Assembly: GCA_963965975.1 (NCBI GenBank)
Contig: OZ014425.1
Coordinates: 2,555,501-2,619,500, forward strand
Direction: 5' to 3'
Length of the DNA stretch: 64,000 nt
Source of the DNA: Xestospongia bergquistia
Taxonomy: Eukaryota; Porifera; Demospongiae; Haplosclerida; Petrosiidae
Made by a program: the position numbers and the translations under genes. This document shows, in pieces, positions 1-64,000 of this stretch. Positions within the stretch are counted from its first letter, which is position 1. Each line of letters begins with the position of its first letter. Below the pieces are notes generated by a model, which did no database searches, was not told the DNA's origin, and saw only the letters and a program-made list of their open reading frames with translations.

Positions 1-75
1 TTTTCTAGTACCTGAGGAATGTCAATAGAGTGGGTGAGCAGGGACAAACTCCTGGACAGTACAAAATCAGCCAAG

Positions 76-936
76 CATAGGCGTATCTAGGTCTCTAAAA
101 GTACTAGGGCTTATTAATTATTCATCATTATGAATTAGTAGTTATTAATAGTTATTAACAATTTTAAACTTTTACTCAACCAAAAACAAGGTATGTTTCC
201 TGTCCCTGAACCCGTTCTGAATGAATGCATCATTTGGATTGCTATACTAGAAAACCTACTGTTGCTTGGTACCATCTAGGTTTAAACAATCGACTAAAAC
301 AGAAAGTGGAAAATCAATGCCGACTGGTTGAATAGGCTTTTCGGATTTATCTTTAGCTATGTCTGCAGGACCATCTACTCTCGGCTTGAGGTTGATGCTA
401 CATCACCAACATGTACATTTACGTTAACTCCTGGTATTGTGGATATATCATTACCTATACCCTATGAATCTGTAGATCAATACCATCACCATCTGTGTCT
501 GCAGAGTACAAGAAAAGTAGAAAGAATAATTTCAAACTACTTCGTTATTAAATTTACAGCTAACCATCTTGATCATTTAATCCTCTAATTTCTCTGTCAA
601 TTTCTTCATTGCTGTCATTTCCACTGTCATATTCCTCACTCTCTGGAACATTGTATGATTTTTTTGATGGACCAGCCTACACCACTACTGCTACTATTAC
701 TAGAGGCCCAAGTCTACAAGAGTCTTTTCATATTGGCACTCAGTCTGACTCAGATCACAGTTCATAAAAGAGGTGCTAATTGCTAACTGTGAAGTCATAC
801 ATGGCATGTGTTAGTGGTTAATCTTTTTGTGTAAATAAAAGCAATAAATTTATCTTTGAAAAAATGTAATTAATTTTGGTCTGGCCAAGTTTACCCGGGC
901 AAAGCCCGTGCTGGCCCGGGTCTAAATACGCCTATG
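76..936. mobile_element. Non-autonomous hAT element (MITE-like), 861 bp
   Basis: The ends are inverted copies: the left end begins CATAGGCGTATCTAG and the right end, read on the other strand, begins CATAGGCGTATTTAG. The element is flanked by a perfect 8-bp direct repeat, CAGCCAAG, at 68-75 and 937-944, which is the target duplication size of the hAT superfamily. No transposase-like reading frame lies inside. The 86-codon open stretch at 328-588 shows no recognisable domain. The right part carries GC-rich runs (CCCGGGC and its complement) that can pair locally. A deletion derivative of an autonomous hAT is the simplest reading. Confidence 0.88.
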
Positions 937-944
937 CAGCCAAG

Positions 945-2150
945 GCCCAAGGATAGCAATTAATAAATATCGTTTTCTTGTCAAATCTGTGTTTAAGGCA
1001 ACAACGTTGTTTGGGATTTTGTTAAAATTTAAAAGGAATTTAGAAAAGTTAAATTTGAATTTTATTTATTTATTTTTCATGATTTGACCCGTTCTTTATA
1101 TTTTATTTTCATCTTAACAAATCTAGCAAGAGGAGAGGGTAGTACCCTTAATATAGAGCATTTGTCTTACAGCTGGTATAGACAAATTTATTTTATCTCC
1201 ATGTAAACATCTCTTTAATGTGCCTATTTCTAAGAAAGCTATACATATAATTGAAGTTGAGATGTCACTCGTGTAGCTCCTGGAATCTTTATGTACATAA
1301 ATATATTATTTTAAAATTTATCTTAAAGTCCTTTAAAATGAATGAATTTGTGCCACCTAATTTAAGTTAATTTTGAATGTTTTTCATAGCAGAAGTATGT
1401 GCTTTTCATGTATATTTGATCAGCTATGGTCTTTGTGTGTTCAAAGTCAATTACCCAATTCCAATAGCACCATCCCAAATAATCTTTACAATTGAAGATG
1501 GCCTTTCTAGATAGTACTTGTCAAAGTCTTCACAAGATTACAAATTGTTGCAGAATATGATGCAAAGCTAACATATGCAATACATGTGTATGTACATAAA
1601 AATAATTCAAAGCAAATTTAGTACTACCTAGTTATAAGATGCAAACATGCCAGGTGGAATGATATATATTATAGTATTATTCTTACTAGACTACACTTTC
1701 AAAAAATATCTATTTCATAATTCCCCAACACTCAACATTCTTAATTCCTTCAAGAATTGATTCTCTCTCAAATTTTTTTTCTGGAGTAACATTTTTTGTC
1801 TCTATACTCCAGTTTTACTGCAACCAGGACTCCGACAATTTATGTTATCTCCTGATTTAATTTTATACCAAAATCATGAAGACATTTATCTTTAGCAAAA
1901 TCAACCCTATACATTTATTGATCAATTACTGTAGTTAAGAAAATGTAATTATATCAGAACACTTCATTCTTCAGTAAAACATAAAAATTACAAGACAATA
2001 AGATATGTGTACCTTCTACCTGTATTGTATGTGTATATCAAATATCATGAACACAGTATTGCCGCTATTGGCACAAATATTATGGCCACTGTGGATTTTA
2101 CAACCACATTTCTTTCTAACTTTCCTGAATCAACGTCTAAGCTTATGGTT
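945..2150. other. AT-rich stretch without recognisable gene
   Basis: No long open frame, repeat or domain-like translation was seen on either strand. The stretch is AT-rich with scattered homopolymer runs. Confidence 0.5.
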
Positions 2151-2490
2151 CCTCTACATTTACAATCTATCTACTGGCAACCTCTACAGTCCATCTACTA
2201 TAGCAGTTTCTAAAGTCTATCTACTACTTGCCTTTATAAACCTACCTACTAGCAACTTCTACAGTCTTTCTACTAAAAGCCTCAACAAATTTTCTACTAG
2301 CAACCACTACAGTCTACTTACAAGAGACTTCTGCAGGCAATGTATACATAACCACTAGCAGCCTATACAGTCTATCTACTAGCAACCTCTACAATGTAGC
2401 CTACTTACTAGCAACCTCTATAGTCTATCTACTAATAACGTCTACAGTTTATCGACTAGCAACCACTACACAATATACCTACTAACAAAA
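2150..2490. repeat. Degenerate minisatellite, unit about 28-30 bp
   Basis: About ten imperfect units recur around the core CTATCTACTAGCAACCTCTA followed by CAGT. Units differ by substitutions and small gaps. The 117-codon open frame across it (2005-2358) is a by-product of the repeat and shows no domain. Confidence 0.7.
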
Positions 2491-3515
2491 AAATCACTAA
2501 GCATTAAAACACATTACAGGATCACATGGAAATCCCATGGGAGGAATTTCTTCTGCTCCAGAAAAAAGTTAAGAAGTGAATACAAGCTCACCTTATCTCT
2601 ATAAAATCAAACAGTCATGGTAAAGTGCTGGCTACATCAACCCAAATATATTAAATAATGTTATTAAATCAGGTCTATTGATGAGTACTAACAATACATA
2701 AGTTGGGATTTAAGTTATTTTGACAATACAGTAATGAAGCTCCCTTTTCTCTATTTTTAGCAATATGCACAAAAGACAAATGATCAACAAATGTTTGTAA
2801 TGCCTTAATCAACCATTAGCCAAATAAAAGTACCATTTTTACTGGACAATATTGAATATAGCGCTAAAACGTTCGTAATGTGCAAAAATAGCACCTTATC
2901 AAATACTTCTAATCTCTTGAAAAAATAAATTCTACAAATAAGAAAGTGGCAATGGTGAGTTTAGTTAAATAAGCCTATACAATACATTTTGGTAAGTTGT
3001 AAAAGAATTATGTCACACTCTTTGTGACATAAACTTTGACATTACATTTGAAAATATGGAGAATCTTTTCTATATAGCCTTTTAGACTATCAGTGTCACT
3101 AGTAACTGTTGAAAGTTTTTGTGTAGTTCTATGGCAAGACTGCAGTTGAATATGCAGCTCTGTTCTCGTCACAAGTAAGTTTAAGTAGAAGTTGTATTTA
3201 AACGAAATTGATACAGTCAGGAACAAACAAAATCAGGTATTTATCTGAAATTGAATAAAGAACAAAGATCAAACTAATTGGAAGGACAATGAACAAAGAT
3301 AAGAACTATTACAGAAATCAGGAATGAGGCAGGCTTACACACACTTAATTAACACTTAAATGATTCAAAGAAAATGTGGTTATAGATTTAAAGATAGACT
3401 AAATTACACACAAATATCTTGCATGAGTCTCAAATAGTTGTATCACATATAGAAACAGGTTGACAGAAGTGGTTCATTATTACAAAACAGATCATATGGG
3501 ATCCATTATTATATA
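2491..3515. other. AT-rich stretch without recognisable gene
   Basis: Only short open frames are present, for example 72 codons on the minus strand at 3008-3226 with no motif. No repeat structure was seen. Confidence 0.5.
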
Positions 3516-3523
3516 CTATACAT

Positions 3524-4005
3524 CAGGCTTGGGGTCAAATATATGAGTATTTGTATTTAGCTGTATTTAAATACTTTTTTTGAGTATTTGTATTTGTATT
3601 TTGAAATTTTGAAACAGGAAGTATTTGTATTTGTATTTGAAATACTTCATGAAATCTTTAAATACTCCTTTTTAAATTGTTTGTTTCTGTGGAAAGACTA
3701 TTCAGCATAGTAGGAAAAGTTTTTCCTGCCCTGATCAATGTTGCCTAACTGACAAAACATTTGAAGAGATTATCAATAATTTGTAATGATTAGTTCATTA
3801 TATGTAAAGCAAATAATGGGGATTTTCCTGCTGGGATAGTATAAAGAAGTATTTGGAAAGCATTTAAATACTTTTCAAAGTATTTGTATTTGTATTTGAA
3901 ATACATTCCTGCTAGAAGTATTTGTATTTGTATATTGTATTTCATGTTTTGAGAGTATTTGTATTTGTATTTAAATACTATTCAATGTATTTGACCCCAT
4001 GCCTG
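3524..4005. mobile_element. Non-autonomous hAT MITE, 482 bp
   Basis: The left end reads CAGGCTTGGGGTCAAATA and the right end, reversed, reads CAGGCATGGGGTCAAATA, one mismatch in 18. A perfect 8-bp target duplication CTATACAT lies at 3516-3523 and 4006-4013. The interior is made of repeated GTATTTGTATTT motifs in both orientations, so the terminal regions can fold back on each other. There is no coding content. Perfect duplications and well-kept termini suggest a moderately recent insertion. Confidence 0.92.
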
Positions 4006-4013
4006 CTATACAT

Positions 4014-5730
4014 ATAAATTATGTAACAAAACTGTAAAAGATAATTCATTGCAAATTGATTTAATTTTAAATACAGTGTATACAGGTTGCATAGTTATGA
4101 AAAATATCTACATATAATACTATTAATTACTAATGTATTACGAAAGTGAAGGTGATATAGCTAGAATTAGTAAAAGCAATAGGTTACGCTTATTTTCAGT
4201 AAAAATAAATTTGCAATTGCAATCTGTACATATAACTAGTGGTAATTATACTGTTGAATATCAGATTTATCCCAAGTATTGCTGTGAAGTACTTCATATA
4301 TCTAAAGTGTATAGTCTGTTATGTTCATATCAGGTCATTGTTACAATTGGGAATTATAAGAGTTGATAAATAGAATTTTATATTTTTAGGTTTCTCTGTT
4401 TTCAAGTATAACATTTGAGAAATAACAAGTCATAAGTCAAGATTCTTTAGTCATTTCTGTCATTTGTCTTCACAGTCATCTATGTTTGTAATTGTCTGGG
4501 ATGTTCTAATGTATCACTACATTATATTATAAAGATATTTTGGATATACTATGTACAGCAAAGTCAGACATCAAATAGTGCCAGTAATACTACTTTTAAA
4601 TAATGAATATTTTATGAGTTTTCTTTGTTCTCATTATCTAGACAGATAGTTAATGTGTGGACAGGATATTATAAGATCTTTGTTACTGGCATCTTCTTGT
4701 GCTTTTTTTCTTGGACACTTCTGGTGTGTGTTTTATTATCAGCTTATTGCCCTAATAATCCATTATTTTTTTTAATATATGCACTTGCATATCTTTGTAC
4801 TGTAGCTGGTTTTCGAAACTACTCCTCTCATGAATTTTATCAAGTTTGATTGTACTCAACTATGCTAGGAAGAACAAGTACCCAAAGAATTGCAGTGCCT
4901 TGACCTACTGGGAGGTGGACTACCATACCAAATCACTCATCATCAGCACTTTATATTAGATAACGCATATAATGTACTTTATATCAGAGAAATTAAAATT
5001 TGTTTTACCTCTTTTAATGTGTTTCCTGTAAAGGAAACAACAGACACCCTTAATGTTAACTGCGATTGCAGCAAAATTACTCCTGCTCTGCTCTACTAAA
5101 TGGCTTTTTGAAAGCCACCATTACAAGACGTTGTGCTGTTGTTGTTTACTAGAATGGGACTGTGGCTGATTCGATAGTATTTGTTGTAAACTGCTCTATT
5201 AAGTATTCTTTAATTCAATATACTGAGACTTTATAAGACAGTATCTTACATACTAAAGCTCTTTCCTCCTCTCTCATGCACTCACTCTAGCTCACTCACT
5301 CTTTTTCTCATCTTGTCTAATATGTCAGTTAAATCATTGTCTCCATTTATATGGACTCCAACTAAACCTTGGCATTCGCGATTTCATAATAGTATAATTT
5401 GTTGTTAACCTGCATTCAAATGTGACAATATGCACCTTTAATAATATTATTATACCTTAGCAGTAGTGACAACACAGTTGACCTCTCCTCTATAAGTACT
5501 CATATTTGTACCAAAAGCTTTGATCACTCCAGACACTTTGGTGAAACGATTTTTTTCACACTTAGCTTCTTTGAGCAATTAACTTTAGCATACCAATTCG
5601 TGAATGTCATTGATTCATATACAGGTGGTTGATTGTTTGAATAATCAAATTATTTTTCACCCAGTTTGTTAGTGAGGAGTGGAATTCATCATGCATACTT
5701 GTATATCACACAGTCAAAAATCAAACAGTA
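4014..5730 (+). other. Intergenic stretch with one hydrophobic open frame
   Basis: No recognised gene. At 4625-4849 a plus-strand open frame of 74 codons lacks an ATG. It follows a pyrimidine-rich acceptor-like site (CATTATCTAG) and encodes two hydrophobic segments (roughly residues 18-42 and 45-62). It could be a remnant membrane-protein exon, but chance is equally likely. A CT-rich run lies at about 5260-5320. Confidence 0.25.
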
Positions 5731-5790
5731 AGGGGGCAGAGCCCCCCCCCCCAATTTCAAAAGTGGGGGGGCTCCATCCCCCTGCCCCCT
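5731..5790. repeat. G/C-tract imperfect hairpin
   Basis: The left arm AGGGGGCAGAGCCCCCCC (5731-5748, C-run continuing to 5752) pairs with the right arm 5765-5790, whose complement reads AGGGGGCA, then 8 extra bases, then GAGCCCCCCC. The runs of 5 to 12 identical G or C stand out in an AT-rich background. It may be the remnant of a small palindromic element. No target duplication was found. Confidence 0.6.
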
Positions 5791-7083
5791 AGTTCTCTAC
5801 AACTGATTAATAAACGTATATTCAGACAGACAATGTTCATTGTGTACTATAGATAAGATATACGGAGTTATATAGTTGTTATTATCATGGCGCAATATCC
5901 ATCATCAACTGAACATTCTCAGTTCACAATAGTGGTGCCACATTTCTACAGTGTGTCAGCATTTTACTTCTGCAGGGCTGTTTAGCAAGACTACTGGCAC
6001 CAAATTTGTACTAGAAATTAATAAATTTAGATGCCATTCCTTCATTTTAGCAACCGTGTGTCTCGACTTTACTTCTGCAGGGCTGTTTAGCAAGGCAGAA
6101 GAAGGAACTGGATTCCATACAGACGAGTCATTTGACAGTGATGTTCCTCGCTACAACAAAAGGGAAAGACAGTAGTCAAATACGGTCAGAGTAGCAGTAC
6201 TCCACGTGTGTGTGTATATCTAGCTTGCCCAACTTAAGTTTTAAATTCAGTACTTTTAGTGCATCTGTTATCTGAACTAACCCTGTGATAAGTCAAAAAT
6301 ATCTCACTAGTCTTTTCTCTGTAATATATAGACTTTAGTAATCAGTATATTTAGCACAATGTAGCAAGTCTGAATAATATTAGTCACGTGTTTTATTAAC
6401 TACAAGCCTATTTACCCCCATTGCGTCTACTTTTGTATCAGTATCAGCTTGTTTGATAATGATGTTCCTCACTGCAACAAAAGGGAAAGACAGTAGTAAC
6501 AAATATGGTCAGAGTAGCAGTACTCATGTATGTTAGTATATCTAGCTTGACTTTTAAATTCAGTGAGATTTAGCTCTTAGTTTTAGTGCATTTATTACCT
6601 TAACTAAGCCTGTAATAAGTCATTTTAAAACATAATATCTTACCTGTCCTTGTCTATATAATATATACACTTTGGTAACCAGTATATTTAGTATAATGTA
6701 GCAAGTCACGTGTTTTTACAGGCTTTTTACCACCATTGTGTCTGCTGTGGTATCAGTATCAGCTTGTAATGGTTTGTACTAGAAATCATGGACTGCATTA
6801 CTTCATTTTAGCAATCAATGTGTCAGGACTTTATTTCTGCAGGGCTGTTTAAGAAGACATAAGAAGGAACTGTATTCCATGCAGTTCCATGTGTGTTAGT
6901 ATATTCAGTGATCTTTAGCCCCTAGGTTTAGCGCATTGAACTAAGCCTGTCGTAAGTCTTTTGGAAACATATCTGACTAGTCCTTTTCCAGTATATTTAG
7001 TACAATGTAGCCCATTTAAATCTATTGTGTCTACTTTTGTATCAGTATCAGCTTGTAATGGTTTGTCACAATTTTTTTTGCAG

Positions 7084-7205
7084 CGCTATTTACCCTCACT
7101 GTCTCTATGTTTGTGTCAGTATCAGCTTGTGCTGCATTATTATTGGTTGGTTGTTGTATTGTGTATACTTATGAATATGATTATCATGTGTACACTTCCT
7201 GTCCC
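7084..7205 (+). pseudogene. Membrane-segment exon, copy 1 (array 1)
   Basis: After the acceptor AATTTTTTTTGCAG the frame CG|CTA TTT ACC encodes LFTLTVSMFVSVSACAALLL and continues VGCCIVYTYEYDYHV, a hydrophobic helix of about 22 residues followed by a short tyrosine-rich tail. A donor-like GTAAGTTATC begins at 7206. Unlike the other copies, this one has TAC where they have a TAG stop after YDYHV, so it would read on through the donor. The 82-codon ATG frame from 6961 runs in another frame and is probably a by-product. The parent gene is not recognised; a single-pass membrane protein is inferred. Confidence 0.45.
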
Positions 7206-7914
7206 GTAAGTTATCTATGCACTATGTATTATAAAATGTGCATATTGTGGAGATTTTTTTGAGTCTTGAGTATTGTCCTATATCATACGTGAATGTGTTT
7301 GTAATGGTTGTACTACAAATCATTAGAAATGCATTACTTCATTTTAGCAACTAATGTGTTAGGACTTCACTTCTACAGGGCTGTGGAGCAAGACAGAAGA
7401 AGGAACTGTATTCCATGAAGGCAATTCCTCGCTACAAGAAAGGGAAAGACAGTAGTAACAAACACGGTCAGAGAAGCAGTACTCCATGTGCTGTAGTATA
7501 TGACTTTTAAATTCAGTGAGCTTTAACCCTTAGTTTTAGTGTTTTGTTATCTTAACTAAGCTTATCGTAAGTCTTTTTGAAATATAATATCTCACTAGTC
7601 CGTAATATAAAGACTTCAGTAACTGGTATATTTTGTAAAATATATATAGCGAGTCTCAATAAAATTAGTCGAGCGTTTTTATTTAGTACAAGCCTTTTTA
7701 CCCCCATAGTGTTTACTTTTGTATGAGTATGACTTTTTAATGGTTTATACTAGAAAACTTAGGACATTACTTCTGCAGGGCCATTTAGCAAGAAAGAAGA
7801 AGGAACTGAATTCCGTTTTGCCAAGTCATTTAACAGTGTTCTGCAGTAAATAACGTTCCTCGCTACAGCCCTAAGGCAAATAAATAGTGTCAACACTTCA
7901 TGTGCATTAGTATA

Positions 7915-8099
7915 TCTACCTTCACTTTAAATTCAATGAGCTTTATCCCTCTCTACCTTGACTTTAAATTCAATGAGCTTTATCCCTATCTACCTTGACT
8001 TAAAATTCAATGAGCTTTAGCCCTATCTACCTTGACTTAAAATTCAATGAGCTTTAGTCTTGTCTACCTTGACTTTAAATTCAATGAGCTTTAGCCCTT
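7915..8099. repeat. 37-bp minisatellite, 5 units
   Basis: The unit is TCTACCTTGACTTTAAATTC followed by AATGAGCTTTATCCCTA; five units in this copy of the 1.6-kb block. It is an expansion of a segment present singly in most array units. Confidence 0.85.
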
Positions 8100-8704
8100 A
8101 GTTTAGTGCTTTTGTAGTATCAGTTTGTAATAGTTTGTGCTAGACAGCATTACTTCGTTTTAGCAAGCAATGAATCATGACTTTATTTAGCAAGACAGAA
8201 GAAGGAACTGGATTTCATTCAACCAAATCATTCGACAGTGTTCTCTGCAGTAAATCCGAGACAATAATGTTCCTCGGTACAGCCCAAGGGTAAATAAATA
8301 CAGTCAAGTGTCAATACTTCATGTTTGTTAGTATCTCTAGCTTGACTTTAAACTTATTGTGTCTACTTTTGTACCAGTATCAGCTTGTAATGGTTTGTAC
8401 TAGAAATCATGGACTGCATTACTTCATTTTAGCAATCAATGTGTCAGGACTTTATTTCTGCAGTGCTGTTTAACAAGACATAAGAAGGAACTGTATTCCA
8501 TGCAGTTTCATGTGTGTTAGTATATTCAGTGATCTTTAGCCCCTAGGTTTAGCGCATTGAACTAAGCCTGTCGTAAGTCTTTTGGAAACATATCTGACTA
8601 GTCCTTTTCCAGTATATTTAGTACAATGTAGCCCATTTAAATCTATTGTGTCTACTTTTGTATCAGTATCAGCTTGTAATGGTTTGTCACAATTTTTTTT
8701 GCAG

Positions 8705-8814
8705 CGCTATTTACCCTCACTGTCTCTATGTTTGTGTCAGTATCAGCTTGTGCTGCATTATTATTGGTTGGTTGTTGTATTGTGTATACTTATGAATATG
8801 ATTATCATGTGTAG
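8705..8814 (+). pseudogene. Membrane-segment exon, copy 2 (array 1)
   Basis: Same exon as at 7084, moved by the 1621-bp duplication: acceptor TTTTTTTTGCAG, hydrophobic helix, tail YEYDYHV and then a TAG stop at 8812-8814. With the stop it looks like a C-terminal exon (membrane anchor plus short cytoplasmic tail). Confidence 0.45.
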
Positions 8815-9535
8815 ACTTCCTGTCCCGTAAGTTATCTATGCACTATGTATTATAAAATGTGCATATTGTGGAGATTTTTTTGAGTCTTGAGTATTGTCCT
8901 ATATCATACGTGAATGTGTTTGTAATGGTTGTACTACAAATCATTAGAAATGCATTACTTCATTTTAGCAACTAATGTGTTAGGACTTCACTTCTACAGG
9001 GCTGTGGAGCAAGACAGAAGAAGGAACTGTATTCCATGAAGGCAATTCCTCGCTACAAGAAAGGGAAAGACAGTAGTAACAAACACGGTCAGAGAAGCAG
9101 TACTCCATGTGCTGTAGTATATGACTTTTAAATTCAGTGAGCTTTAACCCTTAGTTTTAGTGTTTTGTTATCTTAACTAAGCTTATCGTAAGTCTTTTTG
9201 AAATATAATATCTCACTAGTCCGTAATATAAAGACTTCAGTAACTGGTATATTTTGTAAAATATATATAGCGAGTCTCAATAAAATTAGTCGAGCGTTTT
9301 TATTTAGTACAAGCCTTTTTACCCCCATAGTGTTTACTTTTGTATGAGTATGACTTTTTAATGGTTTATACTAGAAAACTTAGGACATTACTTCTGCAGG
9401 GCCATTTAGCAAGAAAGAAGAAGGAACTGAATTCCGTTTTGCCAAGTCATTTAACAGTGTTCTGCAGTAAATAACGTTCCTCGCTACAGCCCTAAGGCAA
9501 ATAAATAGTGTCAACACTTCATGTGCATTAGTATA

Positions 9536-9757
9536 TCTACCTTCACTTTAAATTCAATGAGCTTTAGCCCTATCTACCTTGACTTTAAATTCAATGAGCT
9601 TTATCCCTCTCTACCTTGACTTTAAATTCAATGAGCTTTATCCCTATCTACCTTGACTTAAAATTCAATGAGCTTTAGCCCTATCTACCTTGACTTAAAA
9701 TTCAATGAGCTTTAGTCTTGTCTACCTTGACTTTAAATTCAATGAGCTTTAGCCCTT
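9536..9757. repeat. 37-bp minisatellite, 6 units
   Basis: Same unit as at 7915 with one extra copy. This accounts for the whole 37-bp length difference between neighbouring 1.6-kb blocks. Confidence 0.85.
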
Positions 9758-10362
9758 AGTTTAGTGCTTTTGTAGTATCAGTTTGTAATAGTTTGTGCTA
9801 GACAGCATTACTTCGTTTTAGCAAGCAATGAATCATGACTTTATTTAGCAAGACAGAAGAAGGAACTGGATTTCATTCAACCAAATCATTCGACAGTGTT
9901 CTCTGCAGTAAATCCGAGACAATAATGTTCCTCGGTACAGCCCAAGGGTAAATAAATACAGTCAAGTGTCAATACTTCATGTTTGTTAGTATCTCTAGCT
10001 TGACTTTAAACTTATTGTGTCTACTTTTGTACCAGTATCAGCTTGTAATGGTTTGTACTAGAAATCATGGACTGCATTACTTCATTTTAGCAATCAATGT
10101 GTCAGGACTTTATTTCTGCAGTGCTGTTTAACAAGACATAAGAAGGAACTGTATTCCATGCAGTTCCATGTGTGTTAGTATATTCAGTGATCTTTAGCCC
10201 CTAGGTTTAGCGCATTGAACTAAGCCTGTCGTAAGTCTTTTGGAAACATATCTGACTAGTCCTTTTCCAGTATATTTAGTACAATGTAGCCCATTTAAAT
10301 CTATTGTGTCTACTTTTGTATCAGTATCAGCTTGTAATGGTTTGTCACAATTTTTTTTGCAG

Positions 10363-10472
10363 CGCTATTTACCCTCACTGTCTCTATGTTTGTGTCAGTA
10401 TCAGCTTGTGCTGCATTATTATTGGTTGGTTGTTGTATTGTGTATACTTATGAATATGATTATCATGTGTAG
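10363..10472 (+). pseudogene. Membrane-segment exon, copy 3 (array 1)
   Basis: Third copy, offset 1658 bp from copy 2, with the same acceptor, helix, tail and TAG stop at 10470-10472. Confidence 0.45.
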
Positions 10473-11172
10473 ACTTCCTGTCCCGTAAGTTATCTATGCA
10501 CTATGTATTATAAAATGTGCATATTGTGGAGATTTTTTTGAGTCTTGAGTATTGTCCTATATCATACGTGAATGTGTTTGTAATGGTTGTACTACAAATC
10601 ATTAGAAATGCATTACTTCATTTTAGCAACTAATGTGTTAGGACTTCACTTCTACAGGGCTGTGGAGCAAGACAGAAGAAGGAACTGTATTCCATGAAGG
10701 CAATTCCTCGCTACAAGAAAGGGAAAGACAGTAGTAACAAACACGGTCAGAGAAGCAGTACTCCATGTGCTGTAGTATATGACTTTTAAATTCAGTGAGC
10801 TTTAACCCTTAGTTTTAGTGTTTTGTTATCTTAACTAAGCTTATCGTAAGTCTTTTTGAAATATAATATCTCACTAGTCCATAATATAAAGACTTCAGTA
10901 ACTGGTATATTTTGTAAAATATATATAGCGAGTCTCAATAAAATTAGTCGAGCGTTTTTATTTAGTACAAGCCTTTTACCCCCATAGTGTTTACTTTTGT
11001 ATGAGTATGACTTTGTAATGGTTTATTACTTCTGCAGGGCCATTTAGCAAGAAAGAAGAAGGAACTGAATTCCGTTTTGCCAAGTCATTTAACAGTGTTA
11101 TGCAGTAAATAACGTTCCTCGCTACAGCCCTAAGGCAAATAAATAGTGTCAACACTTCATGTGCATTAGTAT

Positions 11173-11357
11173 ATCTACCTTCACTTTAAATTCAATGAGC
11201 TTTAGCCCTATCTACCTTGACTTTAAATTCAATGAGCTTTATCCCTCTCTACCTTGACTTTGAATTCAATGAGCTTTATCCCTATCTACCTTGACTTAAA
11301 ATTCAATGAGCTTTAGTCTTGTCTACCTTGACTTTAAATTCAATGAGCTTTAGCCCT
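11173..11357. repeat. 37-bp minisatellite, 5 units
   Basis: Third block of the same unit. Further short runs lie at about 11655-11735 (two units) and 16000-16147 (four units). Confidence 0.8.
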
Positions 11358-12977
11358 TAGTTTAGTGCTTTTGTAGTATCAGCTTGTAATAGTTTGTGCT
11401 AGACAGCATTACTTCGTTTTAGCAAGCAATGAATCATGACTTTATTTAGCAAGACAGAAGAAGCAACTGGATTTAATTCAGCCAAATCATTCGACAGTGT
11501 TCTCTGCAGTAAATCCGAGACAATAATGTTCCTTGGTACAGACCAAGGGTAAATAAATACAGTCAAGTGTCAATACTTCATGTGCGTTAGTATCTCTAGC
11601 TTGAGTTTAAACTATTGTGTCTACTTTTGTATCAGTATCAATAATGTGCTTTAGCCCTATCTACCTTGACTTTCAATTCAATGAGCTTTAGCCTTATCTA
11701 CCTTGACTTAAAAATTGAATGAGCTTTAGCCCTTAGTTTAGTGTATTTGTAGTATCAGCTTGTAATAGTTTGTGCTAGACAGCATTACTTCGTTTTAGCA
11801 AGCAATGAATCATGACTTTATTTAGCAAGACAGAAGAAGGAACTGGATTTAATTCAGCCAAATCATTTGACAGTGTTCTCTGCAATAAATCCGAGACAAT
11901 AATGTTCCTCACTACAGCCCAAGGGTAAATAAATACAGTCAAGTGTCAATACTTCATGTTTGTTAGTATATCTAGCTTGACTTTAAACTATTGTGTGTAC
12001 TTTTGTACCAGTATCAGCTTGTAATGGTTTGTACTAGAAACCTTAGACTGCATTGCTTCATTTCATTTTAGCAATCAATGTGTCAGGACTTTACTTCTGC
12101 AGGGCTGTGGAGCAAGACAGAAGAGGGAACTGTATTCCATACAGGGAAGTCATTTGACAGTGTTCTCTGCAGTAAATCCAAGACAATAATATTCCTCGCT
12201 ACAGCCCAAGGGTAAATAAATACAGTCAAGTGTCAATACTTCATGTGCGTTAGTATATCTAGCTTGACTTTAAACTCTACTTTTGTATCAGTATCAGCTT
12301 GTAATGGTTTGTACTAGAAATCTTAGACTGCATTGCTTCATTTCATTTTAGCAATCAATGTGTCAGGACTTTACTTCTGCAGGGCTGTGGAGCAAGACAG
12401 AAGAAGGAACTGTATTCCATGCAGGAAAGTCATTTGACAGTGTTCTCTGCAGTAAATCCAAGACAATAATGTTCCTCGCTACAGCACAAGGGTAAATAAA
12501 TACAGTCAAGTCTCAATACTTCATTTGCGTTATTATATCTAGCTTGACTTTAAACTTATTCTGTCTACTTTTGTACCAGTATCAGCTTGTAATGGTTTGT
12601 ACTAGAAACCTTAGACTGCATTGCTTTTAGCAATCAATGTGTCAGGACTTTACTTCTGCGGGGCTGTGGATCAAAACTGAAGAAGGAACTGTATTCCATG
12701 AGGGAAGTCATTTGACAGTGTTCTCTGCAGTAATTCCAAGACAATGAAATTCCTCGTTACAACAAAAAGGAAAGACAGTAGTAACAAATACAGTCAGAGA
12801 AGCAGTACTCCATGTGCTGTAGTATATCTAACATGACTTTTAAATTCAGTGAGCTTTAGCCCTTAGTTTTAGTGCATTTGTATCTTAACTAACCTATCGT
12901 AAGTCTTCTTGAAATTTAGTAACCGGTATATTTTGTAGCAAGTCTCAATAAATTGGACGATTGTTTTTATTTAGTAC

Positions 12978-13116
12978 TAGCCTCGTACCCAGACTTTTGC
13001 GATAGAAAAGAAACCCTGGTCATTACTGCTTGCGCATTCGCGTAATTAAATCACAATGACACGCAAACAGTAGTTACCAGGCTCTTTTCTATTGCGAAAG
13101 CTTGGCTACAAGGCTA
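12978..13116. mobile_element. Mutator-like MITE, 139 bp
   Basis: The element begins TAGCCTCGTACCCAGACTTT and ends with the inverted form (AAAGCTTGGCTACAAGGCTA). The terminal inverted repeats span about 60 bp each, nearly the whole element. A 9-bp duplication ATTTAGTAC flanks it at 12969-12977 and 13117-13125. Long terminal inverted repeats with a 9-bp target duplication fit Mutator-like elements. Confidence 0.82.
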
Positions 13117-15282
13117 ATTTAGTACAAGCCATTTTACCCCATTGTCTTTACTTTTGTATCAGTATGAGCATGTAATAGTTTGTACTAGAAATCTTAGACA
13201 GCATTACTTCTTTTTAGCAAGCAATGAGTCACGACTTTAATTCTGCAGGGCTTTTTAGCAAGACAGAAGAATGAACTGGATTCCATTCACCTAAGTCATT
13301 TGACAGTGTTCCCTGCAGTAAATCCGAGACACTAATGTTCCTCACTACAGCCCATGGGCAAATAAATAGAGTCAGAGTATCAATACTTCATTTGTGTTAG
13401 TATATCTAGCTTGACATTAAATTCAATGAGCTTGTAAAGGTTTGTACTAGAAATCTTAGACAGCATTACTTGTTTAGTAGCAAATGTCAAGACTGAAGAA
13501 GGAACTGGATTCCATGCACCCAAGTCATTTGCAATCTTCTCTGAAGTAAACGCTACAAAAAAGGGAAAGACAGTAGTAACAAATACGTTCACGTAAACAG
13601 TAGTCCATGTGTGTTAGTTTATGTAGCTTGACTTTGAAATTCAGTCAGATGCACTAAAACTAAGCCTGTCATAAGTCATTTGGAAACATATCTGACTATT
13701 CCTTTCCTCTCTAATATATAGACTTTAGTAACCAGTATATTTAGTACAATGAGTCACCACTTTATTTCTGCAGGGCTGTTTAGCAAGACAGAAGAATGAA
13801 CTGGATTCCATTCAGCCAAATCATTTGTCAGTGTTCTCTGCAGTAAATCCGAGACACTAATGTTCCTTGCTACAGCCCATGGGCAAATAAATTCAGTCAA
13901 GTGTCAATACTTCATGTGCGTTAGTATATCTTGCTTGACTTCAAATTGAATGAGCTTTAGCCCTTAGTTTAGTGCATTTGTAGTATCAGCTTGTAATGGT
14001 TTGTAGTAGAAATCTTAGACAGCATTACTTCGTTAGCAACCAATGAGTGACGACTTTATTTCTGCAGGGCTGTTTAGCAAGACAGAAGAAGGAATTGGAT
14101 TCCATTCTGCCAAGTCAGTTGACAGTGTTCTGCAGTAAATAATGTTCCTTGCTACAGCTCATGGGCAAGTAAATACAGTCAGAGTATCAATACTTCATGT
14201 GTGTTGGTATGACTAGCTTGACTTTAATGAGCTTTAGCCCTTAGTTTAGTGCATTTGTTAAAGCCTGTATTAAGTCATTATAAAACATAATATCTCACCT
14301 TTCCTTGTCTCTATAATATATACACTTTAATAACCAGTATGTTTAGTACAATATAGTAAGTCTGAATAATATTAGTCAAGTGTTTTTAAAAGGCTTTTTA
14401 CCACCATTGTGTCTGCTTTGGTATCAGTATCAGCTTGAAAAGGTTTGTACTAGAAATCTTAGGCAACATTACTACTTTAGCAGCCAACGTTTCAGGACTT
14501 TACTTCTGCAGGGCTGTTTAGCAAGACGGAAGAAGGAACTGCATTCCATTCAACTAAGTCATTTGACAGCTTTCTTGCAGTTCCTTGCTACTGCCCAAGG
14601 GCAAATAAATATGGTCAGAGTAGCAGTACTCCATGTGTGTTAGTATATTCAGTGATCTTTAGCCCCTAGGTTTAGCGCATCTGTTATCTGAACTAAGCCT
14701 GTCATAAGTCATTTGGAAACATATCTGACTAGTCCTTTTCCAGTATATTTAGTACAATGTAGCCCATTTAAACCTATTGTGTCTACTTTTGCATCAGTAT
14801 CAGCTTGTAATGGTTTGTACTAGAAATCATGGACTGCATTACTTCATTTTAGCAATCAATGTGTCAGGACTTTATTTCTGCAGGGCTGTTTAACAAGACA
14901 AAAGAAAGAACTGTATTCCATGCAGCCAAGTGATTTGACAGTCTTGTCTGCAATAAATCTTAGACGATGATGTTATTAGCTAGAACAAAAGAAATTGAGT
15001 CAGATTTAGCCCTTAGTTTTAGTGCATCTTTTATGCAAACTAAGCCTGTAATAAGTCATATGGAAACATATCTGACTTCCTTTTCTCTAATATATAAACT
15101 TCAGTAACCAATATATTTAGTACAATGTAGTCTGAATAATATTTGTCAAATGTTTTATCACTACAAGCCTATTTAGCCCCATTATGTCTACCTTTATTTA
15201 GTACAAGCCCATTTAAACCTATTGTTTCTACTTTTGTATCAGTATCAGCTTGTAATGGTTTGTCACAACTTTATTTCTGCAG

Positions 15283-15389
15283 GGCTATTTACCCTCACTG
15301 TCTCTACATTTGTGTCAGTATCAGCTTGTGCTGTATTATTGGTTGGTTGTTGTATTGTGTATACTTATGAATATGATTATGATGTGTAG
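15283..15389 (+). pseudogene. Membrane-segment exon, copy 4 (array 1)
   Basis: Here the acceptor is CTTTATTTCTGCAG and the exon opens GG CTA TTT, the same acceptor and phase as the soluble exon type. The product LFTLTVSTFVSVSACAVLLV continues GCCIVYTYEYDYDV-stop. It is one residue shorter in the helix than copies 1-3. The shared acceptor context ties the two exon types to one ancestral gene. Confidence 0.45.
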
Positions 15390-15852
15390 ACTTCCTGTCC
15401 CGTAAGTTATCTATGCACTATGTATTATAAAATGTGCATATTGTGGAGATTTTTTTGAGTCTTGAGTATTGTCCTATATCATGTGTTTGTAATGGTTGTA
15501 CTACAAATCATTAGAAATGCATTACTTCATTTTAGCAACTAATGTGTTAGGACTTTACATCTACAGGGCTGTGGAGCAAGACAGAAGAAGGAACTGGATT
15601 CCATTTGGCCAAGTCATTTAACAGTGTTCTGCAGTAAATAACGTTCCTCTCTACAGCCCTAAGGCAAATAAATACAATCAGAATGTCATTACTTCATGTG
15701 CGTTAGTATATCCACCTTGACTTTAAATTGAATGAGCTTTAGCCCTTAGTTTTAGTGCATTTGTAGTATCAGCTTGTAATGGTCTGTACTAGAAATCTTA
15801 CACAGCATTACTTCATTTTAGCAACCAATGAATCACGACTTTATTTCTGCAG

Positions 15853-15962
15853 GGCTGTTTAACAAGACAGAAGAAGGAACTGGATTCCATTCAGCAAAAT
15901 CATTTGACAGTGTTCTCTGCAGTAAATCCGAGACAATAATGTTCCTCGCTACAACCCAAAGG
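15853..15962 (+). pseudogene. Soluble exon type, representative copy
   Basis: Acceptor TTATTTCTGCAG, then GG CTG TTT AAC AAG ACA. The block reads LFNKTEEGTGFHSAKSFDSV and continues LCSKSETIMFLATTQRQ. It is open throughout and matches dozens of other copies in the array. In this copy the expected donor is CAAATAAATA, without GT. No family recognised. Confidence 0.4.
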
Positions 15963-16747
15963 CAAATAAATAGTGTCAATACTTCATGTGCATTAGTATA
16001 TTTACCTTCACTTTAAATTCAATGAGCTTTAGCCCTATCTACCTTGACTTTAAATTCAATGAGCTTTAGCCCTATCTACCTTGACTTTAAATTCAATAAG
16101 CTTTAGTCTTATCTACCTTGACTTTAAATTCAATGAGCTTTAGCCCTTAGTTTAGTGCTTTTGTAGTATCAGCTTGTAATAGTTTGTGCTAGACAGCATT
16201 AATTCCTTTTAGCAAGCAATGAATCATGACTTTATTTAGCAAGACAGAAGAAGGAACTGGATTTAATTCAGCCAAATCATTTGACAGTGTTCTCTGCAAT
16301 AAATGCGAGACAATAATGTTCCTCGGTACAGCCCAAGGGTAAATAAATACAGTCAAGTGTCAATACTTCATGTGCATTAGTATACCTAGCTTGAGTTTAA
16401 ACTATTGTGTCTGCTTTTGTATCAGTATCAGCAATGAGCTTTAGCCCTATCTACCTTGACTTTAAATTCAATGAGCTTTAGCCTTATCTACCTTGACTTA
16501 AAAATTCAATGAGCTTTAGCCCTTAGTTTAGTGCTTTTGTAGTATCAACTTGTATTAGTTTGCGCTAGACAGCATTACTTCGTTTTAGCAAGCAATGAAT
16601 CATGACTTTATTTAGAAAGACAGAAGAAGGAACTGGATTTCATTCAACCAAATCATTCGACAGTGTTCTCTGCAGTAAATCCGAGACAATGATGTTCCTC
16701 ACTACAGCCTAAGGGTAAATAAAATTGGACGAGTGTTTTTATTTATT

Positions 16748-16890
16748 TAGCCTCGTACCCAGACTTTTGCGATAGAAAAGAAACCCTGGTCATTACTGCT
16801 TGTGCTTTCGCGTAATTATTGACATCACATTGACACGCAAACAGTAGTTACCAGGCTCTTTTCTATTGCGAAAGCTTGTCTACAAGGCTA
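16748..16890. mobile_element. Mutator-like MITE, 143 bp, same site
   Basis: Near-copy of the element at 12978 in the homologous place of another array unit, with a worn left flank (ATTTAT instead of ATTTAGTAC). It most likely arose by duplication of an array unit already carrying the insertion, not by a new transposition. Confidence 0.75.
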
Positions 16891-19049
16891 ATTTTGTACA
16901 AGCCTTTTTACCTCCATTGTCTTTATTTTTGTATCAGTATGAACTTGTAATAGTTTGTACTAGAAATCTTAGACAGCATTACTTCCTTTTAGCAAGCAAC
17001 GATTATTCTGCAGGGCTTTTTAGAAGAAGGAACTGTATTCCATGCAGGGAAGTCATTTGACAGTAAATCCGAGACAATGATGTTCCTCGGTACAGCCCAA
17101 GGGTAAATAAATAAATACAGTCAAGTGTCAATACTTCATGTGCGTTAGTATATCTAGCTTGACTTTAAACTTATTGTGTCTACTTTTGTATCAGTATCAG
17201 CTTGTAATGGTTTCTACTAGAAATCTTAGACTGCATTGGTTTATTTCATTTTAGCAATCAATGTGTCAGGACTTTACTTCAGCAGGGCTGTGGAGCAAGA
17301 CTGAAGAAGGAACTGTATTCCATGCAGGGAAGTCATTTGACAGTGTTCTCTGCAGTAAATCCAAGACACTAATTTTTCTTGCTACAGCCCATGGGCCAAT
17401 AAATACAGTCAGAGTATCAATACTTCGTTTGTGTTAGTATATCTAGCTTGACTTTAAATTCAATGAGCTTTAGCCCTTAGTTTTAGTGCATTTGTTATCT
17501 CTAACTAAGCCTGTAATAAGTCATTTTAAAACATATATCTCACCTTTCCTTGTCTGTGTAATATATACACTTTAATAACCAGTATATTTAGTACAATGTA
17601 GCAAGTCTGAATAATATTAGTCAAGTGTTTTTAAAAGGCTTTTTACCCCCATTGTGTCTGCTTTTGTATCAGTATCAGCTTGTAAAGGTTTGTACTAGAA
17701 ATCTTAGACAGCATTACTTTGTTTTAGCAACCAAAGATTCATGACTTTATTTCTACAGGGCTTTTAGCAAGATTGAAGAAGGAACCAGATTCCATTCAGC
17801 CAAATCATTTGACAGTGTTCTCTGTAGTAAATCCAAGACAATAATGTTCCTCGCTATAGCCCAAGGGCAAGGAAATACAGTCAAGTGTGTTAGTATATAT
17901 AGCTTGAGTTTAAATTTAATGAGCTTTAGCCTTTAGTTTATAGCATTTGTAGTATCACGTTGTAATAGTTTGTTCTAGAAATCTTAGACAGTATTACTTT
18001 GTTTTAGCAACCAATGAGTCATGACTTTATTTCTGCAGGGTTGTTTAGCAAGAGAGAAGAAGAAACTGGATTCCATTCAGCCAAAACATTTTACGGTGTT
18101 CTCTGCAGTAAATCCAAGACAATAATGTTTTTCACTATACCCTAAGGGCAAGTAAATACTGCTTGACTTTAAATAAATGAGCTTTAGCCCTTAGTTTAGT
18201 GCATCATTACTTCGTTTTAGCAACCAAAGATTCATAACATTATTTCTACAGGGCTGTTTAGCAAGATAGAAGAAGAAACCAGATTCCATTCAGCCAAATC
18301 ATTTGACAGTGTTCTCTGCAATAAATCCAAGACAATGTTCCTTGCTCTAGCCCAAGGACAAGTAAATACAGTCAAGTGTGTTAGTATATGTAGATTGACT
18401 TTAAATTCAATGAGCTTTAGCCCTTAGTTTATTGCATTTGTAGTATCACGTTGTAATAGTTTGTGCTAAAAATCTTAGACAGTATTACTTCGTTTTAGCA
18501 ACCAATGAGTCATAACTTTATTTCTGCAGGGTTGTTTAGCAAGACAGAAGAAGGAACTGGATTCCATTCAGCCAAGTCATTTGACAGTGTTCTCTGCAGT
18601 AAATCCGAGACACTAATGTTCCTTGCTACAGCCTGTGGGCAAATAAATATAGTCAGTGTATCAATACTTCATTTGTGTTAGTATATCTACCTTGACTTTA
18701 AATTCAATGAGCTTTAGCCCTTTGTTTTAGTGCAGTTGTTATCTTAACTAAGCCTGTAATAAGTCATTTTAAAACAATATGTCACCTTTTCTTGTCTCTG
18801 TAATATATACACTTTAATAACCGGTATATTTAGTACAATGTAGCAAGTCTGAATAATACTAGTCAAGTGTTTTTAAAAGGAACTAGATTCCATTCAGCCA
18901 AATCATTTGACATTCTTCTCTGCAGTAAATCCAAGACAATAATGTTCCTCGCTATAGCCCATGGGCAAGTAAATGCAGTCAAGTGTGTTAGTGTATATAG
19001 CTTGAGTTTAAATTCAATGAGCTTAGCCCTTAGTTTAGTGCATTTCTAG

Positions 19050-20100
19050 TATCACGTTGTAATAATTTGTGCTAGAAATCTTAGACAGTATTACTTTGTT
19101 TTAGCAAGCAATGATTCATGACTTTATTTCTGCAGGGTTGTTTAGCAAGACAGAAGATGGAACAGGATTCCATTCAGCCAAGTCATTTGACAGAGTTCTC
19201 TGCAGTAAATCCAAGACACTAATGTTCCTCGCTACAGCCCATGGGCAAATAAATACAGTCAGTGTATCAATACTTCATTTGTGTTAGTATATCTAGCTTG
19301 ACTTTAAATTCAATGAGCTTTAGCCCTTAGTTTAGTGCATTTGTTATCTTAACTAAGCCTGTAATAAGTCATTTTAAAACATATGTCACGTTTCCTTGTC
19401 TCTGTAATATATACACTTTAATAACCAGTATAAAAGGGTTTTTACCCCCATTGTGTCTTCTTTTGTAACAGTATCAGCTTGTAAAAGTTTGTACTAGAAA
19501 TCTTATACAGCATTACTTCTTCAGTAGCAACCAATGAGTCACGACTTTGTTTCTACAGGGCTGTTTAGCAAGACAGAATAAGGAACTGGATTCCATTCAG
19601 CCAAAACATTTGACTGTGTTCCCTGCAGTAAATCCAAGACAATAATGTTTCTCGCTATAGCCTAAGGGCAAGTAAATACAGTGAAGTGTATTAGTATATA
19701 TAGCTTGACTTTAAATAAATGAGCTTTAGCCCTTAGTTTAGTGCATCGTTACTTTGTTTTAGCAACTAAAGATTCATGACTTTATTTCTACAGGGCTGTT
19801 TAGCAAGATAGAAGAAGGAACCAGATTCCATTCAGCCAAATCATTTGACAGTGTTCTCTGCAGTAAATCCAAGACAATAATGTTCCTCGCTATAACGCAA
19901 GGGCAAGTAAATACAGTGAAGGGTGTTAATATATATAGCTTGAGTTTAAATTCAATGAATTTTAGCCCTAAGTTTAGTGGATTTGTAGTATCAGCTTGCA
20001 ATGGTTTGTACTAGAAATGTTAGACAGCATAACTTCATTTTGGCACCCAATCATTCACTGTTTTATTTCTAAAGGGCTGTTTAGCAAGACAGAAGAAGGA
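19050..20100. repeat. About 1-kb segmental duplication, copy A (partner 22090-23100)
   Basis: This block recurs about 3042 bp downstream with few differences, including distinctive variants such as TTTTGGCACCCAATCATTCA and the antisense open frame beginning MQADTTNPLNLGLKFIEF in both (ending at 20001 and 23043). Confidence 0.8.
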
Positions 20101-20835
20101 ACCAGATGCATTCAGCCAAATCATTTGACAGTGTTCTCTGCAGTAAATCCAAGACAATAATGTCCCTCGCTATAGCCAATGGGCAAGTAAATACAGTCAA
20201 GTGTGTTAGTATATATAGCTTGAGTTTAAATTCAATGAGCTTTAGCCCTTTGTTTAGTGCATTTGTAGTATTCCGTTGTAATATTTTGTGGCAGAAATCT
20301 TAGACAGTATTACTTCATTTTACAAACCATGCAGTCATGACTTTATTTCTGCAGGGTTGTTTAGCAAGACAGAAGAAGGAACTGGATTCCATTCAGCCAG
20401 GTCATTTTACAGTGTTCTCTGCTGTAAATCCAAGACAATAATGTTCCTCGCTATAGCCTAAGGGCAAGTAAATACAGTGAAGTGTGTTAGTATATATAGC
20501 TTGACTTTAAATTCAAGGAGCTTTAGCCCTTAGTTTAGTTCATCGTTACTTCGTTTTAGCAGCCAAAGATTCATGACTTTATTTCACAGGGCTGTTTAGC
20601 AAAATAGAAGAAGGAACCAGATTCCATTAAGCCAAATCACTTGGCAGTGTTCTCTGCAGTAAATCCAAAACAATAATGTTACTCGCTATAGCCCAAGGGC
20701 AAGTAAATACAGTGAAGTGTGTTAGTATGTATAGCTTGACTTTAAATTCAATGAGCTTTACTAATGAAGGTGCTAAAACTGTGATATTTGTGAGTGACAC
20801 AGCAATAATTATCATTAAATATTCTTTATTATTAG

Positions 20836-20916
20836 GTGGGTTCTGATATACCTGGTATTTCAGTTGAGATCGTAGAGGAGGCATTTCAATTACTGGAAGA
20901 GCAAAAGCAGATGTAA
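20836..20916 (+). pseudogene. Terminal-exon-like block, copy 1
   Basis: After the acceptor-like TTCTTTATTATTAG, the frame GTG GGT TCT GAT encodes VGSDIPGISVEIVEEAFQLL and then EEQKQM-stop. A second frame across the same bases encodes GISITGRAKADVILVPAVAG and continues GYYTVGAS. Neither is assigned to a family. The block is present four times in array 1 and cut short in a fifth place (30559). Confidence 0.4.
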
Positions 20917-21555
20917 TTCTTGTACCAGCTGTTGCCGGAGGATATTATACAGTTGGAGCCTCGCTATAGCCCAAGGGCAAGTAAATACAGTCAAGGGTGT
21001 TAGTATATATAGGTTGACTTTAAATTTAATGAGCTTTAGCCCTTAGTTTAGTGCATTTGTTATCTTAACTAAGCCTGTAATAAGTCATTTTAAAACATAT
21101 ATGTCACCTACCCTTGTCTCTGTAATATATACACTTTAATAACCAGTATATTTAGTACAATGTAGCAAGTATGAATAATTTTTTAAAAGATTTTTACCCC
21201 CATCGTGTCTTCTTTGGTATTAGTATCAGCTGTAAATATTTGTACAAGAAATCTTAAACAGCATTACTTTGTTTTAGCAACGAATCATTCACAACTTTAT
21301 TTCCACAGGGCTGTTTAGCAAAACAGAAGAAGGAACTAGATTCCATTCAGCCAAATCATTTGACAGTGTTCTCTGCAGTAAATCCAAAACAATAATGTTA
21401 CTCGCTATAGCCCAAGGGCAAGTAAATACAGTGAAGTGTGTTAGTATGTATAGCTTGACTTTAAATTCAATGAGCTTTACTAAATGAAGGTGCTAAAACT
21501 GTGATATTTGTGAGTGAGACAGCAATAATTATCATTAAATATTCTTTATTATTAG

Positions 21556-21636
21556 GTGGGTTCTGATATACCTGGTATTTCAGTTGAGATCGTAGTGGAG
21601 GCATTTCAATTATTGGAAGAGCAAAAGCAGATGTAA
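21556..21636 (+). pseudogene. Terminal-exon-like block, copy 2
   Basis: Same block with GTAGTGGAG for GTAGAGGAG (E to V). The frame is otherwise unchanged up to the TAA at 21634-21636. Confidence 0.4.
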
Positions 21637-22089
21637 TTCTTGTACCAGCTTTGCTGAAGGATATTATACAGTTGGAGCCTCATATAAGACTAAAGATAAC
21701 ATCAGTAAGCTTGTCACGATGTGTACTAGAAATCTTAGCGTTTTCGCAACCAATGAGTACGACTTTATTTCTGCAGGGCTTTTAACCCCCATTGTGTCTT
21801 GTTTGGTATCAGTATCAGCTTGTAAAGGTTTGTACTAGAAATCCTAGACAGCATTACTTCGTTTTAGCAACCAATCATTCACAACTTCATTTCTACAGGT
21901 CTGTTTACCAAAACAGAAGAAGGAACTAGTTTCCATTCAGCCAAATCATTTGACAGTGTTCTCTGCAGTAAATCCAAGACAATAATGTTCCTTGCTATAG
22001 CCCATGGGGAAGTAAATGCAGTGAAGTGTGTTAGTATATATAGCTTGAGTTTAAATTCAATGAGCTTTAGCCCTTAGTTTAGTGCATTT

Positions 22090-23100
22090 CTAGTATCACG
22101 TTGTAATAATTTGTGCTAGAAATCTTAGACAGTATTACTTTGTTTTAGCAAGCAATGATTCATGACTTTATTTCTGCAGGGTTGTTTAGCAAGACAGAAG
22201 AAGGAACAGGATTCCATTCAGCCAAGTCATTTGACAGTGTTCTCTGCAGTAAATCCAAGACACTAATGTTCCTCGCTACAGCCCATGGGCAAATAAATAC
22301 AGTCAGTGTATCAATATATTCAATTGTGTTAGTATATCTAGCTTGACTTTAAATTCAATGAGCTTTAGCCCTTAGTTTAGTGCATTTGTTATCTTAACTA
22401 AGCCTGTAATAAGTCATTTTAAAACATATGTCACATTTCCTTGTCTCTGTAATATATACACTTTAATAACCAGTATAAAAGGGTTTTTATCCCCATTGTG
22501 TCTTCTTTCGTAACAGTATCAGCTTGTAAAGGTTTGTACTAGAAATCTTATACAGCATTACTTCTTCAGTAGCAACCAATGAGTCACGACTTTGTTTCTA
22601 CAGGGCTGTTTAGCAAGACAGAAGAAGGAACTGGATTCCAATCAGCCAAAACATTTGACTGTGTTCCCTGCAGTAAATCCAAGACTAATGTTTCTCGCTA
22701 TAGCCTAAGGGCAAGTAAATACAGTGAAGTGTATTAGTATATATAGCTTGACTTTAAATAAATGAGCTTTAGCCCTTAGTTTAGTGCATCGTTACTTTGT
22801 TTTAGCAACTAAAGATTCATGACTTATTTCTACAGGGCTGTTTAGCAAGATAGAAGAAGGAACCAGATTCCATTCAGCCAAATCATTTGACAGTGTTCTC
22901 TGCAGTAAATCCAAGACAATAATGTTCCTCGCTATAACGCAAGGGCAAGTAAATACAGTGAAGAGTGTTAGTATATATAGCTTGAGTTTAAATTCAATGA
23001 ATTTTAGCCCTAAGTTTAGTGGATTTGTAGTATCAGCTTGCAATGGTTTGTACTAGAAATGTTAGACAGCATAACTTCATTTTGGCACCCAATCATTCAC
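22090..23100. repeat. About 1-kb segmental duplication, copy B
   Basis: Partner of 19050-20100. Shared unusual variants show that it is a later duplication of several array units together. Confidence 0.8.
22180..22291 (+). pseudogene. Soluble exon type, representative copy
   Basis: Acceptor TTATTTCTGCAG, then GG TTG TTT AGC. The block LFSKTEEGTGFHSAKSFDSV continues LCSKSKTLMFLATAHGQ. Recurring differences between copies include E/K in KS(E/K)T, T/I in LA(T/I)A and Q/H before GQ. This looks like neutral drift among copies, though selection cannot be tested by eye. Confidence 0.4.
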
Positions 23101-24957
23101 TGTTTTATTTCTACAGGGCAAGACAGAAGAAGAAACCAGATGCATTCAACCAAATCATTTGACAGTGTTCTCTGCAGTAAATCCAAGACAATAATGTCCC
23201 TCGCTATAGCCCATGGGCAAGTAAATACAGTCAAGTGTGTTAGTATATATAGCTTGAGTTTAAATTCAATGAGCTTTAGCCCTTTGTTTAGTGCATTTGT
23301 AGTATTACAGTATTACTTCATTTTACAAACCATGGAGTCATGACTTTATTTCTGCAGGGTTGTTTAGCAAGACAGAAGAAGGAACTGGATTCCATTCAGC
23401 CAGGTCATTTTACAGTGTTCTCTGCTGTAAATCTAAGACAATAATGTTCCTCGCTATAGCCCAAGGGCAAGTAAATACAGTCAAGTGTGTTAGTGCATCG
23501 TTACTTCGTTTTAGCAACCAAAGATTCATGACTTTATTTTTACAGGGCTGTTTAGCAAGATAGAAGAAGAAACCAGATTCCATTTAGCCAAATCATTTGA
23601 CAGTGTTCTCTGCAGTAAATCCAAGACAATAATGTTCCTCGCTATAGCCTAAGGGCAAGTAAATACAGTGAAGTGTGTTAGTATATATAGCTTGACTTTA
23701 AATTCAAGGAGCTTTAGCCCTTAGTTTATTGCATTTGTAGTGTCACGTTGTAATAGTTTGTGCTAGAAACCTTAGACAGTATTACTTTGTTTTAGCAACC
23801 AATGAGTCATAACTTTATTTCTGCAGGGTTGTTTAGCAAGAGAGAAGAAGGAACTGGATTCCATTAAGCCAAAACATTTGACGGTGTTCTCCGCAGTAAA
23901 TCCAAGACAATAATGTTTCTCGCTATAGCCAAAGGGCAAGTAAGTACTGTGAAGTGTATTAGTATATATAGCTTGACTTTAAATAAATGAGCTTTAGCCC
24001 TTAGTTTAGTGCATTGTTACTTTGTTTTAGCCAAAGGGCAAGTAAATACAGTGCTTGACTGTAAACTCAATGAGCTTTAGTCCTTAGTTTAGTCCATTTG
24101 TAGTATGAACTTGTAATATTTTGTACTAAAAATCTTAGATAGGATTACTTCGTTTTAGCAACCAATCATTCACGACTTTATATTTACAGGGCTGTTTAGC
24201 AAGACAGAAGTAGGAACCACATTCCATTCAGCCAAATCATTTGACAGTGTTCTCTGCAGTAAATCCAAGACAATAATGTTCCTCGCTATAGCCCAAGGGC
24301 AAGTAAATACAGTCAAGTGTGTTAGTGTATATAGCTTGAGTTTAAATTCAATGAGCTTTAGCCCTTTGTTTAGTGCATTTGTAGTATCAGCTTGTAATGG
24401 TTTGTACTGGAAATGTTAGACAGCATTACTTCATTTTAGCATCCAATCATTCACGACTTTATTTCTACAGGACTGTTTAGCAAGACAGAAGAAGGAACCA
24501 GATTCCATTCAGCCAAGTCATTTGACAGTGTTCTCTGCAGTAAATCCAAGACAATAATCTTCCTCGCTATAGCCCAAGGGCAAGTAAATACAGTAAAGTG
24601 TGTTAGTATATATAGCTTGACTTTAAATTCAATGAGCTTTAGCCCTTTGTTTAGTTCATCGTTACTTCGTTTTAGCAGCCAAAGATTCATGACTTTATTT
24701 CTACAGGGCTGTTTAGCAAAATAGAAGAAGAAACCAGATTCCATTCAGCCAAATCATTTGACAGTGTTCTCTGCAGTAAATCCAAGACAATAATGTTACT
24801 CGCTATAGCCCAAGGGCAAGTAAATACAGTGAAGTGTGTTAGTATGTATAGCTTGACTTTAAATTCAATGAGCTTTACTAAATGAAGGTGCTAAAACTGT
24901 GATATTTGTGAGTGACACAGCAATAATTATCATTAAATATTTTATCTTTATTATTAG

Positions 24958-25038
24958 GTGGGTTCTGAGATACCTGGTATTTCAGTTGAGATCGTAGAGG
25001 AGGCATTTCAATTACTGGAAGAGCAAAAGCAGATGTAA
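24958..25038 (+). pseudogene. Terminal-exon-like block, copy 3
   Basis: Same block, 4122 bp after copy 1, within a larger duplicated segment (20560-21060 matches 24660-25170). GAGATACCT replaces GATATACCT (D to E). Confidence 0.4.
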
Positions 25039-26948
25039 TTCTTGTACCAGCTGTTGCCGGAGGATATTATACAGTTGGAGCCTCGCTATAGCCCAAGGGC
25101 AAGTAAATACAGTCAAGGGTGTTAGTATATATAGGTTGACTTTAAATTTAATGAGCTTTAGCCCTTAGTTTAGTGCATTTGTTATCTTAACTAAGCCTGT
25201 AATAAGTCATTTTAAAACATATATGTCACCTATCCTTGTCTCTGTAATATATACACTTTAATAACCAGTATATTTAGTACAATGTAGCAAGTATGAATAA
25301 TATTAGTCAAGTGTTTTTAAAAGATTTTTACCCCCATCGTGTCTTCTTTGGTATTAGTATCAGCTTGTAAATGTTTGTACAAGAAATCTTAAACAGCATT
25401 ACTTTATTTTAGCAACGAATCATTCACAACTTTATTTCCACAGGGCTGTTTAGCAAAACAGAAGAAGGAACTAGATTCCATTCAGCCAAGTCACTTGACA
25501 GTGTTCTCTGCAGTAAATCCAAGAGAATAATGTTCCTTGCTATAGCCCAAGGGCAAGTAAATACAGTCAAGTGTGTTAGTATATATAGCTTGACTTTAAA
25601 TTCAAATTCAATGAGCTTTAGCCCTTAGTTCAGCGCATCGTTACTTCGTTTTAGCAACCAAAGATTCATGACTTTCTTTCTACAGGGCTGTTTAGCAAGA
25701 TATAAGAAGGAACCAGATTCCATCCAGCCAAATCATTTGACAGTGTTCTCTGCAGTAAATCCGAGACACTAATGTTCCACGCTACAGCCCATTAGGAAAT
25801 AAATACAGTCAGTGTATCAATATTTCATTTGTGTTAGTATATCTAGCTTGACTTTAAATTCAATGAGCTTTAGTCCTTAGTTTTAGTGCATTTGTTATCT
25901 TAACTAAGCCTGTAATAAGTCATTTTAAAACATATGTCACGTTTCCTTGTCTCTGTAATATATACACTTTAATAACCAGTATAAAAGGCTTTTTACCCCC
26001 ATTGTGTCTTCTTTGGTTTCAGTATCAGCTTGTAAAGGTTTGTACTAGAAATCTTAGACAGCATTACTTCTTTAGTAGCAAATGGATCAGGACATTACTT
26101 CTGCAGGGCTGTTTAGCAAGACAGAAGAAGGAACTGGATTCCATGCAGCCAGGTCATTTGACTGTCTCCTGTGTAGTAAACGCTACAACGAAAGGGAAAG
26201 ACAGTAGTAACAAATACGTTCACGTAAGTAGTACTCCATGTGAGTTAGTATATGTAGCTTAATTTCAAATTCAGTCAGACACACAAAAACTAACCCTGTC
26301 ATTTGAAAACATATCTGACTGTTTCTTTTTTCTCTAATATATACTTTAGTAACCAGTATATTTAGTGCAATGTAGGAAATCTGAATAATATTAGTAAAGT
26401 GTATTTGAAAGGCTTTTTACTCCCATTGTGTCATTGTTCCATTGTGCATTAGTATATCTAGCTTGACTTTAAATTCAATGAGCTTTAGCCCTTAGTTTTA
26501 GTGCATTTGTTATCTTAACTAAACCTGTAATATGTCATTTTATAATGTAATATCGCACCTATAACCAGTATATTTAGTACAATATAGGAAGTCTGAATAA
26601 TATTAATCAAGTGTTTTTAAAAGGCTTTTTTTCCCCCATTGTGACTGCTTTGGTATCAGTATCAGCTTGAAAAGGTTTGTACTAGAAATGGAAAGATAGT
26701 AGTAACAAATACAGTCAGAGAAGCAGTACTCCATGTGCTGTAGTATATGTAGCATGACTTTTAAATTCAGTGAGCTTTAGTCCTTAGTTTTAGTGCATTT
26801 GTTATCTTAACTAAGCCTATTGTAAGTCTTTTTGAAATATAATATCTCACTAGTCCTTTTCTCTGTAATATAAAGACTTTAGTAACCAATATATTTTGTA
26901 CAATGTAGCAAGTCTCAATAAAATTAGTCGAATGTTTTTATTTAGTAC

Positions 26949-27571
26949 TAGCCTCGTACCCAGACTTTCGCGGTAGAAAAGAGCCTGGTCATTACTGCTT
27001 GCGCATGCACATAATTATTGACATCATAATGACACATTTTAAATTAAATGACGAATTGATGGGTCGGGTTTATATTGATGACGTTTTTTTCACTACACGA
27101 GTTTAAGCACGAGTTTGTCAGTAATGCAGAGATTTATTTAGTGGAAGCCGAAAGAGCAACAAATTTGTTCAGTGCTGTTGGAATGTGAAATAATTGGGGT
27201 TCGTGAATAACTGCTTTACTTGATGTTATTGTTTCTGGACATGATATGATAGTCTCTCTTCATATATTTTTATGAAGTGCAAACTTCGAATTGTGTCTCA
27301 AGAGAAATCTGTTGTAGACCTAGAGGAATTCAAGCAGTTGGTTCATAACCTAGCTTGTAATCCATCATGAAAGGGAGGATTTTGAAACACAAACTCTTTC
27401 CAAAACCAGTTGGTAACCACACGAAGACATCTTTTCCGTTATGTATAGCTACAATAGAAAAGATCTGCTCTTTTTTAAAAGATAGATTTGGCTTTCCTAG
27501 CTGATTTATAGCATATAATAGAGCAGCAGAAAAGTTACTACAAGTAGCTATCACCAATAATCTAAAGTACA
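26949..27571. mobile_element. Mutator-like element with captured helicase segment, right end missing
   Basis: The left terminal repeat (TAGCCTCGTACCCAGACTTT) begins directly after ATTTAGTAC, the same insertion site as the two short copies. The interior carries a minus-strand RecQ-like helicase exon and flanking text also found in the elements at 34422 and 37017. Array sequence resumes at about 27572 without the right terminal repeat. It appears to be a larger form of the element, with the short copies as internal deletion derivatives. Confidence 0.7.
27330..27557 (-). pseudogene. RecQ/DEAD-box-like helicase N-terminal exon fragment
   Basis: A 75-codon minus-strand frame. Residues 28-31 (KKEQ) match the position of the Q-motif glutamine, and residues 41-58 read GKDVFVWLPTGFGKSLCF, a Walker A box in the form typical of RecQ-family helicases (LPTGxGKS). 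FKILPFMMDYKLG then leads to a possible donor (CTAG|GTTATG). Later helicase motifs (DEAH box, motifs II-VI) are absent, so it cannot be a working enzyme. It lies within the Mutator-like element, as expected for a captured gene piece. Confidence 0.8.
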
Positions 27572-28357
27572 GTGGTTTGTACTAGAAATCATAGACTGCA
27601 TTACTTCATTTTAGCAATCAATGTGTCAGGACTTTACTTCTGCAGGGCTGTTTAACAAGACAAAAGAAGGAACTGGATTCCAACAGGCAAGCATTTGACA
27701 GTGTTCTCTGCAGTAAATCCGAGACAATGAAATTCCTTGCTAGAACAGAAGGAAAAAACAGTAGTAACAAGTACTGCCAGTCAATGTAGCAAGTCTCAAT
27801 AATAATATTCAAGTGTTTTTAAAAGGCTTTTTACCCTGATTGTGTCTGCTTTGGTATCAGTATCAGCTTGTAAAGGTTTGTACTAAAAATCTTAGACAGC
27901 ATTACTTCATTTTAGCAACCAATCTGTCAGGAATTTACGTCTGCAGAGCTGTGGAGCAAGACAGAAGAAGGAACTGTATTACATGCAGCCAAGTGATTTG
28001 ACAGTCTTGTCTGCAATAAATCTTAGACGATGATGTTACTCGCTAGAACAAAAGAAATTGAGTCAGTTTTAGCCCTTAGTTTTAGTGCATCTGATAAGTC
28101 ATTTGGAAACATATCTGACTATTCCTTTTCTCTAATATATAAACTTTAGTAACCAGTATATTTAGTACAATGTAGGAGGTCTGAATAATATTAGTCAATT
28201 GTTTTATCACTACAAGCCTATTTAGCCCCATTATGTCTACCATTATATGAGTAGTTAGTCAAGTGTTTTTATTTAGTACAAGCCCTTTTAAACCTATTGT
28301 GTCTACTTTTGTATCAGTATTAGCTTGTAATGTTTTGTCACAACTTTATTTCTGCAG

Positions 28358-28464
28358 GGCTGTTTACCCTCACTGTCTCTACGTTTGTGTCAGTATCAGC
28401 TTGTGCTGTATTATTGGTTGGTTATTGTATTGTGTATACTTATGAATATGATTATCATGTGTAG
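28358..28464 (+). pseudogene. Membrane-segment exon, copy 5 (array 1)
   Basis: Acceptor CTTTATTTCTGCAG, then GG CTG TTT. Product LFTLTVSTFVSVSACAVLLV continues GYCIVYTYEYDYHV-stop (TAG at 28462-28464). The donor-like site after it is ATAAG rather than GTAAG. A sixth, damaged remnant ending YEYYYHV lies at about 32985-33050, beyond the piggyBac element. Confidence 0.45.
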
Positions 28465-29428
28465 ACTTCCTGTCCCATAAGTTATCTATGCACTTTATAT
28501 TATAAAATGTGCATATTGTAGAGATTTTATTGAGTCTTGAGTATTGTCCGATATCATATGTGAATGTGTTTGTAATGGTTATACTAGAAATCTTAGACTG
28601 CATTACTTCATTTTAGCAATAATGTTCCTCGCTATAGCCAAAGGGCAAGTAAATACAGTCAAGTGTGTTAGTATATATAGCTTGACTTTCAATTCAATGA
28701 GCTTTAGCCTTTAGTTTAGTGCATCTTTACTTCGTTTTTGCCACCAAAGATTCATGACTTTCTTTCTACAGGGCTGTTTAGCAAGATAGAAGAAGGAACC
28801 AGATTCCATTCAGCCAAATCATTTGACAGTGGTCTCTGCAGTAAATCCAAGACAATAATGTTCCTCGCTATAAATACAGTCAGTGTATCAATACTTCATT
28901 TGTGTTAATATATCTAGCTTGACTTTAAATTCAATGAGCTTTAGTCCTTAGTTCTAGTGCATTTGTTATCTTAACTAAGCCTGTAATAAGTCCTTTTAAA
29001 ACATATATCACGTTTCCTTGTCTCTGTAATATATACACTTTAATAACCAGTATAAAAGTCTTTTCACCCCATTGTGTCTTCTCTGGTGTCAATATCAGCT
29101 TGTAAAGGTTTGTAATAGAAATCTTAGAAGCATTACTTCTTTAGTAGCAACCAATGAGTCACGACTTTATTTCTACAGGCTGTTTAGCAAGACAGAAGAA
29201 GGAACTGGATTCCATTCAGCCAAAACATTTGACGGTGTTCTCTGCAGTAAATCCAAGACAATAATGTTCCCTGCTATAGCCTAAGAGCAAGTAAATACAG
29301 TGAAATGTGTTAGTATATATAGCTTGACTTTAAATTCAATGAGCTTTACTAAATGAAGCTGCTAAAATTGTGATATTTGTGAGTGACACAGCAATAATTA
29401 TCATTAAATATTTTATCTTTATTATTAG

Positions 29429-29509
29429 GTGGGTTCTGATATACCTAGTATTTCAGTTGAGATCGTAGAGGAGGCATTTCAATTATTGGAAGAGCAAAAG
29501 CAGATGTAA
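29429..29509 (+). pseudogene. Terminal-exon-like block, copy 4
   Basis: Same block with CCTAGTATT for CCTGGTATT (G to S). The downstream text (AAGACTAAAGATAACATCAG) is tandemly doubled at 29561-29600. Confidence 0.4.
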
Positions 29510-30559
29510 TTCTTGTACCAGCTGTTGCTAAAGGATATTATACAGTTGGAGCCTCATATAAGACTAAAGATAACATCAGTAAGACTAAAGATAACATCAG
29601 TAAGCTTGTCACGATGTGTACTAGAAATCTTAGCGTTTTCGCAACCAATGAGTACGACTTTATTTCTGCAGGGCTTTTAACCCCCATTGTGTCTTGTTTG
29701 GTATCAGTATCAGCTTGTAAAGGTTTGTACTAGAAATCCTAGACAGCATTACTTCGTTTTAGCAACCAATCATTCACAACTTCATTTCTACAGGTCTGTT
29801 TACCAAATCAGAAGAAGGAACTAGTTTCCATTCAGCCAAATCATTTGACGGTGTTCTCTGCAGTAAATCCAAGACAATAATGTTCCTCACTATAGCCCAA
29901 GGGCAAGTAAATACAGTGAAGTGTGTTAGTATATATAGCTTGAGTTTAAATTCAATGAGCTTTAGCCCTTAGTTTAGTGCACTTGTAATCACGTTGTAAT
30001 ATTTTTGCTAGAAATCTTAGACAGTATTACTTTGTTTTAGCAAACATGGAGTCATGACTTTATTTTAGCAGGGTTGTTTAGCAAGACATAAGAAGGAACT
30101 GGATTTCATTCAGCCAGGTCATTTGACAGTGTTCTCTGCAGTAAATCCAAGACAATAATGTTCCTTGCTATAGCCCAAGGGCAAGTAAATACAGTCAAGC
30201 ATATTAGTATATATAGCTTGACTTTAAATTCAATGAGCTTTAGCCCTTTGTTTAGTTCATCATTACTTCGTTTTAGCAGCCAAAGATTCATGACTTTATT
30301 TCTACAGGGCTGTTTAGCAAGATAGAAAAAGGAACCAGATTCCATTCAGCCAAATCATTTGACAGTGTTCTCTGCAGTAAATCCAAGACAATAATGTTAC
30401 TCGCTATAGCCCAAGGGTAAGTAAATACAGTGAAGTGTGTTAGTATATATAGCTTGACTTTAAATTCAATGAGCTTTACTAAATGAAGGTGCTAAAACTG
30501 TGATATTTGTGAGTGACACAGCAATAATTATCATTAAATATTTTATCTTTATTACTAGG

Positions 30560-30735
30560 TGGTTTGGCATGCGCAAACGCACACTGTGACCAAATTATTT
30601 CTGTGGTTTGTAGAGGGAAAGAAATGTAAGGTTAGTGATGTGAACGCTTTTGCCTTTGCTCGAAGTAAAGTTAGCATGTTGTGTTCTACGAAGAGTGAAA
30701 AGGATAGTGAAACGTTGTCCAAGATCTTGTCATCA
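30560..30735 (+). other. Open frame fused to an array acceptor at the piggyBac edge
   Basis: Array homology ends at TTTATTACTAGGTGG, just inside a terminal-exon-like block. New sequence starts TTTGGCATGCGC. A plus-strand frame (GTT TGG CAT GCG) stays open for about 58 codons to a TAA near 30738 and includes WFVEGKKCKVSDVNAFAFAR. No family recognised. It may be the non-coding end of the piggyBac element or unrelated inserted DNA. Confidence 0.25.
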
Positions 30736-30991
30736 TAAAGGGAAGTTGGTAGCAAAATTCGCGATCAAGGTCTACGTTTACATTTCTTTGTTTACTGACA
30801 GCGTTTGATTGTGTTCTATTCTAGGGCTACTTTATGATTGAAAGTTAGTTTCATATATTACTTGTATTTGTATAGAACAAAGAAACGCTTTGAAGTGCAT
30901 TTGTAGAGTAAAATGTGTGTAACATAATTTAGTACGTAAATAGCATGAGGATATGATACTATGAGTGTGTGTGTGTGTAGACTACATAATA

Positions 30992-32640
30992 CTAATAATT
31001 GTGAAATGCTAGGAAACAGTCACTATCTGGTTTTCCTGTGTGGCATAGGTTTTTTTTGCACATTTGGCATTCCCACTGTGTCAACTTCAATTGTTTTCCC
31101 TTCCTGTAGCAATGAGAGCATTTGCTTCGCTTTGCTGCCTTCATTGGGAAGTGTAGAGTTGGTACTGAGGGATGAATAGCAGAGGAAGGGCGACCTCTAA
31201 CTTTTCGACCGTTATAATTCCCAATTAGCTGTTTTGCCAACTCTGACCTGAAGTCAACGTATTGATGGTATACATGCCCTGTTGATGGTACATACCTGTG
31301 AAGGATGTAGGCATTTGCCAAAGTGAGTTCAAATAAAAACCAAAAGATGTATTTGTAGAATTTGTGGCTTTTCAGTCGTACACAGTAGTAGTGTCGTAGC
31401 TGGTCATTGCAATCAACCCCTCCCATATACTTGTTGTAGTCAATAACATTCAAAGGGCAGGTGAAAGCTTTTCTTGTGCCATCCTTTTGTTTTCTGGTTA
31501 CTGTGCCTTCTTCATTTCTGCAGTTGGTAGAGAGAACACTTACTGTTTTGTTGTCTTGCCACAATGAGAAAATGCAATTTTCTTTTTCAATTGTCTTGTA
31601 ATCTCCCCTCTCTGGTAGTCCCTTCTTAAGAAAAGGCTTAAATCCATCAGGATAGCCTACTCGATTTGATCGAATGGTGCCGCATGCATAGATCGAGTCC
31701 TTTAGAAGGTCATTGAAGAGCTGTACACTGGTGAAAAAGTTATCGCAGTACACTTTATAATGTTTGCCAACATGATTCCTGGTTAGATCTTTCACAACCC
31801 GTTCATGTATATGTGTTTCCGACCTGCCTCCCACTTTTCCAAGGTACACCTGAAATTGAGAAACATAGCCATTTATAGCATATGCTCTCATCCAGACTTT
31901 TATCCCTCTCTTTGTAGGTTTCTTGGGAAGATATTGCTTGAGAGAGGATCTTCAATTGAAGGGGATCATGGCCTCATCAATTGAGCTGGCACTGTGAGGA
32001 TTATATATCTCCAAAAACCTCTCTGATATGGAAGTTATCACCGGTCGGATTTTCCAAAGACGATCATAGCTAGGATCTGTTCGCTGAACTGAATAGGATT
32101 CATTCTGCGTGAAATGGAGAAACCGAGAGATTTCCAAGAATCGTCTCAGAGATATCCTGTCTGCTACTGGGGAGTTATAGTAAGTTGGATCTAATTTCCA
32201 GTAATCATAAAGGCATGGTAATTGATTGATTCCCATTAGAATCATGAATCCAAAATACGCTTGAATTTCAAGCAGTGTTACTTGGTCAAATCTCTCGTAG
32301 GCATCAGTTGATAGCACTTCTCGAGCGTATACATTAGTTTGCTCAGCAATCATATTGATTAGGGTATGAGAGAGGGGAACTGTAGGTTCACATGGAACAG
32401 TACAGGGAAGGACAGTAGTAGGCCTGTCAGTAGTAAGGTTAGTTTTAGTTGACTCAAAAAGGATTCACCTGACTCAAATTCTAATGGTTCATCAATCTCC
32501 ATAGCATCACAACTATAGAATTAGAAAAGACAAGCATCAAAGAATTATTTGGAGTGTTGGTATAATAACAGAAGCAGTAGACATGGTTATAATAATTCTT
32601 TCTTTTGATCTTACCTTTCCAGATTTTCGTCGGTGTCCAT
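30992..32640 (-). pseudogene. piggyBac transposase (PGBD4-like), nearly whole
   Basis: Cut-and-paste transposase of the piggyBac superfamily, read on the minus strand. A short first exon (32640-32615, MDTDENLE) ends at a GTAAG donor; the second exon starts at 32512 after TTCTATAG. An acidic N-terminus is followed by the catalytic core. The three conserved aspartates are visible in SSIDEAMIPF, KVYCDNFFTS and YNKYMGGVDCND. A cysteine-rich C-terminal finger (CSHCYRKGKQ, then CQMCKKNLCH and DSDC) ends the protein. Two lesions were seen: a nonsense codon right after IDEAMIPFN (TGA where relatives have glycine) and an apparent +1 frameshift near 32455 in the N-terminal part. It interrupts array 1, so it entered after the array formed. 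No terminal inverted repeats were found. The right edge is near TTAA at 32818-32821 and the left edge near 30560. Confidence 0.9.
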
Positions 32641-33520
32641 TCTGTGTAAAAGAAAATGGAATGAAAAGTACTTAGTGTTTAGTTTGTTTTTCTAATTATA
32701 ATGCAATAATATTGTTACTGCATACACATTATTATACATATTATATATACAATAATAACTATTATATATTATACTATATAACAACAATCTCTTCTTCCTC
32801 TTCCACGTCAAAATCATTTAATACAATGTCTGAATAACATTAGTCAAGTTTTTCTATTTAGTACAAGCCTATTTTCCTCCATTGTCTCAACTTTTGTTTC
32901 AGTATGAGCTTGTAATGGTTGGTACTAGAGGTTTGTACTAGAAATCTTAGACAGCATTACTTCATTTTAGCAACCAATGGGTACTGTATTATTATTTGGT
33001 TATTGTGTTGCATATAGTTATGAATATTATTATCATGTGTGTACCATAAGTTATCTATGCAACATACTTTATAAAATATGAATATTGTGTTATTTAGTCT
33101 TGAGTTGTGTGCTGTATCATATGTGAATGTGTTTATACATATTATTAACTAGTCATTTTAAAACATAATATCTCACTAGTCCTTTTCTCTGTAAGGTATA
33201 GGCTTTAGTAATCAGTATATTTTGTGCATTACTTCATTTTAGCAACCAGACTTTATATCCTTTCAGCCAAGTCAATCCAAGACAATGATGTTACTTGCTA
33301 CAGCCCAAGGGCAAATAAATACGGTCAGAGTAGCGGTACTCCATGTGTATTAGTATATCGTGTATTTTTGTATGAGTGTCAGCTTATGTTTTTGTACTTG
33401 TAAGTACTTTACCTTTGCAGGGCTGTTAAGCAAGACAGAATAAGGAACTGGATTCCATACAGCCAAACCATTTGACAGTGTCCTCTGTAGTAAATCTCAG
33501 ATAATGATGTTCTTGACTAC

Positions 33521-34009
33521 AACAAAAGGGAAAGACAATAGTAACAAATATGGTCAGAGAAGCAGTACTCCACGTCTGTTAGTATATCAAGCTTGACTTT
33601 TAAACTAGTCCTTTTCTCTGTGATATATTGACTTTAGTAAGAAGTATATTTAGTACTATGTTGCAAGTCTGAGTAATATTCATTAAGTAAATATGCTGGT
33701 TACTAAAGTATGTTGCATTCCATTTAGCCAAGTCATTTGGCAGTCTTCCCTGCAGTATTTCTGAGCGAATGATGTTCCTCGGTACATGGTAAAGTAATGT
33801 ATTACATCGTGATAGACTCAAGTAACATGATTTGTTGTCCTTCTAGGTATACGGATATCAGTGTAATGTTACATTCATATCGTATAACTTAACAATATTA
33901 CCTTATTTTAAACATACACACACACACATACATGCAGATGAAGGAAATAACAATTGGTAAGTATATTAACAATAAAAATGTATAAACATTAACTGGTATT
34001 TTGACATAA
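33521..34009. other. AT-rich spacer with short CA run
   Basis: A few residual array-1 phrases continue to about 33800. A (CA)n run lies near 33916-33930. No gene seen. Confidence 0.5.
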
Positions 34010-34011
34010 AC

Positions 34012-34075
34012 TAATACTACAAATATAATACTACCAAATGTAATACTGCCAAATGTAATACTGCAAATGTAATAT
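34012..34075. repeat. Left inverted repeat bracketing array 2
   Basis: ATACTACCAAATGTAATACT, GCCAAATGTAATACTGC and similar. The complement occurs at 38690-38740, on the far side of array 2. Confidence 0.65.
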
Positions 34076-34421
34076 TGTCATTAACATATTTTAACGTCAG
34101 TGTAAAATATATTATTCCTTCTCGTTTCTCTTTCATTACCCTAGATTCGCTGTACATCAGGACTAGGCTCAAGACATCCTCTGTCTCAAAAGAGTCTAGG
34201 GAGTAAGTTAAGACCATACAGTACTAGACTACTAGTGTACATTGATTCATAATACTTCAGGCTCAAGACTCAAGACATTCCTATACTTCGAAGAGTCTGA
34301 AGAGTAAGTTAACTGAATACAATACTAGTGTACATTAATTCATAATTAATTATTTCTGTTAATTTGTTTTTTATTACAATAGCTTCACTGGACATCAGGA
34401 TCAAGGATCAAGACATTTCTC

Positions 34422-34911
34422 TAGCCTCGTACCCAGGCTTTTGCGATAGGAAAGAAAGCCTGGTAACTACTATTAGCGCATGCATTTAATTTCCACAGAT
34501 TCCTTTGAAAGTAGTATACTCTAGGAATCCTCCGTCAACTATTGATGTCAAAATTCCTTTAATCACAATGTGAGACTATTTGTAGTACTGATAGAAAGTA
34601 TTCTTCTGCTCTACTCTATGCTAATGATGGAAAAGATGTTTTCGTGTGGTTTTCTATTCCAACAACACTGAACATGTTTGTTGCTCTTTTTGCTTTCATT
34701 AAGTATCTACAGAACCAACAAACTCAACTAGCCATGCCTAAACTCAGTAGTGAATGAAACATCATCAATAGAAACCCAGCCATTTACTTGTCATTTAATT
34801 CTAAATCTTGCCATTATGATGTCAGTATATTGCGTAAATTACAATAAACGCATGCACAAGCAGTAGTTACCAGGCTTTCTTTTCTATTGCGAAAACCTGG
34901 GTACAAGGCTA
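34422..34911. mobile_element. Mutator-like element with helicase remnant, 490 bp
   Basis: Terminal inverted repeats of about 65 bp: TAGCCTCGTACCCAGGCTTT at the left and its near-complement ending AAGGCTA at the right. A perfect 10-bp direct repeat GACATTTCTC lies at 34412-34421 and 34912-34921, splitting an array-2 core. The interior contains plus-strand text GATGGAAAAGATGTTTTCGT, which reads NDGKDVFVW in the helicase frame, matching the fragment at 27330, followed by non-helicase text where the Walker A box should be. Confidence 0.85.
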
Positions 34912-35629
34912 GACATTTCTCCATCTCAAGGACTCTTGGGAGTAAGTCAGTGCTAGTATAAATTTATTCATGATGCATTATTAATCTCTTTTATTACAAT
35001 AGATTCGCTGGTTGTCAGAGGTCAAGGATGAAGACATTCCTCTATCTCGATGAGTTTGTCAAGTAAGTTAACAGAATACAATACTAGGTTACATTGATTC
35101 ATGAAACACGATTACTCTTAACTTCTTTTATTACTATAGCTTGACTTGATGTCAGTCTCAAGGCTCAAGACATTCCTATATCTCAAAGAGTCTGAAGAGT
35201 AAGTTAACTGAATACAATCATAGTGTACATTAATTCATAAGTCTTAATTCATAATACATTAATTCATAATACTCTTAATCTCTTTTTCATTACTATAGCT
35301 TTGTTCGACGTCAGGCTCAAGGCTCAAGAAATTCATCTGAAGATTCTAGGGAGTAAGGCTCAAGGCATTCATGTATCTCGATAGGGAGTAAGATCATACA
35401 GTACTAGTATAAAGTAATTCATAATGCATCATTACCTTTAATATCTCTTTTATTGCTATGGCTTCGCTGGATATTGGGATCAAGAATCAAGACATTCTGC
35501 TATCTTAAAGACACTGGGGAGTAAGTTCACAGAATACAGTAGTAGTGTACATTAAGTCATAATCCATCATTACTCTTACTTTCTCTTTTATTACTGCATA
35601 TTACTCTTAATTTTTCTTTTATTACTGTA

Positions 35630-36570
35630 GCTTCACTGGACTTCAGGATCAAGGCTTGAGACATTCCTCTATCACAAAGAGTCTCACTCTGTGGAGTAAG
35701 TTAACAGCATACAGTACTAGTGTACATTAATTCATAATACCCATTACTCATAATACACATTATTATTACTATAGCTTCGCTGGATATCAGTATCAAGAAT
35801 CAAGACATTCTGCTATCTCAAAGACACTGGGGAGTAAGTTCACAGAATGCAGTAGTAGTGTACATTAAGTCATAATACATCATTACTCTTACTTTATCTT
35901 TTATTACTGCATATTACTCTTAATTTCTCTTATATTACTGTAGCTTCACTGGACTTCAGGATCAAGGCTTGAGACATTCCTCTATCACAAAGAGTCTCAC
36001 TCTGTGGAGTAAGTTAACAGCATACAGTACTAGTGTACATTAATTCATAATACCCATTACTCATAATACACATTATTATTACTATAGCTTCGCTGGATAT
36101 CAGTATCAAGAATCAAGACATTCTGCTATCTCAAAGACACTGGGGAGTAAGTTCACAGAATGCAGTAGTAGTGTACATTAAGTCATAATACATCATTACT
36201 CTTACTTTATCTTTTATTACTGCATATTACTCTTAATTTCTCTTATATTACTGTAGCTTCACTGGACTTCAGGATCAAGGCTTGAGACATTCCTCTATCA
36301 CAAAGAGTCTCACTCTGTGGAGTAAGTTAACAGCATACAGTACTAGTGTACATTAATTCATAATACCCATTACTCATAATACACATTATTATTACTATAG
36401 CTTCGCTGGATATCAGTATCAAGAATCAAGACATTCTGCTATCTCAAAGACACTGGGGAGTAAGTTCACAGAATACAGTAGTAGTGTACATTAAGTCATA
36501 ATACATCATTACTCTTACTTTATCTTTTATTACTGCATATTACTCTTAATTTCTCTTATATTACTGTAGC
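35630..36570. repeat. 313-bp dimeric higher-order repeat, three copies
   Basis: A two-unit segment of array 2 recurs at exactly 313-bp spacing. The marker GTCTCACTCTGTGGA occurs at 35681, 35994 and 36307. The copies are almost identical, showing recent expansion by whole dimers. Confidence 0.88.
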
Positions 36571-37016
36571 TTCACTGGACTTCAGGGTCAAGGCTCAAGA
36601 CATTCCTCTATCACAAAGAGTCTGTGGAGTAAGTTAACAGCATACAGTACTAGTGTACATTAATTCATAATACCCATTACTCATAATACACATTACTCTC
36701 AATTTCTATTTTATTACTATAGCTTCACTGGATATTGCGATCAAGAATCAAGACATTCTGCTATCTCAAGACGCTGGGGAGTAAGTTAACAGAATACAGT
36801 ACTGGTATAAATTAATTGATAATGCATCTTATCACTGTAGCTTCATTTGATGTCTGGCTCAAGTCTCAAGACATTCCTATACTTCGAAGACTCTGAAGAG
36901 TAAGTTAACTAAATACGATACTACTGTACATTAATTCATAATATAGCATAGTCTTAATTTGTGTTTTATTACAATAGCTTTGCTGGATGTCAAGATCAAG
37001 GATCAAGATATTTCTC

Positions 37017-37564
37017 TAGCCTCATACCCAGGCTTTCACAATAGAAAAGAAAGCCTGGTAACTACTGTTTGTGCATGCATTTAATTTCCACAGATTTCTT
37101 TGAAACTAGTATACTCTATGAATCCTCCATCAACTATGACGTCAAAATTCCTTTACCCATAATATGAGACCATTTGTAAAGTTTTCTTCTGCTCTACTGT
37201 ATGTTCTAAAGCTGCTAGCAATGCCAAATCTATTTCTTAAAAGGAGCAACTCTTGTTCATTGAAGCTATATATGATGGAAAAGATATTTTCGTGTGGTTT
37301 TGTATTCCGACAGCACTGAACAAATTTGTCGTTCTTTTTGCTTTCATTAAATCTCTGCAGAACCGACAAACTCAGCTAGACATGCCCAAACTCAGTAGTG
37401 AATGAAACGTCATCAATATAAACCTGACCCATTTACTTGTCATTTAATTTAAAATGTTGTCATTATGATATGAACATATAACATAATTTACAATAATTAA
37501 GCGCATACACAAGCAGTAGTTACCAAGCTTTCTTTTCTATCGCGAAAGCCTGGGTACGAGGCTA
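37017..37564. mobile_element. Mutator-like element with helicase remnant, 548 bp
   Basis: Same family and same insertion point within an array-2 core as the copy at 34422, with flanks GATATTTCTC (37007-37016) and GACAATTCTC (37565-37574), 8 of 10 matching. The interior is alignable with the other copy but keeps about 60-75 bp more, including a KEQ-like stretch before YDGKDIFVW. Shared site and content indicate duplication of the array segment with its insertion. Confidence 0.82.
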
Positions 37565-38689
37565 GACAATTCTCTATCTCAAAGACTTTTGGCAGTAAGT
37601 CAACAGCATTCAGTAGTCAGTACTAGTATGAAGTAATTCATTGCTCTTAATTTCTCTTGTATAACTGTAGCTTCGCTTGAAGTCAAGATAAAGGCTCAAG
37701 ACATTCCTCTATCTGAAGATTCTGGGAAGTAAGTTAGCAGCATATAGTACTGGTGTACATTACTTAAAAAAGACATCATTACTCTTGATTTTCCTTTTAT
37801 TACCATAGTTTCACTGGACATCATGATGAAGACTCAAGACATTCCTCTACCACAAAGAGTCTGTGGAGTAAGTTAACAGCACACAGTACTGGTGTGCATT
37901 AATTAATAAGTCTTAATTCATAATACATTAATTCATAATACTCCTAATCTCTTTTTCATTACTATAGCTTTGCTCGACATCAAGCTCAAGGCTCAAGAAA
38001 TTCATCTGAAGAGTCTAGGGAGTAAGGCTCAAGGCATTTATGTATCTCGAAGAGTCTATGGAGTAAGATCATACAGTACTAGTATAAAGTAATTCATAAT
38101 GCATCATAACCTTAAATATATCTCTTTTATTGCTATAGCTTCACTAGATATTGGGAACAAGAATCAAAGACATTCTGCTATCTGTCAAAGACGCTGGGGA
38201 GTAAGTTCACAGAATGCAGTAGTAGTGTACATCATTACTCTTACTTTCTCTTTTATTACTGCATATTACTCTTAATTTCTCTTTTATTACTGTAGCTTCA
38301 CTGGACTTCAGGATCAAGGTCAAGACATTCCTCTATCACAAAGAGTCTGTGGAGTAAGTTAACAGCTTACAGTACTAGTGTACATAATTCATAATACTCA
38401 TTACTCATAATACACATTACTCTCAATTTCTGTTTGATTACTATAGCTTCGCTGGATATCGGGATCAAGAGTCAAGATTTTCCACGATCTCAAAGACGCT
38501 GGGCGGTATGTTAACAGAATACAGTACTAGAGTACATTAATTCATAATGCATCTATTAATGTAGCTTCGCTGGACTTGTGGATCAAGGCTCAAGACATCT
38601 GGATCAAGACTCAAGACAGACATTCCTCTATCTCAAAGAGCCTGGGCAGTAAGTTAACAACATACAGTAAATTTTGACAAGTAATCTAA

Positions 38690-38740
38690 TGAGTGGTAGT
38701 ATTACATTTGGCAGTGTTACATTTGGTAGTATTACATATT
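38690..38740. repeat. Right inverted repeat bracketing array 2
   Basis: GTAGTATTACATTTGGCAGT and following bases are the complement of the motif at 34012-34075, about 40 bp of similarity. Confidence 0.65.
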
Positions 38741-38929
38741 TATGATAAAATGGTGTGTCTGTATCTATACTACTCTATATATTGTACCCAATTATACAAT
38801 TTGTAGTAGTCAGTAAAGGTAAGTATCGAGAATACAACTATAAAGGTGAGTATATCTTCCAGAGAGAAAGCCGAGGAAGCCACAAGAGATTAGTTAGTCT
38901 GCTTTTGTGAGGGAAATGAGATTATGTAG

Positions 38930-39120
38930 AGCATTAATGGGTGTGGCTATTGTTGCTTGATAATTGGGTGTGGTGCTTGCAGCTATGCATTAATTTCCTA
39001 GACTACCTGGAGCATTAATTAAAATATGAGGTGTGGTCAAAATAAACCACATCCAAAATATTTAATGGGTGTGGCTATCGAAGTTTGATGAGTGGGTGTG
39101 GTGCTTGCAGCCATGTACAG
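38930..39120. repeat. Two-copy GTGTGG-rich direct repeat
   Basis: ATGGGTGTGGCTAT, a short gap, then TTGATGAGTGGGTGTGGTGC and TTGCAGC occur at 38937-38985 and 39063-39113. Between them, GAGGTGTGGT and AACCACATCC can form a small hairpin. Confidence 0.6.
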
Positions 39121-39159
39121 GTTTGTGAATATTGTTTACTGATTGTAGGATTCATGCAG

Positions 39160-39640
39160 GTTTCGCCTAATCCACATTCGCCTACATTATTTTTAATACA
39201 GTATGGTTATGTTGACCATCTTAGATGTAACTACTCTGATCACGTTCCACAGGAACCAGTCGAAGATTGGTATATATCAGACGAGTTCACTCCAAATCCA
39301 GATCCTCCTGCAGTTCAAATTGATATACCACCACTTGCACAAATTCGTCCTGTTGCTGTTCGCCATTCTACTTATGTACCTCGACCTGTTGATTGTTTTG
39401 CACCCCTGCATCAAGCTTGAGAGGGTAGAATGTGATAACTAGGGATATTCCAGATGAGCACATGTATATATTGTGTGAGCACATTTTCAGTTGTTTATAT
39501 TTGTTGTTTTATGTTGAATCTATCCCGGCCAGGTTACAACCCAGATACTGGTATTGGAGAAAACAAAAGGAAGTATATTTACAGGAAAGTGATAGCTCCT
39601 TGTTAAGCAGGTAATAATGCTTAAAAATGAAAAGTGGCAT
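39160..39640 (+). mobile_element. LTR retroelement fossil: integrase tail plus start of LTR
   Basis: The end of a plus-strand open stretch resembles the proline-rich C-terminal tail of a Ty3-like integrase (HSTYVPRPVDCFAP). It is followed by a purine-rich tract (GAGAGGGTAGAA, about 39420-39431) and then TGTGATAACT, a usual LTR start, at 39431. Only this end of the element is present; it is broken and looks old. Family assignment is tentative. Confidence 0.5.
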
Positions 39641-39705
39641 AACATGTAAGTATTACTAGAAATGCTTTATAAGATAACTACTCTATACATATATAGTGTT
39701 GTCAT

Positions 39706-41100
39706 GTTCGTTAGGGCATAATATGAGCTATTTACATGGTAAAATTATATCATAATAAAACGTTATATAGATAACAACATAATATGAGGTACGTTACTTT
39801 GTAATATTATAATATTGGATAGTAATGTAATACATGAAATTGTAAACCCTATTTCTCTAAATTTGCTACTGAAATTTTGATGCCTTTTTCCAAATATTAT
39901 TGGGGCCAAAAATATGCCTAATTAATCTCTTTTTTCTTATAATTTTTGTTACTGAAAATATGCAAAATCTTAACAAATTCAGTGAATTTTAAGCCCTTTT
40001 TGTCAAAATTTTGCCACTATCAATTTTTAAGTATTTTTTAGAAGTATAGTTTGCAATCAAAATGCACAAGTATTTAAGCACTTCCTTTTAAATGTAAGTC
40101 CTTTTGTAACTATTTTCAACTCCAAAAATACAACAAAATTTTAACCCCTACCTCCCTAAATTTGACACCGAAAAGGAATTTTTACCGATTTTATCTAATT
40201 TCCTTTTGTTCAAGATCCCCCTGCAGTTCGAGCTGATACCTCAACCACTTGATCATTTTGCTTGAGAGGGGAAATGTGATAACTATGAATATTCCAGATG
40301 AGCGCATGTATATATTGTGTAAGCACATGTTCAGTAGTTTTTTCTTTTATATTTGTTGTTGTATGTTGAATCTGTCTTGGCTAGGTTACAAAAAAGACAC
40401 TGGTATTTGGAAGTATATTTACAGAAAAGTGGCATGTTCGTTAGGGCGTAATATGAGGTAGTTATATGGCAAAATTATAATTATTATAATAAAACGTTAT
40501 ATAGATAACAACATAAAATGAGGTACGTTATGTTGTAATATCATAATATTGGGTAGTAATATAATCCGTGAAATTGTAAATCCTATTTCTCTAAATTTGT
40601 TACAGAAAACAAGTGAATTTTGACTTTTTGCAAGTATTATTGGCACCAAATTATACCAAACTATATGTTACTGAAAAGCAACCAAAATCCACAATTATTT
40701 AAGCACTTTTTAACTATTTTCGACTCCAAAAATGCAACGAAATTTTAACCCCTATCTCCCTAAATTTGTCACCCAAATAAAGGAATTTTTAATGTTTTTT
40801 TCTAATTTAATTTTGCAAAACTATATGTGAAAATTGAACATCTTGTGCATAAAATACACAATTTTAAAAGTGTGCCCTTACTTTTTTGGCACAAAGGTGT
40901 CTAAATATCTATACTTTGGTCACCCAAACACATAGAAAAAGAGAAAAGATGCAATTTTGGCCCAAAAGGTTTTCAAAAAGTCTTTTAAATTATGAGTATT
41001 TTCAGAGGTTAAAATGCATGTATTTTTTCATCAAAAAAATTTTAAAAGATGTCTTCAAAATTCATGAATTTTTGTGGTAATATCGGATTAAAATTTGGGT
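39706..41100. repeat. AT-rich region with duplicated segment, no gene
   Basis: The first parts of the two duplicated segments match (ATGTTCGTTAGGGC and about 220 bp after). The rest is made of A- and T-rich phrases such as CTATTTCTCTAAATTTG and CAAAAATGCAAC that recur loosely. Short open frames here are low-complexity. Confidence 0.5.
40205..40450 (+). mobile_element. LTR retroelement fossil, second fragment
   Basis: A shorter and more worn copy of the same junction lies 844 bp further on, with a purine-rich tract (GAGAGGGGAAA) and LTR start at 40275. The sequence downstream of both fragments is also shared (39706-39990 with 40436-40680), so the two form a local tandem duplication. Broken; old. 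Confidence 0.5.
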
Positions 41101-41134
41101 ATTTTTCGCACCACAAAGGGGATAAAATAGACGT

Positions 41135-41335
41135 AAAATACACCTAAACCATAAACCCTAAATACTAACATTATAACATAAACCCAAACCTGAAACGAGA
41201 ATTTCTAAATCACTAAACCCTAACTTCTAAACCCTAAACTTGAAAACCTAAACCCTAAACCTTAAATCCTAAAACCAAAATGGTAAACACTAAATTTTAA
41301 AAACTAAACTCTAAACCCAAAACCTACAACTAGAT
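41135..41335. repeat. Degenerate telomere-like CCCTAAA repeats
   Basis: About 200 bp of variants on TAAACCCTAAAC. The commonest unit is 7 bases (CCCTAAA), with CCCTAAC and CCTAAAC variants. The usual animal telomere repeat is the 6-base CCCTAA, so this is either a degraded interstitial tract or simple-sequence drift. Confidence 0.6.
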
Positions 41336-41807
41336 GTAGCTCGATTTAATGACACTCATTCAGATGTTCATATCATTTCAGATGTTACCAGAATATTTTA
41401 TGGAGATAAGGAATGTGTTGCTGTATGAAGGTTTCATACAGTCCAGAATGTTTGCAAGCACTGAAATTTGCAGAGAAAGTTGAAGCAGTCATCAAGTATT
41501 CATCTCGAGAAGTTAGAATGATTACAGAAGCAGAGACAACAGAGCAACATATTACCTCCTGTAGCTACTGGTGCTCCACCTTTAATATCTCAGATAGCGT
41601 TAGTCCTCAGTAATATAATTCACATGATCATTCGTTACATTAGACCTTCACCTGATTTTTCCACAAAGGCATATAATGAAATTTGTAACTGGAGATAATT
41701 TGTTTCATGGACGACATGTTCTGGAGCAATTATTAAATATTTGTTGGAGCTGTTTTTTCACACGTTGGATTGTTAAGTAAATATGTTTAGTTGTGTAAAT
41801 ATTTGAA

Positions 41808-41833
41808 ATATATATATATATATATATATATAT
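41808..41833. repeat. (TA)n microsatellite
   Basis: About 13 TA units directly upstream of the amidase-like exon, probably intronic. Confidence 0.9.
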
Positions 41834-41859
41834 TACGACCTCCATATTCCACTTGGGTT

Positions 41860-42434
41860 GGGAGTCCAGTACTAATAAGGTGGGGCTTCTTAATGTTGAT
41901 ATGGGAACAGTCCATAAAGGAGTGGAAGTTTTCCCTCTAAAGAACAAAATTTTCTCTGGCTGGTATGATCGTGTTGCAATTTATCAATTAACAGGAGCAA
42001 CGACAAGTAATGTGTGAGATATGTTGAAGGTTAGCTACCGAAATAATTAATTAAAATTTTTATTTACATTTTAAGTAGGTAAGAAGCTTCAAGGAAGACC
42101 GTATGAAAGAGACAAATAGATTTGATTGTCTGCAGTAAATGTAAATGTTAATGATGAATACTTGGAATTTCTCAAAAACTACAAAGATAACTTCAGTTCA
42201 TTAATTTGTACTGAACTTGTTGCTCATGTATATCAGGAACTTAAACTAATTGGTGAGTTTAACAATAATAATTATTGGTGAGTTTAACAATAGTCACAAT
42301 GAAACACACTTCTACTTTTCATAGATACAACCAAACTGTCAGATGAATTCAGTCCTGATGATTTTTCCAGTAATTGTACATTGAAACTGAACTTTGGACA
42401 TATTATATCAATATTAAACAATAATATCCATTAA
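41860..42434 (+). pseudogene. Permuted papain-like amidase (C92/YiiX-type) gene, broken
   Basis: Three plus-strand exon pieces join in phase. Exon a (about 41860-42006) reads GLLNVDMGTVHKGVEVFPLK and then FSGWYDRVAIY. Exon b (42079-42252) has LQGRPYERD and then ICTELVAHVYQELKLI. Exon c (42325-42434) has SPDDFSS and ends at a TAA. Splice sites are CAA|GTAATG, AAGTAG|GT, TTG|GTGAG and TTCATAG|AT. In the YaeF/YiiX (C92) family of permuted NlpC/P60-like cysteine hydrolases, the catalytic His sits in the first block (WYDHVAIY) and the Cys in C(S/T)ELVA. Here the Cys is kept but the His is Arg, and two in-frame stops (TAG, TGA) follow PYERDK in exon b. An upstream part (MKFVTGDNLFHGRHVLEQLL near 41675) may belong to it; further 5' exons are uncertain. 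Host-gene pseudogene, family call by motif only. Confidence 0.65.
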
Positions 42435-43440
42435 GTGAAAAAAGGTTGATGTTTAGTTTAGAAGCTATTGCATTGTATTTTAAAAGTTATCATAAAACAG
42501 ATAGAGCCACAAATAACTTTGTATCTCCATCAATTATTTTCAATATTGATTAGTCAACTTAACTTGTGCCCAACAGTCAATAGACTATTTGATGGTTGTG
42601 AATTCTTCTTTATAGGTCTGTCTCCCAAGCATCAACCCTTGAAGAATTTGCACACTAAATTAGTACAGTTGCTGGTGAATAATAACAAGAAAATGAAACC
42701 ATTAGATGAAAGTGATGCTCTACTAAGTGTTATCCTTTCCATGCTCTTCCTGATCAATTTTTACAACTAGTCATGCTTTCATTGTGTCAGGAATTACCTG
42801 TTCAAAAAGAATCAAGTTCGCATCTTTGGAAGTACCTTTGGAAGTTTGTCACATTTCAAAGTCGTTGCTTTTTAGTCCTAATAAGTTCATTATCTGACAT
42901 ACTTCTTTTCTTAGTTGACAGGCGTGGCAAATTAACTGCAATCACGCCCATGGGCGGCTACTTTTCCAATAATGCTTTTTCAACAATAGCAACGATTTAA
43001 AAGCTTACTCTAGCAACAAGATGATGCTTTCAGGTAAGTTACTAGTGTGACAGGGTAGGTAGGTTGATGTTGCTACATAACAACAAGAAAAGCCATAAAA
43101 GCCATAAAATGGATGCTCAACTCTGTAGTATGCTACGAACACTTCATGATCAACATACAGTTGATCTCTTTGTTGTGTGGGGAGTCTGTTGATACTTTGT
43201 TCTAAGCCAAACAATGTAAACTAGTGCACAACAAAGGGTTTCTTTGACACACCTCACTATCACTTCCTGTTAATTTATTTGGGTGGAGTTAACTTTCAAT
43301 TGGGAAAGAAAGCAAGGTAAGTTTTCTTTCTTGTAATAATATTACTGTTTTGCCTGCCATTTCTTTGCTGATAGTATTATAAACTTAAAGTGAAACTTGT
43401 AATCTTCCTTTTGGATGATTTATAACTAGGTGAATATAGT
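42435..43440 (+). other. Unassigned open stretches after the amidase remnant
   Basis: An exon-like plus-strand block follows TTCTTTATAG at about 42617 and reads LHTKLVQLLVNNNKKMKPLD and on, to a stop near 42770. A second open frame at 42773-43000 ends RRGKLTAITPMGGYFSNNAF and a few more residues. Neither has a recognised domain. They might be further decayed host-gene exons. Confidence 0.25.
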
Positions 43441-43469
43441 ATCTTCTATAAAGACCCATTGCTAAACAC

Positions 43470-43502
43470 ACCACTAACGCACACACACACACACACACAC
43501 AC
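43470..43502. repeat. (AC)n microsatellite
   Basis: About 13 AC units, uninterrupted. Confidence 0.92.
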
Positions 43503-43795
43503 AAACACAGAAAGGAAGAGACGTATGTCCATGTAGAGACAACATAGAGTCAGGGAATATATTAAAACTGATTGGTAGTGTATGTATAATGTAAGTGCAT
43601 ATACACACAGAGAGGAAAAGAAGCATGTATGTATAGACACAATACACAGTCAGGCAAAGTGGAGCAATATATTATAATACACATACACAGAGACAGTTAG
43701 AGAAGCGTGTACATAGACACAACACACAGTATGGCAAAGTGAAACAATACATTATAATTGATTACTGATGTAAGTATAATGTAAGTGTGTGTGTT
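43500..43795. repeat. About 90-bp imperfect tandem repeat, three units
   Basis: Units share ACACAGAG, AGAAGCATGTATGTATAGAC, ACAATACACAGTCAGGCAAA and GTATAATGTAAGTG, with gaps between copies. Confidence 0.6.
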
Positions 43796-43815
43796 TTCTT
43801 GTTATCAGGAATAGA

Positions 43816-43862
43816 TAATATATATATATATATAATATATGTATATATATATATATATATAT
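43816..43862. repeat. (TA)n microsatellite
   Basis: Imperfect TA run interrupted by ATATGTATA. Confidence 0.9.
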
Positions 43863-43916
43863 GTAATTATAATTAAATATATATAATCTAGTAGATTAAC
43901 TTAGACTTAACTTAGA

Positions 43917-46050
43917 TTGACCCCACCCATGTATTGATTGTAGTCCTCTATCATCACAGGTTTAATGATTTCTTCAACACCAGTGTGAAGTCTTGCATTT
44001 TTCTTCTTAACAATCTTATTGAAATCGTATATGATCAAATTGGACTATCGTAAGGCCATTTGGAACGATTCATGACAATGTATATACATATTATTATACA
44101 AGCGTACATAAAGTCTAGACACAAAGATTGTTATTGATGTATATGAGGATGATTCTTAGTATTCATAATGTAATTTGGTATGGTATGGTAATCTTTAAAA
44201 AATGGGAGTACATACAAATGAGTTTTACAAATGTTACATTGGTACTGTTTTTGTGATCTTTTTTTCCTCGGGCCTTGCATACTTTAGACTGGGACGTACT
44301 CCATAAGGTGTATCTTTTTGAACAGGTTCTGGAAATCCATGTTCGCTCAATCTCATTGGAAGTACTGTTGTTGAGGCAATGTGCCTTCTGTCAACTGGTT
44401 ATTTATGACCGTCTAGTATCCGGCAGCCAATGTGTGGTAAAGTTTTTCAGCAACTATATTGTGCAAAATATTGGTGTTAACAATGGATACATCAAATAAG
44501 TGAAATAATACTTTCTTCCACTACTTGCCTGACCTGCGTACATATCCATAATATAGTAGGAGTTGATTGCACTTGTCGACTCCGCCCATATCGTATTGTA
44601 TTCTTCAACTACTTTTGCCACGTCTACTCCTCCATCTACTGCTCTGGTTCTCCTCCGCTTATCTATCATATTTTCATTATGCAAGGTTGATAACACGTGT
44701 ACCACTAGCTTGTCAGACCACTTCGGACACGAAAATCCATCTGTTGCATAATAAGAATAGACTTAACCTACATCTTACATTTTAGGCTAACGTAAGTACA
44801 GTTGATTGTTACTTTTTACCATTTGTTAATTTTGCTAATTGAAATTCTCTACTCAATCCCTTCTGATTCAGCGAAAAGTGTATATTGGTACACACATGAT
44901 ATCCACTTATTGATAAAGGAGACATGAGATCACTTTGTACGCTAGCCCTTGCTCAGGGACACCATCTTCTCTTTTCCTGTATGACTCGTAAACAACCATT
45001 ATAGTAAGTATAATATCCCATTTAGTGGGCTTCTTGAGCATGTACTAGAACCACGAGAGTCTTCCTTTGTGTCCAATGATACTCTCATCAACAGCAATTT
45101 CTCTATTGGGAATATAAACCAACTAGAATGACTCGTTAAGCTGATCAAGATTTCATCAATAATTCAAACCTTCTGCATGATATGACTGACTATATCACTA
45201 TGAAATGACCATTTGCTGCTCCAGTATGATCTACAAATAAGTAAGTTGTACAGGAAATTCACAAATTTTTAGGGCTTCCTAATAAAATTACAATTACAAG
45301 TAAGTGTAATAAATAAAACTTGCAATTCATATCAATCTATTTCCTTGGTTATAATGAATACCTCACAGACAGATATCTAACTAGTCCCTTTGTAATTATT
45401 ATGGCTAGTAATGGGTCAACTTCCTCATGCTTTATCAGATTTCTACTCCAGTCATGACCAAGAGCGTTGGGATGATTATGCATGTAAGATTCAATTTGAC
45501 ACAGGATAGGTAGCTGTTTCCACAAAGATCAAATCTTTTACTGCTGATGAAAAGTACAGATTGAAGAAAGCAAGTGGTGGTTTTTGGTTATATCAAGAGT
45601 AAGCCCAGGTGATGCAGTAAATGGATGAACTATAAAGTTACTTTGCTATTATTGGTAGTCTTTAGTTAACTATAGGTAGGCTAGCTGTAGCAGTAGTGCT
45701 AGTACTGGGCAAAGCTGTTGCTGGAGAGGTGGCAACCAATGGATGAACTACAATAATTATTATTATTTTGTACATGTGTGTAAAATCATCTTATCCGTGG
45801 GTGTAGGTGGAGCTAGGAAACTGCTTCTTGTTGGTAAAGGTGGAGCTGAAGAGTTACATTTTAGTACAAAGCTTTCAGAAGTCAGCCTTGCTAGTAAATG
45901 GCTTTGCAAAAGATCTGTCAGTGCTTCTTCTTCATCAATGTAGCTGTAGAAATCACTGTCTGAATAGTCACTTTCAGCACCATCAATACACTGTAAAATG
46001 AGGTCTGGGTCAGAAGGCAACTGTATAAACCTTCTGCTTGTCAATGCCAT
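43917..46050 (-). pseudogene. Decayed piggyBac transposase remnants
   Basis: Minus-strand pieces in transposase order. An acidic N-terminal block with many D, E and S residues lies at 46050-45763. First-aspartate motif text (YIPNREIAVDESIIGHKGRL) is near 45090-45120, followed by LKKPTKWDI. At 44705-44454 comes VHVLSTLHNENMIDKRRRTR, then VVEEYN. At 43990-43917 is VMIEDYNQYMGGV. The last two pieces cover the same protein region, so at least two copies are mixed. Many stops and frame changes; not functional. They are clearly older than, and distinct from, the copy at 30992-32640. Confidence 0.75.
45411..45602 (+). other. Possible coding remnant on the plus strand
   Basis: From an ATG the plus strand reads MGQLPHALSDFYSSHDQERW and on to KIQFDTG, then a TAG, then VAVSTKIKSFTADEKYRLKK and SGGFWLYQE in the same frame. 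The composition looks protein-like, unlike the neighbouring AT-rich text. It lies inside the decayed piggyBac region but on the other strand. Unrecognised. Confidence 0.25.
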
Positions 46051-46074
46051 GACGCTTTAGCCATGTTGATAGCT

Positions 46075-46540
46075 TTACAAACCAGTGATTGCAATCATAT
46101 TCACGTTCTTGCTTTCGAAAAACAGTCCAGGTGCCTCGGTAATAGTTACTGTGCAAAATTGTGATTCCACCCACTCAATAATTGCATCCGCCTGCTCATA
46201 ATTACGCAACCACCCGTTAAAGGGTTCACATAAATACCTGTTCCTTTTTTTAGCAAAATGGGTTTTCAAATATCGGCATTTTGGGCACCTAAAAAAATTA
46301 GCAAAAGGATTTAAAACATGTGCAATTTTCGCACTAAAATGCTTTTTAAAGAGGCTGTGACAACTGACACATTTTGCTGCCAAAAAAGTTTTAAACAAGG
46401 GTTAAAACACATATTTTTGGCACAAAAAAAATTAGGACTTGTATATTTTGGCACCAAAAACATAGAAAAAAGTTTTTAAAAAACTGCAATTTCCACAAAA
46501 AATATACACATTAAAATATACATTTTAGCAATAGAAGACT
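46075..46540. other. A/T-rich low-complexity stretch
   Basis: Recurrent TTTTGGCACCAAAA-like and A-run phrases, similar in style to 40600-41000. The minus-strand 107-codon open frame contains CxxC pairs, but they come from the repeated AAATG and GGCA phrases and match no finger I know. Confidence 0.4.
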
Positions 46541-46549
46541 CTATTCCAG

Positions 46550-48590
46550 TTAATAGACTAAATGTCTTTAAGCCTTTATTGCAAATAGTTTGCAGTGGTA
46601 AGTATAAACCCATTAGTGTAAGTAGTTCGCATTGTTAAGTTTACCAAAATACTGTAAACCCTAACAATCCTTTAAATTAAAGAGTTTCAAGATTTAATGG
46701 AAATGAACTTAATAAAGAGTCAATTGCAGTTTATTGAGTTATACTCTCTGAGTCCTTTAACCTAGGCAGTTTAATTAAAAAATGTTCACTGCTGTTCATT
46801 TAGTTAGTTTCTTTAAGTCCTTTAGTCTAAGCACTTTGCATTTTATTGAGTTAACTTTATAAAGTAAATTGCTAGGACTAAAGGACTTAAAGGGACTAAA
46901 TAAATAAACTGCCATTAACAATATATTTAGTTTCTTCGCATTAATGCTCTAAAGTCTTTAATTTAAAGACTTTAGAAGGTTTAGACTATTGAGTTTAGTT
47001 TATAAAATAAACTGCTGAGACTGAGGGACTTAAAGGGACTAAGTAAATAAACTGCCATTAACAGCTTATTAACTTTGTTTGCATTAACAGTCTAAGTCTT
47101 TAATTTAAAGACTTCAGAAGGTTTAGACTGTTGAGTAAATTTCAAATAGTAAACTGCTCAGACTAAAGGACTTAAAGGGACTAACTAAGTAAACTGCCAT
47201 TAACAGTTTATTAAGTTTGTTTGCAATAACAATTTTAAATCTTTAAATTAAAGACTTTAGAAGGTTTAGACAGTGGAGTAAATTTTAAAAAGTAAACTGC
47301 TCAGACTGAAGGACTTAAAAGGACTAACTAAGTAAACTGCCATTAACAGTTTGTCGAGCTTGTTTGCATTAATGCTCTAAAGTCTTTAATTTAAAGACTT
47401 TAGAAGGTTTAGACTATTGAGTGAACTTTCTAAAGTAATCTGTTCAGACTAAAGGAGTTAAAGGGACCAACCAAATAAGCTGCAATTAATTGTTTACTAA
47501 GTTGGTGTGTATTAAAACATTCAAGTCTTTAATTTAAAGACTTTAAGAGGGTTAGGCTATTGATTTCAGTTTATTAAGTAAACTGCAAAGACTAAAGGAC
47601 TTAAACTGACTAACTAAATAAACTGCCATTAACAGTTTATTAAGTTTGTTTGCATTAATGCTCTAAAGTCTTTAATTTAAAGACTTTAGAAGGTTTAGAT
47701 TATTGAGTGAATTTTATAAAGTAAACTGCTCAAAATAAAAGACTTAAAGGGACTAACTAAATAAACTGGAATTAACATTTTATCAAGTTTGTTTCCAATA
47801 ACGCTCTAATGTCTTTAATTTAAAGACTTTAGAAGTTTAGACTATTGACTTAAGGTTATAAAATAAACTGCTGAGACTAAAGGCCTTAAAACGACTAACT
47901 AAATAAACTACCATTAACAGTTTATTAAGTTTGTTTGCATTAACGCTTTAAGTCTTTAATTTAAAGACTTTAGAAGGTTTAGACTATTGGGTGTACTTTA
48001 AAAAGGAAACTGATCAGACTAAAGGACTTAAATGGACTAACTAAATAAACATCAATTAACGGTTTATTAAGTTGGTTTGTATTAAAGCACTAAAGTCTTT
48101 AATTTAAAAACTTTAGAAGGTTTAGACTATTGAGTGAACTTTCTAAAGTAATCTGTTCAGACTAAAGGACTTAAAGGGACCAACTAAATAAGCTGCATTT
48201 AACAGTTTACTAAGTTGGTGTGTACAGTTTATTAGGTTTGTTTGCATTAACGCTCTAAAGTCTTTAATTTAAAGACTTTATAAGGTTTCGACTATTGAGT
48301 TTAGTTTATAAAATAAACTGCATAGACTAAGGGACTTAAAGGGACTAAGTACATAAACTGCCATTAAAAGCTTATTAACTTTGTTTCATTAACGTTCTAA
48401 AGTTTTTAATTCAATGACTTTAGAAGGTTGAGACTGTAGAGTTAACTTTATAAAGTAAACTGCTCAGACTAAAGGACTGAAAGGGACTAACTAAATAAAC
48501 TGCCATTAACAGTTTATTAAGTTTCTTTCCATTAACGCTCTAAAGTCTTTAATTTAAAGACTTTAGAAGGTTTAGACTACTTTAAAAAGT
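46550..48590. repeat. 143-bp satellite, first orientation
   Basis: About 13-14 monomers at 142-143 bp spacing (GAAGGTTTAGAC at 46975, 47117 and 47260). Each holds a dyad AAGTCTTTAATTTAAAGACTT, then GAAGGTTTAGACTATTGAGT, then AAACTGCTCAGACTAAAGGA. Monomers are diverged, and the left edge fades between 46550 and 46730. Confidence 0.88.
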
Positions 48591-48756
48591 ACACCCAATA
48601 GTCCCTTTATATATTTAGTCCCTTTAAGTCTTTTAGACTTAGCAATTTACTTTATAAACTTCAATCAACAGTCTAAACCTTCTAAAGTCTTTAAATTAAA
48701 GACTTCAGAGCGTTAACACAAACAAACTTACTAAACTGTTAATAGCAGTTTATTTA
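48591..48756. repeat. 143-bp satellite, opposite orientation, start
   Basis: Just after 48590 the monomers read in the complementary sense (AGTCTAAACCTTCTAAAGTC). The junction sits in ACTACTTTAAAAAGTACACC. This orientation continues to the window end, with two transposons inserted. Confidence 0.85.
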
Positions 48757-49555
48757 TACTCTGTCCGAGTTGAGAAAAGCCACCCAGACGTGTGAATAAC
48801 TTTGCCGTTTTACGTGCTATCCACATGGGACTTGCACCAATCGATTCAGCTTGCAAACGCGCATTTTATATATAAAATTTGGCTCTCTAGCGCTACGATA
48901 AAGTATCAAACTATAAAACTCCATACATTTTGAATGGCATCCCTTTTGCATACTTTAAATTGCACACCTTCGAGCAGATAACAAAAATCGATTTTCACCT
49001 CAAAAAGTCAGCCAACTATCACCGAGAAGCCAGCCGACTATCACATGGCAAGTCAAAATTACAATTCTAATTATAAAAATAAATGCCTTCGTATCAATTA
49101 TACTATTAAAATGATAACCAGGTATCGTCTTTTGCAATTTTGGGCAGCTATAAAGCCAACATGGTTTTGAAAAAAACCTTTTGACAAAATTAATAAGGAA
49201 AACTGAAAATATCTAAAATCGTTCGTCATCAGAACTGTCAGATTGATACTGGAACGTGAAAGTCCTGGGGCATCACAGGTCTGTTTCAGAGATCCTTCAG
49301 TCCGTTTGCGGCTGCCAAGTTCCTCGAAATATTCATAGACATTCACAGCAACCTCCTTTGTTTGTGATCGCAATCTTTTTCCACTTACAAGCACGAGAAA
49401 AAACGTGGTGTGTTCGCATGACATCCACGTGAACAAATAATGAAAACACTTAACACGTACTTCAGCGCTAACAGGCGAGGAAATACCTCACGTTACATTC
49501 CATGCATAAAACACCTTTTTTTTAATAAAGGGCTTTTCTCAACTCAGACAGAGTA
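48757..49555. mobile_element. Tc1/mariner-type non-autonomous element, 799 bp
   Basis: 25-bp terminal inverted repeats with one mismatch (left TACTCTGTCCGAGTTGAGAA continuing AAGCC; right complement has T for the second C of GTCC). Flanked by TA at 48755-48756 and 49556-49557. The satellite reads on across it once a single TA is counted, which confirms a TA target duplication. It carries only the N-terminal part of a transposase on the minus strand. Confidence 0.9.
49098..49436 (-). pseudogene. Tc1/mariner-like transposase N-terminal fragment
   Basis: 112-codon minus-strand frame. Residues about 19-65 (GKRLRSQTKEVAVNVYEYFE, then GLSRSSI) look like the N-terminal helix-turn-helix DNA-binding domain of IS630/Tc1-type transposases. 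Text after about residue 66 is not transposase-like, and no DDE/D catalytic domain is present in the element. The ATG chosen is the first in frame; the true start may be nearer GKRLRS. Confidence 0.6.
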
Positions 49556-50285
49556 TAGTTAGTACCATTAAATCCTTTAGACTGAACAGTTTACTTTATA
49601 AACTTCACTCAATAGTCTAAACCTTCTAAAGTCTTTAAATTAAAGACTTTAGAGCGTTAATTCAAACCAACTTACTAAAATGTTAATTGCAGTTTATTTA
49701 GTTAGTAACGTTAACTCTTTTAGACTGAGTAGTTTACTTTATAAACTTCATTCAATAGTCTAAACCTTCTAAAGTCTTTAAATTAAAGACTTTAGACCCT
49801 TAATGCAAACCAACTTACTAAACTGTTAATAGCAGTTTATTTAGTTAGTCCCATTAAGTCCTTTAGACTGAACAATTTACTTTATAATAATCACGCAATA
49901 GTCTAAACCTTCTAAAGTCTTAAAAGTAAAGACTTTAAAGCGTTAAAGCAAACCAACTTACTAAACTGTAAATTGCACTTTATTTAGTTAGTCCCATTCA
50001 GTCCTTTAGACTGAGCAGTTTACTTTATAAACTTCACTCAATAGTCTAAACCTTCTAAAGTCTTTAAATTAATGAGTTTAGAGCGTTAACGCAAACCAAC
50101 TTACTAAACTGTTAATAGCCGTTTATTTAGTTAGTCACATTAAGTCCTTTAGACTGAGCAGTTTACTTTATAAACTTCACTCAATAGTCTAAACCTTCTA
50201 AAGTCTTCAACTTAAAGACTTTAGAGCATTAATGCAAACCAACTTACTAAACTGTTAATTGCAGTTTATTTAGTTAGTCCCATTA
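49556..50285. repeat. 143-bp satellite, between the two inserted elements
   Basis: About five monomers with the AAGTCTTTAAATTAAAGACTT dyad, interrupted on both sides by TA-flanked transposons. Confidence 0.88.
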
Positions 50286-50814
50286 GAGGCGTGGCTCAAT
50301 GATCGGACACTCTGGTGTTTTTACTGTTTTTAAATAAACAGAGCATTCGAAGCTGACTTTCGACACCAGCTTCGAGTGCCCCAATCCATCATATAGTTAT
50401 TGCAAAGAATATACTGAAAAAGAAATCTTTTTGCACAATTTACAAGCATATATCCTGTACACTTGAGATCATGATAAAACGGACATTCTTATGTAGATTT
50501 GAACGATGACCATATCTTGATAACAATTATAGCTTGAACGTTATCTCTGCTTTTGAACAGTATATAATATGTGAAGAATTAACTGTCAAAATTTGGAGAA
50601 ATTTCTACGTACAGTTCTGAATATACATCTCTTTGAAACCATGAACTCATGGACGAATAAACGGACATTTAAGAGAAGTTCTTTTCTAAAGAAGGTGATA
50701 AGTTCTTGATATTTATTAACTCAAATTTGACAATCACAAATACTGTTTATTAATTATTCAAATTCACTGTGCATGAAAAAATAATTTTACTACAAAAAGT
50801 CTAGTAGTTAATTA

Positions 50815-50969
50815 TTATATGTCACACATAAAACAAACAAAATTTAGTGATTTTTCTTTCTTGATCCCAACACATACCATGTGGTACCACTGGAAACATT
50901 TTTCACATTCCACCCAATTAGTCGCTTTAGTGTGAAAACATAAATTATTAGAACATGCTGATAGTTTTT
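50815..50969 (-). pseudogene. Last exon: PHD-like zinc finger
   Basis: After TTTCATTACAG the exon continues the phase of the preceding 90-nt exon (SDN|E KLS) and encodes CSNNLCFHTKATNWVECEKC, then FQWYHMVCVGI and FVCFMCDI-stop. The spacing C-x4-C, WVxCxxC, WxHxxC and CxxC matches a PHD finger. The finger is intact in frame although the main exon is broken. Similar C-terminal fingers occur in some pogo-family transposases of aquatic invertebrates, by my recollection. Confidence 0.75.
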
Positions 50970-51110
50970 CTGTAATGAAATACATGAATTGTATTATTAT
51001 ATTGTGAATATTTTCATACTGGTTGTCAGGTTATTCTTTGACTGCTCTAGTGTAGTTTCTAACATGGCAAGCCACTATTAAAGGGTTAATTATAATATAA
51101 TGTCACATAC

Positions 51111-51448
51111 CATTATCACTGAGTCCATTCTTGTCATATTCATAGAGTCCTATCTCTTCTTCACTTCTCTTGCTAGTACTTCTGGTACATCTCTTTCTCC
51201 CTGTAACAAGGATAATTAACTTTAAAATACTTCAATATATATACATTACACATACTGGAAATTTGAGAATTTTTAGGTAATGTCTTTGACTGCTCTAGTG
51301 TAGTTTCTAAAATGGCAAGCCACTATTAAAGGGTTAATTATAATATAATGTCACATACCATTATCACTGAGTCCATTCTTGTCATATTCATAGAGTCCTA
51401 TCTCTTCTTCACTTCTCTTGCTAGTACTTCTGGTACATCTCTTCCTCC
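51111..51448 (-). repeat. Duplicated 90-nt symmetric exon in the transposase gene
   Basis: Two copies of a 248-bp segment each hold an exon of exactly 90 nt (51448-51359 and 51200-51111), with acceptor CCTTGTTACAG or CCCTGTTACAG-like context and a GTATGTGAC donor. Each reads RKRCTRSTSKRSEEEIGLYE and then YDKNGLSDN. Both exons begin and end in phase 1, so having two keeps the frame. The copies differ by few bases. Confidence 0.85.
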
Positions 51449-54400
51449 CTGTAACAAGGATAATTAACTCAAAAATACTAAAATATATATATACATTACA
51501 CATACTGGAAATTTGAGAACTTTTGGTGACTGTTCTAGTGCACTTTCTAAAATAGCAAGCCATAAATTCAAAGTATAATTAACCTCAGGCTGTATCACTT
51601 ACTATTCTCATCTACTTCACTGAGACTGATGTCTCCATCACTGGATTTACATGCTGTAGCATCTAAAGATAATTCTTCAGGATGGAATATTTTTTTCCAT
51701 TTTTCATATCTGATGTCAGGTAGATCATGACCATTCTCATACTTCCTAGAAAACCGACTGTGCTTTCTTCTGTAAAATCAAATTTTGATGTACTCTGTTC
51801 ACTTTGTTTTTTTTCTTTCTTTTGTCTCTCTTTCTCGGCTTTTTCAACTGCTCTTTTAAGCTTTCTCTCCTCTACCTCCTTCTTTTTCTGTTCTCGTTCC
51901 ATTGCCTTCTTTTCTCACTGTTGCTTTCTAAGATCTTTAGCTTTTAATTCATCTGCTTTCTTCATTTCTTTTTCTCTTATCAACTGAAGATTTTCAGAAC
52001 TTGTTAAAACACGAGCACTGTGGTTTGTCTTTTTCTCATTACTTGGTAGCTGAGGTAAAGTAAGAAAATCATGAAGAGTAGATGGCTGAACTTTTGTAAT
52101 GTAATCTTCGTCTTCAGAAAAGTTACCATAGTAACCACAGGTACTGTCTTGACTACAAGTGTCTTTCTCATAATAATCAATGCTTTCACTATCGGAAGTA
52201 ATACAGGTATGAGGATGAGATTTAGCTGGGCTATACAGAGGAAGAAACAGTCTCATCTTGGAGGTTATCATATCTATTTTCCCATCCTCCTCAAGTTGCA
52301 AGTAACGTAATACTGCATACCTGTTGAGGGGGTATATACCAGTGGATCTAAACCCAGCAACAATATTAGCTGGTGTCATCGCCTTTGTCCAGGCTCGACT
52401 AAACGTTTCGGTGAAATTAAATCTATTAACAGCTTCCCCAGGATTACAGGACATGTAGAGATGACACTCATTATTGTATGCGTTTTTTAAGGGGCTAAAA
52501 CATGACCTGTCCAATGGTTGACACAAATGAGTTGTATGAGGTGGCAAGCAAAATAAGATGATCTGATTTGCAGCAGCTGTCCTGATCAATTGAGGTTGGT
52601 AATGTGAAGAATGTCCATCCAGGAGTAACAAGATGGGTCGCTGTGGAGGGATGTGAAGTAAGAAGTGATTAGTAAACCATTCCTAAATCAATTCGGAATC
52701 TATCCATCCATTTTTAGACACCCCTTATGCAGTACCTGAGATTTCTCCTTTAGTGAAATTGGGCTTGAGTTTTTTCCGATCAAAAATTATCATCGGAGGC
52801 AAAAGGTAACCAGAAGCACTGCATGCTGACAAAACAGTAATTTGGGCTTTATCACCACTAGTAATACAGGAAATATCTCTCTGACCTTGTACTCCAATTA
52901 TTTTGCCAGGTTTATGTTCCAATGGGAACCCGCTCTCATCACAGTTAAAAATCAGCATTGGTCATTCAAGCAAATTATTAGACTTCAATGTTTCTTCAAG
53001 CAAGTCAAAATATCGATTTATGACATCTGGGTTAGCTGCAATAGCTCTACGATATGCTAATTTGGATCAATATCTTAATCGTAGTTTTGGATGCTGCTTC
53101 ACAAATGAGCCCCACCAACCAGTAATGACATTGACATCTTCAACTTCACATTGACGTTTCTTTGCTAGTGCTGCTCTAACAATACAAAGAACTTGTTCCT
53201 TTGTCCGAGCGAAGCCAATTTTAGCTGAACCTACCAAAAATGTTACTAGTTCTTCTTCTTCAATGTCATTTAAGTATCGAGGGGGTCCACTGTGAGCACC
53301 AAAAGAGACATTACCAGACACTCGGTCCCATAATCTTGACTTTGGCACATTATACATTTCAGCAGCTTTTCTAAGAGTAAATCGTCCTTTAGCCACGTCC
53401 TTTGCTGCTATACGTAACTGGGTCTCACTCCACCGCTTGTAGTGCCTATTCCTTGGCTTTTTTCCTCCAGAGGATAACCTAGGCTATTAAAGAAGATGTA
53501 ACTATAACATAATAAATCATATATAAACAAAGAAAAATAGACTCATGTCAGGGGCACTTAAAAACGGACTTGCATGTTTTCAAACAATTAATTGTCTCAG
53601 CACCCAATTAAGCACATAAACTTTATGGTTTGCAATAAGTCATTTGTACAAAGGTTTTTCACAATCTTATACTAATTGTCATAGCTTTGTAGAGAGACTC
53701 CTAGTTATGTATAAAACATAGAAAGACTCTAGCTCATTGTAGTGGACTATTGCATTCTGAAGATTCAATAAGACCAGATGAAAACAAATAAGTAAGGCAG
53801 ATATGTCTACTAGTATGCTTGAAGGTATACATCTCTTCTCCACTTCATAACAAAGACTATACATTGCACCAATGACTACATGTGATATAACTATATACTG
53901 CAATTATTTAGAGCCTTTGATCATATCATGAATTTTGAATAAGCAACTCATTAGAACTCATTTCTCTATCAAAATAATGACTAGTGACTTTAACATGTTA
54001 TCTGCCTACCCTTCCTCCTATTTTTGTGACTATGACATCATACCTATAGTATAATAGATGGTCTATGACATATTTTAGTTTATGTGATGACTTTATCTTT
54101 TTTTCTCAAAGGTATTAAAAACAATAATATTGTCATATAGTTAATTGATTATCATTTAAAAATTTATTTCACTCAGATTATTATAAATCAAATATCTATC
54201 ACATGTTTACCTACTTACAGTAAAGTTAGTCATAAAGTCAAGCAGCTATTAAGCCTTAGTACAACACTCTTATTATTAAAAAAGTGAACTGACTCTGTTA
54301 TTACAGACATATTTACTAATCACTAAAATGGCCAGGGTTGACTAAGGTATTACAAACACATAGCTCAAGCCATCAAGTCTTCCACATTGACATCTATACA

Positions 54401-54779
54401 TTATCACAAATTACCATGTTTGATTCTTTCCACGATAGTTAATACAAGAGAGTCCTGCCTAAGGTTTAACTTGAGGTAGATTTAGTTGATAGAAAGAGAA
54501 AGACTCAGAAACTGACAGAAAACTCCTAGTTAACGTTTAGACTTGAGGTTGTGTTGTCCGCCAAATCATACCACGTGCCCGCGAATACATTCAAGTCTGT
54601 AAAAGCACCAAAAACGGAGCTCGTTCACAACACGGAGTTTAGTTCGGAAACTGTGCAAGGAAAGTGTATTCATTGAGCATAACCAAGAGCCACATTGTAC
54701 GGAAGCAATAAGATATCTTCAAATTTTTAGAAGAAAAAGTGTCTGAAAATAGATTTGTCCGTCCATTGATTTTCGACTC

Positions 54780-57700
54780 TAAGTCCTTTAGACTGAGCAG
54801 TTTACTTTATAAATTTCACTCAATAGTCTAAACCTTATAAAATTTTAAAATAAAGACTTTAGAGCGTTAATGCAAACAAACTTACTAAACTGTTAATTGC
54901 AGATTATTTAGTTAGTCCCATTAAGTCCTTTGGACTGAGCAATTTACTTTATAAACTTCACTCAATAGTGTAAACATTCTAAAGCCTTTAAATTAAAGAC
55001 TTTAGAGCGTTAATACAAACCAACTTACTGAACTGTTAGTAGCAGCTTGTTGAGTTAGTCCCATTAACACCATTACACCTAGCAGTATACTTTAAAAACT
55101 TCTCTCAATAGTCTACACCTTCTAAGGTCTTTAAATTAAAGGCTTTAGAGCGTTAATGCAAACCAATTTACTAAACTGTTCATTGCAGTTTATTTATTTT
55201 AGTGTCATTAAGTCCTTTAGACTGAACAGTTTACTTTATAAAATTCCCTCAATAGTATAAACCTTATAAAGTCTTTAAATTAAAGACTTTAGAGCGTTAA
55301 TGCAAACCAACTTACTAAACTGTTAGTAGCAGCTTGATGAGTTAGTCCTATTAGTCCTTTCGACGGAGCAATTTACTTCATAAAATTCACTCAATAGTCT
55401 AAACCTTCTAAAGTCTTTAAATTAAAGACTTTAGACCCTTAATGCAAGCCACCTTACTAAACTGTTAATTGCAGGTTATTTAGTTAGTTGCACTAAGTCC
55501 GTTAGACTTAGCAAATTACTTTATAAAATTCACTCAATAGTCTAAACCTTTAAAGACATTCAATTAAAGACTTTCGACAGTTAATGCAAACCAACTTACT
55601 AAACTGTTAGTAGCAGTTTGTATAGTTAGTCCCATTAAGTCCTTTAGACTGAGCAGTTTACTTTATAAACTTCACTCAAAAGTCTAAACCTCCTAAAGTC
55701 TTTAACTTAAAGACTTTAAAGCGTTAATGCAAAAAACTTACTAAACATTTAATAGCTGTTTATTTAGTTAGTGCCATAAAGACCTTTATACTGAGCAGTT
55801 TACTTTATAAACTTCACTCAATAGTCTAAACCTTTTTAAGTCTTTCACTTAAACACTTTAGACCATTAATGCAAACAAATTTACTAAACTGTTAGTAGCA
55901 GTTTCTTTAGTTAGTCCCATTAAGTCCTTTACACTGAGCAGCTTACTTTATAAACTTCACTCAATAGTCTAAACCTTCTAAAGTCTTTAACTTAAAGACT
56001 TTAGAGTGTTAATGCAAACCAACTTACTAAAATGTTAGTAGCAGTTTATTTTGTTAGTACCATTAAGTCCTTTAGACTGAGCAGTTTTCTTTATAAACTT
56101 CACTCAATAGTCTAAACCTTCTAAAGTCTTTAACTTAAAGACTTTAGACCGTTAATGCAAAAAAACTTGCTAAACATTTAATAGCTGCTTATTTAGTTAG
56201 TGCCATAAAGACCATTATACCGAGCAGTTTACTTTATAAACTTCACTCAATAGTCTAAACCTTCTAAAGTCTTTAACTTAAAGACTTTAGAGCGTTACTG
56301 CAAACCAACTTACTAAACTGTTAATAGCTCTCTATTTAGTTAGTGCTATAAAGACCTTTATAGTGAACATTTGACTTTATAAACTTCAGTCAATAGCCAA
56401 AACCTTATAAAGTGTTTAACTTAAAGACTTTAGAGCGTTAATGCAAAAACACTTACTAAACTGTTAGTAGCAGTTTGCTTAGTTAGTCCAATTAAGTCCT
56501 TTAGACTGAGCAGTTTACTTTATAAAATTCACTTAACAGTCTAAACATTCTAAAGTCTTTAACTTAAAGACTTTATAGCGTTAATGCAAACAAACATTCT
56601 AAACTGTTAATAGCAGTGTGCTTAGATAGTTTAGAGCGTTAATACAAACAAACTTACTAAACTGTTAATAGCTGTTTATTTAGATAGTGCCATAAAGTCC
56701 TGTAGAATGAGCAGTTTATTTTATAAACTTCTCTCAATATTCTAAACCTTCTAAAGTCTCTAACTTAAAGACTTTAGAGCGTTAATGCAAACTAACTTAC
56801 TAAACTGTTAATAGCTGTTTATTTAGTTAGTGCCATAAAGTCCTTTAGACTGAGCAGTTTACTTTATAAACTTCTCTCAATAGTCTAAACCTTCTAAAGT
56901 CTTTAACTTAAAGACTTTAGAGCGTTAATGCAAACTAACTTACTAAACTGTTAATAGCTGTTTATTTAGTTAGTGCCATAGAGTCCTATAGACTGAGCAG
57001 TTTACTTTATAAAATTCTCTCAATAGTCTAAACCTTCTAAAGTCTTTAACTTAAAGGCTTTAGAGCTTTAATGCAAAATAACTTACTAAACTATTAATAA
57101 CTGTTTATTTAGTTAGTGCCATAAAGTCCTTTAGACTGAGCAGTTTACTTTATGAACTTATCTCAATAGTCTAAACCTTCTAAAGTCTTTAAATTAAAGA
57201 CTTTAGAGCATTAATGCAAAATAACTTACTAAACTGTTAATAGCTGTTGATTTAGTTAGTGCCATAAAGTCCTTTAGACTGAGCAGATTATTTTAAAAAC
57301 TTCTCTCAATAGTCGAAACCTTCTAAAGTCTTTAACTTGAAGACTTTAGAGCATTAATGCAAACTAACTTACTAAACTGTTAATAGCTGTTTATTTACTT
57401 AGTGCCATAAAGTCCATTAGACTGAGCAGTTTACTTTACAAAGTTCTCTCAATTGTCTAAACCTTCTAAAGTCTTTAACTTAAAGACTTTAGAGCGTTAA
57501 TGCAAACTAACTTACTAAACTGTTAATAGCTGTTTATTTAGTTAGTGCCATAAAGTCATTTAGACTGAGCAGTTTATTTTAAAAAATTCTCTCAACAGTC
57601 TAAACCTTCTAAAGTGTCTAACATAAAGACTTTAGTGCGTTAATGCAAACTAACTTACTAAACTGTTAATAGCTGTTTATTTATTAGTGCCATAAAGTCC

Positions 57701-60700
57701 TTTAGACTGAGCAGTTTACTTTATAAACTTCTCTCAATAGTCTAAACCTTCTAAAGTCTTTAACTTAAAGACTTTAGGGCGTTAATGCAAACTAACTTAC
57801 TAAACTATTAATAGCTGTTTATTTACTTAGTGCCATAAAGTCCTATAGACTGAGCAGTTTACTTTACAAAGTTCTGTCAATAGTCTAAACCTTCTAAAGT
57901 CTTTAACTTAAAGACTTTAGAGCGTTAATGCAAACTAACTTACTAAACTGTTAATAGCTGTTTATTTACTTAGTGCCATAAAGTCCTTTAGACTGAGCAG
58001 TTTACTTTATAAACTTCTCTCAATAGTCTAAACCTTCTAAAGTCTTTAACTTAAAGACTTTAGAGCGTTAATGCAAACTAACTTACTAAACTGTTAATAG
58101 CTGTTTATTTAGTTAGTGCCATAAAGTCCTTTAGACTGAGCAGTTTACTTTATAAAATTCTCTCAATAGTCTAAAACTTCTAAAGTCTTTAACTTAAAGA
58201 TTTTAGAGCGTTAATGCAAACTAACTTACTAAACTGTTAATAGCTGTTTATTTAGTCAGTGCCATAAAGTCCTTTAGACTGAGCAGTTTACACTATAAAA
58301 TTCTCTCAATAGTCTAAACCTTCTAACGTCTTTAACTTAAAGACTTTAGAGCGTTAATGCAAACTAACTTACTAAACTGTTAATAGCTGTTTATTTAGTT
58401 AGTGCCATAAAGTCCTATAGACTGAGCAGTTTACTTTATAAAAATCTCTCAAGAGTCTAAACCTTCTAAAGTCTATAACTTAAAGACTTTAGAGTGTTAA
58501 TACAAACAAACTTACTAAACTGTTAATAGCTGTTTATTTAGTTAGTGCCATAAAGTCCTGTAGAATGAGCAGTTTATTTTATAAACTTCTCTCAATATTC
58601 TAAACCTTCTAAAGTCTCTAACTTAAAGACTTTAGAGCGTTAATGCAAAATAACTTACTAAACTGTTAATAGCTGTTTATTTAGTTAGTGCCGTAAAGTC
58701 CTATAGACTGAGCAGTTTACTTTATAAAAATCTCTCAATAGTCTAAACCTTCTAAAGTCTTTTACTTAAAGACTTTAGAGCGTTAATGCAAACTAACTTA
58801 CTAAACTGTTAATAGCTCTTTATTTAGTTAGTGCCATAAAGTCCTTTAGACTGAGCAGATTATTTTATAAACTTCTCTCAATAGTCTAAACCTTCTAACG
58901 TCTTTCACTTGAAGTCTTTAGAGCGTTAATGCAAACTAACTTACTAAACTGTTAATAGCTGTTTATTTACTTAGTGCCATAAAGTCCATTAGACTGAGCA
59001 GTTTACTTTACAAAGTTCTCTCAATTGTCTAAACCTTCTAAAGTCTTTAACTTAAAGACTTTAGAGCGTTAACGCAAACTAACTTACTAAACTGTTAATA
59101 GCTGTTTATTTAGTTAGTGCCATAAAGTCCTTTAGACTGAGGAGTTTATTTTAAAAAAATCTCTCAACAGTCTAAACCTTCTAAAGTGTGTAACATAAAG
59201 ACTTTAGAGCGTTAATGCAAACTAACTTACTAAACTGTTAATAGCTGTTTATTTAGTTAGTGCCATAAAGTCCTTTAGAGTGAGCAATTTACTTTATAAA
59301 CTTCTCTCAATAGTCTAAACCTTCTAAAGTCTTTAACTTAAAGACTTTAGGGCGTTAATGCAAACTAACTTACTAAACTGTTAATAGCTGTTTATTTACT
59401 TAGTGCCATAAAGTCCTTTAGACTGAGCAGTTTACTTTACAAAGTTCTGTCAATAGTCTAAACCTTCTAAAGTCTTTAACTTAAAGACTTTAGAGCGTTA
59501 ATGCAAACTAACTTACTAAACTGTTAATAGCTGTTTATTTATTTAGTGCCATAAAGTCCTTTAGACTGAGCAGTTTACTTTATAAAATTCTCTCAATAGT
59601 CTAAACCTTCTAAAGTCTTTAACTTAAAGACTTTAGAGCGTTAATGCAAACTAACTTACTAAACTGTTTATAGCTGTTTATTTAGTTAGTGCCATAAAGT
59701 CCTTTAGACTGAGCAGATTATTTTATAAACATCTCTTAATAGTCTAAACCTTCTAAAGTGTCTAACATAAAGACTTTAGAGCGTTAATGCTAACAAACTT
59801 ACTAAACTGTTAGTAGCTGTTTATTTAGTTAGTGCCATAAAGACCTTTAGATTGAGCAGTTTACTTTATAAAGTTCTCTCAATAGTCTAAACCTTCTAAA
59901 GTCTTTAACTTAAAGACTTTAGAGCGTTAATGCAAACTAACTTACTGAACTGTTAATAGCTGTTTATATAGTTAGTGCCATAAAGTCCTATAGACTGAGC
60001 AGTTTACATTATAAACTTCTCTCAACAGTCTAAACCTTCTAAAGTCTTTAACTTAAAGTCTTTGGAGCGTTAATGCAAAATAACTTACTAAACTGTTAAT
60101 AGCTTTTTATTTAGTTAGTGACATAAAGTCCTATAGACTGAGCAGTTTACTTTATAAAATTCTCTCAATAGTCTAAACCTTCTGAAGTCTATAACTTAAA
60201 GACCTTAGAGCGTTAATACAAACAATCTTACTAAACTGTTAATAGCTGTTTATTTAGTTAGTGCCATAAAGTCATGTAGACTGAGCAGTTTATTTTATAA
60301 AATTCTCTCAATAGTCTAAACCTTCTAAAGGCTCTAACTTAAAGACTTTAGAGCGTTAATGCAAACAACTTAATAAACTGTTAATAACTGTTTATTTACT
60401 TAGTGCCATAAAGTCCTTTAGACTGAGCAGTTTACTTTATAAACTTCTCTCAATAGTCTCAACCTTCTAAAGTCCTTAACTTAAAGACTTTAGAGCGTTA
60501 AAGCAAACTAACTTACTAAACTGTTAATAGCTGTTTATTTAGTTAGTGCCATAAAGTCCTTTAGACTGAGCAGTCTACATTATAAACTTCTCTCAATAGT
60601 CTAAACCTTCTAAAGTCTTTAACTTAAAGACTTTAGAGCGTTAATGCAAACTAACTTACTAAACTGTTAATAGCTGTTTATTTACTTAGTGCCATAAAGT

Positions 60701-63700
60701 CCTATAGACTGAGCAGTTTACTTTACAAAAATCTCTCAATAGTCTAAACCTTCTAAAGTCTATATCTTAACGACTTTAGAGAGTTAATACAAAAAAACTT
60801 ACTAAACTGTTAATAGCTGTTTATTTGGTTAGTGCCATAAAGTCCTGTAGACTGAGCACTTTCTTTTATTAACTTCTCTCAATAGTCTAAACCTTCTAAA
60901 GTCTCTAACTTAAAGACTTTTGAGCGTTAATGCAAACTAACTTACTAAACTGTTAATAGCTGTTTATTTACTTAGTGCCATAAAGTCCTTTAGACTGAGC
61001 AGTTTACTTTATAAACTTCTCTCAATAGTCTAAACCTTCTAAAGTCTTTAACTTTTAGAGCGTTAATGCAAACTAACTTACTAAACTGTTAATAGCTGTT
61101 TATTTAGTTAGTGCCATAAAGTCCTATAGACTGACCAGTTTACTTTATAAACTTCTCTCAATAGTCTAAACCTTCTAGAGTCTTTAACTTAAAGAGTTTA
61201 GAGCGTTAACGCAAAATAACTTACTAAACTGTTAATAGCTGTTTATTTAGTTAGTGCCATAAAGTCCTTTAGACTGAGCAGTTTACTTGATAAACTTCTC
61301 TCAATAGTCTAAACCTTCTAAAATCTTTAACTTAAAGACTTTAGAGCGTTAATGCAAACTAACTTACTAAACTGTTAATAGCTGTGTATTTAGTTAGTGC
61401 CGTAAAGTCCTATAGACTGAGCAGTTTACTTTATAAAAAACTCTCAATAGTCTAAACCTTCTAACGTCTTTAACCTGAAGTCTTTAGAGCGTTAATGCAA
61501 ACTAACTTACTAAACTGTTAATAGCTGTTTATTTACTTAGTGCCATAAAGTCCTTTAGACTGAGCAGTTTACTTTACAAAGTTCTCTCAATAGTCTAAAC
61601 CTTCTAAAGTCTTTAACTTAAAGACTTTAGAGCGTTAATGCAAACTAACTTACTAAACTGTTAATAGCTGTTTATTTACTTAGTGCCATAAAGTCCTTCA
61701 GACTGAGCAGTTTACTTTACAAAGTTCTGTCAATAGTCTAAACCTTCTAAAGTCTTTAACTTAAAGACTTTAGAGCGTTAATGCAAACTAACTTACTAAA
61801 CTGTTAATAGCTGTTTATTTAGTTAGTGCCATAAAGTCCTATAGACTGAGCAGTTTACTTTATAAAAATCTCTCAATAGTCTAAACCTACTAAAGTCTAT
61901 AACTTAACGACTTTAGAGCGTTAATACAAAAAAAACTTACTAAACTGTTAATAGCTGTTTATTTGGTTAGTGCCATAAAGTCCTGTAGACTGAGCAGTTT
62001 CTTTTATTAACTTCTCTCAATAGTCTAAACCTTCTAAAGTCTCTAACTTAAAGACTTTAGAGCGTTAATGCAAACTAACTTACTAAACTGTTAATAGCTG
62101 TTTATTTACTTAGTGCCATAAAGTCCTTTAGACTGAGCAGTTTACTTTATAAACTTCTCTCAATAGTCTAAACCTTCTAAAGTCTTTAACTTTTAGAGCG
62201 TTAATGCAAACTAACTTACTAAACTGTTAATAGCTGTTTATTTAGTTAGTGCCATAAAGTCCTATAGACTGACCAGTTTACTTTATAAACTTCTCTCAAT
62301 AGTCTAAACCTTCTAAAGTCTTTAACTTAAAGAGTTTAGAGCGTTAATGCAAACTAACTTACTAAACTGTTAATAGCTGTTTATTCAGTTAGTGCCGTAA
62401 AGTCCTATAGACTGAGCAGTTTACTTTATAAAAATCTCTCAATAGTCTAAACCTTCTAAAGTCTTTTACTTAAAGACTTTAGCGAGTTAATTTAAACTAA
62501 CTTACTAAACTGTTAATAGCTCTTTATTTAGTTTGTGCCATAAAGTCCTTTAGACTGAGCAGATTATTTTATAAACTTCTCTCAATAGTCTAAACCTTCT
62601 AACGTCTTTAACTTGAAGTCTTTAGAGCGTTAATGCAAACTAACTTACTAAACTGTTAATAGCTGTTTATTTACTTAGTGCCATAAAGTCCTTTAGACTG
62701 AGCAGTTTACTTTACAAAGTTCTGTCAATAGTCTAAACCTTCTAAAGTTTTTAACTTAAAGACTTTAGAGCGTTAATGCAAACTAACTTACTAAACTGTT
62801 AATAGCTGTTTATTTACTTAGTGCCATAAAGTCCTTTAGACTGAGCTTTTTACTTTATAAAAATCTCTCAATAGTCTAAACCTTCTAAAGTCTTTTACTT
62901 AAAGACTTTAGAGCGTTAATGCAAACTAACTTACTAAACTGTTAATAGCTGTTTATTTAGTTAGTGCCATAAAGTCCTTTAGACTGAGCTTTTTACTTTA
63001 TAAAAATCTCTCAATAGTCTAAACCTTCTAAAGTCTTTTACTTAAAGACTTTAGAGCGTTAACGCAAACTAACTTACTAAACTGTTAATAGCTGTTTATT
63101 TAGTTAGTGCCATAAAGACCTTAAGACTGAGCAGTTTACTTTATAAAGTTCTCTCAATAGTCTAAACCTTCTAAAGTCTTTAACTTAAAGACTTTAGAGC
63201 GTTAATGCAAACTAACTTACTAAACTGTTAATAGCTGTTTATTTAGTTAGTGCCATAATGACCTTTAGACTGAGCAGTTTACTTTATAAAATTCTCTCAA
63301 TAGTCTAAACCTTCTAAAGTCTTTAACTTAAAGACTTTAGAGCATTAATGCAAACTAACTCACTAAACTGTTAATAGATGTTTATTTAGTTAGTGCAATA
63401 AAGTCCTTTAGACTGAGCAGTTTATTTTATAAACTTCTCTTAATAGTCTAAACCTGTCTAACATAAAGACTTTAGAGCGTTAATGCTAACTAACTTACTA
63501 AACTGTTAATAGCTGTTTATTTAGTTAGTGCCATAAAGACCTTTAGACTGAGCAGTTTACTTTATAAACTTCTCTCAATAGTTTAAACCTTCTAAAGTCT
63601 TTAACTTAAAGAGTTTAGAGCGTTAATGCAAACTAACTTACTAAACTGTTAATAGCTGTTTATTCAGTTAGTGCCGTAAAGTCCTATAGACTGAGCAGTT

Positions 63701-64000
63701 TACTTTATAAAAATCTATCAATAGTCTAAACCTTCTAAAGTCTTTTACTTAAAGACTTTAGAGCGTTAATGCAAACTAACTTACTAAACTGTTAATAGCT
63801 GTTTATTTATTTAGTGCCATAAAGTCCTTTAGACTGAGCAGATTATTTTATAAACTTCTCTCAATAGTCTAAACCTTCTAACGTCTTTAACTTGAAGTCT
63901 TTAGAGCGTTAATGCAAACTAACTTACTAAACTGTTAATCGCTGTTTATTTACTTAGTGCCATAAAGTCCTTTAGACTGAGCAGTTTACTTTACAAAGTT
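54780..64000. repeat. 143-bp satellite, main block, open to the right
   Basis: About 64 monomers at 143 bp (for example GAGCGTTAA at 61201 and 61344). The consensus includes GAGCGTTAATGCAAACTAAC, TTACTAAACTGTTAATAGCT, AGTCCTTTAGACTGAGCAGT and AGTCTAAACCTTCTAAAGTC. Each monomer has an 11-bp-arm dyad AAAGTCTTTAA-c-TTAAAGACTTT. Monomers become more uniform rightward from about 56.6 kb. No gene lies within it. Confidence 0.95.
60700..62980. repeat. 1138-bp (8-monomer) higher-order repeat, two copies
   Basis: Rare variants recur at exactly 1138 bp: TTTATTTGGTTAGTGCC at 60822 and 61960, and the shortened dyad TTTAACTTTTAGAG at 61051 and 62189. Another marker (TATTCAGTTAGTGCCGTAAA) recurs at 1279 bp (62382 and 63661), so more than one higher-order spacing exists. 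Confidence 0.8.

Follow-up and report, generated by a model that had tools for sequence, protein, structure and literature searches.

Tandem arrays of putative short exons in a dispersed repeat module, with constraint on splice-site positions in some copies

Introduction

Mutually exclusive exon clusters, such as that of Dscam, consist of tandem similar exons that lie behind a constant exon, keep one reading frame and encode protein. The locus described in this study resembles such a cluster in that similar exon-like segments, hereafter called cores, form a tandem array of putative exons behind a putative constant exon. Unlike Dscam with its single frame, the cores of the arrays analysed share no common length class, but range from 57 to 65 nt and take all three residues modulo 3.

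In the long noncoding RNA FIRRE, 7 of the 13 human exons and 11 of the 23 mouse exons overlap the local repeat RRD (PMC4820808), and FIRRE is described as largely circular in differentiating human ES cells (PMC5910558). As in FIRRE, a repeat would form many exons here, all of them putative. FIRRE is a single locus with discontinuous local repeats, whereas in our case exon and spacer follow each other head-to-tail over up to ~53 kb and the module is found at 74 micro-exon sites. In fission yeast, cryptic introns in the transcripts of heterochromatic repeats are needed for siRNA production, and the dh element contains about six inefficiently spliced introns (PMC11696164). In both systems, noncoding repeats carry multiple splice sites (putative in our case), most of them on the same strand. 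The dh element differs from the tens to hundreds of regular, near-consensus putative introns found here, and the likeness is one of analogy only. The micro-exon genes of Schistosoma also contain many short exons (3–81 bp; putative ones in our case), but are described as encoding secreted proteins and having long introns (PMC10526429), whereas the arrays analysed here carry no clear coding signal and have spacers of 60–140 nt. The family was not recognised in the open-licence literature searched.

Materials and methods

The analysed stretch of 64 kb, referred to as the window, corresponds to C15:2555501–2619500 of a 146-Mb genome in 21 contigs, and positions without a contig name are those of the window. 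Loci elsewhere in the genome were picked via the micro-exon, a repeat or a unit, and never via array splice sites.

A unit profile was built from 10 seed units in two refinement rounds (E ≤ 1e-6), and the search was repeated with the loci L041 and L042 added. A separate alignment, which served to describe the window array, contained 22 of its 26 units, as four were excluded for being too long or too short. The analysis of the splice columns used 133 profile columns, each present in at least 60% of the rows. For each array, a FastTree phylogeny of the distinct units (>60% of columns) was calculated, changes per column were counted by parsimony, and the expectation was derived from the other columns. 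The tree test covered the window array (W), L031, L029, L030, L032, L042 and the array on contig C4; L033, L034 and L035 were left out. L031 was kept out of the pooled test because it belongs to the same clade as W.

Results and discussion

Layout of the window array

An earlier note on this DNA had described a tandem array of about two dozen units at 34100–38660, and the 26 donor-like sites detected there on the plus strand bear this out (21 AGTAAGT, two AGTAAGG, two AGTAAGA and one GGTATG). The array and its surroundings comprise the following features.

33784–34006, plus strand: left flank common to the diverged relatives; clear homology ends near 33784, with a weaker match to L030 reaching 33683
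33938–33956, plus strand: putative micro-exon of 19 nt, starting with ATGAAG, between CAG and GTAAGT (genome pattern matches)
34012–34074, plus strand: left 15-bp tandem repeats (repeat detection)
34304–35843, plus strand: first half-array block, matching 36900–38516 with ~83% identity over 1313 aligned columns
34420–34913, no strand assigned: MITE-like palindromic insertion within one unit (inverted arms)
36900–38516, plus strand: second half-array block, matching 34304–35843
37006–37575, no strand assigned: another copy of the MITE-like palindromic insertion, located in the equivalent unit (inverted arms)
38694–38737, minus strand: right set of 15-bp tandem repeats, in inverted orientation to those on the left (arms 34018–34062/38698–38742, 91% complementary)
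38745–39110, plus strand: right flank common to the diverged relatives (66% to L029)

The usual unit consists of a pyrimidine tract, a TATAG or TGTAG acceptor, the core and GTAAGT. From GTAAGT onwards, the spacer continues with an AT-rich stretch, in many units a CTTAAT-like motif that resembles a branch point, and the pyrimidine tract and TATAG or TGTAG of the following core. Consensus splice sites, which the earlier note had ascribed to each unit, occur in most units, but the unit at 34203–34309 has no TATAG or TGTAG acceptor, the acceptor near 35460 reads TATGG, and some donors are variants. Palindromic insertions sit within two units, and the two halves of the array match each other including the insertion in the corresponding unit.

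Our acceptor–donor pattern picked 17 cores in the window array and missed units without a standard acceptor; one pick lay inside the inserted palindrome and was spurious, and the remaining 16 measured 59 nt (eight cores), 58 nt (four), 65 nt (three) and 62 nt (one). The previously stated range of 59–65 nt thus has to be widened to include 58 nt, and a length of 2 modulo 3 holds for 12 of the 16 cores and fails in the other four. The intron-like spacers of the window array span 60–121 nt (median 94.5 nt, 18 measured). The pattern TATAG-N52..66-GTAAGT was found seven times in the window (six in the array) versus 2.01 expected and TGTAG-N52..66-GTAAGT ten times (seven in the array) versus 1.54 expected, numbers that none of 100 whole-window shuffles reached for either pattern, with the repeat copies that contribute to this excess being non-independent.

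In the 64-kb window, no Rfam family was found at gathering score and no tRNA by ARAGORN. A structured core was considered and rejected, as five cores folded no better than shuffled sequences (z −0.18 to 0.81).

Genomic distribution and macrorepeat setting

The repeat is not confined to one locus. The micro-exon pattern matched 74 sites on many contigs of the genome at ≤2 mismatches (reversed-pattern control: 0), a count that includes exact or near matches to the typed patterns only, and the family may be larger. The pattern had no match in prokaryote genome contigs and none in viral contigs. Judged by the exon letters, 49 of the 74 sites, located on nine contigs, were of a macrorepeat type and 25 were others; among the latter, C4:4173218 resembles the macrorepeat type.

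The window copy belongs to this mid-contig macrorepeat. All 20 loci of 10 kb each around other copies matched the window, with longest matches of 2.3–9.0 kb at 91–99.6% identity; L020, L025 and L026 were among the more divergent ones. The left flank yielded at least 40 long matches at 94–100%, the window included, on contigs C4, C5, C6, C7, C10, C11, C13 and C15, to which the macrorepeat-type micro-exon sites add C14. Neighbouring copies are mostly ~110–220 kb apart, with exceptions of 65 kb on C6 and 11 kb on C11, and are located roughly 33–64% along their contigs. Among the matches listed, the 143/286-bp satellite of the window occurs in the same blocks of C4, C5, C10, C11, C13 and C15. From these data we infer that the macrorepeat blocks are probably centromeres.

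Diverged relatives and architecture of the module

Of the 25 sites that are not of the macrorepeat type, nine were analysed (L029, L030, L032, L033, L034, L035, L041, L042 and 17 kb of the C4 array). The module recurs, with units counted as profile matches, at L029 (C3:3828473, 23 units), L030 (C10:1953503, at least 27), L032 (C12:5176526, 16), L033 (C5:5991568, five), L034 (C14:3832414, one), L035 (C7:3301348, two) and L042 (C10:1889013, at least 13); the arrays of L030 and L042 run past the stretch analysed. In the array, L029 and L030 show ~72–75% identity. On C4, the array at 3938506–3991892 extends over ~53 kb and contains an estimated 390 units among the matches listed, and the micro-exon at its start has lost its GT. 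The micro-exon of L042 is intact, and that of L029 reads ATG AAG CAC TAA. At L041 (C8), the micro-exon and the left repeats are kept and another insertion replaces the array within the stretch analysed. The arrays of the diverged relatives hence vary from one to an estimated 390 units with the same splice grammar kept.

The module begins with an upstream quasi-palindrome (in four relatives), followed by the 19-nt micro-exon, the 15-bp repeats, the array of cores and spacers, the inverted 15-bp repeats and the right flank; the inverted right repeats are present in those relatives whose right side is complete. The quasi-palindrome of the four relatives with enough sequence is 62–64% self-complementary and centred ~970–1000 nt upstream of the micro-exon. 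Homology among the relatives extends ~1.5–1.65 kb past the left and ~0.6–0.7 kb past the right 15-bp repeats and stops on the left near the left end of the quasi-palindrome, and neither a terminal inverted repeat nor a target duplication was seen at these ends (four relatives on the left, three on the right). The quasi-palindrome was not found in the 64-kb window or in the macrorepeat loci fetched. Since the clear homology of the window stops near 33784, the window copy lacks the quasi-palindrome that the relatives carry ~1 kb upstream. A NIDO/sushi gene that adjoins the module at L035 has introns of 45–57 nt, and the short spacers of the arrays therefore fit this genome. The presence of NIDO and sushi domains in one gene suggests an animal as the source, and a sponge is conjectural.

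Constraint on splice-site columns

Table 1. AG/GT changes on unit trees (observed vs expected), units with both dinucleotides intact (counted where none of the four columns is missing), and changes per column in core/spacer.
W: 1 vs 6.8, p = 0.042; 19/20 intact; 1.75/1.66
L031: 0 vs 6.6, p = 0.022; 23/23 intact
L029: 0 vs 3.7, p = 0.039; 23/23 intact; 0.95/0.89
L030: 0 vs 2.2, p = 0.25; 27/27 intact; 0.55/0.56
L032: 0 vs 1.8, p = 0.23; 15/15 intact; 0.50/0.41
L033: 5/5 intact
L042: 2 vs 2.6, p = 0.52; 10/12 intact; 0.77/0.56
C4 array, 17 kb of ~53 kb: 33 vs 28.3, p = 0.74; 47/99 intact; 7.82/6.36

Few AG/GT changes had occurred in four of the five independent short arrays, with p < 0.05 individually only in W and L029 (Table 1). 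When W, L029, L030 and L032 were pooled, one change was observed at AG/GT versus 14.5 expected (two-block shift test, p = 0.0065) and six in the nine splice columns versus 32.7 expected (p = 0.0014, same test), to be read with the fact that the micro-exon is intact at most of the chosen loci, a bias that may favour arrays under constraint. In W alone, the nine splice columns showed two changes versus 15.3 expected (p = 0.005). Addition of L042, where these columns had changed as expected (6 vs 6.0), brings the AG/GT figures of the pool to 3 vs 17.1 (summed figures, no test). Within-array divergence of C4 (0.158) is like that of W (0.147), yet its AG/GT changes are not reduced; thus, a mutation bias at these bases is not the explanation for their stability elsewhere.

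Identity between subfamily consensuses was 1.00 at AG/GT, 0.97 in the nine splice columns, 0.84 in the core and 0.85–0.93 in parts of the spacer. The core was nowhere clearly better conserved than the spacer, neither within arrays nor between the subfamily consensuses. According to the earlier note, equal divergence of core and spacer together with unused splice sites would point to a satellite with chance splice motifs, and the rates of core and spacer in the window array are indeed about equal. A change that is even over the whole unit, as in a simple satellite, was seen in C4 and L042, but not in W, L031, L029 or the four-array pool. The proposed function of the splice sites thus has the AG/GT constraint of W and the pool in its favour and no such constraint in L042 and the analysed part of C4, and we regard a splice-site reading of the array as partly supported, with evolutionary support in some arrays.

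When the 20 macrorepeat loci, together with L031, were compared with the closest window unit, 200 distinct variants were found, of which six fell on AG/GT versus 6.3 expected. Two of these six lie at a unit that is already broken in the window and in which L020 has AG. Without L020, L025, L026 and L031, 97 variants remained, with one at AG/GT versus 3.2 expected. Variants per column were about twice as frequent in the core (2.07) as in the spacer (1.09). These comparisons indicate that the constraint seen within the window array at least partly predates the spread of the macrorepeat, and it may or may not act at present. The window copy, which lies inside the macrorepeat and is without the upstream palindrome, may be a relic.

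Coding potential of the cores

The putative micro-exon starts with ATG and thereby sets a frame that enters each core at base 3. If one core were chosen as a variable cassette behind this micro-exon, the module would be a protein-coding gene. Such a cassette would fit the ATG-set frame being open in all 14 cores of L032, 23 of 27 in L030, 18 of 19 in L031, four of five in L033 and 10 of 16 in the window, as well as the predominance of core lengths of 2 modulo 3 in L032 (14/14), L030 (23/27), L031 (15/19) and the window. The same frame is, however, blocked in 20 of 21 cores of L029, all 21 of which are 60 nt long and follow a micro-exon whose ATG-set frame contains a stop, in the other six window cores, and in the only core that was picked at L034 and likewise at L035. 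The shared length class modulo 3 and open frame that characterize mutually exclusive coding exon clusters were not found.

The earlier note had seen one open frame in most cores; in agreement with this, all nine typed cores, which came from eight arrays, were open in the first frame, seven of them with a similar peptide, as a coding cassette would predict. As these nine cores are related, this is weak evidence, and in mononucleotide shuffles of cores a given frame was open in 25–37% and at least one frame in 64–81%. Open cores are frequent in each of the three frames, which shows that openness is not frame-specific, and a shared core motif falls in three different frames across L032, L033 and L030; both points argue against a cassette. 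Change per column in the three codon-position classes, where third positions of the ATG-set frame make up the middle class and those of the always-open frame the last one, was 3.68, 5.22 and 4.44 in the pool without C4, 1.63, 1.61 and 2.0 in W alone, and 7.63, 8.44 and 6.39 in C4 (no significance test). A coding cassette would suit the finding that changes are most frequent in the middle class in L029, L042 and L030 and in the last class in W (again no significance test), but no position pattern was seen beyond that of the C4 array, whose splice columns are unconstrained. Coding for protein by the cores is therefore disfavoured, and with it a coding form of the choose-one mode that the earlier note had considered; we hold a coding cassette to be improbable. 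A weak coding past of the cores is possible.

Competing explanations

The window array could also be a satellite within a dispersed module, whose ancestral unit held an exon and its splice sites by chance and which has no splicing role now, with the observed constraint reflecting youth, chance or past use. This would account for the similar rates of change in core and spacer, the extreme range of array lengths, the unconstrained columns of L042 and of the analysed part of C4, the about expected number of splice-site variants among the macrorepeat copies when all loci are used, and a window copy that has no upstream palindrome. Homogenisation should, however, treat all columns of a unit alike, and the shortage of changes in the nine splice columns of the pool and of W alone is at odds with this expectation. 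We consider a satellite of this kind a distinct possibility, albeit well short of probable. The flanking inverted repeats around the array, together with 196 genome matches to the 15-bp repeat pattern at ≤3 mismatches, could instead suggest a DNA transposon that ends at these repeats and contains the array as an internal satellite. A transposon with such ends was rejected, as the inverted repeats lie inside the homologous module, which continues beyond them on both sides and at whose ends (four left, three right) neither terminal inverted repeats nor target duplications were seen; such a transposon appears very unlikely. The chances of these explanations overlap, because a transposon could carry a spliced array too.

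Our preferred reading, tentative and with a chance just short of even, is that the window array may hold the exons of a noncoding, spliced transcription unit that is dispersed in multiple copies and in which one exon was amplified. The plus strand of the module would be transcribed and the spacers would be spliced out, and serial or circular splicing would yield an RNA that is a chain or a circle of cores. Pairing between the flanking inverted 15-bp repeats could loop out the array; in known genes, paired flanking repeats favour skipping or back-splicing of the intervening sequence. Duplex energies of the hand-picked 15-bp arms within modules ranged from −62.4 to −98.2 kcal/mol. Selection on the pairing of these arms was considered and rejected, as they are complementary, yet match no better within modules than between modules. 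The window copy would have been carried into the mid-contig, probably centromeric, macrorepeat. Given the wide range of array lengths and the equally rapid change of core and spacer, the property under selection is more likely the splicing of the transcript than the content of its exons. The array may act as a noncoding splicing array or, as the earlier note had proposed, as a decoy.

Conclusions

More generally, arrays of this family might be noncoding RNA units under selection for being spliced and not for any encoded content, in which an exon and its splice sites are copied head-to-tail once to hundreds of times and the signals are kept while the content drifts, and in which arrays lose the constraint once they have become very long or have moved into centromere-like macrorepeats; we regard this as rather unlikely in this general form. 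Splice-site-dependent silencing of repeats is described from fission yeast (PMC11696164), and the genome analysed here is animal-like. If the arrays are spliced, dense splice signals would lie within probable centromeric DNA of such a genome, and apparently intact and decayed arrays in one genome would provide natural replicates to learn when the splicing of repeat RNA is selected. Arrays of this kind could then load spliceosomes on repeat transcripts and thereby steer silencing or the formation of circular RNA.

Long array on contig C4 and diverged relatives of the module

Among the matches listed, an array of the same unit as that in the window, an exon-like core with its intron-like spacer, extends over ~53 kb of contig C4 of the same genome (G000:C4:3938173-3991892). 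The micro-exon of the C4 array has lost its GT, and in the 17 kb that were read of the ~53 kb, the splice columns (alignment positions of the splice signals) changed at the background rate.

Two further observations concern diverged relatives of the module. Within the stretch fetched for L041 (G000:C8:5626000-5628700), an insertion, which by eye resembles a reverse-transcriptase element, was found where the array was expected. The upstream positions 1-216 of L030, from contig C10, comprised 15-bp-like repeats and micro-exon-like sequence in reversed orientation, as if two modules were arranged head-to-head.

Other repeats and transposase-like sequences in the window

A satellite with a 143/286-bp period occupied two stretches of the window (46844-50285 and 54780-64000), apparently in opposite orientations, and its matches in the genome, among those listed, fell within mid-contig blocks. 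Islands of a 37-bp tandem repeat (7913-8098, 9534-9756, 11172-11357, and 15999-16147) were interspersed with repeats of 188-376-bp period, and degenerate CTAAACC repeats at 41205-41324 resemble a plant-type telomere motif. Transposase-like matches were obtained for two pairs of open pieces, both on the minus strand:

30992-32464, minus strand: two neighbouring open pieces matching DDE_Tnp_1_7, which we take to be piggyBac-like
51915-53483, minus strand: a pair of open pieces with matches to DDE_1 and HTH_psq, presumably pogo/Jerky-like
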